Assembly: GCF_963675165.1 (NCBI RefSeq)
Contig: NC_087390.1
Coordinates: forward strand, 5,130,750-5,194,749
From: Halichondria panicea
Taxonomy: Eukaryota; Porifera; Demospongiae; Suberitida; Halichondriidae
Length of the DNA: 64,000 nt
Direction: 5' to 3'
Part shown: piece by piece, positions 1-64,000 of the stretch
Position numbering within the stretch: position 1 is the stretch's first letter
How the letters are laid out: the number at the start of each line of letters is the position of its first letter
The notes under the pieces: model-generated
Database searches by the model: none
The model's input: the letters and a program-made list of their open reading frames with translations, nothing else
Told to the model about the DNA's origin: nothing
Made by a program: the position numbers and the translations under genes

Positions 1-889
1 ATGGGCTTGCATTTGAAAGAGAGGGAATAAAAGAAGGAATGGAAAAGATCACCAATGCCTATGGTGCTGACATCTGGCAAAGGTGCGTCATTGCTTTTTT
101 AAGGGCACATCGATGTGCGACAGCATTGGCCGAGCACGGGAACAACAGTGGTAACTTCTCAAGGACACAAGAAATATGGGAACGGCAGATTCAGGATATT
201 ATGGCAGCAATGTCATCACCAGTTCAAGAAAAGAAAATTGGCTTTGCAATAACAGGGAAAACAAATGAAGTAGCACTTCCAAATCGAGATTTTTGGATTT
301 TTGGCTCTCTTATTTGTGGAATATGGTTTACGAAAAAAGTACAAAGGTTTGCAGAAAAGGATTGACGAAAATTGTAGCTCCTAGAGTTCAAAAGAAAAAT
401 GAAATGAAGCAGAATGCTGATGACATAAAACAAAAGCAAATCTGGGACCAATCAATTTCTTCAAGTGCCATGCCTCTTGGAATGAAGATTGCTATCGGAA
501 TAGGTAGCACAGCCGCAGTGGCTGCTGGTGGAGTGGGTGCCACAATTGGTGCTGTAATTGGTGCTTTAGCCATTGGCATTCCATCATTCGGCGTTGCCGC
601 TGGTGCTGGTCTTGTGATCGGAGCTGTTGTCGGTGGTGGGATTGGGGTAGGTGTTGCTGGAGCTACTGCAGGAGGAGCAGCTGTATATACGAATGTTAAA
701 GAAAAAAAAGAGTTGGAGGAATGTAAGTCTTGTTATTATAATAATTATTATAATTATAGGCTCCAGCTTTATACCATTATACCTATATGCTTCTGTTTCA
801 ATGCAGTCTACAAGCAGCAAACTGAAGCAAATGAAGATTCTAGATCAGCAGATGAAGAGCAGCCACCACCACAGAATGGGAAAAATTAA
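1..889 (+). pseudogene. AIG1/GIMAP-like gene, 3' half, frameshifted
   Basis: This is the right-hand part of a paralogue of the intact gene at 50489-51721; the N-terminal half lies off the left edge. The reading frame matches the paralogue from the first bases, including the stretch ITNAYGADIW and the motif LPNRDFW. At about 285-300 an 8-bp direct repeat (ATTTTTGG twice) shifts the frame, and the homologous reading resumes one frame over as DFWLSYLW. The glycine-rich hydrophobic domain (about 475-690) is then intact. Exon 1 ends at 722 before GTAAGT; a second exon at 807-889 ends in a short acidic tail with stop TAA at 887-889. Both splice sites sit exactly where they do in the paralogue. Unless the duplicated 8 bases are an assembly error, the protein would be truncated before its membrane domain, so a pseudogene is the simplest call. 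Confidence 0.8.
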
Positions 890-2029
890 TAACCAGAGTT
901 TTAAAGTAGCTAGTGTTCCCGGTTTATTACCTGACTGTGTGGCCTGTGCATGTACATGTACGTGATTTTATGTCAAGTTTTTAATTAGATTCTTGATCAT
1001 CAATCAATTACTTTCAGTGACAACATGATTATAGTACTCCTGTTAATCCTCACAAGTTGAGTCCATGCACCCAATTTTTAAATGTGTTTGTATGTACATG
1101 CTTTGCACAAGTGACAACAGTCCAGCCAACTCTGGAGCAAGGGCAATTAGGGCATCAAGGTGTCAGCTATGAATATCATTATGCTATACATACTTGTTCC
1201 TGGCTCTTCTATAATTATCATTACATTCCTTGCTCCTCTGCTCTGCAAACTACGTTGTCCAAATTACAGACCCATGCAAGTACGAAAAGAAGACAAAAAG
1301 TAGCATAATTATACTCAACTGAGAGCACTATTTCAACATCTGTGCACACACATTATAATGCTAGCTAAGTAAAGGCCAGGTCCTAAATAAACAGTTTGTG
1401 TGCAAAACAATCGTCAACAAATATACATAGCTGTCAACGTAACCTAATGATGCCCTTGCAGTACTATACATGTACGTGTATGTAGATATCATCAGGGGAA
1501 GTACCAGGGGAAACCCATAATAGCAACCAGAGGTTAATTACATTCCACAAAGCAAGATAATACACAATCCCACAAAGTGTAATAACAGTGGTAGTGTTTA
1601 TATATAGGGTTGGTTTCTGTGTGGTATAATTATATACGTATACACTAGTGCTAGTGCCCTTGGTGAGGAGAGCCGTATAGTGAGTCAATATATAGATATC
1701 TTCTTAGAAAACCGAGCAATTGATACAATAATTATAAGAATAATGCTCAGTGCAATGAGCTATATAAAATTGTGAAATTAATGTTATAGCGTTTATAATT
1801 ACTCACATGTGGTTTTAATGAGCATTTTCCAATTATCCGCAAGTACACATTATTGCGAAATTAAGGTAGTATGAAGAAATACATGCACTATGGGAAATAA
1901 AACATGCGTAAGCCAGTACTGCTAAAATTAATACTGCGCTGCAAACGAATCCTCAAGCCAGCCACATGTACATGGAACAAATTATTACAAAAAAATGAAC
2001 TCTGATTACAAATAAAAATAGATTGTTAA
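890..2029. other. Intergenic, no gene seen
   Basis: This AT-rich stretch lies between two convergent degraded genes. I see only short chance reading frames, and no homology to the matching interval of the intact gene pair until about 1990, where the 3' flank of the RTK copy begins. Confidence 0.5.
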
Positions 2030-2936
2030 TCACACATGAGGGTCTTTTACTACGTCAACATTTTCAATATTAGTCTCACTCTCATCAGTTTCGTTGTTGT
2101 TATGGTTACTATTCTCCGAGCCCACCTGCTCCAACTCTTGTCCGACAGCCTCACTCGAATAACCCTGACCGGAATCACGCAGGGAGAGGTCGTATGATGT
2201 CATACAGGGATGTTTGGCTGTAGGGGTCTCTACGTAGGGATTGGTTGAGGGGTGGATCATGAACTGTGGTATCGATGGGTGGAATTGGGACGGGAGCTGG
2301 AGGGCGTGGTTTGAGGTAGTCATAGCCACTTGCGGCTCCTCCGTTTGTGACGGCAGATGATGGAGATGATGACTGTATGTGTGTGGGGAGGGAGGTGGTA
2401 TTGATAAGGGACAGAGACTCACACATTTACGATGTGTGATGTGCAAGTAAGTATACACATTAATTATAATGAGTAATAAGATGCGATTGAAAATTAGAAG
2501 TGAAGTGACTAGCAATACCACATTAAAACTAATCATACGTTTCCATAGTGCAACTAGAGCTACTCTAGTAACTGCTCACCTCTAGTTCCTCCCCACTGAG
2601 TGAGATGGTGTGGTTGCCATCGGAGTGGCTTTGTTCGGACAGATTGTTATAATATGGACGTTAGGAGTTAACATGGTTCAGGTCAAAGTAGTAAGGGTTT
2701 CTCTCGGACAACATGGCGTCAAATTTTGACCGAAGGTCCATCGATCACCAGGGCCTCACTCCAGCAGTTGCACATGATCTCGATCGTAGCTGTAGGGTGT
2801 GTAAGGGGGGGGGGGTAGGAGTTAATACTATGCAATAAAAGATTTATACAGTGCTGAAATAAACCAGTTTTTTTTTTAAGCACTAAGAAAACTATTATGG
2901 CATTAATTTTGTTGTTTTGAATCACGTTGTACTTAA
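2030..2936 (-). pseudogene. Receptor tyrosine kinase 3'-end pseudogene
   Basis: This is a copy of the last two exons and the following introns of the RTK gene at 55096-64000. The final-exon copy (2030-2372) keeps the tail motifs [16 protein letters not shown] and TSYDLSL but has lost 8 bases near 2258, splitting the frame. The penultimate-exon copy (2580-2789) carries a 4-base insertion, a 1-base deletion in the CWSED codons and a 10-base deletion (net -7). At least four frame-breaking indels make it non-functional. Homology to the intact gene stops in the next intron at about 2936, where unrelated repeat sequence begins. No kinase catalytic exons are present, so it is a truncated duplicate rather than a processed copy: intron sequence is retained. 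Confidence 0.88.
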
Positions 2937-3260
2937 CCGAGTGTTGCAAGCGCGCGCTTGCTAATGCCTCTCGCCATGTTTTTACTTTTGCTCAAAAGTA
3001 TTAGAGTGTTATAGAAGAGGTAAATAATTTGCAATGTACTTTGGTTGTTTCACAGTTAATAGTGTATACTGATCGTCCAAACAGTGGGAGCAAAGCTTTG
3101 TCAAAGGCATAGTTAGTATTCTGTGAGATAAGTATTAAAGACAGAATTCAATCACAGAAAGTAATATCTATAACATTGTCAAGCAGTCTAAAAAGAGTTT
3201 AAGCACAGAATTCAATCACAGAAAGTAGTATCTATAACAAGCAGTCTAAAAAGAGTTATC
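2937..3260. repeat. Dispersed block shared with the 41.6 and 49.3 kb regions
   Basis: The stretch starting GTGTTGCAAGCG and running through CAGTGGGAGCAAA is closely similar to 41557-41900 and 49280-49640, the right parts of the two 7TM duplication units. It also contains a local direct repeat: the motif CAGAATTCAATCACAGAAAG occurs at about 3141 and 3206. Here it directly abuts the broken RTK copy. Confidence 0.75.
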
Positions 3261-3429
3261 AGAAAAGGTTGTTACCAGGACCTCAACAAAGATGATTCTG
3301 CCTGGATTCTCTTACACGTGGTATTGAGGCGCATGCGCATTACATCCAGGAATAAAGGGTGTGTCTGCAAGTTCAATAATGGCTACTAAAATAGCTAACT
3401 TCTTTAGCAGCTCTTTCTGACTATTGTAG

Positions 3430-4119
3430 CTAACAAAAAGCGTTGTAATAGAATACAGCTCGTAGTAGTGCCAAGGAATCGTTCGAACCGATAGCTCCTG
3501 AGGACCAAAGCTGTTTTTCTTCTTTTGAGAAGGCTTTTGCGTGTTTCTTGTCACTTCCAACCCCCTGTTTACGTAGTTCTCTGAAGACAGAGTCCATTGT
3601 GTTATGGAAAGTTTGGAATCTCGGATCGTTTTTTGCAAGAAATTTGGACATTTCTTTGCATTCAGTGAGCGCATATATCAGAGAATACCAGACAGGATGC
3701 TGTGTATATAGTTGTAGAAGGGTAGGGTTCTCCTGTCACTTTTCTTGTCTCTACGATAAAAATAGAGAGCCAATGAGCTGTTCTGGGTCCATTTTCACAA
3801 GCAGGTCTTCTGGGCATTTGTCAAATTCGTCCTCCGTATTCATGTTTCTGTGCTGCAGCCATGTTTCAAAATGTTTGACTGCCCATTCAGTCGACTCTTG
3901 CGTCTTTTTGGGAACAAAAGTTTTCGATAGTGAAGCTGTTCTTTGCTTGCCGTACAGAACCGAGAAGCTTGGGCTGGGGTGTGTGGCTTGAGTGCAGGTT
4001 TTTTTTGCAAAAGAGGGGGCTGGGCTCATTTTTTGCAGAGCGCTTCCTGCAGAAGGCGGAGTCATAGTTAATTCTTCCCCGAAGTTTACCCAAACGTGGC
4101 CACAGAACCTCACCTTCAA
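3430..4119 (-). pseudogene. DUF3504 / Crypton-derived recombinase-like fragment
   Basis: Two reading frames in succession on the minus strand recall the DUF3504 family, the Crypton-type tyrosine-recombinase relatives that include the ZMYM2, QRICH1 and KIAA1958 group. The first (3751-4119) contains STEWAVKHFETWLQHRN, like the start of that domain. The second (3430-3651) contains FRELRKQGVGSDKKHAKAF followed by a WSSGAIGSND-like segment. Between them lie in-frame stops, and the usual segment around the conserved R-K-x-D-G-x-x-Y-P-P motif is missing. The second frame stops just where a YYNGxxF segment would continue. I infer a decayed element-derived gene; family assignment is from memory of the domain. 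Confidence 0.6.
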
Positions 4120-4487
4120 CCACTCACAGGTGAATCCTTCCGCTTAGCCTCAATGACGGTGCAAGACTCGATATACGTGCATAAAGCTTCTGGACCGCAG
4201 GACAGGATATTTTTTTCGACGTAAGAGTGTTCCACCCAAACACTTCAAGCAACAGATCGAGAAGGCTCTCTGCAGTCTATAAAAGGCATGAAGACAAGAA
4301 AAAAAGAACTTATGGCCAAAGAATTCTAGAAATCGAACATGGTGTGTTCACCCCGCTAGTGATGTCAACCTCCGGAGGCATGGGTAGAGAAGCACAGACT
4401 TTTTAGTTGGAAAAATCTTTGTCTGCATGCCAAAAAAGTTATGCTTGTGAAGACAATGTAATGTTTTTAACTTACAGAAGACGGCCA

Positions 4488-7400
4488 CTAATAGCGGTAT
4501 ACCAGTGATTCGAAGTTCCTCACATCAATGCTGCAAGTTCTGACTTCAATCTCATCACAGGAGGTTGCAGATTTTTTCATTCTCAAGATTAAGAGCTGGG
4601 GAGAGGGGGAAGAATCATATTTCAGTAAGTTAGCTTCTCACTCACTTTCTGTGCACCAAGTCTAATTCCCCAGGCCGAATGGAGCATTCTCATCTTTAAA
4701 AAGTTGATTAGTACACTCAGGAGCAGCTGCCCCTCTCCCTCGTTGTTTCTCTCACCACTAGACTTCAACTGTAAAGAAATGAACAGCTCTTAATTAGCAT
4801 AATTAACACTACGCATGAATAACTTACCTCTCCCACAATAATCTGAAAACACTCATCACTTCCAGCATCATGATACAGAATGGCTGTATCAGTTACACCC
4901 TGTTTGCACAACAAAATGTTTTCATGGTCTACACAACACTCACAACTGAGTAACATACATGAATCGGCAAAGAAATGGCCTTGTCGTCAGGTCCGATGTG
5001 GCATCCTGGCCACTTCAGCCCCAGCCCAAGCGTGGTGTTAGAGTCGTTGTTTGGACAGGCGTGCCCTATAGATACAAAATAGTAATAGATCTGAGACGCA
5101 TAGATTCTATATGCAATATAGTCATAATTCGAGAAAAAAATTAAGGTTTCTACAAATTCTATCACAGCTAGATTTAAGCTTAAAGTTGTACTTTTATTTC
5201 AACCAGAGCGGGACACATTACAGTATAGCTACCCAGAGGAGGTCCGACAACCATGCACCTAACATTAATTTTTGCTGAATCAGTATTTCATAGTTGCATT
5301 TCATAGTTGCAGGACACTGCGCAGGTAAAGTGTACTTTTGCACATGCATAATGTTTTATCTGTGAAGATAGGTATACATAATTAATTATAAACCTGTAAA
5401 TAGAGCCTGAGGGATAGGCCTGGGGTTATTATACTGGGCATAATTTAGAAGGGTACAAGCAATTCTGGGAATAATAATCAGTTTTGTAAGCAACATCTGC
5501 ATATGATCAGGAGTGTCTATAGCAAATTGCAATGCAATGCCAAACTAAAGCTTAGAAGAATCATCTATAATGCTTCATGCAGTACAACAACTGATAAGGC
5601 AAAATTGCGTATTAGCTTTCATGAACATTGTAAATTAACAATTACCCTAACCCTATGATTTAATTTATAGTATGAAGAATTTTGAAGCATAATTGAGAAT
5701 ATAGCTCTAGTCTAGTCTAGAGTTTAAGATCTAGCTACCAGCATACTGTGCAAAGCTCCTTTTCTTTTCAGCATGCAGCGCAGGTGGTCTTCCAAGACGT
5801 AAGAATAGCTTGCCCTTTGATTTTGTGTTTCGTTTGAAAGAAGGAATTGTGAGGACATAGTGAGAATTAGCAGATTACCAATAAAGAATACTTTGAGAAC
5901 ATTTTGGAGTCTGTTCCGATACAGCTTCGTTATTCTGTGCATTCTTTAGTACATCTAGGTGTGCTGATACACCTAGCAGGGTTTCATACAGAGGTAGGGG
6001 CACCCTGGGATCCCCCCCCCCCCCCACCGACAAAATGCTCACTTGAAAGTTAAACCTTTAGTGGGACCACATTATTGGCCAATTAGAGCTTAAATTTTTC
6101 AAGTGGTTGTACAATTGGGTCAGTCCAGTAAAAACAGTTAAGAATGAAAGCACCGCAGGTGCTGATGCCTTGGTGGAGATGCCCAAGCTACAAAACATAA
6201 GTTATAGTTGTGACACATGCACGAGTGCCACATGGGATATATTGGCTCAGTAGTGACTTAGGCCCGAGGGGCCGCAGGCCTCGAGTGCAAAGGCACTACT
6301 GAGCCAATATATCCCATGTGTGCACGAGTGAGCTGTGTAACAACTGATTTGTTGCATTCCTTGTGCATTCCTTTCTGTGTACACATCACTCGTTTTATAG
6401 GACAACTAGTTTCAACTACTTGTGGTGGCTGTGGAATGCTCCAGACGCATGAAAAACGTTTTCTGCCTACCACTGAATCTGTTTAACAGTGTTATACTGT
6501 AAAAGGGACCGTTTCAGGTTACTGGGTGGAGGGTGGGCTTTAGGTAACTTCAGCCATACTATGCCAGTATCTAGATAGTGGCACAGTTCAAGGCTTGACC
6601 TGTGCCATATGGCAGATATTGGCACAGTGTTTCCTTTGATCTGCCCACTCAAAATGCAACAAAGCTACGTATTACTAATAGCTTTTATACACATGATAAA
6701 CAATAATTAATTTGCTGTATGCAAAAACTCAGAGAGTGGGTAATAATCGACCATGATTGTTGTTAAAAACGATCGATGCCAAAAGTTCAAGTCTAAAATG
6801 AATGTGGCTGCATTAGCAGAGCCTTGCAGCTCTCTTCTCACTCTTGCAGCTACCAATAGCTTGCGTTCTAGTGCAGAGCTAACTACTAAGTATATAGAGT
6901 AGCAACACTCGGTAAACAAGTTTGACTACGTGCTCTTCTGAAAAGGCTGCAATGGCATTCCAAGTATAAGCAAAACTAGGCATAACTTGAGAACGAAGCA
7001 TTATTTTGCAAATCCACGAATTAAAATCCAAGTAAACATGACTAGAAGCCTATAGAAACTCTTACTTGCACTTGATTCCGCCTTGAGCAGCTGTAGCAGT
7101 CTACACACAAACACAGACACACTACCGTATACCTCGCTTGCGCATGCACACCGAGGCATAACTACATGTAGACCAATGGTTTGAAGCAAAAAACCTCCAA
7201 ATCGCACCTCAAACAATCATTCCCAAAAAAATTTCCCCGGCCGATAGTTGTTTCCCCCCCCCCCCAGCAAAAAATCCTGTATGAACCCTGCCTAGATCTA
7301 GTCTACCATGAACCAGTGTTTACCATACCCTCTCTTGGCTATTGAATTTTACTACAAACAATATGAAACTCTTGTATTGTATGATATATAATTATAGATG

Positions 7401-10400
7401 TAGCTTATTATGCCTCGGTGCGTATGCGCAAGCGAGGTATACGGTAGCGTGTTTGTCAGTCTGTGTGTGTGTGTGTGTAGACTATTATAGCTGCTCAATG
7501 ATGAATGAAATGCAAGTAAGAACTTCTATAGGCTTCTATAGTCACGTTTTCTTGGATTTGCAAATTAAAGCTTCCTTATCGAGTTATGGCTAGTTTTGCT
7601 TACTTCAATGGCCATTGAAGTCTCTTCAGACTCGTGCATACCATCTTTCTTCTAATTACAGCACCAAAAAAATATTGTATCTGGAAATGGTCCCTATTTA
7701 GAAAAAAAAAGAATTGTTGGCCCAGGATGGTTTTTGTATTAGGGCAGTTCTTAACAAATAGAACAAATATGGAAAGTATGAATGGGTGTGGTTTTAGGCA
7801 GTGCGCGATCCAACATAAAGTCGTTTTGATCGAATAGCGTATGCACCAGCCCCAACACACAGCTTCTAATCAGACTGGTAATGCGCATTAGAAACGAGGT
7901 CTATATGTAATATTGAACGTGGTCACTCTTGCTTTCTAATTAGCTTAATTAGCACCACAAAAAATGATCACTTAGAACAGAAATTGTACAGTGCTTGTAT
8001 TAGGGCGGTGTGTAATTAGAAGACATAAGTACTTAGTATAATTATGGACTTTGAGTGTCTTTTTGCAACAGTCATTGTCGATCTTTTCCCGCTTGCTATT
8101 TTTGTTATCTAGCGATCTAGATAGATCCTCAGCATGCAAGCTAGCTAACTTCTTCCATGGAGGCATCAGCACCCACGGTGCTTTCATTAGATCATAATAA
8201 TGATTTCATATTCAAGTCACAAAGTATAGCTAGATCTAGCTAGCTCCATAACAACAATCAACAGTATCACGGTAACTCAGAGAAACTATAAATAAGAAAC
8301 TCATTCCTGTCTTCCATCAGAATTAAGAGCCAATTGCTGTCTCCTCTTCATAAACTTCAACTTATCTACTCGTACTCCTCTGAAAAAAAGCATGGGAACA
8401 AGCTCCCAAAAACATTTGCAATGTGTGTACGATTGGCTGGGGGAAGCACCAAAAGTAACAAAACAAATGTGGGGAAAGCCGTATGTTAATCCGTCACAAC
8501 GTCATGAACAGCTTGTGTATAATCAATTATGCCACTATACAACAATTTACATTTCACTGTATATGCTCGTACATTTGTACATTTCGATGTCAAGTCAAGT
8601 CAAGTCAAGTATTCTTTAAATTATCTAACTGCAAGTTTATAGATATGTTGGAGGGTATTGTGCTGCATGCCATGTACATGATTAACTTTACATCCTGTTC
8701 ATAACGTTGTGACGGATTGACGTACTGCTTTCGCCTACACTTGTTTTGTTACTTTTTGGTGCTTCCCCCAGCCAATCCTAGCAATTTTCACATTGCAAAT
8801 GTTTTTGAGAGCTTTGAACTAGTGTTAAGAGTCGGAAACTCACGAGAATTGACTATACTCTTGCTGGAGGGTGACCAGTTAAAACAAGGCTCTCACTAAT
8901 TCTTTGCCAATAGCATTGCCGAATTTTTCCTTTAGTGCTTCTTTGTACAATGTCTTCAGATCAAAGATTAGAATTCTCACTTCAAAGACATCCATCTGAC
9001 TGAGCAAGCTTTCCTACATATTGATACAGTAGATTATAATCCCACATACATACTAATCAGTAAAGAACACAGGGTTATACAACTATATTTTTAAAAAGGG
9101 ATAACCAATGAATGCATGTACATGTAACTATAGAAGCAAGCAACACTTATACATGTTTCCAAGCCAGTACATAAAATTTGCTTACAGGATCTGGGAGGTT
9201 AGCAGCGATTTCCAGTTCGTTACTGAACTCGCTTGGTGTCCTCTCCATATATTCTTCCTTGGTAAGAGACATGAGTTTGGACTGCAACCGAAGAAAATAA
9301 TTATTTGTTAAGTGCATACTATCATTTGGAAATGAAGTAATATTATATTCTTAAGCTCTTTTTTCACACTTCTGAGACCAGTTTCCACGGTACACTAACC
9401 TTCTCCTTTGCCTCCACCACGTTTTCGTTTGGTTCCAAAAATGAAGGCTCAAATGCTCCAAGTTCAGGGCTAGTGAGTGCTGTTAGCACTCTGGCCTTTT
9501 CGGGGATGAAACTCAAGGGCATGCAACCCCCAAAGAAGCCGCCACTCTCTACTGGGACAAGCCTGTGTTAGAGAGAACTGATAATCAGAATCATTCTTAA
9601 CCAACAGAATCTTGTTAATCTAAGGCACATAATTATAGGAAGCCGTGGGTTATTACCCGAGGCACGTCGGCGGCCACAGGTATATACAGCATGGATAGCC
9701 TTCACACAACAAGTTATTAGTTTTAATAGTGGCAGAAATTGATGTTAAACCTTCGTTGTCAAGCAAAATCTAAGAAGCTTGTGACTGGGTCTGCTTACCT
9801 GGATGTTAGTTAATAATTATAATTATTTAACTACGTCATGCCTACTTATCTAAATGTGGGAGGTCTCAGCCACGCCCATATCAATATGGCAGAAATGTGC
9901 AGGTAAGAGAGGTACAGTGCATCCAGTCTAAAGAGTAGAATACCAAAAATGTGTGAGTAGTTGTACTTAAATGTAAATATTTTATGATTGCTAAGAAAAT
10001 CTGTTGATACCCTTGTGTAGGCGAATGAATAAGCTACATCATATACAAAATTGTTTCTATGACAACATAAGGTGGTGGGTTTGTGGTGATTAATAAAACA
10101 GTACCCAATTGTTATAGTGGGTAATCAGTTAGGGAGAGAAAAGGCCAACGGTTTCCGGCTAAGGTTTGGAACTTTGTCATAACATCTATAGATAGTTTGG
10201 TTATCTTATGAAAGATTCGATGTTACTTAAATATCTACACATCCTCCGCAGTGCTCAAAATTGCTAGTTTTTAGTGCCGTTTTGGTTAGGGAGAGATTTG
10301 AAGAAAATCTTACGGCTAAGGTCTAAAAATTACACGGAGTAAGCTTGAATAAATTGTCAAACTTTTAATAAGAAAATTTTTTCCAAAAATACTTTAGTTC

Positions 10401-12414
10401 CAGAGATAATTGATGTTACGTACATTTTTTTACGATCACCCCCTTTATCACCTAAAATTATTTCCCACTACGACAACTTTTGGGGAAATATTTTTGAATC
10501 ATGTTGTAGCTTATTCTTTTACCGGTATCAGCACAATTTCTTAGAACTGTTCCAATCTTGAAATACATTTAAGTACAACTACTCACCTATTTTTGTATTC
10601 TACTCTCTAGACTGGGTGCACTGCACAGCCTGAGAGGTCATGTGCCTCGTGAAAGCGATCGCAAATCTGAAGAAAACGCTCATGCATCGAGTTGTAGTTG
10701 TTTGGAAAACTGGCTATAGAATGTCCTGAATATGTCTGTACAATGAGAAAATGCTTCTCGAGAAATTGCTCACTCACTCACTCAGTCAGACAGACAAACT
10801 GCGGTGAATGCGGTAATAGTGGAATTTTTCAAATGACAATATTTTATGTAAAAAGCTACAAATGCTCTGCTAATCCTAATTACAACCTACTGGTTGTACT
10901 TATTGTTTGGATCCATGGAGGCTATCCATGCTGTAAACCCACCGCTGTCGCAGCCAGGTGAGCAGACTCAGATGATATACACACACACAAACCAACCGAC
11001 TACTATAACCCGTGGCTGCGGCCCAGGCCTCGCGGGTTAACAAGACACACCAACGGACCACTATAACCTGTGGCCACCCACGCACTTCGGGTTAATGAGG
11101 TGAACCAGGACACTTTGTAAACAATGTGAATGATAATAAGGTACATGTATTACCAAGGGCGTATAAAGAGAAGAGGGCATGCAACTGCCATTCAATTGTA
11201 CGTATCCAGCAAAATATGAAGGTGGAGATACACTATATTTAGCACCTTGTGCATATAGGCCGTTCTATTAACTATTTTTTAGCGATTTTATGCAGCCGCC
11301 CACTTCATATTTTGCTAATCGACAGTTGCATGCCCTAGCTCTTCTCTTTATACGCCGTGGTATTACTTAGTACATATCAGCCAGCAACTCACTTTAATGA
11401 GAATTCCACAGATGCTGCATTCCCTTTAAAGGTGCCCACTCCAAATATCTTTTGTATTGTGGAGCTAAACGAAAGCGATGCGAAACTTGACAGATTAAGT
11501 TTGGGACCTTTTTCCTTTGCGAGGGCTACATTTAGAATGGTGTCCGGCAGTGAAAAGATAATAGTCTGAAGAGAGAAAATGAACCCGGTATACAGTACAG
11601 TTAGTGAAACAGATCAATACAGACAGATGCATGGATAAGTGATTGCTCCTCTGCAGACTTGCAAACTTATAGAACTCTACGCTTTCATCTTAGGCCATGC
11701 AAAATCAAATTGTAGTTTCTGATCAGGCATGCCTGCTTTAATTTTTGTTGCCTTTTGAGGAAGTTAGATAGCACGTGATCCAAATTTAAAAGGTAACAAA
11801 GAAAAAAGCGAAAGACTCACTGACACGTAATGTCCTCATGGTGAAAATAGGTGAAAATAGGACACAATGCAAGATGTTAATATCTACAAGGATCCTACGT
11901 GTATGTGACTAAGACTATCGTTGGCCGTGATTGGAGAGTAGTAGAGATCTCTGAAGATGCTGAAACAACTACTACATGTATTTTTCCTATATATTCAGCG
12001 ATTTCAGATTGTGTGTGCCTACTGTGCGATTCTACTGAGCCTGGAAATTACCGTACCATAATTAACTTATGGTTCAGTGTGGCCATGGATTATTATTAAG
12101 CCATTAATCAGAGGCTCTCTCTTATATATACAACTGCTCTATCTTTTTGTCAATGCAGAGACCGTTATTCTATGTGAAAATCGACCCAAATGCTACAAAA
12201 CCACTGCCAATCCTACATGTATCTACCGGTTTAGCTCGAGCAGCATGCACTCAGTCGTTATTACTAAACTACCGTGCGTCCAAACTCGCTCTTTGCTATG
12301 CACCGCGAATAAATTCAAATTTGTTTAGAGTGCAAAATTTACCTTTTCTTCAACTTCATGTACTTTCCTCTTCTTTGGGGCAGGAGGAATGACTGGTGAA
12401 TTGGGCATTGCCAT
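4488..12414 (-). CDS. Unrecognised protein with N-terminal PKKRKV nuclear signal
   Basis: This is a hand-built gene on the minus strand. Coding exons: 12343-12414 (ATG at 12414), 11393-11565, 9400-9562, 9186-9281, 8897-9013, then 4959-5065, 4828-4899, 4646-4768 and 4488-4595 (TAG at 4488-4490). The first five exons join in phase over 207 codons. The last four also join in phase, but the step from 9013-8897 to 5065-4959 needs a linking exon I could not place, so these could be two genes; reading through the donor at 8896 gives a stop at 8879. The first exon encodes PAPKKRKV, identical to the classic monopartite nuclear signal, so a nuclear role is inferred. The rest is soluble, mixed charged and hydrophobic sequence (for example SKLMSLTKEEYMERTPSEF) with no membrane segment and no domain I recognise. 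Large introns are filled with mobile elements. Confidence 0.6.
6143..7159 (-). repeat. Hairpin-ended dispersed repeat R1, reversed copy
   Basis: It reads, in reverse, from the CACGGTGC-type end at 6143 to the GCGCATGC/GAGGTATACGGTAG end at 7159. It shares more than 400 bp of ordered similarity with 18230-18808, 36501-37200 and 42884-43515, and is longer because of inserted sequence at about 6200-6660. Confidence 0.7.
6207..6344. repeat. Foldback element inside R1
   Basis: Arms of about 50 bp begin GTTGTGACAC and end GTGTAACAAC, with the core CACATGGGATATATTGGCTC repeated in inverted order around a GC-rich loop (GGCCCGAGGGGCCGCAGG). Confidence 0.65.
7407..8188 (+). repeat. R1 copy, internally diverged
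   Basis: It starts with GCCTCGGTGCGTATGCGC and ends with GCATCAGCACCCACGGTGC. The first 220 bp match other R1 copies; most of the middle does not. Confidence 0.5.
8401..8813. mobile_element. Long-inverted-repeat element, same family as 19726-20269
   Basis: Imperfect arms of about 110 bp run inward from AAAAACATTTGCAATGTG at the left and its inverse at the right, through GATTGGCTGGGGGAAGCACC and TCCGTCACAACGT. No coding capacity is seen, so it is a non-autonomous element. It sits in an intron of the gene at 4488-12414. Confidence 0.7.
9913..10624. mobile_element. Inverted-repeat element (about 710 bp)
   Basis: The left arm contains GCATCCAGTCTAAAGAGTAG and GAGTAGTTGTACTTAAAT; the right arm repeats them inverted at 10561-10624. 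One arm also occurs alone at 12760-12830. No open reading frame is credible. Confidence 0.65.
10631..10845 (+). repeat. Dispersed repeat R4
   Basis: It is about 70-80% similar by eye to 20681-20914. Both begin TGAGAGGTCAT, share GCAAATCTGAAGAA and end AAATGACAATATT. The centre is a short tandem run (CACT here, TTAC at 20815-20855), so the microsatellite differs between copies. Confidence 0.65.
10912..11040 (+). repeat. Short interspersed repeat R5
   Basis: GGCTATCCATGCTGTAAAC through CAGCCAGGTGAG, a CA or CAAA run, then GACTACTATAACCCG and a GC-rich end. Related copies lie at 12560-12640 and 16640-16765, and reversed at 9640-9720 and 23165-23320. The size and the microsatellite recall a SINE, but no tRNA promoter boxes are convincing. 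Confidence 0.6.
11151..11362. mobile_element. MITE family 2 (AAGGGCGTATAAA ends)
   Basis: Terminal inverted repeats of about 35 bp run from TACCAAGGGCGTATAAAG through GGGCATGCAACTG and return at 11315-11362. The interior is short and non-coding. Further copies lie at 13921-14107 and 53866-54053. Confidence 0.75.
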
Positions 12415-12555
12415 CTATAGATAGAGAGCAGAAATACTTACAGAACACGCCAAAAAAGCATAATATTTACCCTAGCAACCCCTCAACAAATCCTACTAAC
12501 TAATTGCTTCTACATGTAGGCAGGTTACTTATACAGCAATAATAATGTGCATTTA

Positions 12556-12835
12556 CTTATTATGTTGAGGCTATCCATGCTGTAAACACAGCAGTGCTAT
12601 ACATTGTAGCAGCCAGGTGAGTAGACTGTGACTACTATATATTATTATATGCATGGCCACACCACAAACAAAATGCCTACATGTAGGTTAATACTTCACT
12701 GGAATTCGGACACTGTTGCCTGGAAACTACTCTTAGTGGGCAGGGTAGGCTATCTACTACAATGCATCCAGTCTAGAGAGTAGAATACCACAAATTTGTG
12801 GGTAGTTGTACTTAAATATCTACGATTCTAAGGCT
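12556..12835. repeat. Fragments of R5 and of the 9.9 kb element arm
   Basis: 12560-12640 is an R5 copy. 12760-12830 matches one arm of the element at 9913-10624 (GCATCCAGTCTAGAGAGTAG). A GCACTAAAGTGCAAACC motif at 12839 matches the start of the repeat at 16064. Confidence 0.55.
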
Positions 12836-12884
12836 AGAGCACTAAAGTGCAAACCCTCGCTTGAAGAGCACAACTAGAGGAGTG

Positions 12885-13045
12885 GACTGAGTCTAGTGTG
12901 TTAGGGGGGGAAACAGGCATAGTGGACTCAATCAGGTGTGTTAGGGGACAGGCATGGTGGAATCAATCCATAGTATGTTAGGGGGAAGGCACAGCGGACT
13001 CAATCTAGTGTGTTAGGGGGGGGGGACAGGCATAGTGGACTCTAT
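12885..13045. repeat. Imperfect tandem repeat, about 44-bp unit
   Basis: Four to five diverged copies of a unit containing GTGTTAGGGG, a G-run, ACAGGCATAGTGGACTC and AATC. Confidence 0.7.
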
Positions 13046-13920
13046 CTATCCATTTCCTATATACTCGTGGTGCAAATGAGTGGGAAATGATCGCCATGAT
13101 TGTTACTAATGCACTATCAATGTGATGCCCCACTACCCCTCCCCGGGCCTAGTAGGGAGATTATAGGGGGATTTGACACGAAAAAGCAGCCACAGTGAGG
13201 CATTTGACACATCCGTGTACTTACTCTGCATACTTAGTTTACTGACTTTTACAGGTCAAGGGTCAAAATATGTCCATGTGCAGCTCGCATTATTTAGAAT
13301 ATCAACAATAGCTAGCTAGACAAACACTAAAATAAAATTAATTATCAACAATGAACATATACGCAAGTTACTATGGATGTTTTAATATTTCGGCAAATAC
13401 TAGTGTTCTCCTATATGGGGCAGGATCAGTCCCTAACAAGGGTATTTGACCCAAAAATCTAGCCCTATATGAGGCCATTTGATAGGGTGGTTGTCAAATC
13501 CCCCACCTGTCCCGGGAGGGGGTAGCGGGGCATGACAGTGATAGATGCATAAAAGGTGGGCTAGCCGCGGCGTCACAGACATTATAGTATGTACAACGAT
13601 CTTTACAAATTTTACCTCGCTAGAAAGCAAGACTAATTTCATTTCAAATACAGTTTCTGGTCAAGAATTGATTGAAGAATCAGATAGCGGTGTTTTTCTC
13701 TGGATTCGGAAGGTCAGTCGTGACGTCACAATGACGTTTGACAGCGGTACCTTAAGTTGGCTTGGCCTTACTAGCAGTTCAACACTCTTACTCTTATCTA
13801 CTCCGTCCCTTGGTAAAAAACATACAAAAGAAATTATAAGCTTAACCAAGGAAATGTATGCAGCCCAGTTCGTCAACATAGACTCAAATAAGTAATCTGT
13901 AAGGCAAAACATAATATGGC

Positions 13921-14107
13921 CAAGGGCGTATAAAAGAAGAGAGGGCATGTAACTCCACTATCAGTACACGTACACGTAGCTAGCAGAGTTCAAACGTGGG
14001 CGGAGGAATGTGTGCATTTGCATGAAGTGCTCATTTCATGCACATGCAGTCATGCACATTCATCCGCCCACGTTTGAACTCTGCTCATATAGGAGTTGCA
14101 TGCCCTT
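13921..14107. mobile_element. MITE family 2 copy
   Basis: CAAGGGCGTATAAAAG and GGGCATGTAACT at the left are mirrored by AGTTGCATGCCCTT at the right. An internal perfect inverted repeat, GCAGAGTTCAAACGTGGGCG, lies at about 13983 and 14068. One terminal repeat is shortened. Confidence 0.7.
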
Positions 14108-14737
14108 GATATGGCTACGGCAGTGCTTCTTAAAAGGGAGCACATACCAATAATCAAGAGCACTCTTCCACGCTTGGACTTCACTTTAAATAAAGCACAG
14201 GACATGTACGTGTAGGCTTGTTATACGCAATTCAAAGGTCTCAGGAGACTAATAGCTAGTAATTATTATTACTACTTATTAATTATTACTTCATGAAACA
14301 CTTACTTTGTTGAGTGATGGTAGCAGATAGGGTTTAATATCCTGTTGAATATTCTGCATGCAATCACGGAGAACTCAAAGAGTGGGTAATGATCGGAACC
14401 GCGCATCTTGTTTAGCCCTTTCGTGCAGAGGCTGGACACGCGTCATCCGTAGTCATTATTAATAGGCATCAATAAATCTCATGAATACGCTTAAAATCGA
14501 TGAAAAGAAGAAGAGCACCTCGCCTAGCTACATGTAGCTGTTGAGGTAGGTACAAGTAGAACATGATTAGAAATCACTAAATCTAGACAGTGTAGACAGG
14601 TCTATTAAGTTAGTACAGTAATGGAACATGTCCCATGCAGTTTGCGGCAGCTAGCTGCATTGACCAACCATACATGTGCAAGAGTATATTAATTCCTTGT
14701 TTGTTTCTCTCCAGTTTGCTTTAATTGAGATTGCAAA

Positions 14738-17700
14738 ATGAGAGATTACGTTGTCCCAGTGTCTATGTGCACCATGCTGCTGCTGCTGCAATGGGCTCCC
14801 TCCGCCAACAGAGCTCAGAATTGTAAGCAACGTACCAGACTCTGTTTTTATATCATAATTGTGACTGCATGGTGTCGTGTATTAAATTGTAAAGAGTTAG
14901 CTTTTGTGTGTGCATACAGTTATAGCTAATAGCTACTTGCAGTCCCTTTCTCAGAACGTTGGGAGGACTTGTTTTGGTACATGGTAGGCCCATTGTGGTA
15001 CCCACTACCCACTGTGTACACACTGGGAGGTGTCTGTGGGAAAATGACCTGAGATAGAGTAGAATACCTGTACCACTAGATCCCTCCCTACATGTACACG
15101 TACTGTTGGAGAGTACTACACACTGCACTGTACATGCACAATCTTGTGTGATTGATCTTCATGAAGGTCCACTAAAAACCATGGTTGTTGCCAGGAGTTG
15201 AACTTGGTTGTTGCTAATAGAGTGTTGATAATTTTCAGTAGCTGAAGCTGTAGCTTGTTAGCCATGTTCGTCTTTTGTACGAGTATTTTACCACATTTGA
15301 AGATATTCACTCTTGCAACTAAAAATTATAAGTTGACCAACAAATATTACCGTATAGCTAGTAATTTCTTCGGCCCAAATATTCTACGAATAGACCTTTT
15401 GCGGATAATATTTCACTTTCAACTGTTAAATTAGGCGTAGCATTTGCGGATAATGTTTCTGCGTTTACTTATTCATTTGTAGACTTCACAGAATTTTTGG
15501 GCTGCAGAAATTTCTAGCTATACGATATTCAAACCACATCCCTTTTCTCACTAAAAAATTGTCCCCTGCCCACTTTATAGCACATGATGATGACTAGGTC
15601 TTTTACAACAATTCAATAGGTGTAAATCTTAACAATGTTCCAAATGTATTGCTTTGACTGATTGAGAGTTATTGTGCACATTAGATATTCCATACTGCTC
15701 TAATATTGTATGATTGTAACGGTAATTTGTTAAAAATAGTTATCCAATTTATCAGACACAGTGCATGGAGGTGTTAAATTATTTGATCACCCCCGGCTCA
15801 CTGAAGTATAAGTATGTGTGCATGTGTGTATAGTGTACTCCATGCTTTGTATTCCAGGCTCATTGAATGAGCTTTAGTGGAACTACTCAACCCTTTTAAT
15901 AACTTTCAGGGTTTCATACAGGATTTTTAGCCAGGGGGGGAAATGACGACAGCCGTACGGCATTGAAAATTTGGGGTCTGGGGGGGCAGAAAATTTGGCG
16001 GAATGATTGTCTAAGGTGCAATTTGGAGGTTAATGTATTTCTATTACTCTAACTGTTATAACTAGAGCACTAAAGTGCAAACCCTCGGCTGGTGACATGA
16101 TAATAAAGAAACCAGAAGAGTGATAATGCAGTGCATGTAGCATGTATGACTAGCACAGCAACTCAAGAGCAATAAAACTAAACCAGACTGTAGGGATGCT
16201 GAAACATTGAGTATGTCACATGAGACATGCACTGTGGACTGGGATCACAGCAAAGAAGCCTGGAGTCTTAGACTAAGAGAATTATGGCTCCTTCCAGGCT
16301 AGAGTATAGGATCCAGAGTCAGTCAACAACCAGTCACAATTCTACTTTCTTGGCCCTTATTCATGTTACGGGATCACTTCAGCTGCAAATACCTAGTCAG
16401 CAGAGGCAGTAATTCTAGCTTTCTACTTTAGTGACCCTGTTCCATTGTTTCTGGTACAGGATCACGTCAGCTGTAAGTAACCCATGTGGAAAAATCACAA
16501 TGTAACATAGGGTATCTCGAATAAAGGCCGCGTGTAGTTAGCAGCTGCCAACGGGCAAGTTTAGCTTTTGCTCGCTTTTATTTGACAAAGAAACTTTAAC
16601 ATCAAAATCTGCCACTATTTAAATCAAGATATTGTTGTGTGAAGGCTATCTATGCTGCAAACGCAGCGCTATGGCATCCAGGTGAGTAGAAAACCCCATC
16701 ACAAACAAACAAACAAACAAACAAACCAACAGACTACTATACCCGCTGGCCGCGGCACGGCCTCGGGTAATGAACTTGTGCTCTACCTTCCCCTGGTTGT
16801 AATTATCATACTCTCACAACCACATGCAGTGTTGTACAAATTATGTGAAAATCAGTATAGATCTCAATAGACACCATAGCAACAACTAACAGAGGGCAAT
16901 CAGGGTTTCATTTAGGATCAAAAATTGGGAGGGAGGAAGATTTGGGCGTGCGCAAGCGCGTCGCAAAATGTTTAGCTACGCCCACTTTTGTTGATTACAT
17001 GACGCATCACAGTACATATACCTTGTATTTAACTAATATGATGACATGTATAGTACTAATGTGATGTTTGGGGGGGAGAAGGTTCCCCCCTGCCCCCCCC
17101 TAGATGAAACCCTGGCAACTATAATTATACATAGGAAAATCAGATACCCTAATAAATGGGTACTAATTTTAGCGAATTCTAGCGAATTTGTAATTAACGC
17201 TAAAGTATGTTAATAGCATTTTATAATGAAAATGTACTTTTGCTAAGCAAGCTAGTCCTTTTTTCATCTGTATCTGACTCCAAAACTCATACTTGCACAT
17301 CTTTTAACAAATACTTGCGGCAATGAATTTGCTACAAATCCACCAAAATTAGTGCCCTAAAAACAGAAAAATCTGAAAACGCTAACATTATTATAACCGT
17401 CTATAATAGTAACATTAAGGTTCAAGGCTTTGAAAACGGCTGTTGTGCAGCAGCTGGAACTAAGATCAATGCAGAGTCAGCACAAAGAGAAAGTAGTGCA
17501 CCTGACATGCAGTGAGACCGGAGTAGGCTCACAGTAGAGTCAGCTAGGAAAGAAGCTTGGAATCATCCCATGAAAACAAATAGGGCTCGAGCGATCCATA
17601 CAGCTGTAGCTAGTGCGCATGTACTGTGTAATGGGATGCTTCAAACTAAGCTAGCTGTAATGCCATTATTAATGCAATGACATAGCGCTCAATATTTCAT

Positions 17701-20700
17701 TCTTTGTGTAATTATAGGCTGCATAGTCGCTGATGTGTGTAGTTCTATGTCGAGTTGTTCTTCCTAAAGATCAGGGTGTCCTACTGGGGGGATATCCCCC
17801 CTAAAATTTGCATTAGGTACTAGTTGAGGTCCATAGCTGGCAATATTACATACTATAACAGGGTATTGAAGTAACAGTTGACCTTTTTTAGCAAAATGTT
17901 CTAGTTACTTTTCTTATTTCCCCATCTACTTCAAAGTCCTGTATGACACCATGAAGACCTGAAGATGAATGACCCTTTTCTGGCTAGACACAATCGAGTT
18001 CATAATACACCACTTGGAATTTTAGTTGTGCGACATTAATTGAAATGTGGGTGTTGAACAGATTCAACACTGTTAGAGGGAATATTTGAAAATAATATTA
18101 TTGTCCCCCTATGGACGTTATTCATGGAAATTCCAGTCAATGCCCACGATGCTCCAATCAATCATTATAGCTAGCTGTTAATTCATTGACCTGAATTCGA
18201 CTTAAGCCATGCACTTAGTATAGCCATTATGCTCAGTGCGCATGCGCAAGCGAGGTATACGGTAGTGTGTGTGTGTGTGTGCGTGTGTCTTTGTAGACTG
18301 CTACAGCTGCTCAAGGATCAATGAAGTGCAAGTAAGAGTTTCTGTAGGCTTCTAGTCATGTTTTCTTGGATTTTAATTTGTGAATTTGCAAAATAATGCT
18401 TCGTTCTGGAGTTATGCCTAGTGTTTTGCTTACTTGGAATGCCATTGCAGCATTTTCGGAAGAGCACGTAGCCAAACTTGTTTACCAAGCGTTGCTACTC
18501 TACTTAGTAGTTAGCTCTGCATTAGAACGCTAGCTATTGGTAGCTGCAAGAGTGAGAAGAGAGCTACAAGGCTCTGCTGATGGCAGCCATTAATTTTAGA
18601 CTTGAACTTTGGCATCGATCGTTTTTAACAACAATCATGGTCGTTCCATAATCATGGTCAATCATTACCCACTCTTTGAGTTTGCATGCAGCATGTAAAT
18701 AAAAAAAAATGTTCATCATGTGTATAAAATTAAGCTATTAGTTAGTAGTTTTAGGATATGTATAGCTTTGGCATCTCCACCGAGGCATCAGCACCTGCGG
18801 TGCTTTATTTATTTATTTATTATGGACACTCAAGTACTTTAGGTCATAGTAGTCCCATTATTCAGGACAACATTAAATAGTGTTCGTCAAATGAAACTTT
18901 GGAGGTATATATACAAATGACATCGTTATACCGGTACACACTCTGGTATTCTCTGCCACGTAGGTGTCAATCAATCCCGGGAAAATCTGTTTTTTCACAT
19001 ACTGTATAGCGCGAAATTTTCAAGGCACTTGTATTTCGTGGATTGGCCTCTAAAAGCCATTTCGTTGTACGATGTTCGCGGAATGACTGCTTACCGGAAG
19101 CCACGCCTTTAAATATTTGCATGATAGCAGTAATTAAAGAACAATTTTCGTGGACTTAATTTTCGTGTGGAATTCTAACCCACAAAATCCGCGAAAATTA
19201 AACCCCTCGAAAATGTCACGCTATACGGTAATTATTATGTTCAACTCACTTATTCATTTTCACACAGACTCTACTCCAACCTGCTATTGTGATGATGTGG
19301 CAACACCGTGCACTAACAATACTTGCTCCACTTTTGCAAATTGGTGTCTAGTGGACTTTAACCTTGATACTGGCATCACCCGTCGAGTCTGCACTCTTCT
19401 CGGCCTGACTTGTTTCTTAGGCAGTGAGTTACTAAAGTGTGTGTACATGTAGAGTCCATAATAAAAGAGAGAGAGTAGTATTGAACGAAGCCTTTCCTTG
19501 GAATCAGAAAGGAACGGGACTTCCTCTAATCTATGCAAGGCAGTTAAGGCTTCGTTCGAGACTCCCTCTCTTTTATGACTCTTGTCAGTACATAAAACCC
19601 TGCAAGACATGTATATGTTGTGGTACTAACTAATAGACCACATTGACAACTCTTGGTCTTCTATACGTACATGCACTCCACCACATTTCGAAAGCCAGCT
19701 GCTACCCACCCATCACTACGTATATCCGACTAGAAAAACATTTGCAATGTGAAAAATTGCTAGGATTGGCCAGGGGAACCACAAAAAAGCGTGGGAACAA
19801 GAAATCAGACGAGAGCATAACTCCAATCCGTTACAACGTCAATCACATGTACTGGTAGTTTTCCCATGTTTTCCCAGCCAATATGCCACGCAATTTTTAC
19901 TGGTGGAGTGATGACCAATCCCTATATATATTTATTATACATCCATTTTGGAATGTGGGGCGATTTGTGATGAATTGATGTTCCTAATACATGCAGTGTT
20001 GAGCACATGTATACACACAGTCCATCCATGCGTATATAGTAACATGCACGGACCGTACTGGTGACCTGCATGGAATGATGTGGTGGATGGAAGCTGATAG
20101 ATGGATCTGGAACACAGTCTATTATTTAATATACTATGTATTGTACATGTTCATGACGTTGTAACGGATTGGAGTTATGCTCTCGTCTGATTTCTTGTTC
20201 CCACGCTTTTTTGTGGTTCCCCTGGCCAATCCTAGCAATTTTTCACATTGCAAATGTTTTTCTAGTCGGATTCCCTTTCTTTTTCAGTACAGTTTACGTA
20301 TCATGACATGCATAAGTGGAACGTCAAGAGGCAGTACAGAAGTTCAAGAAGAGAAGACAGGACTAATCAGATATCTTCTCGAATATCTCTGGACTAATAA
20401 TTATAGTAATGAGTAATAATATTATTGCTTGATATGTTGAATTTGCGAATCAGTATTAATTAAATGACAGCCATTTTAAGAGCATGATATCTAGCCAGTG
20501 TATATAGCATGCCTGTCAGAGAAAGGGAGCTAGAGGAACAGTGTGAAGAAAAGCAACACCTCAGGCTCTGGAAAAGCACTGCTGCACTGATTTTAGGCGC
20601 ACGGTTTATTAGCCACGCCTATCTATTATTAATTGGCCACAAAGATGGCGGAATTGTCTAGGTATAAGAGAAATAGAGACTGAGAGGTCATCTGCCTCGT

Positions 20701-20813
20701 GGAAGCAATCGCAAATCTGAAGAAGCGCTTTGTAATCCAGGTTGTAGTCGTTTGGAAACCCTGTGCAGAATGTCCTGGAGATGGCTGTACTTGGAGCAAA
20801 TGCTGGGCAAGAA

Positions 20814-20854
<41 letters not shown>

Positions 20855-23800
20855 GTCAGTCAGACAAAGAGCGGTGAAACGTAGAAATAGTGCAATTTTT
20901 AAAATGACAATATTCATTCATTAAAATGTTCATGGATTATGAAATGAGAGATACAAAGAGAGAAAAGGCTAAATAAACTATCTGTCTAGCCAGTTCCTTG
21001 ATGTGACCTTTCCCTGCAGAGATAGAACAGTTTGAACATGAGTCAAAATAATTGAAATATTGCTAAACACGGGCAAACCCACTGCCAATCCTATGTAAAA
21101 CCTACTGGTTTTACTAATGTACAGTGTAATCTACAAAAGTAGACACTTTTAGTGTATATGCTGTTTGACTCTGAGTGTCCTGATTTTAAGGGAGTTCCGT
21201 AGCGGGTTATTTTTGTATGGTTAATTTACGTCACTATCCTAAGCTGTAGGAATGTTACGAAATACTTTAATTGGTAGTTTATATGAAAATTACCCCGCTA
21301 TGCTGTATATTTATTCCAGATTTCCAACATAACAAACTAACCCCACCTCGGTACCGTGGTCAGTGCTGTGACAGTACAGGGTGTAACAAGTGCCTCATGC
21401 CCCCTAATCTGACATACGAGCAGTGTCTCCAAGTTACCTTCCCCTCAGGCTGCCCCCCAGTAAACTGTTCACACTTGATTGAACCCCCTACAAGCAATGG
21501 TACAGGTACGTTCATGTGTATAGGACACACTTCTCTTTGTTTATGGATCATGTTGCTCCTCCTTTGTGTGGCACTGACCTATGTGTGCGAATCAGCATGT
21601 GTGGTTTTGCAGAATGATTACCGTATAGCGGGTAATTTTCGTGGTATAAATATTCGTTATTCGTTATTTTCGTTGGCAACCCATGCACCTCCACGAAATT
21701 TTTTTCCCCCAAATGAAAACTTAAGAGTAGTTTACCGGAATGCATTCAGCAAGGCAAACGAAATTTTTACTCACGAAAATCGCCATGTTGGAGTTAAACG
21801 AATTTTTGACCGACCCCACGAAAATTGACCCACTATACGGTATTTATCGACTCATTCCTAATTAATATCTATGCACACTGGTATTGTTAGGTCATCAGTC
21901 CTGAAGTTGGTCGCAATTTTGCTAATTTTATATCTCCCTCCCACAGACGCAACAGATCAAAGACTACCTTGGTGGGGTATCTGCATAATTGTTTCCGTTC
22001 TCGCTATCCTCGCAGTCCTGACTATTGTTTGTTACTTCTACGTTTTTTGTCGAAGTTCATCTGTGAGTTTTAGAATTATGTAGAGTAGCAAAATTGTCAG
22101 GCTGTGGGGGTTTATCAATATTGCATAGTAACTACCGAACTACATCAGGCATCAATAATCGTCAACTAAAAGTGTGTAATTAATGCACAAACAAATGTTG
22201 TTATACGCATCAACAGATATAGTTGTGAGACTAAAAACTACATTGGGAGTTTGTGGGTAGTTCGAATTGTGATTTTCATGGGTAACACTTGCCAAGGTAC
22301 CCCAATAATGAAATGAATGCAGTGATGTCATACATGCTGCTGTGACTAATGCTATTTTCTATTGGGTGATTTCTCACTGCTGATAAGGGATTCGGAGGTG
22401 GAGGGGGGGCATACTCAATTATTTTTAGTCATGCCCGCTTTTTGGTCACCCTATAATTACAGAAAATGAATTTGCAATCAGTGTAGCTAGCAGCGCCTGA
22501 CATGATCAGTGTGACTGTCTGTTTGTCTGCGATCACCTACGTTAGACAACACTTAAGTGTGTTAGCCATTTTCTACTGTACTAAACTAGTTCACAGCTGC
22601 AATTCGGAGGGGCTCATAAGCATCCTTGCCCCCCCTCCATTTATCCGCCCCTGCATTGCTGATTCAACACTCCAATTAATAATGTTGCTTCTTAATTATT
22701 ATAATTATTGTTCATCTTAAAATGTTTGTGGACGAGAACCCTCACTCGCACAATAATAGAATTGATACTAGAGACTACCACTATAAGAAGTTATGTATGT
22801 TGTACGTATGTCCGTGTGATGCTGTGGACATACCTCACTGTATACACTCACATACCCCCACCCACATACCCCACCCACACACACAGATCAACAAGTGTGA
22901 AATGAACTCGCAGATTATTTCCGAGAGTGGCAACAGCGGTGTGTCCAGTGGGGAGCGGTCAGGAGGAGCTTTGATATTGGAACCAAAAACTTTCGCCAAA
23001 GAAATCAAATTGATTGAGCTAATTGGTATGCCATACATTTGCTGTGTGCACATGTTTTCCATTTCTCAGACCTCCAAAAAACACTATAATATATACTTAT
23101 ACCACACTTATGTGACCACTAAGTCTCATTGGTCAACAGCTGTAGGATGTAATTATATAGAATATACAGCCCCAGGCCATGCACAGTTGTTGCGCGCGTG
23201 CGTGGGCGGCCACGGGTATAGTAGTCTGTTGGTTTGTTTGTCCGTTTGTTTGTTTGTCACAAGTAAATCTACTCACCTGGATGCCATAGCGCTACGTTTA
23301 CAGTATAGACAGCCTTCACACAACAATATCGTGATTTAAATATTGGGTGTTAAAGCTAAAAAGCTTGAACTTGCACTTTGGTAGCTATCGAGCTACATGT
23401 GGCAGACTACGTATTTGCAGCTGAAGTGATCTCGTACCAGGAACAATGATTCGAATATAGGGTCACTATTAAAAGTAGAAAGCTAGAATTGTGACTGCAT
23501 GGTTGTTGACTGACCCTGGATCTTATACTCCAACAGCCTGGCAGGAGCCGTAAGACTCCAGGTTTCCATAATGCAATGTGTCTCATGTACCACTGTTCTC
23601 AAATGTTCAGCATGCATGCCTGCCTCTCCAGTCTGGTTTAGTTTTATTGCTCTTGAGTTGCTGTGCTACGGTCTTACACTCTACATGCACTGCATTATAT
23701 CACTACTCTGCATGTTTTCTTTATAATCATGTCACCAGCCGAGGGTTTGCACTTCAGTTCTAGTATCTATAAGAGAGCTTGCAACTCCAAAGAGACGTCG

Positions 23801-26562
23801 AATGGTCAACGCTTGACCAACGAAGCTCGTGAGCATCTGTAGAGTAGTCAACGTGTTACTCAACTAGCTATTGGACGGCTGCAAAATCCAGCACAGTTTG
23901 TTCTTTTTTGCATCGTCTACTAATTTGTTGCTATGCATGGGAGGTCCTTTTATAGTGCTGCAGTTATGTGGTATAAGTCAGATATACCACATCTACTCGG
24001 AGGGTATGCACCCCATAAATATCCAGGTGTGGTATATATCCCCTATACATATAGTAATGCAACAGGCATTCAAAATAGATGTATAATAATTATTATGCAT
24101 GCATGTACATACTTATCTAAATTGTGCGTGGGAACCAATTAATGTCACGTATAACTCACACAGCTTCTGGTGGTTTCAGTCAGCTCTGGAAGGGCACACG
24201 TATTGGTGCCACTGTGGCTGTCAAGATATACAAAAGTATCGATGATCATGATCAGAGCTTTGAGAGGGAACGCTGTATCTACACAAGATCGTTTCTAAAT
24301 CACGAAAGTATAGCCATTTATTACGGGGCCGATTTGCACACTCCTCGTAAGTTTGTGATAATTATTACAATGTTCCCCACGCTACGTACCTGTTGTTAAC
24401 AGACGTAAAGCTTATGTTATATGTGTTAATCAATAGAGCTACATGTAGTCAAACATGATTATTTCATACATACATACAGCTCTTTTTCCGACCGAATTTT
24501 GGCTCATTATGCGGTACTATGAGCACGGTTGTCTAGCCAACCACCTCATACACAACACACTTTCACAGAAGAAAGTGTTACATATCCTTTGCAGTATTGC
24601 CGATGCACTGGAATATCTTCATCATCCCTTCAAATCTTTCTTTGGAAGGAATCATGAAGGGATTGCCCACAGAGACATCAAAACAAGTAATATCCTGCTC
24701 AAGGATGAATTTGGAAGCTGTGTTGTGGCTGATTTTGGTTTGTCGCTTGGTGCAGAAGATCTTCTTCCTGGGAGTGCCCCGGTAAAAGTGCAAGTGGGCA
24801 CTAAGCAATACATGGCTCCCGAGGTGTTGAATAACTCTGTTTTAACGACAGAAATTCAATCATTCTGTGTGACGGATATTTATTGCTACGGGCTTGTGAT
24901 GTGGGAGGTTCTTCGGAGGTCAGAGGGTGAAGGTTAGTAGAATTCAATGTGATTATAAAATTATATGATACCAATGCTGTGTAAAATGGCTCATCTTATC
25001 TCGAAATGTGACTTAAAACTAAAAGTTATATAGAAGGGCATTGTCCCTTGTTCAGAGCTGCATGCATGAGCTCGACCAATTGATTATGGTGTATATTATA
25101 TTGATAGCTCCTCGTTGTGTATACTGCAGGTGAACCTAGTGAGTATGCAGTGCCGTACCACAACCTCCTTCCGCCTGACCCCACTATAGAGCTGGTGAGG
25201 GAGGTGGTTGTAGAGCAAAGAGTGAGACCACAGCTGGAGGAAAGATGGAACGTTAGTATAATTTAGAGTGGATATTTTATGGCATTGATTCATTTACAAA
25301 TACCGTATATACAGCAGGGAATTTCCGTAAGGTAAAATAATTCTTTGAACGACAGCGGTGATTTGAATGAGTACAAACTTCATTTGCTTCATTTCGTGCA
25401 CTGCAGTGAATGCGTTCGGTAAACCACCGTGGGTAAACTGTTTATCAAGGTCAGTCTGCCCACGCAAATAACGAATGCGTTCCCCACAAAGTTAACCCAC
25501 TATAATATAATTATATATACGGTAGTGGTATTACCGTACTCTACCGAGATTACGCCCACGTCCGAAATTACGCCCACCCCCACTTTTGAGTGAAAGTTCC
25601 TACACAGTCTAATTTGTCTCGAGAATACGCCCACCAGGAAGTGATACATTTGTCAGTGAGCAAGTTGTCAAGAAAGGTTTAGCAGTTTACTGTGTACGCT
25701 GGTTAGCTCTGAATAATTATAGCTAGGTGTGTGTGCTGAAGGCTAAACTGTACTTGTCAGCTAACCTATATTCTAGGAGAGAGAGAAAAGAGAAAGAAAA
25801 ATACTATAAACATGCATGTACGTACTTACTTAATGTGAAACCTAAAGCGTGGACATTTAAAATGAAATGAGCATACATTGTTCCCACTAAAGTTATTTAT
25901 TTTGCAAATTTACGAATCAAAATCCAAGAGAACGTGGCTAGAAGTCTATAGAAGCTGTTAGTTATTCGTCGCATTGCAACTGTTGAGCAGTTACAGCTGG
26001 AATACATAGTGACACACACACAGTCGGCTTTACCGTATTCTTCGTGCGGCTACGCCTCGAGGCATAATGAGGAGAATGAACGCCGAACCATATTGAGAAC
26101 TTTGTATACTTTTGAGCACATGAGGTTATAGTGTTTGTTGCCCTCCATGTAAGTCATCTGTGACCTGGAATGCATGAAGATTATCGTCTCTTAATTCTCC
26201 AGTGCAGTATGTCTGCATGCGTACATTATAATAGCTAGCTCATTGTAAAGTATCATTGTGTTCAATTTTTCATGATGACATCACCATTTTGAATTATAAT
26301 GAGAGGAAAGTGGCCGTTTAACGCCAGCGTTGGTTTATACGTGCGTTTTTATAGAAACGGAACGGGAACTTTTTATTGATGGGTACTGTACAGTCACACA
26401 TTTGGGGGCATATTAATGTTGACCGAGGAACCCTCTCTCTCATCTCAGGTCCACTATCAGAATATTGTCCTGCTAATGCAGGAATGTTGGTCAGCCTCAC
26501 CGGATGGTCGACCCACAGTGGCAAGAATAAGACTAAAACTGACAAAGAATTTTATATCATAA
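14738..26562 (+). CDS. TGF-beta superfamily receptor Ser/Thr kinase
   Basis: Nine exons: 14738-14822, 19268-19423, 21320-21505, 21947-22062, 22887-23025, 24164-24346, 24480-24932, 25130-25251 and 26449-26562 (TAA). Phases agree throughout and give 517 aa, close to vertebrate type I receptors. In order: signal peptide (about 1-27); three-finger ectodomain rich in Cys ending in the CCxxxxCN box (QCCDSTGCN); one membrane helix (about 152-176); a serine/glycine-rich juxtamembrane segment (about 193-208) where type I receptors have the GS box; and a kinase domain with VAVK (K248), HRDIKTSN (D354), DFGLS (D373) and GTKQYMAPEV (E403). All catalytic residues are present. The C-terminal lobe (YAVPYHNLLPPDP) is type I-like, whereas DFGLS resembles type II receptors and the GS box lacks the clean TSGSGSG core, so the subtype is uncertain. 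It is expected to signal to SMADs at the plasma membrane. Confidence 0.92.
15348..15527. mobile_element. MITE family 1 copy (TACCGTATAGC ends)
   Basis: TACCGTATAGCTAG at the left and CTAGCTATACGATA at the right; the short AT-rich interior contains GCGGATAAT-type motifs shared with other members. It lies in intron 1 of the TGF-beta-type receptor. Confidence 0.7.
16064..16765 (+). repeat. Dispersed repeat R2 ending in an R5-like unit
   Basis: It starts GAGCACTAAAGTGCAAACC and ends in the GACTACTATACCCGC, GC-rich segment after an AAAC microsatellite. A reversed copy, with the same order of blocks, is at 23165-23765. No coding frame was found. Confidence 0.65.
16904..17115. repeat. G/C-tract foldback repeat
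   Basis: CAGGGTTTCATTTAGGAT at the left and TAGATGAAACCCTGG at the right flank G- and C-runs, as in the repeat at 5979-7293. Confidence 0.5.
18230..18808 (+). repeat. R1 copy
   Basis: GTGCGCATGCGCAAGCGAGG, a TG run, the shared middle (GTAAGAGTTTCTGTAGGCTT) and the closing GCATCAGCACCTGCGGTGC. It lies in intron 1 of the TGF-beta-type receptor. Confidence 0.75.
19000..19230. mobile_element. MITE family 1 copy
   Basis: The ends TACTGTATAGCGCGAAATTT and CGCTATACGGTA are inverted, with TA at both edges. The interior is the reverse of the copy at 62490-62727 (shared TTCCGGTAAGCAGTCATTCC and its inverse). Confidence 0.85.
19451..19582. repeat. Foldback element
   Basis: AGAGTCCATAATAAAAGAGA through GAACGAAGCCTT is mirrored by AAGGCTTCGTTCGAGACTCC through ATGACTCT, about 40-bp arms around a short loop, just after exon 2 of the TGF-beta-type receptor. 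Confidence 0.7.
19726..20269. mobile_element. Element with perfect 116-bp inverted ends
   Basis: Arms 19726-19841 and 20154-20269 are exact reverse complements by base-by-base reading (ends CCGACTAGAAAAAC and GTTTTTCTAGTCGG). The 312-bp centre has no convincing frame. An AT dinucleotide flanks each end. It is related to 8401-8813 and lies in an intron of the TGF-beta-type receptor gene. Confidence 0.88.
20681..20914 (+). repeat. R4 copy with TTAC run
   Basis: See the copy at 10631-10845. Here the centre is about ten TTAC units. Confidence 0.65.
21619..21842. mobile_element. MITE family 1 copy
   Basis: TACCGTATAGCGGGTAATTT at the left and CCACTATACGGTA at the right, between the ectodomain and membrane exons of the TGF-beta-type receptor. 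The interior is rich in ACGAAAAT-type motifs. Confidence 0.8.
23165..23765 (-). repeat. R2 copy, reversed, with R5-like end
   Basis: It contains GGTATAGTAGTCTGTTGG, a TTTG run, CTCACCTGGATGCCATAGCG and, at the far end, GGGTTTGCACTTCAGTTCTAG. Block order is the exact reverse of 16064-16765. Confidence 0.65.
25301..25524. mobile_element. MITE family 1 copy, diverged
   Basis: TACCGTATATACAG at the left and TATATATACGGTA at the right. Inner motifs (AACGAATGCGTT and its inverse) form further pairing. Confidence 0.55.
25890..26072 (-). repeat. R1 fragment
   Basis: Reversed 5' part of R1, ending GCCTCGAGGCATAATG; it lies in the last intron of the TGF-beta-type receptor. A 50-bp scrap of the same end is at 26937-26986. 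Confidence 0.5.
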
Positions 26563-27356
26563 CTATCAGCATTAATGGCTTTTTGCCTGGGGCAGGTCAC
26601 GATGTTCATAATTATATTGCTGTTCACTTTGTGTTTGTTACCTTAACTTATATTTATTATTTGAACACAATGTTCTCACACAATGTTATATATCACTTAT
26701 ATATAATTCTAATGTCATAAAGTTTATGATAGATAATCCATGAATTGTAAAAACTCATGATTATTACAAGCAAACAATAATCAACATGATTGCATGCATG
26801 CATGCATGTGCATAATTAATGATAATATAGGAAGAATCGCTATATACCCTGATGATTGCTACTATATATAATTATGATTTGTTTCCAGGGAGACAAATCT
26901 ACCCCTTGTACATGTAAACGACAGTACACGTTTAACAAACATACTACTGTATAGCTCGCTTGCGCATGCGCATCGAGGCATAAAAATGATTGAATGCAAG
27001 CCAAAATCTCATTGCATGTGCATAACATCAGCACAAATATATACAGCATAGACTGACACACTATCTACAAGATTCCTAAAGAATCTATAGCGTAAAACCA
27101 TGCATGCATTGTCCAAACCCTATAATTATATAGCAGACTGCTATGTATATACCGCCATGGAAAATGCTGAGATATGAGCTTGTACACTGCATGTATACTG
27201 TAACCAAGCAATGAGATACCCTTCACTTGCTAAAATATTAATTTTACATTAGACCCAATCAAAATCAGCTCTAATTTGAAACAGCGGCATAATTATAATT
27301 ATAAAACAGCAAGAGAATTGAATGAAATTGTTGTTAGGATTTATAGTTCCACATAA
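26563..27356. other. Gap between convergent receptor genes
   Basis: AT-rich 3' flanks of both kinases. There is a short R1 scrap and a run of CATG units near 26791. No canonical AATAAA was identified with confidence and no gene is seen. Confidence 0.5.
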
Positions 27357-30300
27357 TTAGCTATCTATATACAGACCATCCGCATCAGAAGAGATGGCAA
27401 ACACTGAGGTGTTGACATCAAAGACCTTCAAGCGTTTGGGTGTACCCACATAAGGATTATAGCTGTCCCTCTGAGCAATGGTGGAGTGATTCCCTTCTTC
27501 TTCAGCAGGAGGAGGGGAACCTTCAGAGCTACTGCTCATGGAGGCCTTATCGTCTTTGTCATTGTGAGCACAACTTGGAGCCTAAGAAAATGAACAACAT
27601 TGTTCCTTAATAGCCAACTAAAAATAGTGAGAATTACTATAGGTGTTTGATGACCTTCATATAATTAATACACAATAATTATGTAGACTGTCTTAGAGAA
27701 GAGTAGTTATATACAATTACGCGCCAAACCATAAGTGTTTCACCATAAGGAATTATCATGCATGATAATATGCATGTGTGCATGCACTGTCTTCGATCAA
27801 TGAGCAACATTGATTTAAAGATGTACGTTTGTTTCAGCCTCTAAGCTTCCTTCTTCTGGTACACAGTTGATGAAGTGGGTGTAAGCATTTTTCTCAGACA
27901 GTGTTCGCACAAATTTCTTTTTCAGAGCAACAAATGATGGCCTATTTTCAGCCTCTTCCCTCCAACACTCCTTCATTAACTCCTCGCTGTGTATGTGTAT
28001 GTGGGAGGGGGGGGTGAGTGGTGTTATCTGAGAACTGTTATTCTGAATGCATCAGCGGCCTAAGATATTGTGGATTGATTTATTATTGCAACACCAATAT
28101 AGTCGTATAATTAAATCCTCTGCACTTAGTTTGTGCTGCAGTATGCATTTTTAATTATGACCATTACATTTCCGGGGGTGTTTTGGTTGGAGACTCAAGT
28201 CGACTGCCACTCTCCAAATAGTTCAAGAGTTCAGCGAAACTAGTAATATGTGGATACGGGAAATCACCTGCATAGAAACAGTATAAGCATTTTAATCTAT
28301 GAGGACCAGGTAACAATGTAGCTTTATTTCGGGAGATCATAACTACTAGGATATGCTTTCTTTAATTGTTTTCAAGCTATATAGTTGCAGGTGTACCATG
28401 CACTCACAGAGTGTTGCAATCTCCCAGAGCAACACGCCAAAAGACCACACATCCGAAGCGCTACTGTACACTCCATTTTTCAAAGCCTCAATGGCCATCC
28501 ACTTCCAAGGCAACTTCACGTTGGTTTGATCGGTCTTGATGTACAGCTCTTGGTCTGATTCAGAAGTGAGGACACGAGACAGTCCAAAATCAGTGATCTT
28601 TAGACTTTTGTCATTGCAAACCAGGATGTTACGACAGGCCAAGTCACGATGGACAATGTTTAGACTGCTGATGTAAACCTGCATGCATGCACATGCGTGA
28701 GGTAAGCATTATTTAACAACAGTAGAATATAATTATATAAGCAATTTAGTTGTGTCTTATAATAATGGTGTTACTGACTTCTAATTGGCTGCACTCACCA
28801 TTCCCGACGCAATTTGGAAAGCAAATGAAATAAATTCGTCAGGCTCCACTCTGTCCTGGTAACTCTTGAATAGCAACCCACCATCTACGCTAGGAGCTGC
28901 AATCATTATAAGATGTGATAATAAGCATTGCAGTGGTGTTACCCCTGCTAAAGGGTAACACTAAATTAAGGATTCGGATTGTAATTATAGCTATATACAT
29001 ACAAGGTAATTATAGGCGTAACGAAGTGTTAGGTTAGCTTGAATAACTCACCATTATCGTTTTCAATCTCTAAGTGATCATATTCTTGAGTTTCCTTCTC
29101 ATCAAGGTGATCATAAGTGGTACCATCTGGGGGCGTGGCACGAGCTGGAGTGGGTGTGTCTATGACGAGGCTAGGCAGAGAGGTCATGCATATTCCATTA
29201 GACAAGTCGCTGAGGGAAAACAACGTTCCACCTGAATTTTGATCCTAAAAAGGAGAGAGAAATTTTTCTTCAACTAATCACTTATTTGGGAAGCATACAA
29301 TTGTATAGGTAGCCTCTGTTGAGGGGCAAAATTTGTTCATAATTACATAACCTGGGTGCCTGATATATAATAGTGATATATCATCATGGTGGAGGATTCC
29401 ACTGTCTAAGAGGTATTTCTTGAAACGTACCTGATAACCAGAGTCGGGTTGTGATATGGTACTGGTAGCTCCACTAAACTTCCTTCTACGCTGCGCCTGT
29501 GGAGTGGGAGGTAATGATCATCTGGTATCGCAATTGCAGTAAGAGAGTATAATTATAACCATTACAGGGAGTGGAAACGTTCAACGGTTGCATGAGGGAA
29601 CACGTAGCTATTCAATGCAACAATAATGGCGTGCCTAAAATGTGATGCTTTCCTCATCACTTACAAAGAAACATACCATTTTCTTGATGGCCTGGAGATA
29701 GATCTCCAAGTTTCCATGAGGTACGAACTCAGTAAGCAGACACATTGGTTCCTGAAGGGTCACACATCCCACTAGACCAACCACATACGGATTGCTCCTC
29801 TCAGCGATCTTCTTAACCAACTCTATCTCATCCAGAAAGCATTTCTTGTCAGAGCTTTCAGTCGTATCTGGAGAAATGAAACTCATATACACTGTAATAA
29901 TTATTATCTGTATTCAATATAATTATAGTATTAAGGCAACAATTAATTTGATAACATAGAAGTTTAAAATTGAATTTGAAGAAGGCCGTGGAAGAATCTC
30001 TCTGGCCATACAAATGTTATGCACGGGTAAAATTTCGCGACAACGCCAACTTTGGAGAGCTCACTTTTGAGTAGCTTGATGGCCACTGTTTTACAAATAC
30101 TCCTTTTCATGACCTTCGAAGAAGAGATGGGTCCCTTCACTATTCCTTTGTACACTTTAGAGAAACAGCCGTCTCCTAAATTGTCACCCTCCAGTATCAC
30201 GTTGCCTCGGGGGATTTCCCACGGGTCAAAAATAGGCAGTGACTTGATGGGCTTGGGACAGATCCCAGTCTCGGGTACCAAATGGGGTGCATCCTGAAGG

Positions 30301-33300
30301 AAATACAAGGCAATGTGATTACGAGTATTCATGTAATTTTGAAACTATAGACAGTATAAAATTTGACAGTTTACTAAAAACGTAAAAACATTTCTCACAC
30401 TTAATAATTGCTTTATTAAATTTCTCTTCTTCTTGTGATTCAGACAACACAGACAGGAGAGCCCAACACCAGCGACCATGGCAATCAGTCCCACTGACCC
30501 CAGTGTGGTGAATGTCACTATGTATGTTACAGTATTCACAATTGACTCCGGTACCGTACCGCTACCACCGTTACTGCCATTGTTACTGGGGGTGGGTACA
30601 TGTAGTAGAGTGCAGTTGGTAGATAGGGAGGTGTTTGTGGGTAGGGGGAAGGGGGTAGACCAGTTACTCCAGAGGAACAGATTGCTAACACGAATCTGTG
30701 CACGTGAGTTGATAAAATGAAAACAGGTGCATATGTGAGCATTTATTATAATACTCTGTTCAATTGAGTGGATCACAAACACCAAGTTGTCATACGTAGC
30801 TGCATGCATGTATACTGGTTTGTTTTAGGTAATAGTCACCTATACACATTACCTGAATGAAGAGACACAGCTGATTGTTTGGTACCACAATGCTGGAGAA
30901 CTGAGCAATTCTTTGAATGGGGTCCGTTTCATTCTATATAAATTAAACAAGCAAATATTACAATGGCCATTCCTCATAATGAAGATAGGTACATCTAGCA
31001 CACATTCTTTAAGTAAATGTAAGATAATAGAAACACAGCACTGAGTTTATGGGCTCACATCTCTTTCAATATCTTCCAGGTGGACAATAAGCTCCTCGTT
31101 GATAATGTTACTCATTACAGGCTCAGTCAAGATTCTAATCTGCTCTCTTTCAATTCTCCCATACGTCACATTAGGAGACATCCAACTGATGGTGAGATTC
31201 TTTCGGATAGGTGACAAGTTTTCTTGCTCTACTGTAATGGTGGCTTGGTCTACCGCACGAGGGGGTAAGGGCTTGGTTGTTATGGAGCAAAATTGCATTG
31301 GTGGTAGCAGACGATAAAAGAACTCTTCATTGCGAATGGATTGGATCTGAAAATGGAAAAAAGTTCACATCCAACATTGCACTGTACTATATACACAAGC
31401 GTATAGTCAAACAATTCCATTCCTAAGTTCTTAAATAGTACACCCTTCCACTAAATCAAGGCTCACCTCAAAACGAGTATCCACAAGTTCCAGTGGTAAT
31501 GCATGTACAAAGAACGAGCCAGAAAAATTACTGGTGAGATGATATATAAAACGTCCATTCTCCTTTCCTATTGAATCGGATCCAACAGCTATTTTTTTGG
31601 ATACCAACGTTCTTCCTGGTCCAGGAATAGAGCTATTGACAGGTTTCACCATGACAAACACATCGGCACGAGATAAACTCTCATGGATAGCAGTGAAATT
31701 GTGACCATTAGGAATGATACTCCAGACAGCTAGAACTGAGAATTGACCAGTGTTCTCATTTTGACGAGAGAAGCATCGTAAATCGAGCGTAGGTTTCTCT
31801 CCACTAACTGCATGAAGACGAGAGAAGTGTTATACATTAGTTTACTGAATTGAAAAATTCAGGCACATGAATTATCTACCAAAAGTCAACTAGTATACAT
31901 GCATGCGTACACACCTCTGCTAATGAATTCACGCGGTAGCACTGCAAAGCGCCCTGAGCCGGGTTTTACTTGAACCTAATATAACCAAGAAATTACATCA
32001 GTCAAATGAACTGCAAACAATGAACTGCAAACAAAGAGATCTGCAAACAAAGAGATCTGATCATACTTAGCAGCGGTGCATGTGCATGTGATGTATGAGG
32101 ACACCACTCACAATGATGTTGTATAGGCATCCTCTTAGTGAACCAAACACTGGTCCATCAGTAGCTCTCCTGGCAGCCATCTTAAAGCTGGTAGCATTCT
32201 GAAATGTTTTATGTGTAACTATAATAATAATGTGATATCAAACCATCCGAATTAAAGTTGCTAGTAATTTACCTTGTTTGCAGTGTAAAGCTGTAACCTC
32301 ATACCACAATTGGGTCTGAATGCTGGCTGTTGCAGAAGAATATTGTAGTGTGTAATGTACTCAGAATCTGCATGTAGGTGCATGGCACAGTTGATTTAGT
32401 GTGTGCATATGATCGTGAGCATTTATTTTTGGAAACATAAAACTGTCCATTAATTTTGACCAATACTGGGAATTTTCTGGTGGTATTCTAATCATGACCA
32501 TAATTATACATAATAGTAATGATACAAGTGTATAATTATAGCCAATATGTAATCTCGACAATTAATTGATGTAATATTATTATATAGCTTGAGAATAGGA
32601 AATAAAGTGTCCATATTATCAGTTACACTGCACCTGTAGGTTTCTGCCAGTTAAGCGTGATTATAGCCCTAGCCAGACCAGCGAAGCCATCTCGGAAATC
32701 CTCACTCACTTGGATAGTCAAATTAGTTGGTTTCCCGGGGAATCTCGTCTCTGCACAAGGGGAGACATTATGATGAAGGATAATATAATTATGAGTATGT
32801 TTGGGTGAAGGATTATACTTTACTCCCTAAATTTAGGGAGCAGAAGAAGCCGGTCTTATAGTGTTCAGGCTAACTTGAGATTGTTTGGGTGAAACATAAT
32901 TTTACCAAAATCCCTCAATGTCCATTTTAAAGGTTAATTTCTACCCAAGGGACATTTGTTAACTCAACAACACATCCTCTATGGCTGCATGGCACACAAT
33001 AAGGTAGTTTTGTAAAGTCAAAACATGTGGGCAACAACTATAAATACTGATATCCCAATAATTGCGTTACCATGGTGTTTTGACTAACCAGGTACAAGGT
33101 ACTTTAATGCCATCAACCAAAACATTACAGTTAATCCCCCATGCATCAGAACTATATACTTGCTACGTATCTTTCTTACCTCCATGGACACACACCATTG
33201 TAGTGTCAGAGAAACCAAAACCACCCTCTCTAGTAACCAGGCCAACAGAAACAGCAACTGTCGTACAAGCCAGACGACTCAAATCCAAAACACTTGGTGG

Positions 33301-34552
33301 GACATGATAAAGTAGATACTTGGTCTCAACACTTGCGTTCCCTTGGTACTCTATTTTAATTATCAAAACCGAGACAGTGCTATTCAATGATGGGATGGAA
33401 CTAATTGAGAAATCGAAAAGTCCAGCTCGAAACAATTCTGGTGATTGTGTAACCTTTTGGAGAGTTGGTGAATCAAGCAGAGAGTGGTCGTCAACTGAGA
33501 AAAAGGCAGAATAATATAATATAGGCACTGAACTACATTAATTTATGGGGACCAATAATTAATGCCTGGTTATAAAGTCTGCATGAGCAGACAGACAAAA
33601 AGTCACCTGTGTTATCACTGCCATTAGAGATTGAGCAACCTTGTCTGCAATACTCCTCACTCTGTATAAACAATATTAAGTGTATAATTTATGGAGAGAA
33701 AACAGCAATTTATTAACGCACACAGGTTCTAGAGCAAGTGGTGTCAGAATATAGCTGACTACACTGATCAGTGCTCTCACACTCCACACAGTCAGTCCTC
33801 TGCGGTGAAAGAATTAAGCTTGTTTAAGTTGTGGAATCATTTTTATTAGCACTTACACATTGTCCAGTGCACAAGCTTGAGGTTAAATTCATCGTTGCTT
33901 TAATCACACATCCTTGGGTGCAGTCCTCAATCTGTAATTCGAGATGTTACACATGCACATTCAATATACCGGCAATAACACTATCATGTGTCTCTGTTGT
34001 TACCTTGGATACATTATCACAATGTAGAAAGGAGGGGTCCACAAATGGTCGTGGAGCAGATACCAGAGAAGCCTGTTAGGTGTGTGGTGGGCAATGGTAG
34101 ACATATCATCCTGTTTGATCACATTGCAAATCGTAAACAAACTACACGCAATCAGGCTCAAAATCAAGCAGCTGCAAAACAATAACTCTGAAAGAGTTTG
34201 ATAATAAAGCGTATATATGCCATGGATGTGACATTTTAGCTGTAATAAAACTATGTACCCGTCGAATACACAATTTATCACTTTACCGTCTAGAATTGAA
34301 CATGATTTTTCACGGCCCTCAGCAACTTACCTCATCAAGTATTTCACTGGAGCATGCAGCAAAGCATCTAGCTTCCACTATAGCCTGAAGCTCATCAGTG
34401 TACAGTGCCGCATGCAGCTGCAAGTTTTGGTCAGTGGGGATGTAGCAGCTCTCTTTGTTGCACAGCTCTGAGATTGATGCTGAACTTGAACGCAATAGAT
34501 ACAAAAATACTAGCAATAATGCAACGGTCCTGATTCTTTGCTTCATTTTCAC
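27357..34552 (-). CDS. Receptor tyrosine kinase, Cys-rich and FN3 ectodomain
   Basis: Complete 23-exon gene, 1237 aa. Exons: 34331-34552, 34004-34072, 33857-33931, 33722-33799, 33607-33661, 33180-33494, 32634-32750, 32273-32367, 32112-32198, 31915-31975, 31467-31807, 31059-31346, 30853-30933, 30399-30695, 30065-30293, 29677-29867, 29431-29496, 29052-29244, 28799-28896, 28408-28678, 28168-28267, 27827-27986, 27357-27581. Every junction keeps phase. A signal peptide (about 1-26) precedes a Cys-rich region (to about 166) and FN3-like modules (PGKPTNLTI...ITLNWQKP; NLTISWMSP). One membrane helix lies near 684-713. The kinase has glycine loop LGDGCFSKV (766-774), VAIK (K800), a long insert with two YDHL motifs, HRDLACRN (D998), DFG (D1016) and WMAIEA in place of APE, as in RET/TIE-type kinases. 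An active plasma-membrane kinase is expected; the ligand is unknown. It is paralogous to the gene at 55096-64000. Confidence 0.94.
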
Positions 34553-34592
34553 ACAGTGATTGGCTTGACATCAATGTCGCGCTACCGCCCGG

Positions 34593-34599
34593 TTATATA
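34593..34599 (-). promoter_or_regulatory. Possible TATA box of the 27-34 kb RTK
   Basis: TATATAA on the minus strand lies about 41 bases upstream of the RTK start codon, in a short GC-richer stretch (ACCGGGCGGTAGCGCG follows). This would give a very short 5' leader. Position only; no transcript evidence. Confidence 0.35.
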
Positions 34600-34831
34600 C
34601 TCTTGAGAATGGGTAAAGATCGTTAACTATGAATTGTTTCAGCCTGGAATCCATACAGTATAATAATTATGGCAAAGGCTTTGCCAACAGGTAACGTTGG
34701 TATCAGCATAAATTTATAGTACCAGAGGAGGTTGGTCACGATTGTTAATTAATCTTCTAATTTACTAGGCACAGCTCATGATCATATAGACTGCATACTT
34801 ATTTCTTAACATTATGATACACACAATCACA

Positions 34832-35525
34832 TAGTCTCGCGGGCCATACTCCACAATCTGATACTACGTATGGTGACTATTGCCAGGTTTTCGTGTACAG
34901 TTCTGGAATTTCGGAACGATGGCATTTTAAGAATTTCCACACAAAAATGCAAAAATGTACCGCAAGCATTCAAAAGGGGTGTGGTTTAAAATTGTTCACC
35001 ATTGCTAAAAGTTGACAAGCTACACTGTACTGAGTCTGTTGGTTGTACAATCAGGCACTCTAAAGGATCAAGACTATCATTGTATTGCTTTCTTAAATAT
35101 CTAGCTGATGGATAGCTGCAGTCAAGAATGAAAAGAAAGATTAGGGAGACAAAAGTTGGCAAAACTATGGTTTTATTTATTCCAAGCAGAAATAACCATG
35201 GCAAGACCTCTTCTCCAGAGTTTAATACTGAACATGAGATAATGTGTGATATGGAAGCAGAAATCAATGCATGCAATAGACAACATTTTCTTGTATTATT
35301 TTGCAGCTCTACAGATCTAGATCTACAATTGTTGAGTATGAATCATCTATTGTCTTGATACTGAGTCTATGTTCACATGATAGCTTCTTCCACTTGAGAT
35401 ACTTTCAGTCGCTGTAGAGTATGGTAACTGTGGTTAATTGACAGGATACATTCCACTGCGACACGAAAACCTGGCAATAATCACCATACGTAGTATCAGA
35501 TTGTGGAGTATGGCCCGCGAGACTA
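34832..35525. mobile_element. 694-bp TAG...CTA element with 9-bp target duplication
   Basis: Inverted ends of about 64 bp (outermost TAGTCTCGCGGGCCATACTC and its inverse) match with one or two differences. Both sides are flanked by ACAATCACA (34823-34831 and 35526-35534). A 9-bp duplication fits Mutator-like transposons. The interior has no transposase. A stretch at 34990-35105 could be read on the minus strand as an exon-like frame between an AG and a GT, but there is no further support. 35535-36357 holds nothing recognised. Confidence 0.85.
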
Positions 35526-36500
35526 ACAATCACAAAGGATGCATGGAGAAATGATGATGTTTACAAACATAAAACATAATTTTTGTAAGTCTGACGACGT
35601 TTAGGTAGTGGTGTATTTCCGTCATCTGGTCACTACACAGCTTTTGCACGACCAATCGTAATGAATAACAGTGTCCCTTCCCTCTGTCATTGGCATGCCA
35701 AACTTTTCTAAAGGGTCTTGGCAGATCCTCAGATGTTCTGAGTACCCTGGGAAAGCAATTTACGGGTAAGTTTGAATTAGCATATTTCCAAAACTATACA
35801 GGTTAGCAAGGAAAAACTTTTCTCAAGGCACATCGGGATCATTAGGCAATATGTAGACCTAAACAATAGTGATGTACAATGCATTGTTAACCAGCAACTC
35901 CCCCGCAAACAAATGTACTTACGAATTCTTCTTTTCACACTTTTATGGTAATATTCAAAAATAAACAGCATAATTCTCAACTTAGCTATACCTAAGGCAT
36001 ATTCAATGCTTCCTCTACACTGTGATCACTCTCAAGCAACCATGGCTACTTCCTAGCTCAAGATATCCCCCCACAAAGTTTCATACCTTCAAATTCCCAG
36101 CTAAATACATGTAAAATAGTGCTACATGGACCTCTGATGATCAAATAAATTAGGTAAATGTAAACCATACATTTACTATGGATAATGTACATACATACTA
36201 GCTCTGCCAGTGTTTACTGCAGTTTTCTTCAGTTTTGCATCTGGCTCGCAATCAATCGCAATCAATATTTGCGGAATGCAACACGCATGGTGTCAGAATC
36301 CTCTAGGGCAATACATTGGTCACCTGAGATGTTTCCAATCCCTCCCCTCTACTATCTACTGTGTGTCATAATATAGCAGCCTGCATTGAACTATAGAGCC
36401 ACATGCATAATTAGATTTACATGCATGCTCCACAAATCATAGATCTAAGCTTATGCACCTGAGTTTCATTTTCATTTTCACAATAATTATGTTGTGTAAT

Positions 36501-37200
36501 GCCTCGGTGCGCATGCGCAAGCAAGGTATACGGTAGTGTTGTGTGCGTGTGTGTGTAGACTGCTACAGTTGCCAAGGATCAATGAAGTGCAAGTAAGAGT
36601 TTCTATAGGCTTCTAGTCATGTTTTCAATTCGTGGATTTGCAAAATAATTCTTCATTCTCGAGTTATGCCTAGTTTTGCTTTACTTGGAATATCATTGCA
36701 GAAGAGTCTAGTAAAACTTGTTGAGTGTTGCTACTTAGCCTCGATTCAAGGCCGATTAAAATACGTATTTTAATCGGCCTTGAATCGAGGCTAGTTGCTA
36801 CTCTACTTACTAGACCTATAGCTATTGATAGCTGCAAGAGTGAAAAGTCTGCAAATTCAAGAGATCTAGAGCTACAAAGGCTCTGCTGACTTGCAGCCAT
36901 TAATTATAGTGAAAAGTCTGTAAATTCAAGAGAGCTGCAAAGGCTCTGCTGACTTGCAGCTCTGCTTGCAGCCTAGCCTCGATCCCAGGCCGCACTTCCC
37001 ACTCAGACTTGAACTCTTGGCATTGATCGTTTTGAACAAAGATCATTGTCAATTATTACCCACTCTTTGAGTTTCCCTGGATTCTGCATGCCAAAATGTT
37101 CAATGATAATTATAATCAATGTGTGTATAACTATTAGTATATGTTATGTAGCTTTAGCACCTCCATGCACCGATGCATCAGCACCCACGGTGCTTTCATT
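36501..37200 (+). repeat. R1 copy in unit 1
   Basis: Starts GCCTCGGTGCGCATGCGC and ends CACCCACGGTGCTTTCATT. It contains the 58-bp micro-palindrome at 36736-36793 and a half copy of that palindrome's arm at about 36973. Confidence 0.8.
36736..36793. mobile_element. 58-bp perfect palindrome with 9-bp target duplication
   Basis: 29-base arms meet with no loop (outer ends TAGCCTCGATTCAAGGCCG and its inverse, centre ATACGTAT). GTTGCTACT flanks both sides, and unit 2 has a single GTTGCTACT at the matching site (near 43105), so it is the empty site. Confidence 0.9.
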
Positions 37201-37977
37201 CTATACAGATAGAATAATCGTGAATCGTCAATTTAAGAACCATGGCGGCATTATCTAGTAAGTACTCGAAAAAATGTCTAGCTAAATATAAAGTCCTACG
37301 TATAAATCACTAATTTTGTAGTAATTAATAATATTTTGTGCATAATTGTTATAAACAATGGTTAATTAGCGGGGGTGGTCGGTTGCTAGGTAGCGATGAC
37401 GGTGTCAAGATACCTCTGGGGTCTGTGCTATACCTGTAGGAAATAGTTACAAGTCATTTCAATTTATATATGGTTCATGAGATATGGATTTTTAAAGATA
37501 TAAATGTGTATTAATGCTGTATTTTAATTAAAACGGGGAAAGGTTAATCTCCTAACACCGAATGAATGTTATTCTTGTTGGCAGAGTTGAGTGCTAGTAA
37601 CTAGCTAAGCGGCGGAGTCAGCTTAAGATTTGACAAGGATTTAACATTAAACAAGATAGACAAAAGTAACAACTGACAAAACAGAGATCATACATGCACC
37701 AAAAACAAGAGAGACGCGCAGGGCCTCTTTACAACAAAGAATCTATTGTTAACACAAAAGGAGGCTCTGCTCCACAGGAAGTAATTAACCTACTTAACAT
37801 ACCTATAACAGAAACCATAGCTACAGTACAAATTAACTAAGTAAACAATGTACACATTAGTCAAGTGCACACACATACACATAATAATGACATAAATCAT
37901 AAGGGTATATAATTATGAATGCAGTACGTATTAATGTAAACAAACAATGGTAATACAGCTCCATGGCTGATAAGTCA

Positions 37978-39898
37978 CTAGTTGTCAACCAACACCTCTA
38001 TTTCTGTAGAACCTTCACCTCCCACTGATGGGGGTGAAGTAGCCTCAAGTGAAGCAGCAGAGGATTCTTCTTTTATTGCTGCACCATCTCCTTTTGAATC
38101 ATCTTCTTTCTGATCATCTTTATCTGCACCATCATCTTTTGGATCATCTTTTTTCTGATCATCTTTATTTCTATCATCTTTTGGATCATCTTTTTTCTGA
38201 TCATCTTTATTTCTATCATCTTTTGGAGAGGGAACATCTTTTGGAGGGGGATTCTTGATACAAGGAATAATTGTGGTAAAAATTCCTCCCACACTAGTCG
38301 CAAGAACTGAAGGAACAATAGGTCCTAGAAAAGCAATTACTCCACGGCTGTTTCTATATTCTTGAATCAGTAAAGTGTATTTGTAGACGAAACTAACAAA
38401 TACCCCAACACCACCAGCAACGCCAACCATAAGGAAGAAAAGCAAAATTAATGCAATACAAATTTGTTTGCTGGTTTGAAACTTGTGTGCTATTTTCAGA
38501 CCAGTGGCTAACACTGAAATTAAAGCAAAGAGGCTTGAGAGGTACAAAAACAACAGAGAGCCAGATTCAACCGGTGCAGCTATAACTGCAAAGGATATAA
38601 AAACTGAATTGAAGAGAGTAAGTTGAGCAAACAAAGTGATGAATGCTATTGAAGCTAGGTGGAATCCATTCTTAAGCACCAATTTTATCATTAGTTTACG
38701 TTCATATTTTTTCAGTCGCGTGTTCAAATGCTGACGAGTTCTCACTTCACTTTCATCATCATCGCTGTGATCATTGCGTTGATCTTCATTCAGTTCATTG
38801 TTGTTCAATTGGGTCCTAGTGCCATTCTCTTCTGAATCAATGAAGTAATAATCCGTGTGTCTACAAAGGCAGTTGACATAGTAGCAATCAAGACAAATAG
38901 CTTTTTCATTCAATGCAGCTTTTTCAAAGAACTTAAATACAGCTATTGCTATAACTGCCCATACAACATCCAAAATGGGTAAAGCAACAAGAAAACCAAT
39001 TAAACAGTAAGTTTCGACTCTTACATCCACAAAGTAGGAGCCACTGGATATGGCCAAACTATTGCATGCGTATATCGGTCCAATCAACAGTGTCATTACC
39101 ACAATCATTGCCCAAACATAATATCTTAAGCGTGACTTGTCATCGTTCATCTTTCTTTTAAAGTCATGGTAAACGCTAATCATTATCAATGGTGCTGCAA
39201 ATGTAACGGCTATTTCAAGTGCTCCAAAAGAAGCCCACAGAAGGATTCTCAAATTTCGAAAGGGACCTACTTCATCAAATATGCAATAATCACTTAAATC
39301 AGAGCCAAACACGTACACGGAGTAACCACTTTCCGTACTTGAGTCAAAGCCATTTGTTTTTTCTATATTACGATGCTTTGCATACGATAGCAGCTGCAAA
39401 TGAAATAAGGACATAAATAATTACATTAACTAACCAATTAACGACACTTACATTCACTGTCAGATTATTTAGTAGATGGTGATCAGTAAGATTGTTTGGA
39501 CGACAAATAAAATCTGGATCGCCGCTAATGTCCTTTTCTGAGCGGAAATCACAGATTGGATCGATAGTGACATCAGCATAGCGTAGCTCCACCTGGTACA
39601 TGGTGAGAGCTAAGAAGTGGAGGAGCTCGCTTCGAATCAGCAGGTTGATCGGTGAGTCCAGCCATCGATAGCGCACCGTCTCATTGGAGCCATTAAAATG
39701 GTAAGCAACTTGAACCGAAATGCTTTGTTGTCGATTAGTCGGAAAGAAGGCTTCACTCAAATTCACCACGTTTTGTGGCCACCTAAGAAGAGATGCTTCT
39801 AAACGATGGTACTCTCTGTCACCAATACATGTTGAGTTAGCGGAGACAATAGCTACTAGTGCCACCAATAAAGCTTCAACTAGACTAAGACCATGCAT
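37978..39898 (-). CDS. Unrecognised seven-helix membrane protein, copy 1
   Basis: Two exons, 39452-39898 and 37978-39393, give 620 aa; the donor GTAAGT and the acceptor TTTCATTTGCAG are clean. A signal peptide (about 1-21, ending ...VSANS) precedes an extracellular region of about 175 residues with several N-x-S/T sites (NLS, NGSNET, NLT) and paired Cys. Seven hydrophobic helices follow at about 199-223, 240-260, 279-303, 394-421, 428-450, 459-489 and 499-526. The loop between helices 3 and 4 has a Cys cluster (CLDCYYVNCLC) and an acidic segment (HSDDDESE). The tail is a charged repeat of KDDRNKDDQKKDDP units ending near EVLVDN. The topology is GPCR-like, but I see no family signature (no DRY, no NPxxY), so function is not assigned. 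It shares its exon-1 protein sequence with copy 2. Confidence 0.9.
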
Positions 39899-40641
39899 CG
39901 CTATCTATTCACTGTGCTTTTTGGCAACTTGTAGTGACTATAGCTAGCTTATAGGAATCACCTGTTTTAAGGAGAGCTATGAATATGCTCACAACAGGTA
40001 GATCTATACTACAGATGCAATCACTGTGGGTTACATTGTGCATAGTCTTATTGATGTAGTATACCAGTACTACAAACTACAGATGTAATCACAATAGCCT
40101 ATTGTATTGAGTTGAATAGGTATAGGCAGCAAAACAGTGAAGATGAAACGTACTCTATAAACAACTCGTATAATAATCTAATAGTCTATGAGTCGAGTAC
40201 CTTTTCACCTAAAATGTATTGTGGATAAACCATGGTTACTATCTTGTTATGTGCGTTAGCTGTGACCTGACTGACCTTTAATTTTTAAAAAATGCAGCCT
40301 CCAATACTACTTTACAAACAATATTATTCTGATAGGTAATTGTAATCACCTGTTTTTAAATATGTTCATAGCAGGTAATACTGTACAGAATAAGCTTGTG
40401 TGTATATGAAGGGTCTGACAATAATTATAGTTGATGCAAAGTTAGTCCTGTATACAATAATGAATAAGTTGTGATACGAAACAAGTGAAACTAAAAAGGT
40501 TGATAGATATAGTATACCATACAGTAATCACAATGGGAAAAACTATATACTCATGCAGGCACTGTAGGCAAATTTTAAGCAAAACAGCATTGAAATTGAA
40601 AATTAAACAACTCGAGTTTCTTGTATAATAATTATCATTAA

Positions 40642-40852
40642 TACCATATAGCGGGTAATTTTTGGGGGACAAAATATTCGTGGTTCAGCAATATTGAGAC
40701 ATTTTGTGGATAATATTTTCGTGGTTGCTGCTTGGATTGTAGGTAAAGGCAGGCAAGGTCGCTTCATTCGTGGGTAAAATATTCGTGGTCAGACCTCCAA
40801 CCACGAAAACCACGAATATTTTGCCCCACGAAAATTACCAGCTATACGGTAG
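40642..40852. mobile_element. MITE family 1 copy in unit 1
   Basis: TACCATATAGCGGGTAATTT at the left and AGCTATACGGTA at the right. The same insertion is at 48376-48584 in unit 2, so it predates the duplication. Confidence 0.85.
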
Positions 40853-42002
40853 TTGTACCATGGATATCAAGGGTGTATTGGATTTGTACAACCGAGGGTA
40901 ATTGTATATGTATTTCCCAATCATCGAGTTGTTCTAGTGGAATTTTAATTAGTTGTATGACATCATATTGTGGTTTGTGCGGTTGACTAAAGTTGCAGCG
41001 AATATAGACTGTAATATAAGGCACAGCATACAATGGTTGGTGTACCCCATTGCAAGCAGTTACACACACACACACACACACACACTCACACAATACTGTA
41101 TACCTCGCTTGCGCATGCGCACCAATAATTGTGTAACGTGTATATACATGTTGACATGCATGTTTTAACGTGTATAATTATGCATGTTATGCCTGCAGTC
41201 TACCAGAGAGGAGATCCCCCCCCCAATGAGCCAATAAGGCTTGTGAGTGCTAGCGAGGGACATCTGGTATAAATGTGCCTATTATGCCAGCATAATTCTC
41301 ACCAAAAAAATGTATGTGGGTTATGTCCCGTGGTTTATCTAACACAACATAAGACATGACATTGCTTCTGCACTGTGATTAGTCATTCCGATTTCGGTAA
41401 TGAGAACAACTCGTTGATTGGCAGTTGACCAGTCCCAATCCCTAGATTGGACTGGTCAGCGAGTCTACTGCTGGGTATGGTGTGTCAAAATTAGGGTGAC
41501 TGCAAAATTTCAATGAGGGCGTCTTTTCTGCCAGTGAGGGTGCTTGCATGCTAGTGTTGCAAGCGTGCACGTGCGCTAATTGCTAATGCCTCTCACCATG
41601 TTTTTGCTTTCGCTCAAAAGTATTAGAGTGTTATAGAAGAGGTAAATAATTTGCAATGTGCTTTGATTGTTTCACAAGAAAGGGGTGTCCACAGTTAATA
41701 GTGTATACTGATCGTCATAAATGGCCCGTATATAGACAAACAGTGGGAGCAAACTTTTGAATATAGTCAGTAGTCCGTGAGAATTCAATCACAAAATTCA
41801 ATCAACGATACTGAAGCAACTGCATGTTATTTAAATGGCCTGTAGCCAAACAGTGGAAGCAAACCTTTGTCAAAGGCACAGAGTATAAGAGAGAATTTAA
41901 GTACAGACAGCATAAGACAGTATAGTATATAAACAAGCAGAAAGTATGTAAACTGTAGCCAAACAGTGGGAGCTAGCTAGCAAATCTTTGTCAACTGAAA
42001 CT

Positions 42003-42372
42003 GTATAGAAAGAGGCAGAATAATATATTGGCTGAACTAAAATATCTACATTAGGGGGACCAATAATTAATGCCTGCATGATTATAAAATCTGCATGAGC
42101 AGACAGTCACCTGTGTTATCACTGCCATTAGTCTAGATTGAGCAACCTTGTCTGCAGTACTCCTCACTCTGTCAGTCTGTATAAACAATATTAAGTATAT
42201 AATTTATGGAGAGAAAACCGAGGAGAAAACAGCAATTTATTAACGCACACACAGGTTCTAGAGTAGTTGGGCGGAGTCCAACCAACTGCGTGGGAGTTCA
42301 CGCAGTTGGTTGGACTCCGCCCAACTAGTTCTAGAGCAAGTGGTGTCAGAATACAGCTGACTATACACTGAT
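42003..42372 (-). pseudogene. RTK fragment (exons 4-5 region) in unit 1
   Basis: It matches 33505-33770 of the RTK at 27357-34552: intron 5, exon 5 (GAGCAACCTTGTCTGCA), intron 4 and the start of exon 4 (GCAAGTGGTGTCAGAATA). Exon 5 carries a 3-base insertion and extra bases at its edge; exon 4 is broken by the 64-bp element. Non-functional scrap. Confidence 0.8.
42264..42327. mobile_element. 64-bp foldback with 9-bp target duplication
   Basis: 29-base arms (TAGTTGGGCGGAGTCCAACC... and inverse) enclose a 6-base loop GGAGTT. GTTCTAGAG flanks both sides (42255-42263, 42328-42336), while the intact RTK sequence has GTTCTAGAG once, near 33725. Confidence 0.88.
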
Positions 42373-42678
42373 CATTTTTTCTCTGCACTAGCTTACTATT
42401 CTGTCTATTCTGATGATTTAGGCCATGTAAAGTCAATTTGTAGTTTCTCAGGGTATTATTCCGCAAGCGGATTGAGGCATTTGATATACCTTAATGATAA
42501 TGATATTCATAGAACTTTAATTGAAAACACACCCCTAACTTCCTCAATAAGCGAAAGTGCATAATTAATTTTGGTCATAATTATTTCATGACCAAAACCC
42601 ATACAAATTTATCGTTTTCTTTTCTTTTTAGTGCCTCTAATTTGAGGTCACGTGATATTTGGAAAGCAGTCAATTTCC

Positions 42679-42737
42679 TAGCCTCGATTCCAGGCCGCTG
42701 AGAAAGGCCACTATTCAAGGGGCTGGAGTCGAGGCTA
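42679..42737. repeat. TAGCCTCGA...TCGAGGCTA foldback at the duplication junction
   Basis: The imperfect palindrome starts TAGCCTCGATTCCAGGCCG and ends GGAGTCGAGGCTA, related to the 58-bp element. It lies between the end of unit 1 and the start of unit 2 and has no matching flanking duplication. Confidence 0.7.
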
Positions 42738-42883
42738 TCTATGGTAATACTGTGTGTCATAATATAGCAGCCTGCATTGAACTATAGAGCCGCATGCATA
42801 CTTAGATTTACATGCATGCTCCACAAATCATAGATCTAAGCTTATGCACCTGAGTTTCATTTTCATTTTCACATGTTGTGTAA

Positions 42884-43515
42884 TGCCTCGGTGCGCATGC
42901 GCAAGCGAGGTATACGGTAGTGTTGTGTGCGTGTGTGTGCTACAGTTGCCAAGGATCAATGAAGTGCAAGTAAGAGTTTCTATAGGCTTCTAGTCATGTT
43001 TTCAATTCGTGGATTTGCAAAATAATTCTTCATTCTCGAGTTATGCCTAGTTTTGCTTTACTTGGAATATCATTGTAGAAGAGTCTAGCAAAACTTGTTG
43101 AGTGTTGCTACTCTACTTACTAGACGCTATAGCTATTGATAGCTGCAAGAATGAAAAGTCTGCAAATTCAAGGGATCTAGAGCTGCAAAGGCTCTGCTGA
43201 CTTGCAGCCATTAATTGTAGTGAAAAGTCTGTAAATTCAAGAGAGCTGCAAAGGCTCTGCTGACTTGCAGCTCTGCTTGCAGCCTAGCCTCGATCCCAGG
43301 CCGCACTCACTTCAGACTTGAACTCTTGGCATTGATCGTTTTGAACAAAGATCATTGTCAATCATTACCCACTCTTTGAGTTTCCCTGGATTCTGCATGC
43401 CAAAATGTTCAATGATAATTATAATCAATGTGTGTATAAAAACTAACTATTAGTATATGTTATGTAGCTTTAGCACCTCCATGCACCGATGTATCAGCAC
43501 CCACGGTGCTTTCAT
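42884..43515 (+). repeat. R1 copy in unit 2
   Basis: Near-identical to 36501-37200 but without the 58-bp palindrome. Confidence 0.8.
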
Positions 43516-44282
43516 TCTATACAGATAGAATAATCGTGAATCGTCAATTTAAGAACCATGGCGGCATTATCTAGTAAGTACTTGAAAAAATGTCTAGCGA
43601 AATATAAAGTCCTAAGTATAAATCACTAATTTTGTAGTAATTAATAATAGTTTGTGCATAATTGTTATAAACATGGCTAATTAGTGGGGGTGGTCGGTTG
43701 CTAGGTAACGATAACGGTGTCAAGATATCTCTGGGGTCTGCGCTACCTGTAGGAAATAGTTACAAGTCATTTCAATTTATATATGGTTCATGAGATATGG
43801 ATTTTTAAAGATAAATGTGTATTAATTCTGTATTTTAATTAAAACGGGGAAAGGTTAATTTTCTAACACCGAATGAATGTTATTCTTGTTGGCAGAGTTG
43901 AGTGCTAGAACTAGCTAAGCGGCGGAGTCAGCTCAAGATTTGACAAGGATTTAACGATAGACAAAAGTAACAACTGACAAAACAGAGATCATACATGCAT
44001 GCACCAAAAACAAGAGAGACGCGCAGGGCCTCTTTACAACAAAGAATCTATTGTTAACACAAAAGGAGGCTCTGCTCCACAGGAAGTAATTAACCTACTT
44101 AACATACCTATAACAGAAACCATAGCTACAGTACAAATTAACTAAGTAAACAATGTACACATTAGTCAAGTGCACACACATACACATAATAATGACATAA
44201 ATCATAAGGGTATATAATTATGAATGCAGTACGTATTAATGTAAACAAACAATGGTAATACAGCTCCATGGCTGATAAGTCA

Positions 44283-46242
44283 CTAGTTGTTGTCAACCAA
44301 CACCTCTATTTCTGTAGAACCTTCACCTCCCACTGATGGGGGTGAAGTAGCCTCAAGTGAAGCAGCAGAGGATTCTTCTTTTATTGCTACACCATCTCCT
44401 TTTGAATCATCTTCTTTCTGATTATCTTTATCTTTTGTTGCTGCACTATCATCTTTTTTCTGATCATCTTTATTTCTATCATCTTTTGGAGGGGAAACAT
44501 CTTTTGGAGGAGGATTCTTGATACAAGGAATAATTGTGGTAAAAATTCCTCCCACACTAGTCGCAAGAACTGAAGGAACAATAGGTCCTAGAAAAGCAAT
44601 TACTCCACGGCTGTTTCTATATTCTTGAATCAGTAAAGTGTATTTGTAGACGAAACTAACAAATACCCCAACACCACCAGCAACGCCAACCATAAGGAAG
44701 AAAAGCAAAATTAATGCAATACAAATTTGTTTGCTGGTTTGAAACTTGTGTACTATTTTCAGACCAGTGGCTAACACTGAAATTAAAGCAAAGAGGCTTG
44801 AGAGGTACAAAAACAACAGAGAGCCAGATTCAACCGGTGCAGCTATAACTGCAAAGGATATAAAAACTGAATTGAAGAGAGTAAGTTGAGCAAACAAAGT
44901 GATGAATGCTATTGAAGCAAGGTGGCATCCATTCTTAAGCACCAATTTTATCATTAGTTTACGTTCATATTTTTTCAGTCGCTTGTTCAAATGCTGACGA
45001 GTTTTCACTTCACTTTCATCATCATCGCTGTGATCATTCCGTTGATCTTCATTCAGTCGCGTGTTCAAATGCTGACGAGTTTTCACTTCACTTTCATCAT
45101 CATCGCTGTGATCATTGCGTTGATCTTCATTCAGTTCATTATTGTTCAAATATTGCGTCCTAGTGCCATTCTCTTCTGAATCAATGAAGTAATAATCCGT
45201 GTGTCTACAAAGGCAGTTGACATAGTAGCAATCAAGACAAATAGCTTTTTCATTCAATGCAGCTTTTTCAAAGAATTCAAATACAGCTATTGCTATAACT
45301 GCCCATACAAAATCCAAAATGGGTAAAGCAACAAGAAAAACAATTAAACAGTAAGTTTCGACTCTTACATCCACAAAGTAGGAGCCACTGGATATGGCCA
45401 AACTATTGCATGCGTATATCGGTCCAATCAACAGTGTCATTACCACAATCATTGCCCAAACATAATATCTTAAGCGTGACTTGTCATCGTTCATCTTTCT
45501 TTTAAAGTCATGGTAAACGCTAATCATTATCAATGGTGCTGCAAATGTAACGGCTATTTCAAGTGCTCCAAAAGAAGCCCACAGAAGGATTCTCAAATTT
45601 CGAAAGGGACCTACTTCATCAAATATGCAATAATCACTTAAATCAGAGCCAAACACGTACACGGAGTAACCACTTTCCGTACTTGAGTCAAAGCCATTTG
45701 TTCTTTCTATATTACGATGCTTTGCATACGATAGCAGCTGCAAATGAAATAAGGACATAAATAATTACATTAACTAACCAATTAACGACACTTACATTCA
45801 CTGTCAGATTATTTAGTAGATGGTGATCAGTAAGATTGTTTGGACGACAAATAAAATCTGGATCGCCGCTAATGTCCTTTTCTGAGCGGAAATCACAGAT
45901 TGGATCGATAGTGACATCAGCATAGCGTAGCTCTACCTGGTACATAGTGAGAGCTAAGAAGTGGAGGAGCTCGCTTCGAATCAGCAGGTTGATCGGTGAG
46001 TCCAGCCATCGATAGCGCACCGTCTCATTGGAGCCATTAAAATGGTAAGCAACTTGAACTGAAATGCTTTGTTGTCGATTAGTCGGAAAGAAGGCTTCAC
46101 TCAAATTCACCACGTTTTGCGGCCACCTAAGAAGAGATGCTTCTAAACGATGGTACTCTCTGTCACCAATACATGTTGAGTTAGCGGAGACAATAGCTAC
46201 TAGTGCCACCAATAGAGCTTCAACTAGACTAAGACCATGCAT
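44283..46242 (-). CDS. Unrecognised seven-helix membrane protein, copy 2
   Basis: Two exons, 45796-46242 and 44283-45737, give 633 aa. The 149 residues of exon 1 are identical to copy 1 although the DNA differs at several positions. Exon 2 differs mostly in two places. The loop between helices 3 and 4 holds the acidic module LNEDQRNDHSDDDESEVKTR twice (once in copy 1). The charged tail has fewer KDDRNKDDQKKDD-type units. A few helix residues change (for example G to V and V to F in helix 3, F to C before helix 4). Silent changes and intact frames suggest that both copies are under constraint or recently homogenised. Signal peptide, glycosylation sites and seven helices are as in copy 1. Role unknown; a surface receptor or channel-like protein is possible. 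Confidence 0.9.
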
Positions 46243-46373
46243 CGCTATCTATTCACTGTGCTTTTTGGCAACTTGTAGTGACTATAGCTAGCTTATAGGA
46301 ATCACCTGTTTTTTAAGGAGAGCTATGAATATGCTCACAACAGTATACTACAGATGCAATCACTGTGGGTTAC

Positions 46374-46967
46374 AGTGGATTGCAGTGCACTTGCAACAGA
46401 AAATTTCCAAACAGCAAAACAACAATCAGATAAAATTAAAATTATTATGAGAGTACTTTTTTACTTAAACTTTGACTTTATTACAGGTAGAAAGCATAGA
46501 GCCAACTAAAATGACAACCACTTTTCTAAACACCCATTGAACCTTGCCCCCTCCCCCCCAAGAACGATTTAACATGCATGACATTTGTACACTGTACATG
46601 CAGTCAGTCAAGCATTCTTGAAATGTATTTCATGCATTTCTATGTTCAAGGCTTTTCAAGAATGCTATATCAAAGTATCCATTCTGTGAGGGAGACTAAT
46701 AGGAGTGCCCTGAGAATATTTATATAATCGCATGGAGGTGTATGACTGAGCACTTTTTGGGCTATTGAATTCCCCCGGGCCCAGCTTGTACATTCAATAA
46801 ATTTGCTCATACCTGCGTACACCTTTAGGAATAAGCAGATGTTCAATGAGATTCTGCTATTGTAATAAAAGTACAAGCTGACCTTACAATTATTATTGGT
46901 AATGAAATTCATATCTGGTGGTTTTGCTGTTTGGCAATTTTCTGTTGCAAGTGCACTGCAATCCACT
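46374..46967. mobile_element. Foldback element inserted in unit 2 (first)
   Basis: AGTGGATTGCAGTGCACTTG and CAGAAAATTTCCAAACAGC at the left are repeated inverted at 46921-46967. Unit 1 lacks it. The interior has no credible gene. Confidence 0.75.
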
Positions 46968-47869
46968 ATGGGGTGTTATCTGTGTCAAAATGACTATGAC
47001 AATGTACACACGTGTGCATTCATATGCACGTTACAATATGCATGTCAACATGCATATGCACATTTACAGTATTATGCTGCATGGGATGTCAATAATTATG
47101 ACCTCCGGCAGCATAATTATACACTTACACCCAATAATATGCATATACATGTCCATATAATGTATAGACTGGTTGGCACACATAACATTAATTATGGATG
47201 ACTCCTCCACAAGACTCCAATTTGAGCTGGAAAAGACGCCGCAATAATTAGTTTGTTAGTAGGTGTGACATCTTTATTGTGCATGCGCGGTAAAAATATA
47301 AGCCCACTCCACATGCACCGACACGTGGAGAGTGGGCTTCTAAATATAAAACTCTCTAAATCTGGAGGCGAGAAAGATAAGGAAGAAGATGTACCGACAG
47401 TGTATCAGACTCTAAGCTAGCTATAGCTATAGCTGTGATATAAATGGCTGACAAGATTACTTGCGCCAACGAGATAATATAAATTTATTGTGCTCGTCCT
47501 ATTATAATATAATGAGCACTTGCACTTTGACCCAATGACCACATAATCTAGACTCCACCCTTTCTGCCTACAAAATTACAGTGTAATTACTCTCAATATC
47601 CGGATACATGCATATTGTGATGTGTACGTAATGTGTAAGTATACATGCACATGCCATATAATTATTATTGACTTGATAATAATTGTGTAACGTGTAGATA
47701 CATGTCAACGTGTATATGCATGTTGTATATTATGTTGACATGCATGTTGTAATGTGCATATGCATGTTGACATGCATGTTGTAATGTGCATATGCATGTT
47801 GACATGCATATTGTAACGTGCATGCGTGTGTACATTGTCATAGTCATTTTGACACAGATAACACCCCAT
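46968..47869. mobile_element. Foldback element inserted in unit 2 (second)
   Basis: ATGGGGTGTTATCTGTGTCA at the left and its inverse ending AACACCCCAT at 47869; arms of about 90 bp continue through GACATTGT/ACAATGT- and CATGTCAACATGCATATG-type motifs. It directly abuts the first element with no spacer. A small hairpin (GCCCACTCCAC / GTGGAGAGTGGGC) lies near 47301-47339. Confidence 0.75.
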
Positions 47870-48375
47870 AGTATGCCAGTACTACAAACTACAGATGTAA
47901 TCACACTAGCCTATTGTGAATAGGTATACTCAGGTATAGGCAGCATCAGCATTGTGGACAAACCATGGTTACTATCTTGTTATGTGCGGTAGCTGTGACC
48001 TGACTGACCTTTAATTTTTTAAAAATGCAGCCACCAATACTACTTTACAAGCAATATTATTCTTGATAGGTAATTGTAATCACCTGTTTTTAAATATGTT
48101 CATAGCAGGTAATACTGTACAGAATAAGCTTGTGTGTATATGAAGGGTCTGACAATAATTATAGTTGATGCAAAGTTAGTCCTGTATACAATAATGAATA
48201 AGTTGTGATACGAAACAAGTGAAAGTAAAAAGGTTGATAGATATAGTATACCATACAGTAATCACAATGGGAAAAACTATATACTCATGCAGGCACTGTA
48301 GGCAAATTTTAAGCAAAACAGCATTGAAATTGAAAATTAAACAACTCGAGTTTCTTGTATAATAATTATCATTAA

Positions 48376-48584
48376 TACCGTATAGCGGGTAATTTTCGGG
48401 GGACAAAATATTCGTGGTTCAGCAATATTGAGACATTTCGTGGATAATATTTTCGTGGTTGCTGCTTGGATTGTAGGTAAAGGCAGGCAAGGTCGCTTCA
48501 TTCGTGGGTAAAATATTCGTGGTCAGACCTCCAACCACGAAAACCACGAATATTTTACCCCACGAAAATTACCAGCTATACGTA
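48376..48584. mobile_element. MITE family 1 copy in unit 2
   Basis: Same insertion as 40642-40852; its right end has lost one G (CTATACGTA). Confidence 0.85.
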
Positions 48585-49734
48585 GTTGTACCATGGATAT
48601 CAAGGGTGTATTGGATTTGTACAACCGAGGGCAATTGTATGTATTTCCCAATCATCGAGTTGTTCTAGTGGAATTTTAATTAGTTGTATGACATCATAAT
48701 ATTGTGGTTTGTGCGGTTGACTAAAGTTGCAGTGAATATAGACTGTAATATAAGGCACAGCATACAATGGTTGGTGTACCCCATTGCGAGCAGCTACACA
48801 CACACACACTCACACAATACTGTATACCTCGCTTGCGCATGCGCACCAATAATTGTGTAACGTGTATATACATGTTGACATGCATGTTTTAACGTGTATA
48901 ATTATGCATGTTATGCCTGCAGTCTACCAGAGAGGAGATCCCCCCCCAATGAGCCAATAAGGCTTGTGAGTGCTAGCGAGGGACATCTGGTATAAATGTG
49001 CCTATTATGCCAGCATAATTCTCACCAAAAAATGTATGTGGGTTATGTCCCGTGGTTTATCTAACACAACATAAGACATGACATTGCTTCTGCACTGTGA
49101 TTAGTCATTCCGATTTCGGTAATGAGAACAACTCGTTGATTGGCAGTTGACCAGTCCCAATCCCTAGATTGGACTGGTCAGCGAGTCTACTGCTGGGTAT
49201 GGTGTGTCAAAATTAGGGTGACTGCAAAATTTCAATGAGGGCGTCTTTTCTGCCAGTGAGGGTGCTTGCATGCTAGTGTTGCAAGCGTGCACGTGCGCTA
49301 ATTGCTAATGCCTCTCACCATGTTTTTGCTTTCGCTCAAAAGTATTAGAGTGTTATAGAAGAGGTAAATAATTTGCAATGTGCTTTGATTGTTTCACAAA
49401 AAAGGGGTGTCCACAGTTAATAGTGTATACTGATTGTCATAAATGGCCCGTAGACAAACAGTGGGAGCAAACTTTTGTCAAAATATAGTCAGTAGTCCGT
49501 GAGAATTCGAATTCAATCAACGATACTGAAGCAACTGCATGTTATTTAAATGGCCTGTAGCCAAACAGTGGGAGCAAACCTTTGTCAAAGGCACAGAGTA
49601 TAAGAGAGAATTTAAGCACAGACAGTAGTATAGCAAAGACAGTATAGTATATAAACAAGCAGAAAGTGTGTAAACTGTAGCCAAACAGTGGGAGCTAGCT
49701 AGCAAACCTTTGTCAACTGAAACTGTATAGAAAG

Positions 49735-49965
49735 AGGCAGAATAATATATTGGCACTGAACTAAAATATCTACATTAGGGGGACCAATAATTAATGCCTG
49801 CATGGTTATAAAATCTGCATGAGCAGACAGTCACCTGTGTTATCACTGCCATTAGAGATTGAGCAACCTTGTCTGCAGTATACTCCTCACTCTGTATAAA
49901 CAATATTAAGTATATATTTTATGGAGAGAAAACAGCAATTTTACTGACTATACACTGATCATTTT
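49735..49965 (-). pseudogene. RTK fragment (exon 5 region) in unit 2
   Basis: It matches intron 5 and exon 5 of the RTK at 27357-34552, with a 2-base insertion in the exon. The exon 4 part present in unit 1 is deleted here at about 49940. Confidence 0.78.
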
Positions 49966-50488
49966 TTCTCTGCACTAGCTTACTATTCTGATGATTTAGG
50001 CCATGCAAAGTCAATTTGTAGTTTCTCAGGCTATTATTCCGAGGTATTGATATTAATGATAATGATATTCATATAATTTTAATTAAAAACACACCCCTAA
50101 CTTCCTCAATAAGCGGAAGTGCATAATTTAATTTTAGTCATAATTATATTCATGACCAAAAACCCATACAAATTTATCGTTTTCTTTTCTTTTTAGTGCC
50201 TCTAATTTGAGGTCACGTGATATTTGGAAAGCAGTCAATTTCCAAGCGCGAGGGCCTGAGAAACTACAAATTGACTTTGCATGGCCTTACACAGTTTATA
50301 TATAGAATTCCCACTCTGTAGAGAATTCCAATACAAGTTGGGGAGGGCGTGGCCAGACTAGTCAATAATTTAGGTAAAGATCATTAACTGACAATTCTTC
50401 TAGTGCACGCATGTGACGTTGTTATGAATATCTGCAATCTGTTATAAGATACCGTGGTAGCTCATTTTTGCAGTCTTTTGACACAATT

Positions 50489-51721
50489 ATGGCTGGAGCA
50501 ACCGAAGTTAGCAATATTGTTGTTTGTGGACGACAAAGCTCTAACATTGCTTTGCTTGTCAACGGATTGCTAGGTATTCAGTTGGTGTCTGCAGAGGAAA
50601 CTAGACGGAGATGCTCTGTGATCAAAGAGCAAACTGAACAAGCACCTGGACCTAATCAACCAGATGTGCAATTAAAGGTTTGCATTTTTTCAGGCTTCGG
50701 CACCGATGACAGCCAAACTACTGATTTGATTCGCCAATGTTGTTCAAGAGATAAAGTTGGTGTGCTTCTCTACTGTATCACTGCAGAAGGGCTTGGAATT
50801 AAAACAGCTGAGATAAGAGAAGAGATCAACAAGATTACGAGTGCCTATGGTGTTGACATTTGGAAAACCAGCGTGATTGTGTTCTTGAAGGCACACCGAT
50901 GTGCACGTGCTTTACAGCGAAGTACGGGATCCGGGGGAGAGAGCTTCAACAGAGCAATTGAACTTTGGAAAGAACAAGTGCGAAGTATAATGTTGTCAGG
51001 TTCGATGATCACTCCTATCCCTCCAAGAACCGTAAGGAAGCTAGCCTTTGTTGTTGCAGGAAAAGAAAATGAGTTGGCACTTCCTGGACGAGACTTCTGG
51101 CTTTCTGTTGTGTGGGTACAAGTTTTTGAAAGAAGCACAAGAACTTGCTACAAAAAAGGTATTTCACAACTAGCCAAGTTTCAGGCAAGAACGAAAGAAA
51201 GAGACGAGATGAGAAAACCCGAAGTTTCAGATGACATCAAGGGAAAGAAAATTTGGGAGCAGCCGATTTCGACAGGTGAAATGTCTCTACGCCAGAAAAT
51301 TGCCATCGGTGCTGGAGGCACTGCTGCCGGAATAGCTGCTGGTGGTGTGGGTGCCTCAATTGGTGCTGTAATTGGTGCTCTTGCGATTGGTATACCCACA
51401 TTTGGCGTCGCAGCAGGTGCTGGTCTTGTGATCGGAGCAGCTGTCGGGGGTGGGATTGGAGTTGGTGTTGCTGGTGCTACTACAGCGGGAGTGAAAGCTT
51501 ACCAGAATGTCAAAGAAAAAGAAGAACAAGAAGAATGTAAGTATAATTATCTTGCATAAATGTGATTACTTGAAAGTAAAAGGGCTTATAATTATGTTGA
51601 TTCAATTTTGATGTAATATGCAGTTTGTAGGCGGCAAGCAACTACAAGAGCAGAAGAGGATTCATCTGATTCAGATGACTCCAGAGATGAGATGCAAGAC
51701 CCACCTCGGAATGGAAACTAA
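50489..51721 (+). CDS. AIG1/GIMAP-like pseudo-GTPase with glycine-zipper domain
   Basis: Two exons, 50489-51536 and 51624-51721, give 381 aa. ATG at 50489 is the first in-frame methionine; an AG at 50472-50473 hints at an upstream leader intron. The fold order matches AIG1-type G domains: strand and loop IVVCGRQSSN (10-19) leading to NGLLG, a second strand FSGFG in place of DTPG, VGVLLYCI, VIVFLKAH, and the family-typical LPGRDFWLSVVW near the end. In the nucleotide loop the usual GxxGxGKS is replaced: aligned on the flanking G and LLG, the invariant Lys is Ile20 and the Ser is Ala21, so GTP binding is probably lost. Residues about 271-335 are a glycine-rich hydrophobic domain with repeated GxxxG spacing, likely membrane-inserting. 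A charged helix and a short acidic tail follow. A decayed paralogue is at 1-889. Confidence 0.87.
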
Positions 51722-51833
51722 AACTAACCTATTGAGACTGAGTTATATAGTTGTAATTGTCTGTAGCCCTCTTATAATTAGTAATGCTTTTGCCGATTTC
51801 ATTTTGCGTAATTATTGTGTATCATTCACTAAA

Positions 51834-51872
51834 AACTTGCTGCAAAAAAGGTATGTCACAACTAGCTAAGTT
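51834..51872 (+). other. 39-bp echo of exon 1 of the AIG1-like gene
   Basis: AACTTGCTGCAAAAAAGGTA and the following bases match 51142-51180 of the gene with three differences. It is a short duplicate of coding sequence in the 3' flank. Confidence 0.75.
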
Positions 51873-51883
51873 CGCTGTAATAT

Positions 51884-51943
51884 ACCAGTCCAGACTCCTA
51901 TAATTATATACACGTGTATAATTATATAGGAGTATGGACTGGT
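51884..51943. repeat. 60-bp foldback
   Basis: ACCAGTCCAGACTCCTATAA and its inverse around the centre ACACGTGT. Near-perfect 30-base arms with one mismatch; it begins 162 bases after the AIG1-like stop and could act in the 3' end of the transcript. Confidence 0.7.
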
Positions 51944-53325
51944 AACAAAATGCAATTGTGTGTATAGTATTATGACTACACTAATAGTCTTACTTATTGC
52001 TTGGGCTACGCCCATTGGGCTTGAGTGTATTAGCTGTATAGCCCTCGTGCATGAGTAATAACCTATACCTAAAATTTTACTGGCATGAAATTTATATTTG
52101 CCGACGTGAAGCTACATTCTACACCAACTGATAAGTAATTATTGAACTGATTCCCACAAAGATAATAATTATGATATCCATCAACACACACAATGAATAT
52201 CGGCCATGCAGGGTGTCGTTTGAAAAACTTTATAAATCAGTCGATGTTTTTATTTAACCTCAATCTCATCAGTTTTTTGCTGTTATGGTTACTGCATGTT
52301 AACCATCAGGGGTAGAGTGATTAGCGTGTGTGCATGGACACAAAAATGAGCTGTTTAAGCAAACTATAGACAATTTCATGCTACCAATGAGACAATGGTG
52401 GAAAAATAATAGGCTACTTATAGTTGAAAACTTGCAGGCGAACTTCGAAGGCGACAAAAAACTCTGTTTTCTAATCGTTGCTTAAAGGTTGCTACGGTGA
52501 AAAGTTACCACTGACCTCCTGAATAGTTTATAGCTAACATTGCATGATTTCGTATAGTTACATAAGTACAGTACACATACTGGTTACTACTCAATTATCA
52601 GGTTTTTTGGGTTCTTTTTTGCTTAGCGATTTCCATCAGAAATGTCACAGGCAACACGTATACACAAAGTTGCTAAAATTGATGCATGTAGTAAAACGTA
52701 ATTTTTTGTCCGTGTTTTGGCCAACGTATATGGAGATCTTAAGAGGGGCGCAAGCCCCCTTAACTGGGGTTTAACGCCTTGGTTCGGCACTTTTAAGAAT
52801 TCAGCACATTCAGCACCCCAGATGTCGTTTGGCGGGTAGCTGAGGGTGTTACGCTACAGTTTGGTACCAACCTCTGATTTATATATCGGTGTCGTCTTGC
52901 AGTTTCAAGAGTACTTACACCTCTACTTTATAGGGTCGCCGAAAACATCAAGAGAATCCTCTGCACATTATAATTATGTGGAAAGGGGATCGAGGGGTTT
53001 CACTAGGCTATTGGGTGTGACTAGATTGAGTTACCGATGAGGAAAAAAGGGGCCAAATTAGCTGATAACGATTGGTTTTTTCCATCGCTATAAGCAATTG
53101 TCCACTATTCAAAAATCTTATTGTTTTATAACCACCACATTGGTTGCCATGGAGATATTTTTAGATATGTTTTAGAACATATGCATTCTTTTACCTACAC
53201 AATGGTATAAGCAGAATTTCTTAGAAACGTTACAATCACAAAATAATCACATTTATGTGTACCAGTAGAAGCAAATTTATGTTTTCTTTTACTCTTCAGA
53301 CTAAAGGCACTGAATAACATTGGAA

Positions 53326-53468
53326 GTTGAATGTTGAAGGAGTACTCACTACACATGTACTCGACTCACACCACTAAACCACGAAGCTGAATCTAGATTC
53401 TAGATCTATAGGCGGCTGTCACAGCTTTGTAGTTTAGTGGTGTGAGTAGTGAGTACACTCAATTCAAC
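53326..53468. repeat. Foldback element
   Basis: GAGTACTCACTAC and CTCACACCACTAAAC at the left return inverted at the right; an inner ATCTAGATTCTAGATCTA is also self-complementary. Confidence 0.6.
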
Positions 53469-53865
53469 TTTCAATTTGAATTCAACCCACTTGAAAAGCA
53501 CATACTGTACACATGCATGTAATAACTTTCTCTCACTTTATGTTCCTCTGTCACGGTATAGACCATGCACACGCACAACATTGAACACATCCCATTTATA
53601 TCACACAGAAAACAGAAACGGTCTGTTTCATCAATGCAGTCTACATGCATGCAATCAGCAAAAAAAGTCATCAGACGAAGAGCAGTCACTGCACTGATTA
53701 AGGTTGATAATGAATTATTCAACATACGTTTTTAGAAAATTGAAAACACACGCACGTGTTAAGATATACATGTACACCATGCATACTTTACAAAGTAAAC
53801 AAACGAGATTAGGTTGATGTGCAGTGTAGAAACAGGGCTTTCTAATGATTATAATGACAAGTTAA

Positions 53866-54053
53866 ACCAAGGGCGGTATGAGAGAATAGGGCATGCAACA
53901 GCTTGCAAGCAAAAACTGAAAGTGGGCGGTGAAATTTACTGGAAAAGTACAGTAAAAAAAAAAAAGATTCTGTGAAGTATGTATGCATGTGCAGATAGCG
54001 ATAAATAGCAGTTTTTACTCTCACGTTGGACTAATAATGAGTTGCATGCCCTT
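53866..54053. mobile_element. MITE family 2 copy
   Basis: ACCAAGGGCGGTATGAGAG and GGGCATGCAAC at the left, GAGTTGCATGCCCTT at the right. Confidence 0.65.
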
Positions 54054-54130
54054 ACTTTATTGTATAATATCTTGACAATAGTACCTTTTTTCACCCAAAA
54101 TGTATTGTGGACATAAATACCATTAATTTG

Positions 54131-54580
54131 ATAACACTATTACCATGGTTACTATCTTGTTGTGTGCGTTAGCTGTGACCAAAAATGACTGACCTTAAAT
54201 AACATTTTAGAAATGCAGCCTCCAATACTACTTTATACAAAGCAATATTACTACCAAAAGAAAGCTATTGGTGATATCTAATAGAAAAAAGGTGAGTATT
54301 TGGTATGAGGTCATTCTAGCTCAGATTACAGTAACTTAATTGATAAAAATGCTGAAAAATGGAGAAAATTAATCATTCATATGCATACTGTACAAAATAC
54401 ATGAAAGCAGCCCTAAATACTTGCATAGTTCCTACTGTACAATAGTAAGAGCTTTCTTTTGATACTAAGATGGGGTCATGAAATTGTGTATTGGAGGCTG
54501 CATTCTGAAAAGAGTTGTTTAAAATAAATGGTCACAGGTAACGCACACAATATGTCAGTAACCATGGCAACGATGTTATC
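54131..54580. repeat. Inverted-repeat element related to 40200-40330 and 47945-48065
   Basis: CCATGGTTACTATCTTGTTG and TGCAGCCTCCAATAC at the left recur inverted at the right. Single arms of the same sequence lie in both 7TM units. Confidence 0.65.
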
Positions 54581-55095
54581 ATACTGATCCTTTCTACGTA
54601 TAAGATATAATTCAAGAGCAAAAACATGCATTGATGCCATTTCACAATGACAGGGCAACTTCATTAATTATACTATTTATGGCACTGATCTTAATAATTA
54701 TGCCTTAACCTACCTGAGCTCATGCGCCCTTGGTTAAACACTAAAGGTCTTTTAAAATTTTGCCTGAGGCTTAGTTCTTTTCCTCAATTTGCCTTAGATG
54801 GTTTAATAATTGGCTGTAAAGTTAGCCCAATTGCAACTGATGGTTTTCCCCCCTTATACTTTCATGCAGCCCCATTACAAAATAAATACACTCACAAAAC
54901 TTCACCCCCTTAAAAGTGTGAATGGTCACAGTGATAGTATCAGGGGAAATCCATGCGCATAATATTTATATTGCGCCATAATTATATAATTATCACAGGT
55001 GTTTATTAGGTCAGAAAATATAATTACTGTCAAAAAATTATTGTTACAACCATTACAAATGAACTCTGATTACAACTGAAAATAGAGTATTAAAA

Positions 55096-58000
55096 TCACA
55101 CATGAGGGTCTGTTACTACGTCAACATTGTCAATATTAGTATCAATCTCATCAGTTTCGTTGTTGTTATGGTTACTATTCTCCGAGCCCACCTGCTCCAA
55201 CTCTTGTCCGATAGTCTCACTCGAAGAACCCTGACCGGAATCACGCAGGGAGAGGTCGTATGATGTCATACAGGGATGTTTGGCTGTGGGGGTCTCTACG
55301 TAGGGATTGGTTGAGGGGTGGATCATGAACTGGGGAGCAGTGGTATCGATGGGTGGAATTGGGACAGGGGCTGGAGGGCGTGGTTTGAGGTAGTCATAGC
55401 CACTGGCGGCTCCTCCGACAGCAGATGATGACTGTGTGTGTGTGCGGGGAGGGAGGTGGTATTGATAAATGACAGAGACTCACACATTGACAGTGCAAGA
55501 AGTACACATTAATTATAATGAGTAATAAGATGCGATTGATTATTAGAAGTGAAGTGATTAGTGATATACCACATTAAAACTAATCGTACGTTCCCATTGT
55601 GCAACTAGAGCTACTCTAGTAACTGCTCACCTCTAGTTCCTCCCCACTGAGTGAGTTGGTGTGGTTGCCATCGGAGTGGCTTTGCTCTGACAGATTGTTA
55701 TAATACGGACGTTGGGAGTTAACATGGTTCAGGTCAAAGTAGTAAGGGTTTCTCTCGGACAACATGGCGTCAAATTTTGATCGAAGCTGAGCAAAGGTCC
55801 ATCGATCACCAGGGTCCTCACTCCAGCAGTTGCACATGATCTCGTAGCTGCAGGGTGTGCAAGGGGGAGGGGTTAGGAGTTAATACTATGCAATAAAATA
55901 TTTATACAGTGCTGAAATAAACCAGTTAGTTTAGCAGGAATCGTTTGGTAAGCAAAGAACAGCATACTGGTACCAACCAAACGATTCCTGCTAAACTAAC
56001 TGGTTTAATTTCAGCACTGTATAATAACTTTTATTGCACTGAATTAATTTTAAGCACTAAAACGGCATTATGGCATTAATTTTAAGTTGTTTTGAAATCA
56101 CGTTGCACTTTAAATAATCATGATCAAAATACTCTAGAGGGGTTAATAACTCACATTTCAGTATTGCAGTTGTCAGGGCGCTCCAGTCTGTCCCCTTCCC
56201 TGAGGAAGTCCAGTAGCTCTCTGTTAGAGATGGCAGGGTAGGGGAAACCACCTAATATAGAGGAAGATATGGATGAGGTGTGAACAGGAAGAGAGTGGTG
56301 ACATGCACTAGATATTGACTAAACAGAAAACCTCTATCATGTTATATTTAACCCTCTCTTGTTCCTATTCTTGTACGACAACTGCAGAACATCATATTTT
56401 ATCACATAGCTCTAAGCTCCTAGGTAATGCCAAATTTAGCACCACAGCAACTCATTAAACAGATTTACCGCAGAAAATTTAAAACCTTCCCTAATATTAA
56501 AGTGAACTGTATAATTATCTGAACACATCCACAAGAATAATTATGTTGTACTGAAACAGTAGTACATGTAATTTATATATCATTCCCATATGAACGTACC
56601 CAAAGTCCCTATCTCCCACAGGGTCACACCATACGCCCACACATCTGAGGCACTGGTGAACTCTCGGTTGACAATCGACTCTATCGCCATCCATTTCCAT
56701 GGCAACCGAACACGTCCCTCCTTCACGTAGATGTCCTCAGCGGCCACAAAACGAGACATGCCAAAGTCGGAGATCTTGAGGTTTTTGTCTTCCCCCACTA
56801 GAATGTTACGGCAGGCCAAGTCACGATGGACCACGTTGAGGCTGGAGAGGTAGTCCTGTAGTGGTTGTGTGTGTGTGTGTGTGGGGGTGTGTGGTTAAAG
56901 TAGCTACTAGTGTTCACTAAAGGTAGGTATAATTCTTAGACGTATATTGAACGTTAGAACTACATGTAGGGTTTATGATCACAACAGAGGACGCATATAG
57001 AAAATCCAAATCTCAGCTTCTTTTGCAGTTTACTGTTCTTTTAATACATTCATGGTGTTAAATTTTGAATGGTACTGTTAACAGCTCTGTACTTGCTAGA
57101 ATTGGCCTAGTTTTTTAGTTAGTGTAAATGCACTGACCATTCCAGATGCAATCTGGTAGGCGAATGAGAGAAGATTGACTGGTTCCACATCACCGAGTCT
57201 CTCGTACGCTGAACCAGGGGGTGGTCTCAACACACACTCTGCAGCCACCTGTGTGTGCAAGGGGGAAGGGGGTAATGGGGTAATGTGGAAAGATATAACT
57301 AAACATTTTAAATACGTAGGCTATAATAATAAGATGATTGTGTTTTGAGCAGCAATACTATATACAGTCATGTACAACTTTTGCTGTTAAGAAAATAATA
57401 TGATGGCTAACAAATTGCATAACATTCTCTAGACTACACTCAGTGTGTTACACCACTGTACCCGTGTACATGTACTACATACCCCACCCCCTCACCTCCT
57501 CCCTCCCCGATGTTCCCTCGTCTGGTGCTGGCACACTCGTGGTGGTGCTATGTGGGGGGTCCTTAAGCTTGGACTGTGGCTCCAGGTAGGGGGTCGGATG
57601 GACCTCACCACCCACTTGACTCTTGATAGAGATCTGTGGAGAACAAATAACACAGATATATATCATGCGTTGATTGTCAGGCCAATGCAATGGTCATTAA
57701 TAATTATACGCACAGGAATGTACGTAACTACTTGATGGATGAAAGATATTACACACTGTACGTATACACGCACCTATTTCTATACACACATACACACGAT
57801 CGAAGCTTTGAACATCTCATGACTATACCTAGACCCACCATTCTCCTGATGGACTGCAGATAAGAGAGGAGGTCGCCATGACTCACGAACTCAGTGATGA
57901 GGCACAGTGGCTCCTGTATCGTTACACAGCCAATGAAATTGATGACGTGTGGATTGTTGCCATGGCCAATCTCCTTCATGGTATCAATCTCGTGTAGGAA

Positions 58001-61000
58001 ATCAGTTCTCTCACTACCCGTCGCTGAATCTGGTGAGGGGGCGGGGCAGTGGAAGTATATTAGTTTAACAACATTATATCACAATAAAATTATTGCTCTC
58101 TTCAACGGAATTTGTGCAATCGTTTGAAATGATATCACAACACAAAATTATCAGTATTCTCTGTACTATGTCACGGGGGCTGACGGGTATATAGCCGGAG
58201 TTTCCCACTCATGTTATAGTGTGAAAGCCATATCTCGATCATTACCTACCTTTGAGCATCTTGATGGCGACAACGACACACATGGAGTTCTTCATCCTTC
58301 GAGAATTAGGGAGGGGTCCACGCACCACCCCCCGATACACCTCACCAAAACAACCCTCTCCAAACTTTGAGTCTGTCTGAACATTCTCTACAGGAATCTC
58401 CCAGTCATCAGTCACAGAATCTGCAATGGAGGAAGAAATTTAAATGTAATTATGCCTAAAATACGTATCTTAAAAATCATTGTAGCCAAAAATTACCATG
58501 GTAATACAGTACAACAAGGAGCAAGTTCGTGAATGTGTAGTACTAGTGGGTAAAGATCATTACAGTAATATTGGGAAGTCAGTGTCTCAAAGTCACCGGT
58601 GGGTAAAGATCATTACAGTAATATTGGGAAGTCAGTGTCTCAAAGTCACCGGTGGGTAAAGATCATTACAGTAATATTGGGAAATCAGTCTCAAAAGTCA
58701 CAAATAGGTAAAGATCATTACGGTAATATGCAAGAAGTCGGTAATAATCATGCGTATAATAACTACATCAGTGTATACCATGTCATAATAATTATTTGCA
58801 TTCAGAGTTCTTACTTGCACCGATCTGTAGTGTTGATCGATAGGGCAGACTGTTCCTGCGTCTCATTCTCCCCTCACCACCCATGAAGAACATCGGGTTG
58901 GGGTAGCTGTTGTCCTGAGGAGGGATGGTCTCTTAAATATGAGATGTATGCAATATTTGGATTTAGGTTTGTTTGTGAACAACTTTTGAACATGACTAGT
59001 GGAACCCAGATCGAGGGGGTCCGGTCATCACACAAGTGTTATACATTTTCAGCCGTTTCGTTTCTGGTCACATGATAACATGCAGGGAGGCCCAATACAC
59101 TGAACTTGTGTAGTGATTCGTGCATGCATGTCGAACCTCATCTGAGTGTAACCCATGGCATCTTACCTGATGGAAAGGCTAACTGTGATATAAAGGCCAA
59201 GCACCCAGACCCCAAATGAAAAGCTTGTGCTACAAAAACACCTCAGCAAAGGCCACCTCCGTATAATGGCCAAAATTTTTTTATTCCCCAAATCGCTACA
59301 ATGAGGTCACTGTATTCCACTCACCACGAACACTTTGCTGAGTTGTCGTCTCATTTTTTGCCTCTTGTAAATGATGACACAGGACAGACACACCAGCACC
59401 AGGGTTATGACCAGACACACGCCCACTGCAATGCAGATGATCGCAAAGAGGGGGAGAGTTTCACCCTCGGAAAGATTGGAGGGTTCTGAGGAGATCATGT
59501 GACAGCAAGTCATTATCCAATACAGTGCTAGGATTATGAATAGAAAAAAGTGACTACGGTACTACACTACGCAATTAGCTGACCCGATTAAGATTTAAGC
59601 TAATTTGTTAATCTTCTCGAACAATTGATCTTTGCCAAAAGCCACACACTCATTACAACATACATGTACTATATACAATGTAGCTAGTTTCTCACCATTT
59701 TTAATGATGGGCTGACAGTTTTGGTCGTACAGAGAGCTGTTCCTCAACACCACCAACTCACTCCAGTTGCCCCACACATCGTCAGATCTCAGCTCTCTCT
59801 CGACTGCCGCTTTGTCCACAACCTGGATGTTGGTGGCTTGGACCTGCACCAGATTGAAGAAAGATAAGTAAAAAGAGAGCTAGAAATTGCTTACTGTCTA
59901 TGAACGGATTATGGCTTGTCCGTAACAATTTTCCAGAAATGTTGGTAACTGTCTAGAACTAGGTACGTATGGCTGTGATAAACTTAGTGTAGTCTTAACC
60001 TCTTAAACTTGCAAGAATCAAAGTATAACCAATAATTATACAGGTACTATTGTGTGTACTCCCTGCTATACTGTACACCACGTCCAGGGTAGTATTCTGC
60101 CTTACCTGTAGATAGAGGCACGGAGTGTTGTTGGGTACTGACACGGCCTCCCAGTCACTGAAGCTGCTAGCACTCTGTGGGGGATACCATGTATGGCAGG
60201 GTGGGGGGTAGGTAATGTGGGGGTACAACGTATGGCAGGGTGGGGGTCCACAGCGCAAGGTGGGGGGTAAGTAATAATTATAGACATTTACAGTGATTCA
60301 CATCTGTTAGTGTTAATTAAAGGGAGGCTCACACAAAACATGTGGTTACTGCAGAGAGCGAATAGCCTCTAATTCTATCAAGATGGGGTTCTTTTATAAC
60401 TCAATGAGAGATGTACAATACTACACTCACCGCATTAAAGATGTGTCTATGAATAAGTTCAGAGATGGCTGCCTCCTGCCCTGGGGCAATACGCTGTTCC
60501 AATATCTGTATCCGATACCACGAGATGTTCCCGTACGAAGCAACGGGAGCCGACCACGAGGCGTTGATGAACAGATTCTTGTTATCATTGAGTACGAACT
60601 GGTGAACTTGAATGGAGTTGACGTCTATAGGATCGGGTACTTGTGGCGGTAGAGTGCCGGTGAAACAATCAAAGGCTCCAGGGAGCAGCTGTTCGCTGAT
60701 AACACTGGATGTTGCTCTAACCTGCAATTATAGAGATGGCTTGTCAATAATACGTACAGTCAACCTTCAAAATGGGGGAAGCCACTTCATCATTATTAGA
60801 GGCCGAATTTGAGGGAGGTTAAAAACACTATACGTACATAAAAGAACTGTACAGTGGGTGATCATACGTACAATTTTAACGCATCTACATACTTTAATTG
60901 AACCATAATTATAACGTTACTATACAAAGTAAGTTCCTCTTTTAAGAGAGAGAGCAACTCACTCTGAACTTGATACGCAAGTCCTCATGAGGTGCTATTC

Positions 61001-63118
61001 CATGAACAAGGTAACTGCTGCTCCCATTCTGAGGAAGAAATTAAGAGTGTTGGACGTTTGGTCAATACTAAATAAACAGCTCAAAAACAAAATTGAAAGG
61101 TGTATGAATTCTCGTGTGTCAGTTGAGATTGTAAATTGGTGTAATAATATAGTTATACTCACTACTATCAAGTTACAAGCAAAAGCTCAAAGACCTATTT
61201 CACTCACTAATAGAGGTATAGTGGTTGTTTTTATCAGTTGCTCATGTAGATTGTAGTTGTCATCAAGTGATACTATCACACTATAGTTCATATTGGTGAC
61301 GACTGTCTCAGTGATGTTATAAGTGTCCCAGGTTGCTATGGCAGTGTAGAGTCCAGTGAGGGGGTCAATCACGGCAGTGCACATCCATTTCAGCGATGAC
61401 CTCTCCTCTGGAGAAAGAGTACATTCTAGTAAAAATGCAGATATAAATACAGTAAAACCACTTGTTTATAATGGACACCTTCGGTAGAGTTTTGTTCGCT
61501 TTACGGAGGTAGAGGTAGCCTTAATTTGTTAAGGAGTTATTTTACTGGGACCTGGTTGCCTTCAAGTGTGGTCAGGAGCGGCCATTAAGAGGTCTGAGTG
61601 GTACTGTATATGAACCGTTAGAGTACTTGAACAGACATGCACGCTGAAACAGATTCAACTATACATCACGTCTGAAACAGCAGTTTGCAGAGGAGGTTAT
61701 GGTTATCATTAGGAAGGCACTTACCAATCTCCTTCAGATCAATAATTCCAAAGTAATTATCATCATCATTGCTCGGAAACGATTTTATCTAAAAAAAAAA
61801 AAAAAAACTGAGATCAATGCAGTTGGTATCACACCCTCAAAAAAATTAGTACATGTAACAGAGTCCAGTGACTAAATTATTATGTAAATAGAGATTATAA
61901 TTAGCACACGTAACACTTACAGTATACTGATAGATACAGCCCAGTCTGGGAAAGTGCTGCGGTGAATCCGCCTCTATTGTGAAGGACAAAGAAGGGGAGG
62001 GAGATATCGCGTAGACGTGGTTTCCAGAGTGACCTCTATCACAGTTAGAGCCTTGGCTGTTGAGTATCAGTTGATAGTAGGCCACCAAGTCATAATCTGA
62101 AGGAGGTCAGGACAGAATACACACTGTATGAGCTAGGTGCAGTATAATTAATTTTATCGGACAGTAAAAAAATTATTATTTTGGACTTTGTCCGGGTAAT
62201 AATATAGCGCGCGTGAGATGTCTGGAGTATATAAAACAGGCATGCAGCTGCATGAGAGCTAACTCATGTTTAATAGTACAGTGTACGTGCGACTGAACAG
62301 TTTTAGAATTTAACAACTAGCAAATCCTCAAGCTATCTTAACTCTAATAAAGCTACATGTTGGCTTGGAATGTACCTCAACAACTTTTCAACGTATTGTC
62401 CGGATAGTTAGAACAAATGTAAAATTAAAGACAGAGTGTCCGCTGTATTAGAAAATATACGGTAATTATTCTACACAAGGTTGATAAAATACCGTATAGC
62501 GCAAAATTTTCGAGGGGCTTAATTTTCGCGGATTTCGCGGGTTAGAATTCTACACGAAAATTAAGTCTACGAAAATTGTGCTTTAATTAGAATTACCTGC
62601 TATCGTGCAAATATTTAAAGGCGTGGCTTCCGGTAAGCAGTCATTCCGCGAACATTGTGCAACGAAATGGCTTTTAGAGGCCAATCCACAAAATATAAGT
62701 GCCTCGAAAATTTCGCGCTATACGGTAAATAATTTCACAGATTAGCGCACTACAATTACGCTAGCTTGGTACCGAGTAAAGCAGACATCTGCAGTTATCG
62801 GTCAACGTATGTACTATTATGTAGCCTGTCATTTAACGATCGAAATGCAACTCAGTAAAACATCAAAATTAATAAATGGGAGATTTCTCAGCCTTCACTG
62901 GAGGGCTTGGGTATTACCGTATAATACCGGGAAGTATTACATTTTTTGTCATTTGGCTCAAGAGCTCTCAGCAGAAATGCTTTGCATGTGACATACCGGT
63001 GCGTGGGAGTTTATCTTAGTTTTAATTTTCGCGTTAACTGCTCTGCCCTCGAAAAACGCGAAATGTTGCACCTTACGAAAATGTTCCGCTATAAGGTAGT
63101 ACACAATGTAGGTACTAG

Positions 63119-63182
<64 letters not shown>

Positions 63183-63282
63183 GGTAGTACACAATGAAGG
63201 TACTAGTAGTGTGTGTGTGTGTGTGTGTGTGCGTGCGTGCGTGCGTGTGTGTGTGTAAGGTAGTACACAATGAAGGTACTAG

Positions 63283-63372
<90 letters not shown>

Positions 63373-63550
63373 GGTAGTACACAATGAAGGTACTAGTAGT
63401 GTGTGTGTGTGTATGTGTGTGTGTGTGTGTGTGTGTATAAGGTAGTACACAATGAAGGTACTAGTAGTGTGTGTGTGTGTGTATGTGTGTGTGTGTGTAT
63501 GTGTGTGTGTGTGTGTGTGTGTATAAGGTAGTACACAATGAAGGTACTAG

Positions 63551-63640
<90 letters not shown>

Positions 63641-64000
63641 GGTAGTACACAATGAAGGTACTAGTAGATAATACTTTTTTTTTACCAGTAGGTTTATTCC
63701 AGGAGATGTTGATCACCACGTTGTCAAGGAAGTTCTGCCTTAAATCAGGCTCCCATGTATAGCTACTGGTGGTAGGTTGTCCAGGGTAAAGTATGGCTGT
63801 GTGTGTGTGTGTGGGTGGGTGTGTGGGTGTGTGTGGGTGTGGGGGGTGGGTAGTGTAGTTGGTTGCAATGCTAATTAAGGATTGATCCAAGCATAACTTC
63901 AACTTTACAGTAACATTGAAAGGCATCATGGAGTACTAGTTACACCTCAGAAAGTGATTAAAATCAACCACCAAAATTAACTGAAGAGCAGATTTAAACA
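55096..64000 (-). CDS. Receptor tyrosine kinase, 5' end off window
   Basis: Eighteen exons: 63686-63796, 61921-62096, 61725-61788, 61208-61407, 60963-61028, 60431-60721, 60106-60174, 59696-59843, 59325-59485, 58815-58914, 58250-58420, 57839-58029, 57496-57633, 57138-57248, 56600-56855, 56155-56251, 55631-55847 and 55096-55431 (TGA). All phases agree (966 residues plus a partial codon). FN3-like modules come first ([33 protein letters not shown]), then a membrane helix (59325-59485, [18 protein letters not shown]), glycine loop [13 protein letters not shown], a long kinase insert, [11 protein letters not shown] and WMAIES. The tail holds likely phospho-tyrosine and SH3 motifs: RPYYNN (a YxN site), [16 protein letters not shown]. 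Exon phases parallel the RTK at 27357-34552, including an identical 191-nt kinase exon. A signal peptide and Cys-rich exons are expected beyond 64000. Confidence 0.94.
55889..56038. repeat. Inverted duplication in an RTK intron
   Basis: Arms 55889-55949 and 55976-56038 (inner 31 bases perfect, TTTAGCAGGAATCGTTTGGT at the loop) surround a 26-base loop. The decayed RTK copy has only the left-arm sequence (about 2830-2870). Confidence 0.85.
58548..58740. repeat. 53-bp tandem repeat, about 3.6 copies
   Basis: The unit contains GGGTAAAGATCATTACAGTA and GTGTCTCAAAGTCACCG. The first two copies are identical and the last decays. It lies in an intron of the RTK. Confidence 0.85.
62490..62727. mobile_element. 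MITE family 1 copy in an RTK intron
   Basis: TACCGTATAGCGCAAAATTT at the left and CGCGCTATACGGTA at the right, TA at both edges. It is the reverse-orientation sister of 19000-19230. Confidence 0.87.
62915..63098. mobile_element. MITE family 1 copy, diverged
   Basis: TACCGTATAATACCGG at the left and CCGCTATAAGGTA at the right. Its right end runs straight into the tandem array that follows. Confidence 0.55.
63091..63668. repeat. Composite minisatellite with (TG)n spacers
   Basis: Seven copies of a core beginning AAGGTAGTACACAATG and ending GGTACTAGTAG alternate with TG runs of different length. The first core begins inside the end of the MITE at 62915-63098. It lies in an intron of the RTK. 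Confidence 0.9.

Follow-up and report, generated by a model that had tools for sequence, protein, structure and literature searches.

Palindromic micro-elements with 9-bp target duplications in the nuclear genome of Halichondria panicea

MITEs, which usually measure about 100–800 bp, are non-coding, have inverted ends and fixed-length target duplications, reach many copies and are accompanied by longer relatives with the same ends. All of this also holds for the palindromic elements of Halichondria panicea described here, which have terminal inverted repeats and a fixed 9-bp target duplication, and of which the 58-bp form, without coding capacity, sits at 197 places and has longer relatives sharing its ends; at 36–68 bp, however, they have almost no interior. 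Mariner ends, too, reportedly contain palindromic motifs inside their terminal repeats (a description said to be due to Bigot et al. in 2005); mariner target duplications are TA.

To our knowledge, the bacterial REP/BIME sequences carry no 9-bp duplication. They are likewise short palindromes (20–40 bp) with over 100 copies in a genome, as given in the accessible portions of two sources (PMC3733652, PMC2817692), but they are bacterial and, according to the latter portion, associated with tyrosine transposases (PMC2817692). Palindromic MITE-like elements of Anopheles belong, in the accessible portion of the source, to a set of 430–1678 nt (PMC3212995). Sponge mitochondrial hairpin elements, the GC clusters of yeast and the Allomyces hairpins are similarly short, hairpin-forming and dispersed, yet they are mitochondrial, whereas the H. 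panicea copies lie on numerous contigs, each several Mb long, and have 9-bp duplications; the accessible text on the poriferan hairpins leaves their mechanism open and says that those of Allomyces lack flanking duplications (PMC2800124). MULEs also produce target duplications of about 9 bp, including those of H. panicea itself (L118 and L122), but differ in that the four with resolved ends use CGCTGTGACTATTC and that no MULE gene lies inside TAG...CTA ends in the 12 of 31 neighbourhoods covered. In the literature searched, no prior report came up of nuclear micro-palindromes that lack a spacer and carry 9-bp duplications, which is weak evidence of absence.

Elements of the window and their empty counterparts

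The window, i.e., the whole stretch of DNA analysed, comprises 64,000 nt of the forward strand of contig NC_087390.1 (positions 5,130,750–5,194,749; H. panicea assembly GCF_963675165.1). An earlier note had pointed out two palindromes of 58 and 64 bp with 9-bp target duplications in it, and both were confirmed at their exact coordinates:

36736..36793, no strand assigned: 58-bp perfect palindrome, family A micro-element (TAGCCTCGATTCAAGGCCGATTAAAATAC followed by its reverse complement)
36727..36735, forward strand: left 9-bp target duplication of the 58-mer, GTTGCTACT
36794..36802, forward strand: right 9-bp target duplication of the 58-mer, GTTGCTACT
42264..42327, no strand assigned: 64-bp palindrome, family B micro-element, arms TAGTTGGGCGGAGTCCAACCAACTGCGTG, 29-bp perfect, 6-nt loop
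42255..42263, forward strand: left 9-bp target duplication of the 64-mer, GTTCTAGAG
42328..42336, forward strand: right 9-bp target duplication of the 64-mer, GTTCTAGAG
34832..35525, no strand assigned: 694-bp element, family C, with 65-nt inverted ends (98%) at 34832–34896 and 35461–35525
34823..34831, forward strand: left 9-bp target duplication of the 694-bp element, ACAATCACA
35526..35534, forward strand: right 9-bp target duplication of the 694-bp element, ACAATCACA
36974..36991, forward strand: extra family A-type end TAGCCTCGATCCCAGGCC, with a unit 2 counterpart at 43285
42679..42737, no strand assigned: worn micro-element of family A type, 59 bp, lacking a 9-bp duplication
43104..43112, forward strand: single GTTGCTACT in the empty paralogous site of the 58-mer (aligned 43053–43172)
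33726..33734, forward strand: single GTTCTAGAG in the empty paralogous site of the 64-mer (aligned 33696–33770)

The duplications are exact at both palindromes and at the 694-bp element, and that the latter shares the TAG start, the CTA end and the 9-bp duplication, as had also been claimed, was confirmed by a scan of all 64 kb for TAG...CTA units of 30–3000 bp that have an exact flanking repeat and an inverted match at 13 or more of 16 end bases. With a 9-bp repeat the scan, which is blind to worn copies, returned three matches, namely the 58-mer, the 64-mer and the 694-bp element, and none anywhere in the window with repeats of 6, 7, 8, 10, 11 or 12 bp.

The proposal that unit 2 holds the empty site of the 58-mer was borne out, as 43053–43172 aligns across the insertion with 96.7% identity and contains one GTTGCTACT. 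For the 64-mer, said to have its single 9-mer in an intact RTK, the lone copy of GTTCTAGAG stood, with 33696–33770 aligning across the insertion at 93.7% identity; the RTK label was not confirmed, there being no Pfam match at E 0.01 in two unit 1 ORFs and one at 50417–51556, a scan outside which the 33.7-kb stretch lies. Against unit 2 the 64-mer shows no clean empty site, with 138 bp (unit 1) and 10 bp (unit 2) between the aligned blocks, and no empty site for the 694-bp element was found within the window.

Genome-wide copies, longer relatives and smaller forms

The 197 places in the genome were found with the 22-bp centre of the 58-mer (reversed control, 0), and the family A arm gave 621 matches (control, 0). 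Among 40 sampled 58-mers, a set biased to well-kept copies because it was drawn from the exact-centre copies listed first, a perfect 9-bp duplication flanks 28 (24 distinct 9-mers), five have one mismatch and seven are worse (two or more bases differing in a fixed frame), some of the seven looking frame-shifted. Adjacent exact repeats of 5, 6, 7, 8, 10 or 12 bp occur in 0/40 and of 11 bp in 1/40, and when flanks were cross-paired between different copies, 8 of 1560 pairs matched perfectly, all eight stemming, by reading of the rows, from five copies of one locus. Distinct loci of the 64-mer type have the perfect duplication in 14 of 18 cases, so the possibility, raised alongside the original claim, that no other duplicated copies would exist fell away, and these many duplicated copies support describing the palindromes as transposable elements with little beyond their ends.

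Duplications accompany three arm subtypes of the 58-mer at 12, 9 and 7 different sites (fixed between-arm differences mark the first two subtypes), which is why the 58-mer most likely transposes as itself. Micro-copies with family A arms number 178, and of the 50 listed, 31 are of full length, 19 shorter and none longer within a search reaching up to 60 bp. Family A also shows a target preference: outside the duplication, position −4 is C in 0/70 micro and 0/26 longer sites, and position −3 is C or T in 58/70 and 24/26, respectively, this preference being weaker for families B and C. The family B centres are heterogeneous (52–68 bp) and mostly private to one site, and since most of them vary between copies, these micro-elements fit a one-by-one origin. 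The 694-bp element starts with TAGTCTCG, which resembles TAGCCTCG, and the loci it matches have a 9-bp duplication with at most one mismatch in 12 of 30 cases; judging by the similar start and the shared TAG/CTA and 9-bp duplication, kinship between it and the micro-palindromes is plausible.

The 30-nt arm of the 58-mer also begins longer elements of 355, 536, 602, 1538, 1718 and 1861 bp with the same ends (L068–L071, L124 and L125). The 9-bp duplication is perfect in four of the six, has one mismatch in the 602-bp element and is absent from the 355-bp element; L126 and L127 are the corresponding longer relatives of the 64-mer. The exact end TAGCCTCGANNCNAGGCC occurs 5295 times in the genome, i.e., about once per 25 kb, and no exact match to TAGCCTCGANNCNAGGCCGATTAAAATA was found in the viral contigs scanned for that pattern.

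At the other extreme, micro-elements with perfect duplications reach down to 44 and 36 bp. The 44-bp form has 26 forward and 25 reverse matches with at most two mismatches, but was rejected as proof of a smaller mobile unit, because a slip between two copies of TTAA yields it from the 58-mer. As for the 36-bp form, at L118 it adjoins a 57-bp micro-element, with three copies of GCAACTTCC, and in the related MULE copies L122 and L123 it stands alone with two, which makes this a second before/after comparison; as proof of a smaller mobile unit the 36-mer is doubtful, since its three finds are one insertion carried by the MULE copies.

Candidate transposase and rival explanations

The reading that we favour, with a probability of roughly 0.78, is that each palindrome is a non-autonomous DNA transposon (a MITE) in extremely reduced form and that the 58-bp form is a mobile lineage in its own right. 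The TAG...CTA group, from 36 bp to 1861 bp with 9-bp target duplications, would be served by a putative trans-acting transposase, most likely a cut-and-paste DDE enzyme, which would recognise the ends, excise the element and insert it at a 9-bp staggered cut. The 58-mer would have originated when a longer element lost nearly everything between its inverted ends, and would then have been copied to many sites as a 58-mer, while subsequent deletion at the palindrome tip may have produced the shorter family A forms.

That the flanking 9-mers and the copies merely reflect chance or segmental duplication is refuted by the distinct 9-mers and the repeat-length scan: even though some copies share flanks (L003/L004; L081, L088, L097, L094 and L108; L131–L133), there are 24 distinct perfect 9-mers in 40 copies, with a chance expectation of about 4 in a million per copy, and not one window match at another repeat length. 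It is also unlikely that transposition is confined to the long elements, whose interior would afterwards be lost in place by replication slippage or faulty gap repair, the micro-forms never having moved. Such collapse suits the heterogeneous, mostly private centres of family B, the occurrence of matching ends on long elements and the resemblance of the shorter family A forms to tip deletions of the 58-mer, and because TTCA is paired with TTCC in the ends of long elements just as in one micro subtype, recurrent collapse at one point may have taken place; yet in family A the identical 22-bp centre would have to recur at no fewer than 24 distinct sites with perfect duplications, the join between long ends offers, in our own reading of L068, just about 2 bp (CG) in common, and none of the 50 listed micro-copies is longer within the 60-bp reach of the search. 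Far less probable still is hairpin extrusion or single-stranded movement during replication, as in bacterial REP/IS200-type systems, in place of double-strand cut-and-paste: a single strand of a perfect spacerless palindrome would indeed fold into one duplex end, but exact 9-bp duplications accompany most sampled copies, elements of 536–1861 bp agree with them in ends and duplication length alike, and we know of no REP-type movement that leaves a comparable target duplication.

The favoured MITE reading is compatible with the mover being a MULE transposase of H. panicea, an identification that we regard as tentative, its odds being short of even. Mobilisation by a Mutator-like enzyme had been proposed from the start and was not confirmed: 9-bp duplications are MULE-typical, being usual for Mutator in the accessible portion of a source on maize Mu (PMC2774946), and the MULE domain is present at 31 genome places, but no MULE with matching ends turned up in the 12 neighbourhoods covered (5–6 kb each, one mismatch allowed), where the MULE gene was in no case (0/12) enclosed by properly paired TAGCCTCGA, TAGTCTCGCG or TAGTTGGGCG ends. 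A loose pair at L120 (TAGCCTCCA at 999 and TCGAGGCTA at 4628) was rejected and left uncounted because its ends have just their first 7 bases in common and 7 of the 9 flanking positions are mismatched. Four of the twelve (L117, L118, L122 and L123) have CGCTGTGACTATTC ends instead of TAG...CTA, and the remaining eight showed no inverted pair of at least 14 exact bases in the examined stretch. Two of these MULE elements, of 3.7 kb each (L118 and L122), have perfect 9-bp duplications, which speaks for a MULE, but their 9-mers are A+T-only, unlike the TAG...CTA sites. No transposase gene was found within a TAG...CTA element; three ORFs scanned in the longest one examined (L130, 2455 bp, no 9-bp duplication in frame) gave zf-AD (E 1.5e-7) and a DEAD-helicase-like fragment (E 5.5e-9). 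The zf-AD domain occurs at 16 genome places, 14 of them above the cut-off, and none of the 16, compared by eye, lies within 400 kb of a MULE match.

Possible overlapping ends and a conjectured lower size limit

In most long ends of the TAGCCTCG type an internal inverted repeat, CCAGGCC...GGCCTGG, comes after the terminal block TAGCCTCGANN; the micro-element has a single such inverted repeat with one terminal block on either side. With one repeat between two terminal blocks, two complete ends can therefore overlap, since the inverted repeat reads alike from both sides, and the long elements thereby suggest how the micro-unit may still work, i.e., as two full ends in one short unit. The internal inverted repeats reach a shuffle P of ≤0.06 in just 10 of 24 long ends, those of the B, C, C2 and E ends have P values of 0.14–0.62, and at the left end of L059 the repeat is absent. 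A transposon with overlapping ends, in which one palindromic repeat, bound by the transposase and flanked by two cleavage blocks, would serve both ends, is put forward as a conjecture somewhat more likely to fail than to hold; if it is true, one enzyme assembly on one site could excise the element without DNA looping, and the size floor of cut-and-paste would be about 36–44 bp.

With 1861 bp at one extreme and 44 and 36 bp at the other, the elements form a natural series in which the ends are related and the duplication length is constant; what the minimal unit of mobile DNA is thereby becomes a testable question. The series also suggests that many insertions could escape repeat finders that depend on an interior or on greater element length. 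Keeping almost nothing but the ends that a transposase would recognise, the palindromes of H. panicea provide a natural experiment on the smallest size at which an element can still jump.

Elements of the window and their empty sites

The 58-mer, the 64-mer and the 694-bp element, each with a 9-bp duplication, are present in the window sequence as the earlier note had them, and a scan of the whole window, in which direct repeats of 6 to 12 bp were allowed at the flanks of TAG...CTA inverted ends, returned just these three elements, all with 9 bp (window placement C14:5130750-5194749; genome of 131.5 Mb, 39 contigs).

36736-36793: 58-mer, family A palindrome
42264-42327: 64-mer, family B palindrome
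34832-35525: 694-bp element, family C
43053-43172: empty counterpart of the 58-mer (window alignment)
33696-33770: empty counterpart of the 64-mer (window alignment)

The empty sites claimed for both micro-palindromes were likewise recovered by alignment, filled and empty versions differing by the element and one additional 9-mer copy. At the place matching the 64-mer, the aligned blocks are separated by 10 bp in unit 2 versus 138 in unit 1, and unit 2 is thus no clean empty site there. These two tandem units (36357-42218 and 42748-49933, ~6-7 kb, aligned blocks 95-98% alike) carry similar ORFs of 480/493 aa and 178 aa, for the unit 1 members of which no Pfam matches were found. A distinct inverted-repeat family with ends like TACCGTATAGC and arms of ~41-45 nt is also seen at 40642-40851, 48379-48582, 62490-62727 and 15348-15527.

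Genome-wide copies and their target duplications

A genome-wide search with the 58-mer gave 330 forward and 291 reverse matches for its 30-nt arm (<=2 mismatches) and 197 places for its fused centre (30 nt, <=3 mismatches); the 23-nt arm of the 64-mer has 153 and 135 matches (<=1 mismatch), and the exact end motif TAGCCTCGANNCNAGGCC occurs 5295 times, the control giving 0 in every case. When the first 100 of these 5295 motifs, all on contig C1 and in coordinate order, were paired, 21 pairs and 58 motifs without a partner resulted; eight pairs measured 44, 58, 58, 58, 59, 59, 100 and 103 bp and the remaining 13 spanned 606-2455 bp. As three C1 micro-copies (L131-L133) have one duplication, GGGGGGTGC, in common, and two more (L003 and L004) have common flanks, the six C1 copies of 44-59 bp represent about three insertions. 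Hairpins of 98-103 bp with TAGCCTCGATCCCAGGCCGAGTTTTCGC arms form a further size class (L029 2409-2506, L134 29-128 and L135), the duplication being perfect in the former two and not in frame in L135.

The genome-wide check for further copies with the 9-bp duplication was positive: it is perfect in 28/40 58-mers (one mismatch in 5, two or more in 7; 40 copies taken in list order from the 45 that remained, once 5 already examined were set aside, of 50 listed among the 197 places, all 50 with the exact centre) and at 14/18 distinct loci of the 64-mer type (3-5 bases differing at the other 4 in a fixed frame). The 40 58-mers include 24 distinct perfect 9-mers and one locus copied five times (L081, L088, L097 and, reversed, L094 and L108). 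Loci matching the 694-bp element, many others of which are fragments, have a perfect duplication in 9/30 cases and one mismatch in 3/30. Pooled, 71 distinct sites have <=1 mismatch (61 perfect), with elements of 44-1861 bp, shorter than 70 bp at 47 sites; a looser scan added a 36-bp element, below that span.

Nested insertions, integration and coding relatives

The 36-bp TAG...CTA element, consisting of two 18-nt halves with no loop and having GCAACTTCC on both sides, resides within copies of a Mutator-like element (MULE).

L118 1054-1173: 36-bp element site
L122 3754-3807: 36-bp element site
L123 3733-3786: 36-bp element site

In L122 and L123 it stands alone between two GCAACTTCC copies, whereas in L118 a 57-bp micro-element adjoins it and there are three, so that a second micro-element entered the 9-mer beside the first. 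CTA before or TAG after the 9 bp is found at 21/71 sites versus 3.2% of window positions, and both together at 0/71. At L028 1502-1602, a family A-type palindrome of 37 bp has a 59-bp family B micro-element inserted at its margin, the 9-bp duplication of the insert overlapping TAGC of the older palindrome.

Outside the 9 bp of family A, C at -4 is seen in 0/70 micro and 0/26 longer cases, and C or T at -3 in 58/70 and 24/26 (both strands counted); given these matching preferences, long family A elements and their micro relatives appear to integrate by way of one shared machinery. The preference is weaker in families B and C (C at -4 in 7/28 and 7/18).

A Mutator-like transposase had been proposed as the mover; MULE genes exist in the genome, 4 of the 12 examined lying between CGCTGTGACTATTC ends, and no transposase of the TAG...CTA group was found in the 12 MULE neighbourhoods and the group's coding traces. 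Elements of 3.6-4.5 kb with CGCTGTGACTATTCTTACGGCA ends and a MULE domain inside are as follows.

L118 972-4715: flanking 9-mers perfect
L122 208-3889: flanking 9-mers perfect
L123 222-3868: flanking 9-mers with 1 mismatch
L117 279-4804: flanking 9-mers unmatched

The coding traces seen in the group, a zf-AD ORF (143 aa) and a DEAD-helicase-like fragment, are both in one 2455-bp TAG...CTA element (L130 26-2480). The recurrence of zf-AD at 16 genome places, 14 without stops and mostly near 148 aa, suggests a transposon gene.

Origin and standing of the micro-elements

In our judgement, the family A micro form transposes as such. Repeated collapse of long elements may instead have given rise to it, and a TTCA end is indeed often paired with a TTCC end in long elements, as in one micro subtype; against this, however, an identical 22-bp centre recurs at family A duplication sites, three arm subtypes (two with unequal arms) occur at 12, 9 and 7 sites with duplications (skipping 4 copies whose ends are not TAG/CTA in frame, and L007, a duplicate of the L005 locus), and among the 50 matches listed no copy exceeds full length within a search reach of 60 bp. 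Shorter family A copies resemble products of deletion at the palindrome tip. For family B, with micro-elements of 52-68 bp and mostly private centres, either independent collapses or a multitude of small variants that each transpose would fit.

How a micro-element might retain functional ends can be modelled from both ends of 12 long elements. An inverted repeat of at least 5 bp is present in 23/24 ends, the 5-bp ones being at chance level, and 10/24 have one with P of 0.06 or less. CCAGGC(C)...(G)GCCTGG starts from position 12 in 11/16 TAGCCTCG-type ends (in 3/16 a shortened form begins at 14 or 15, 1/16 have a different repeat and 1/16 none). CCAACC...GGTTGG from 15 in the long family B element and CCATAC...GTATGG from 13 in the 694-bp element are without significance alone. 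A micro-element contains precisely one repeat of this kind, bounded on either side by a terminal block, and two complete ends can therefore share that repeat, a single copy of which may serve both; this is offered as a model rather than a finding.

No earlier report of such nuclear micro-elements was found in the literature searched. Sponge mitochondria contain hairpin elements whose mode of movement one report (PMC2800124) describes as unexplained; those are mitochondrial, whereas the micro-elements here are nuclear. The latter pass the structural tests for MITEs, among which they stand at the extreme of size.
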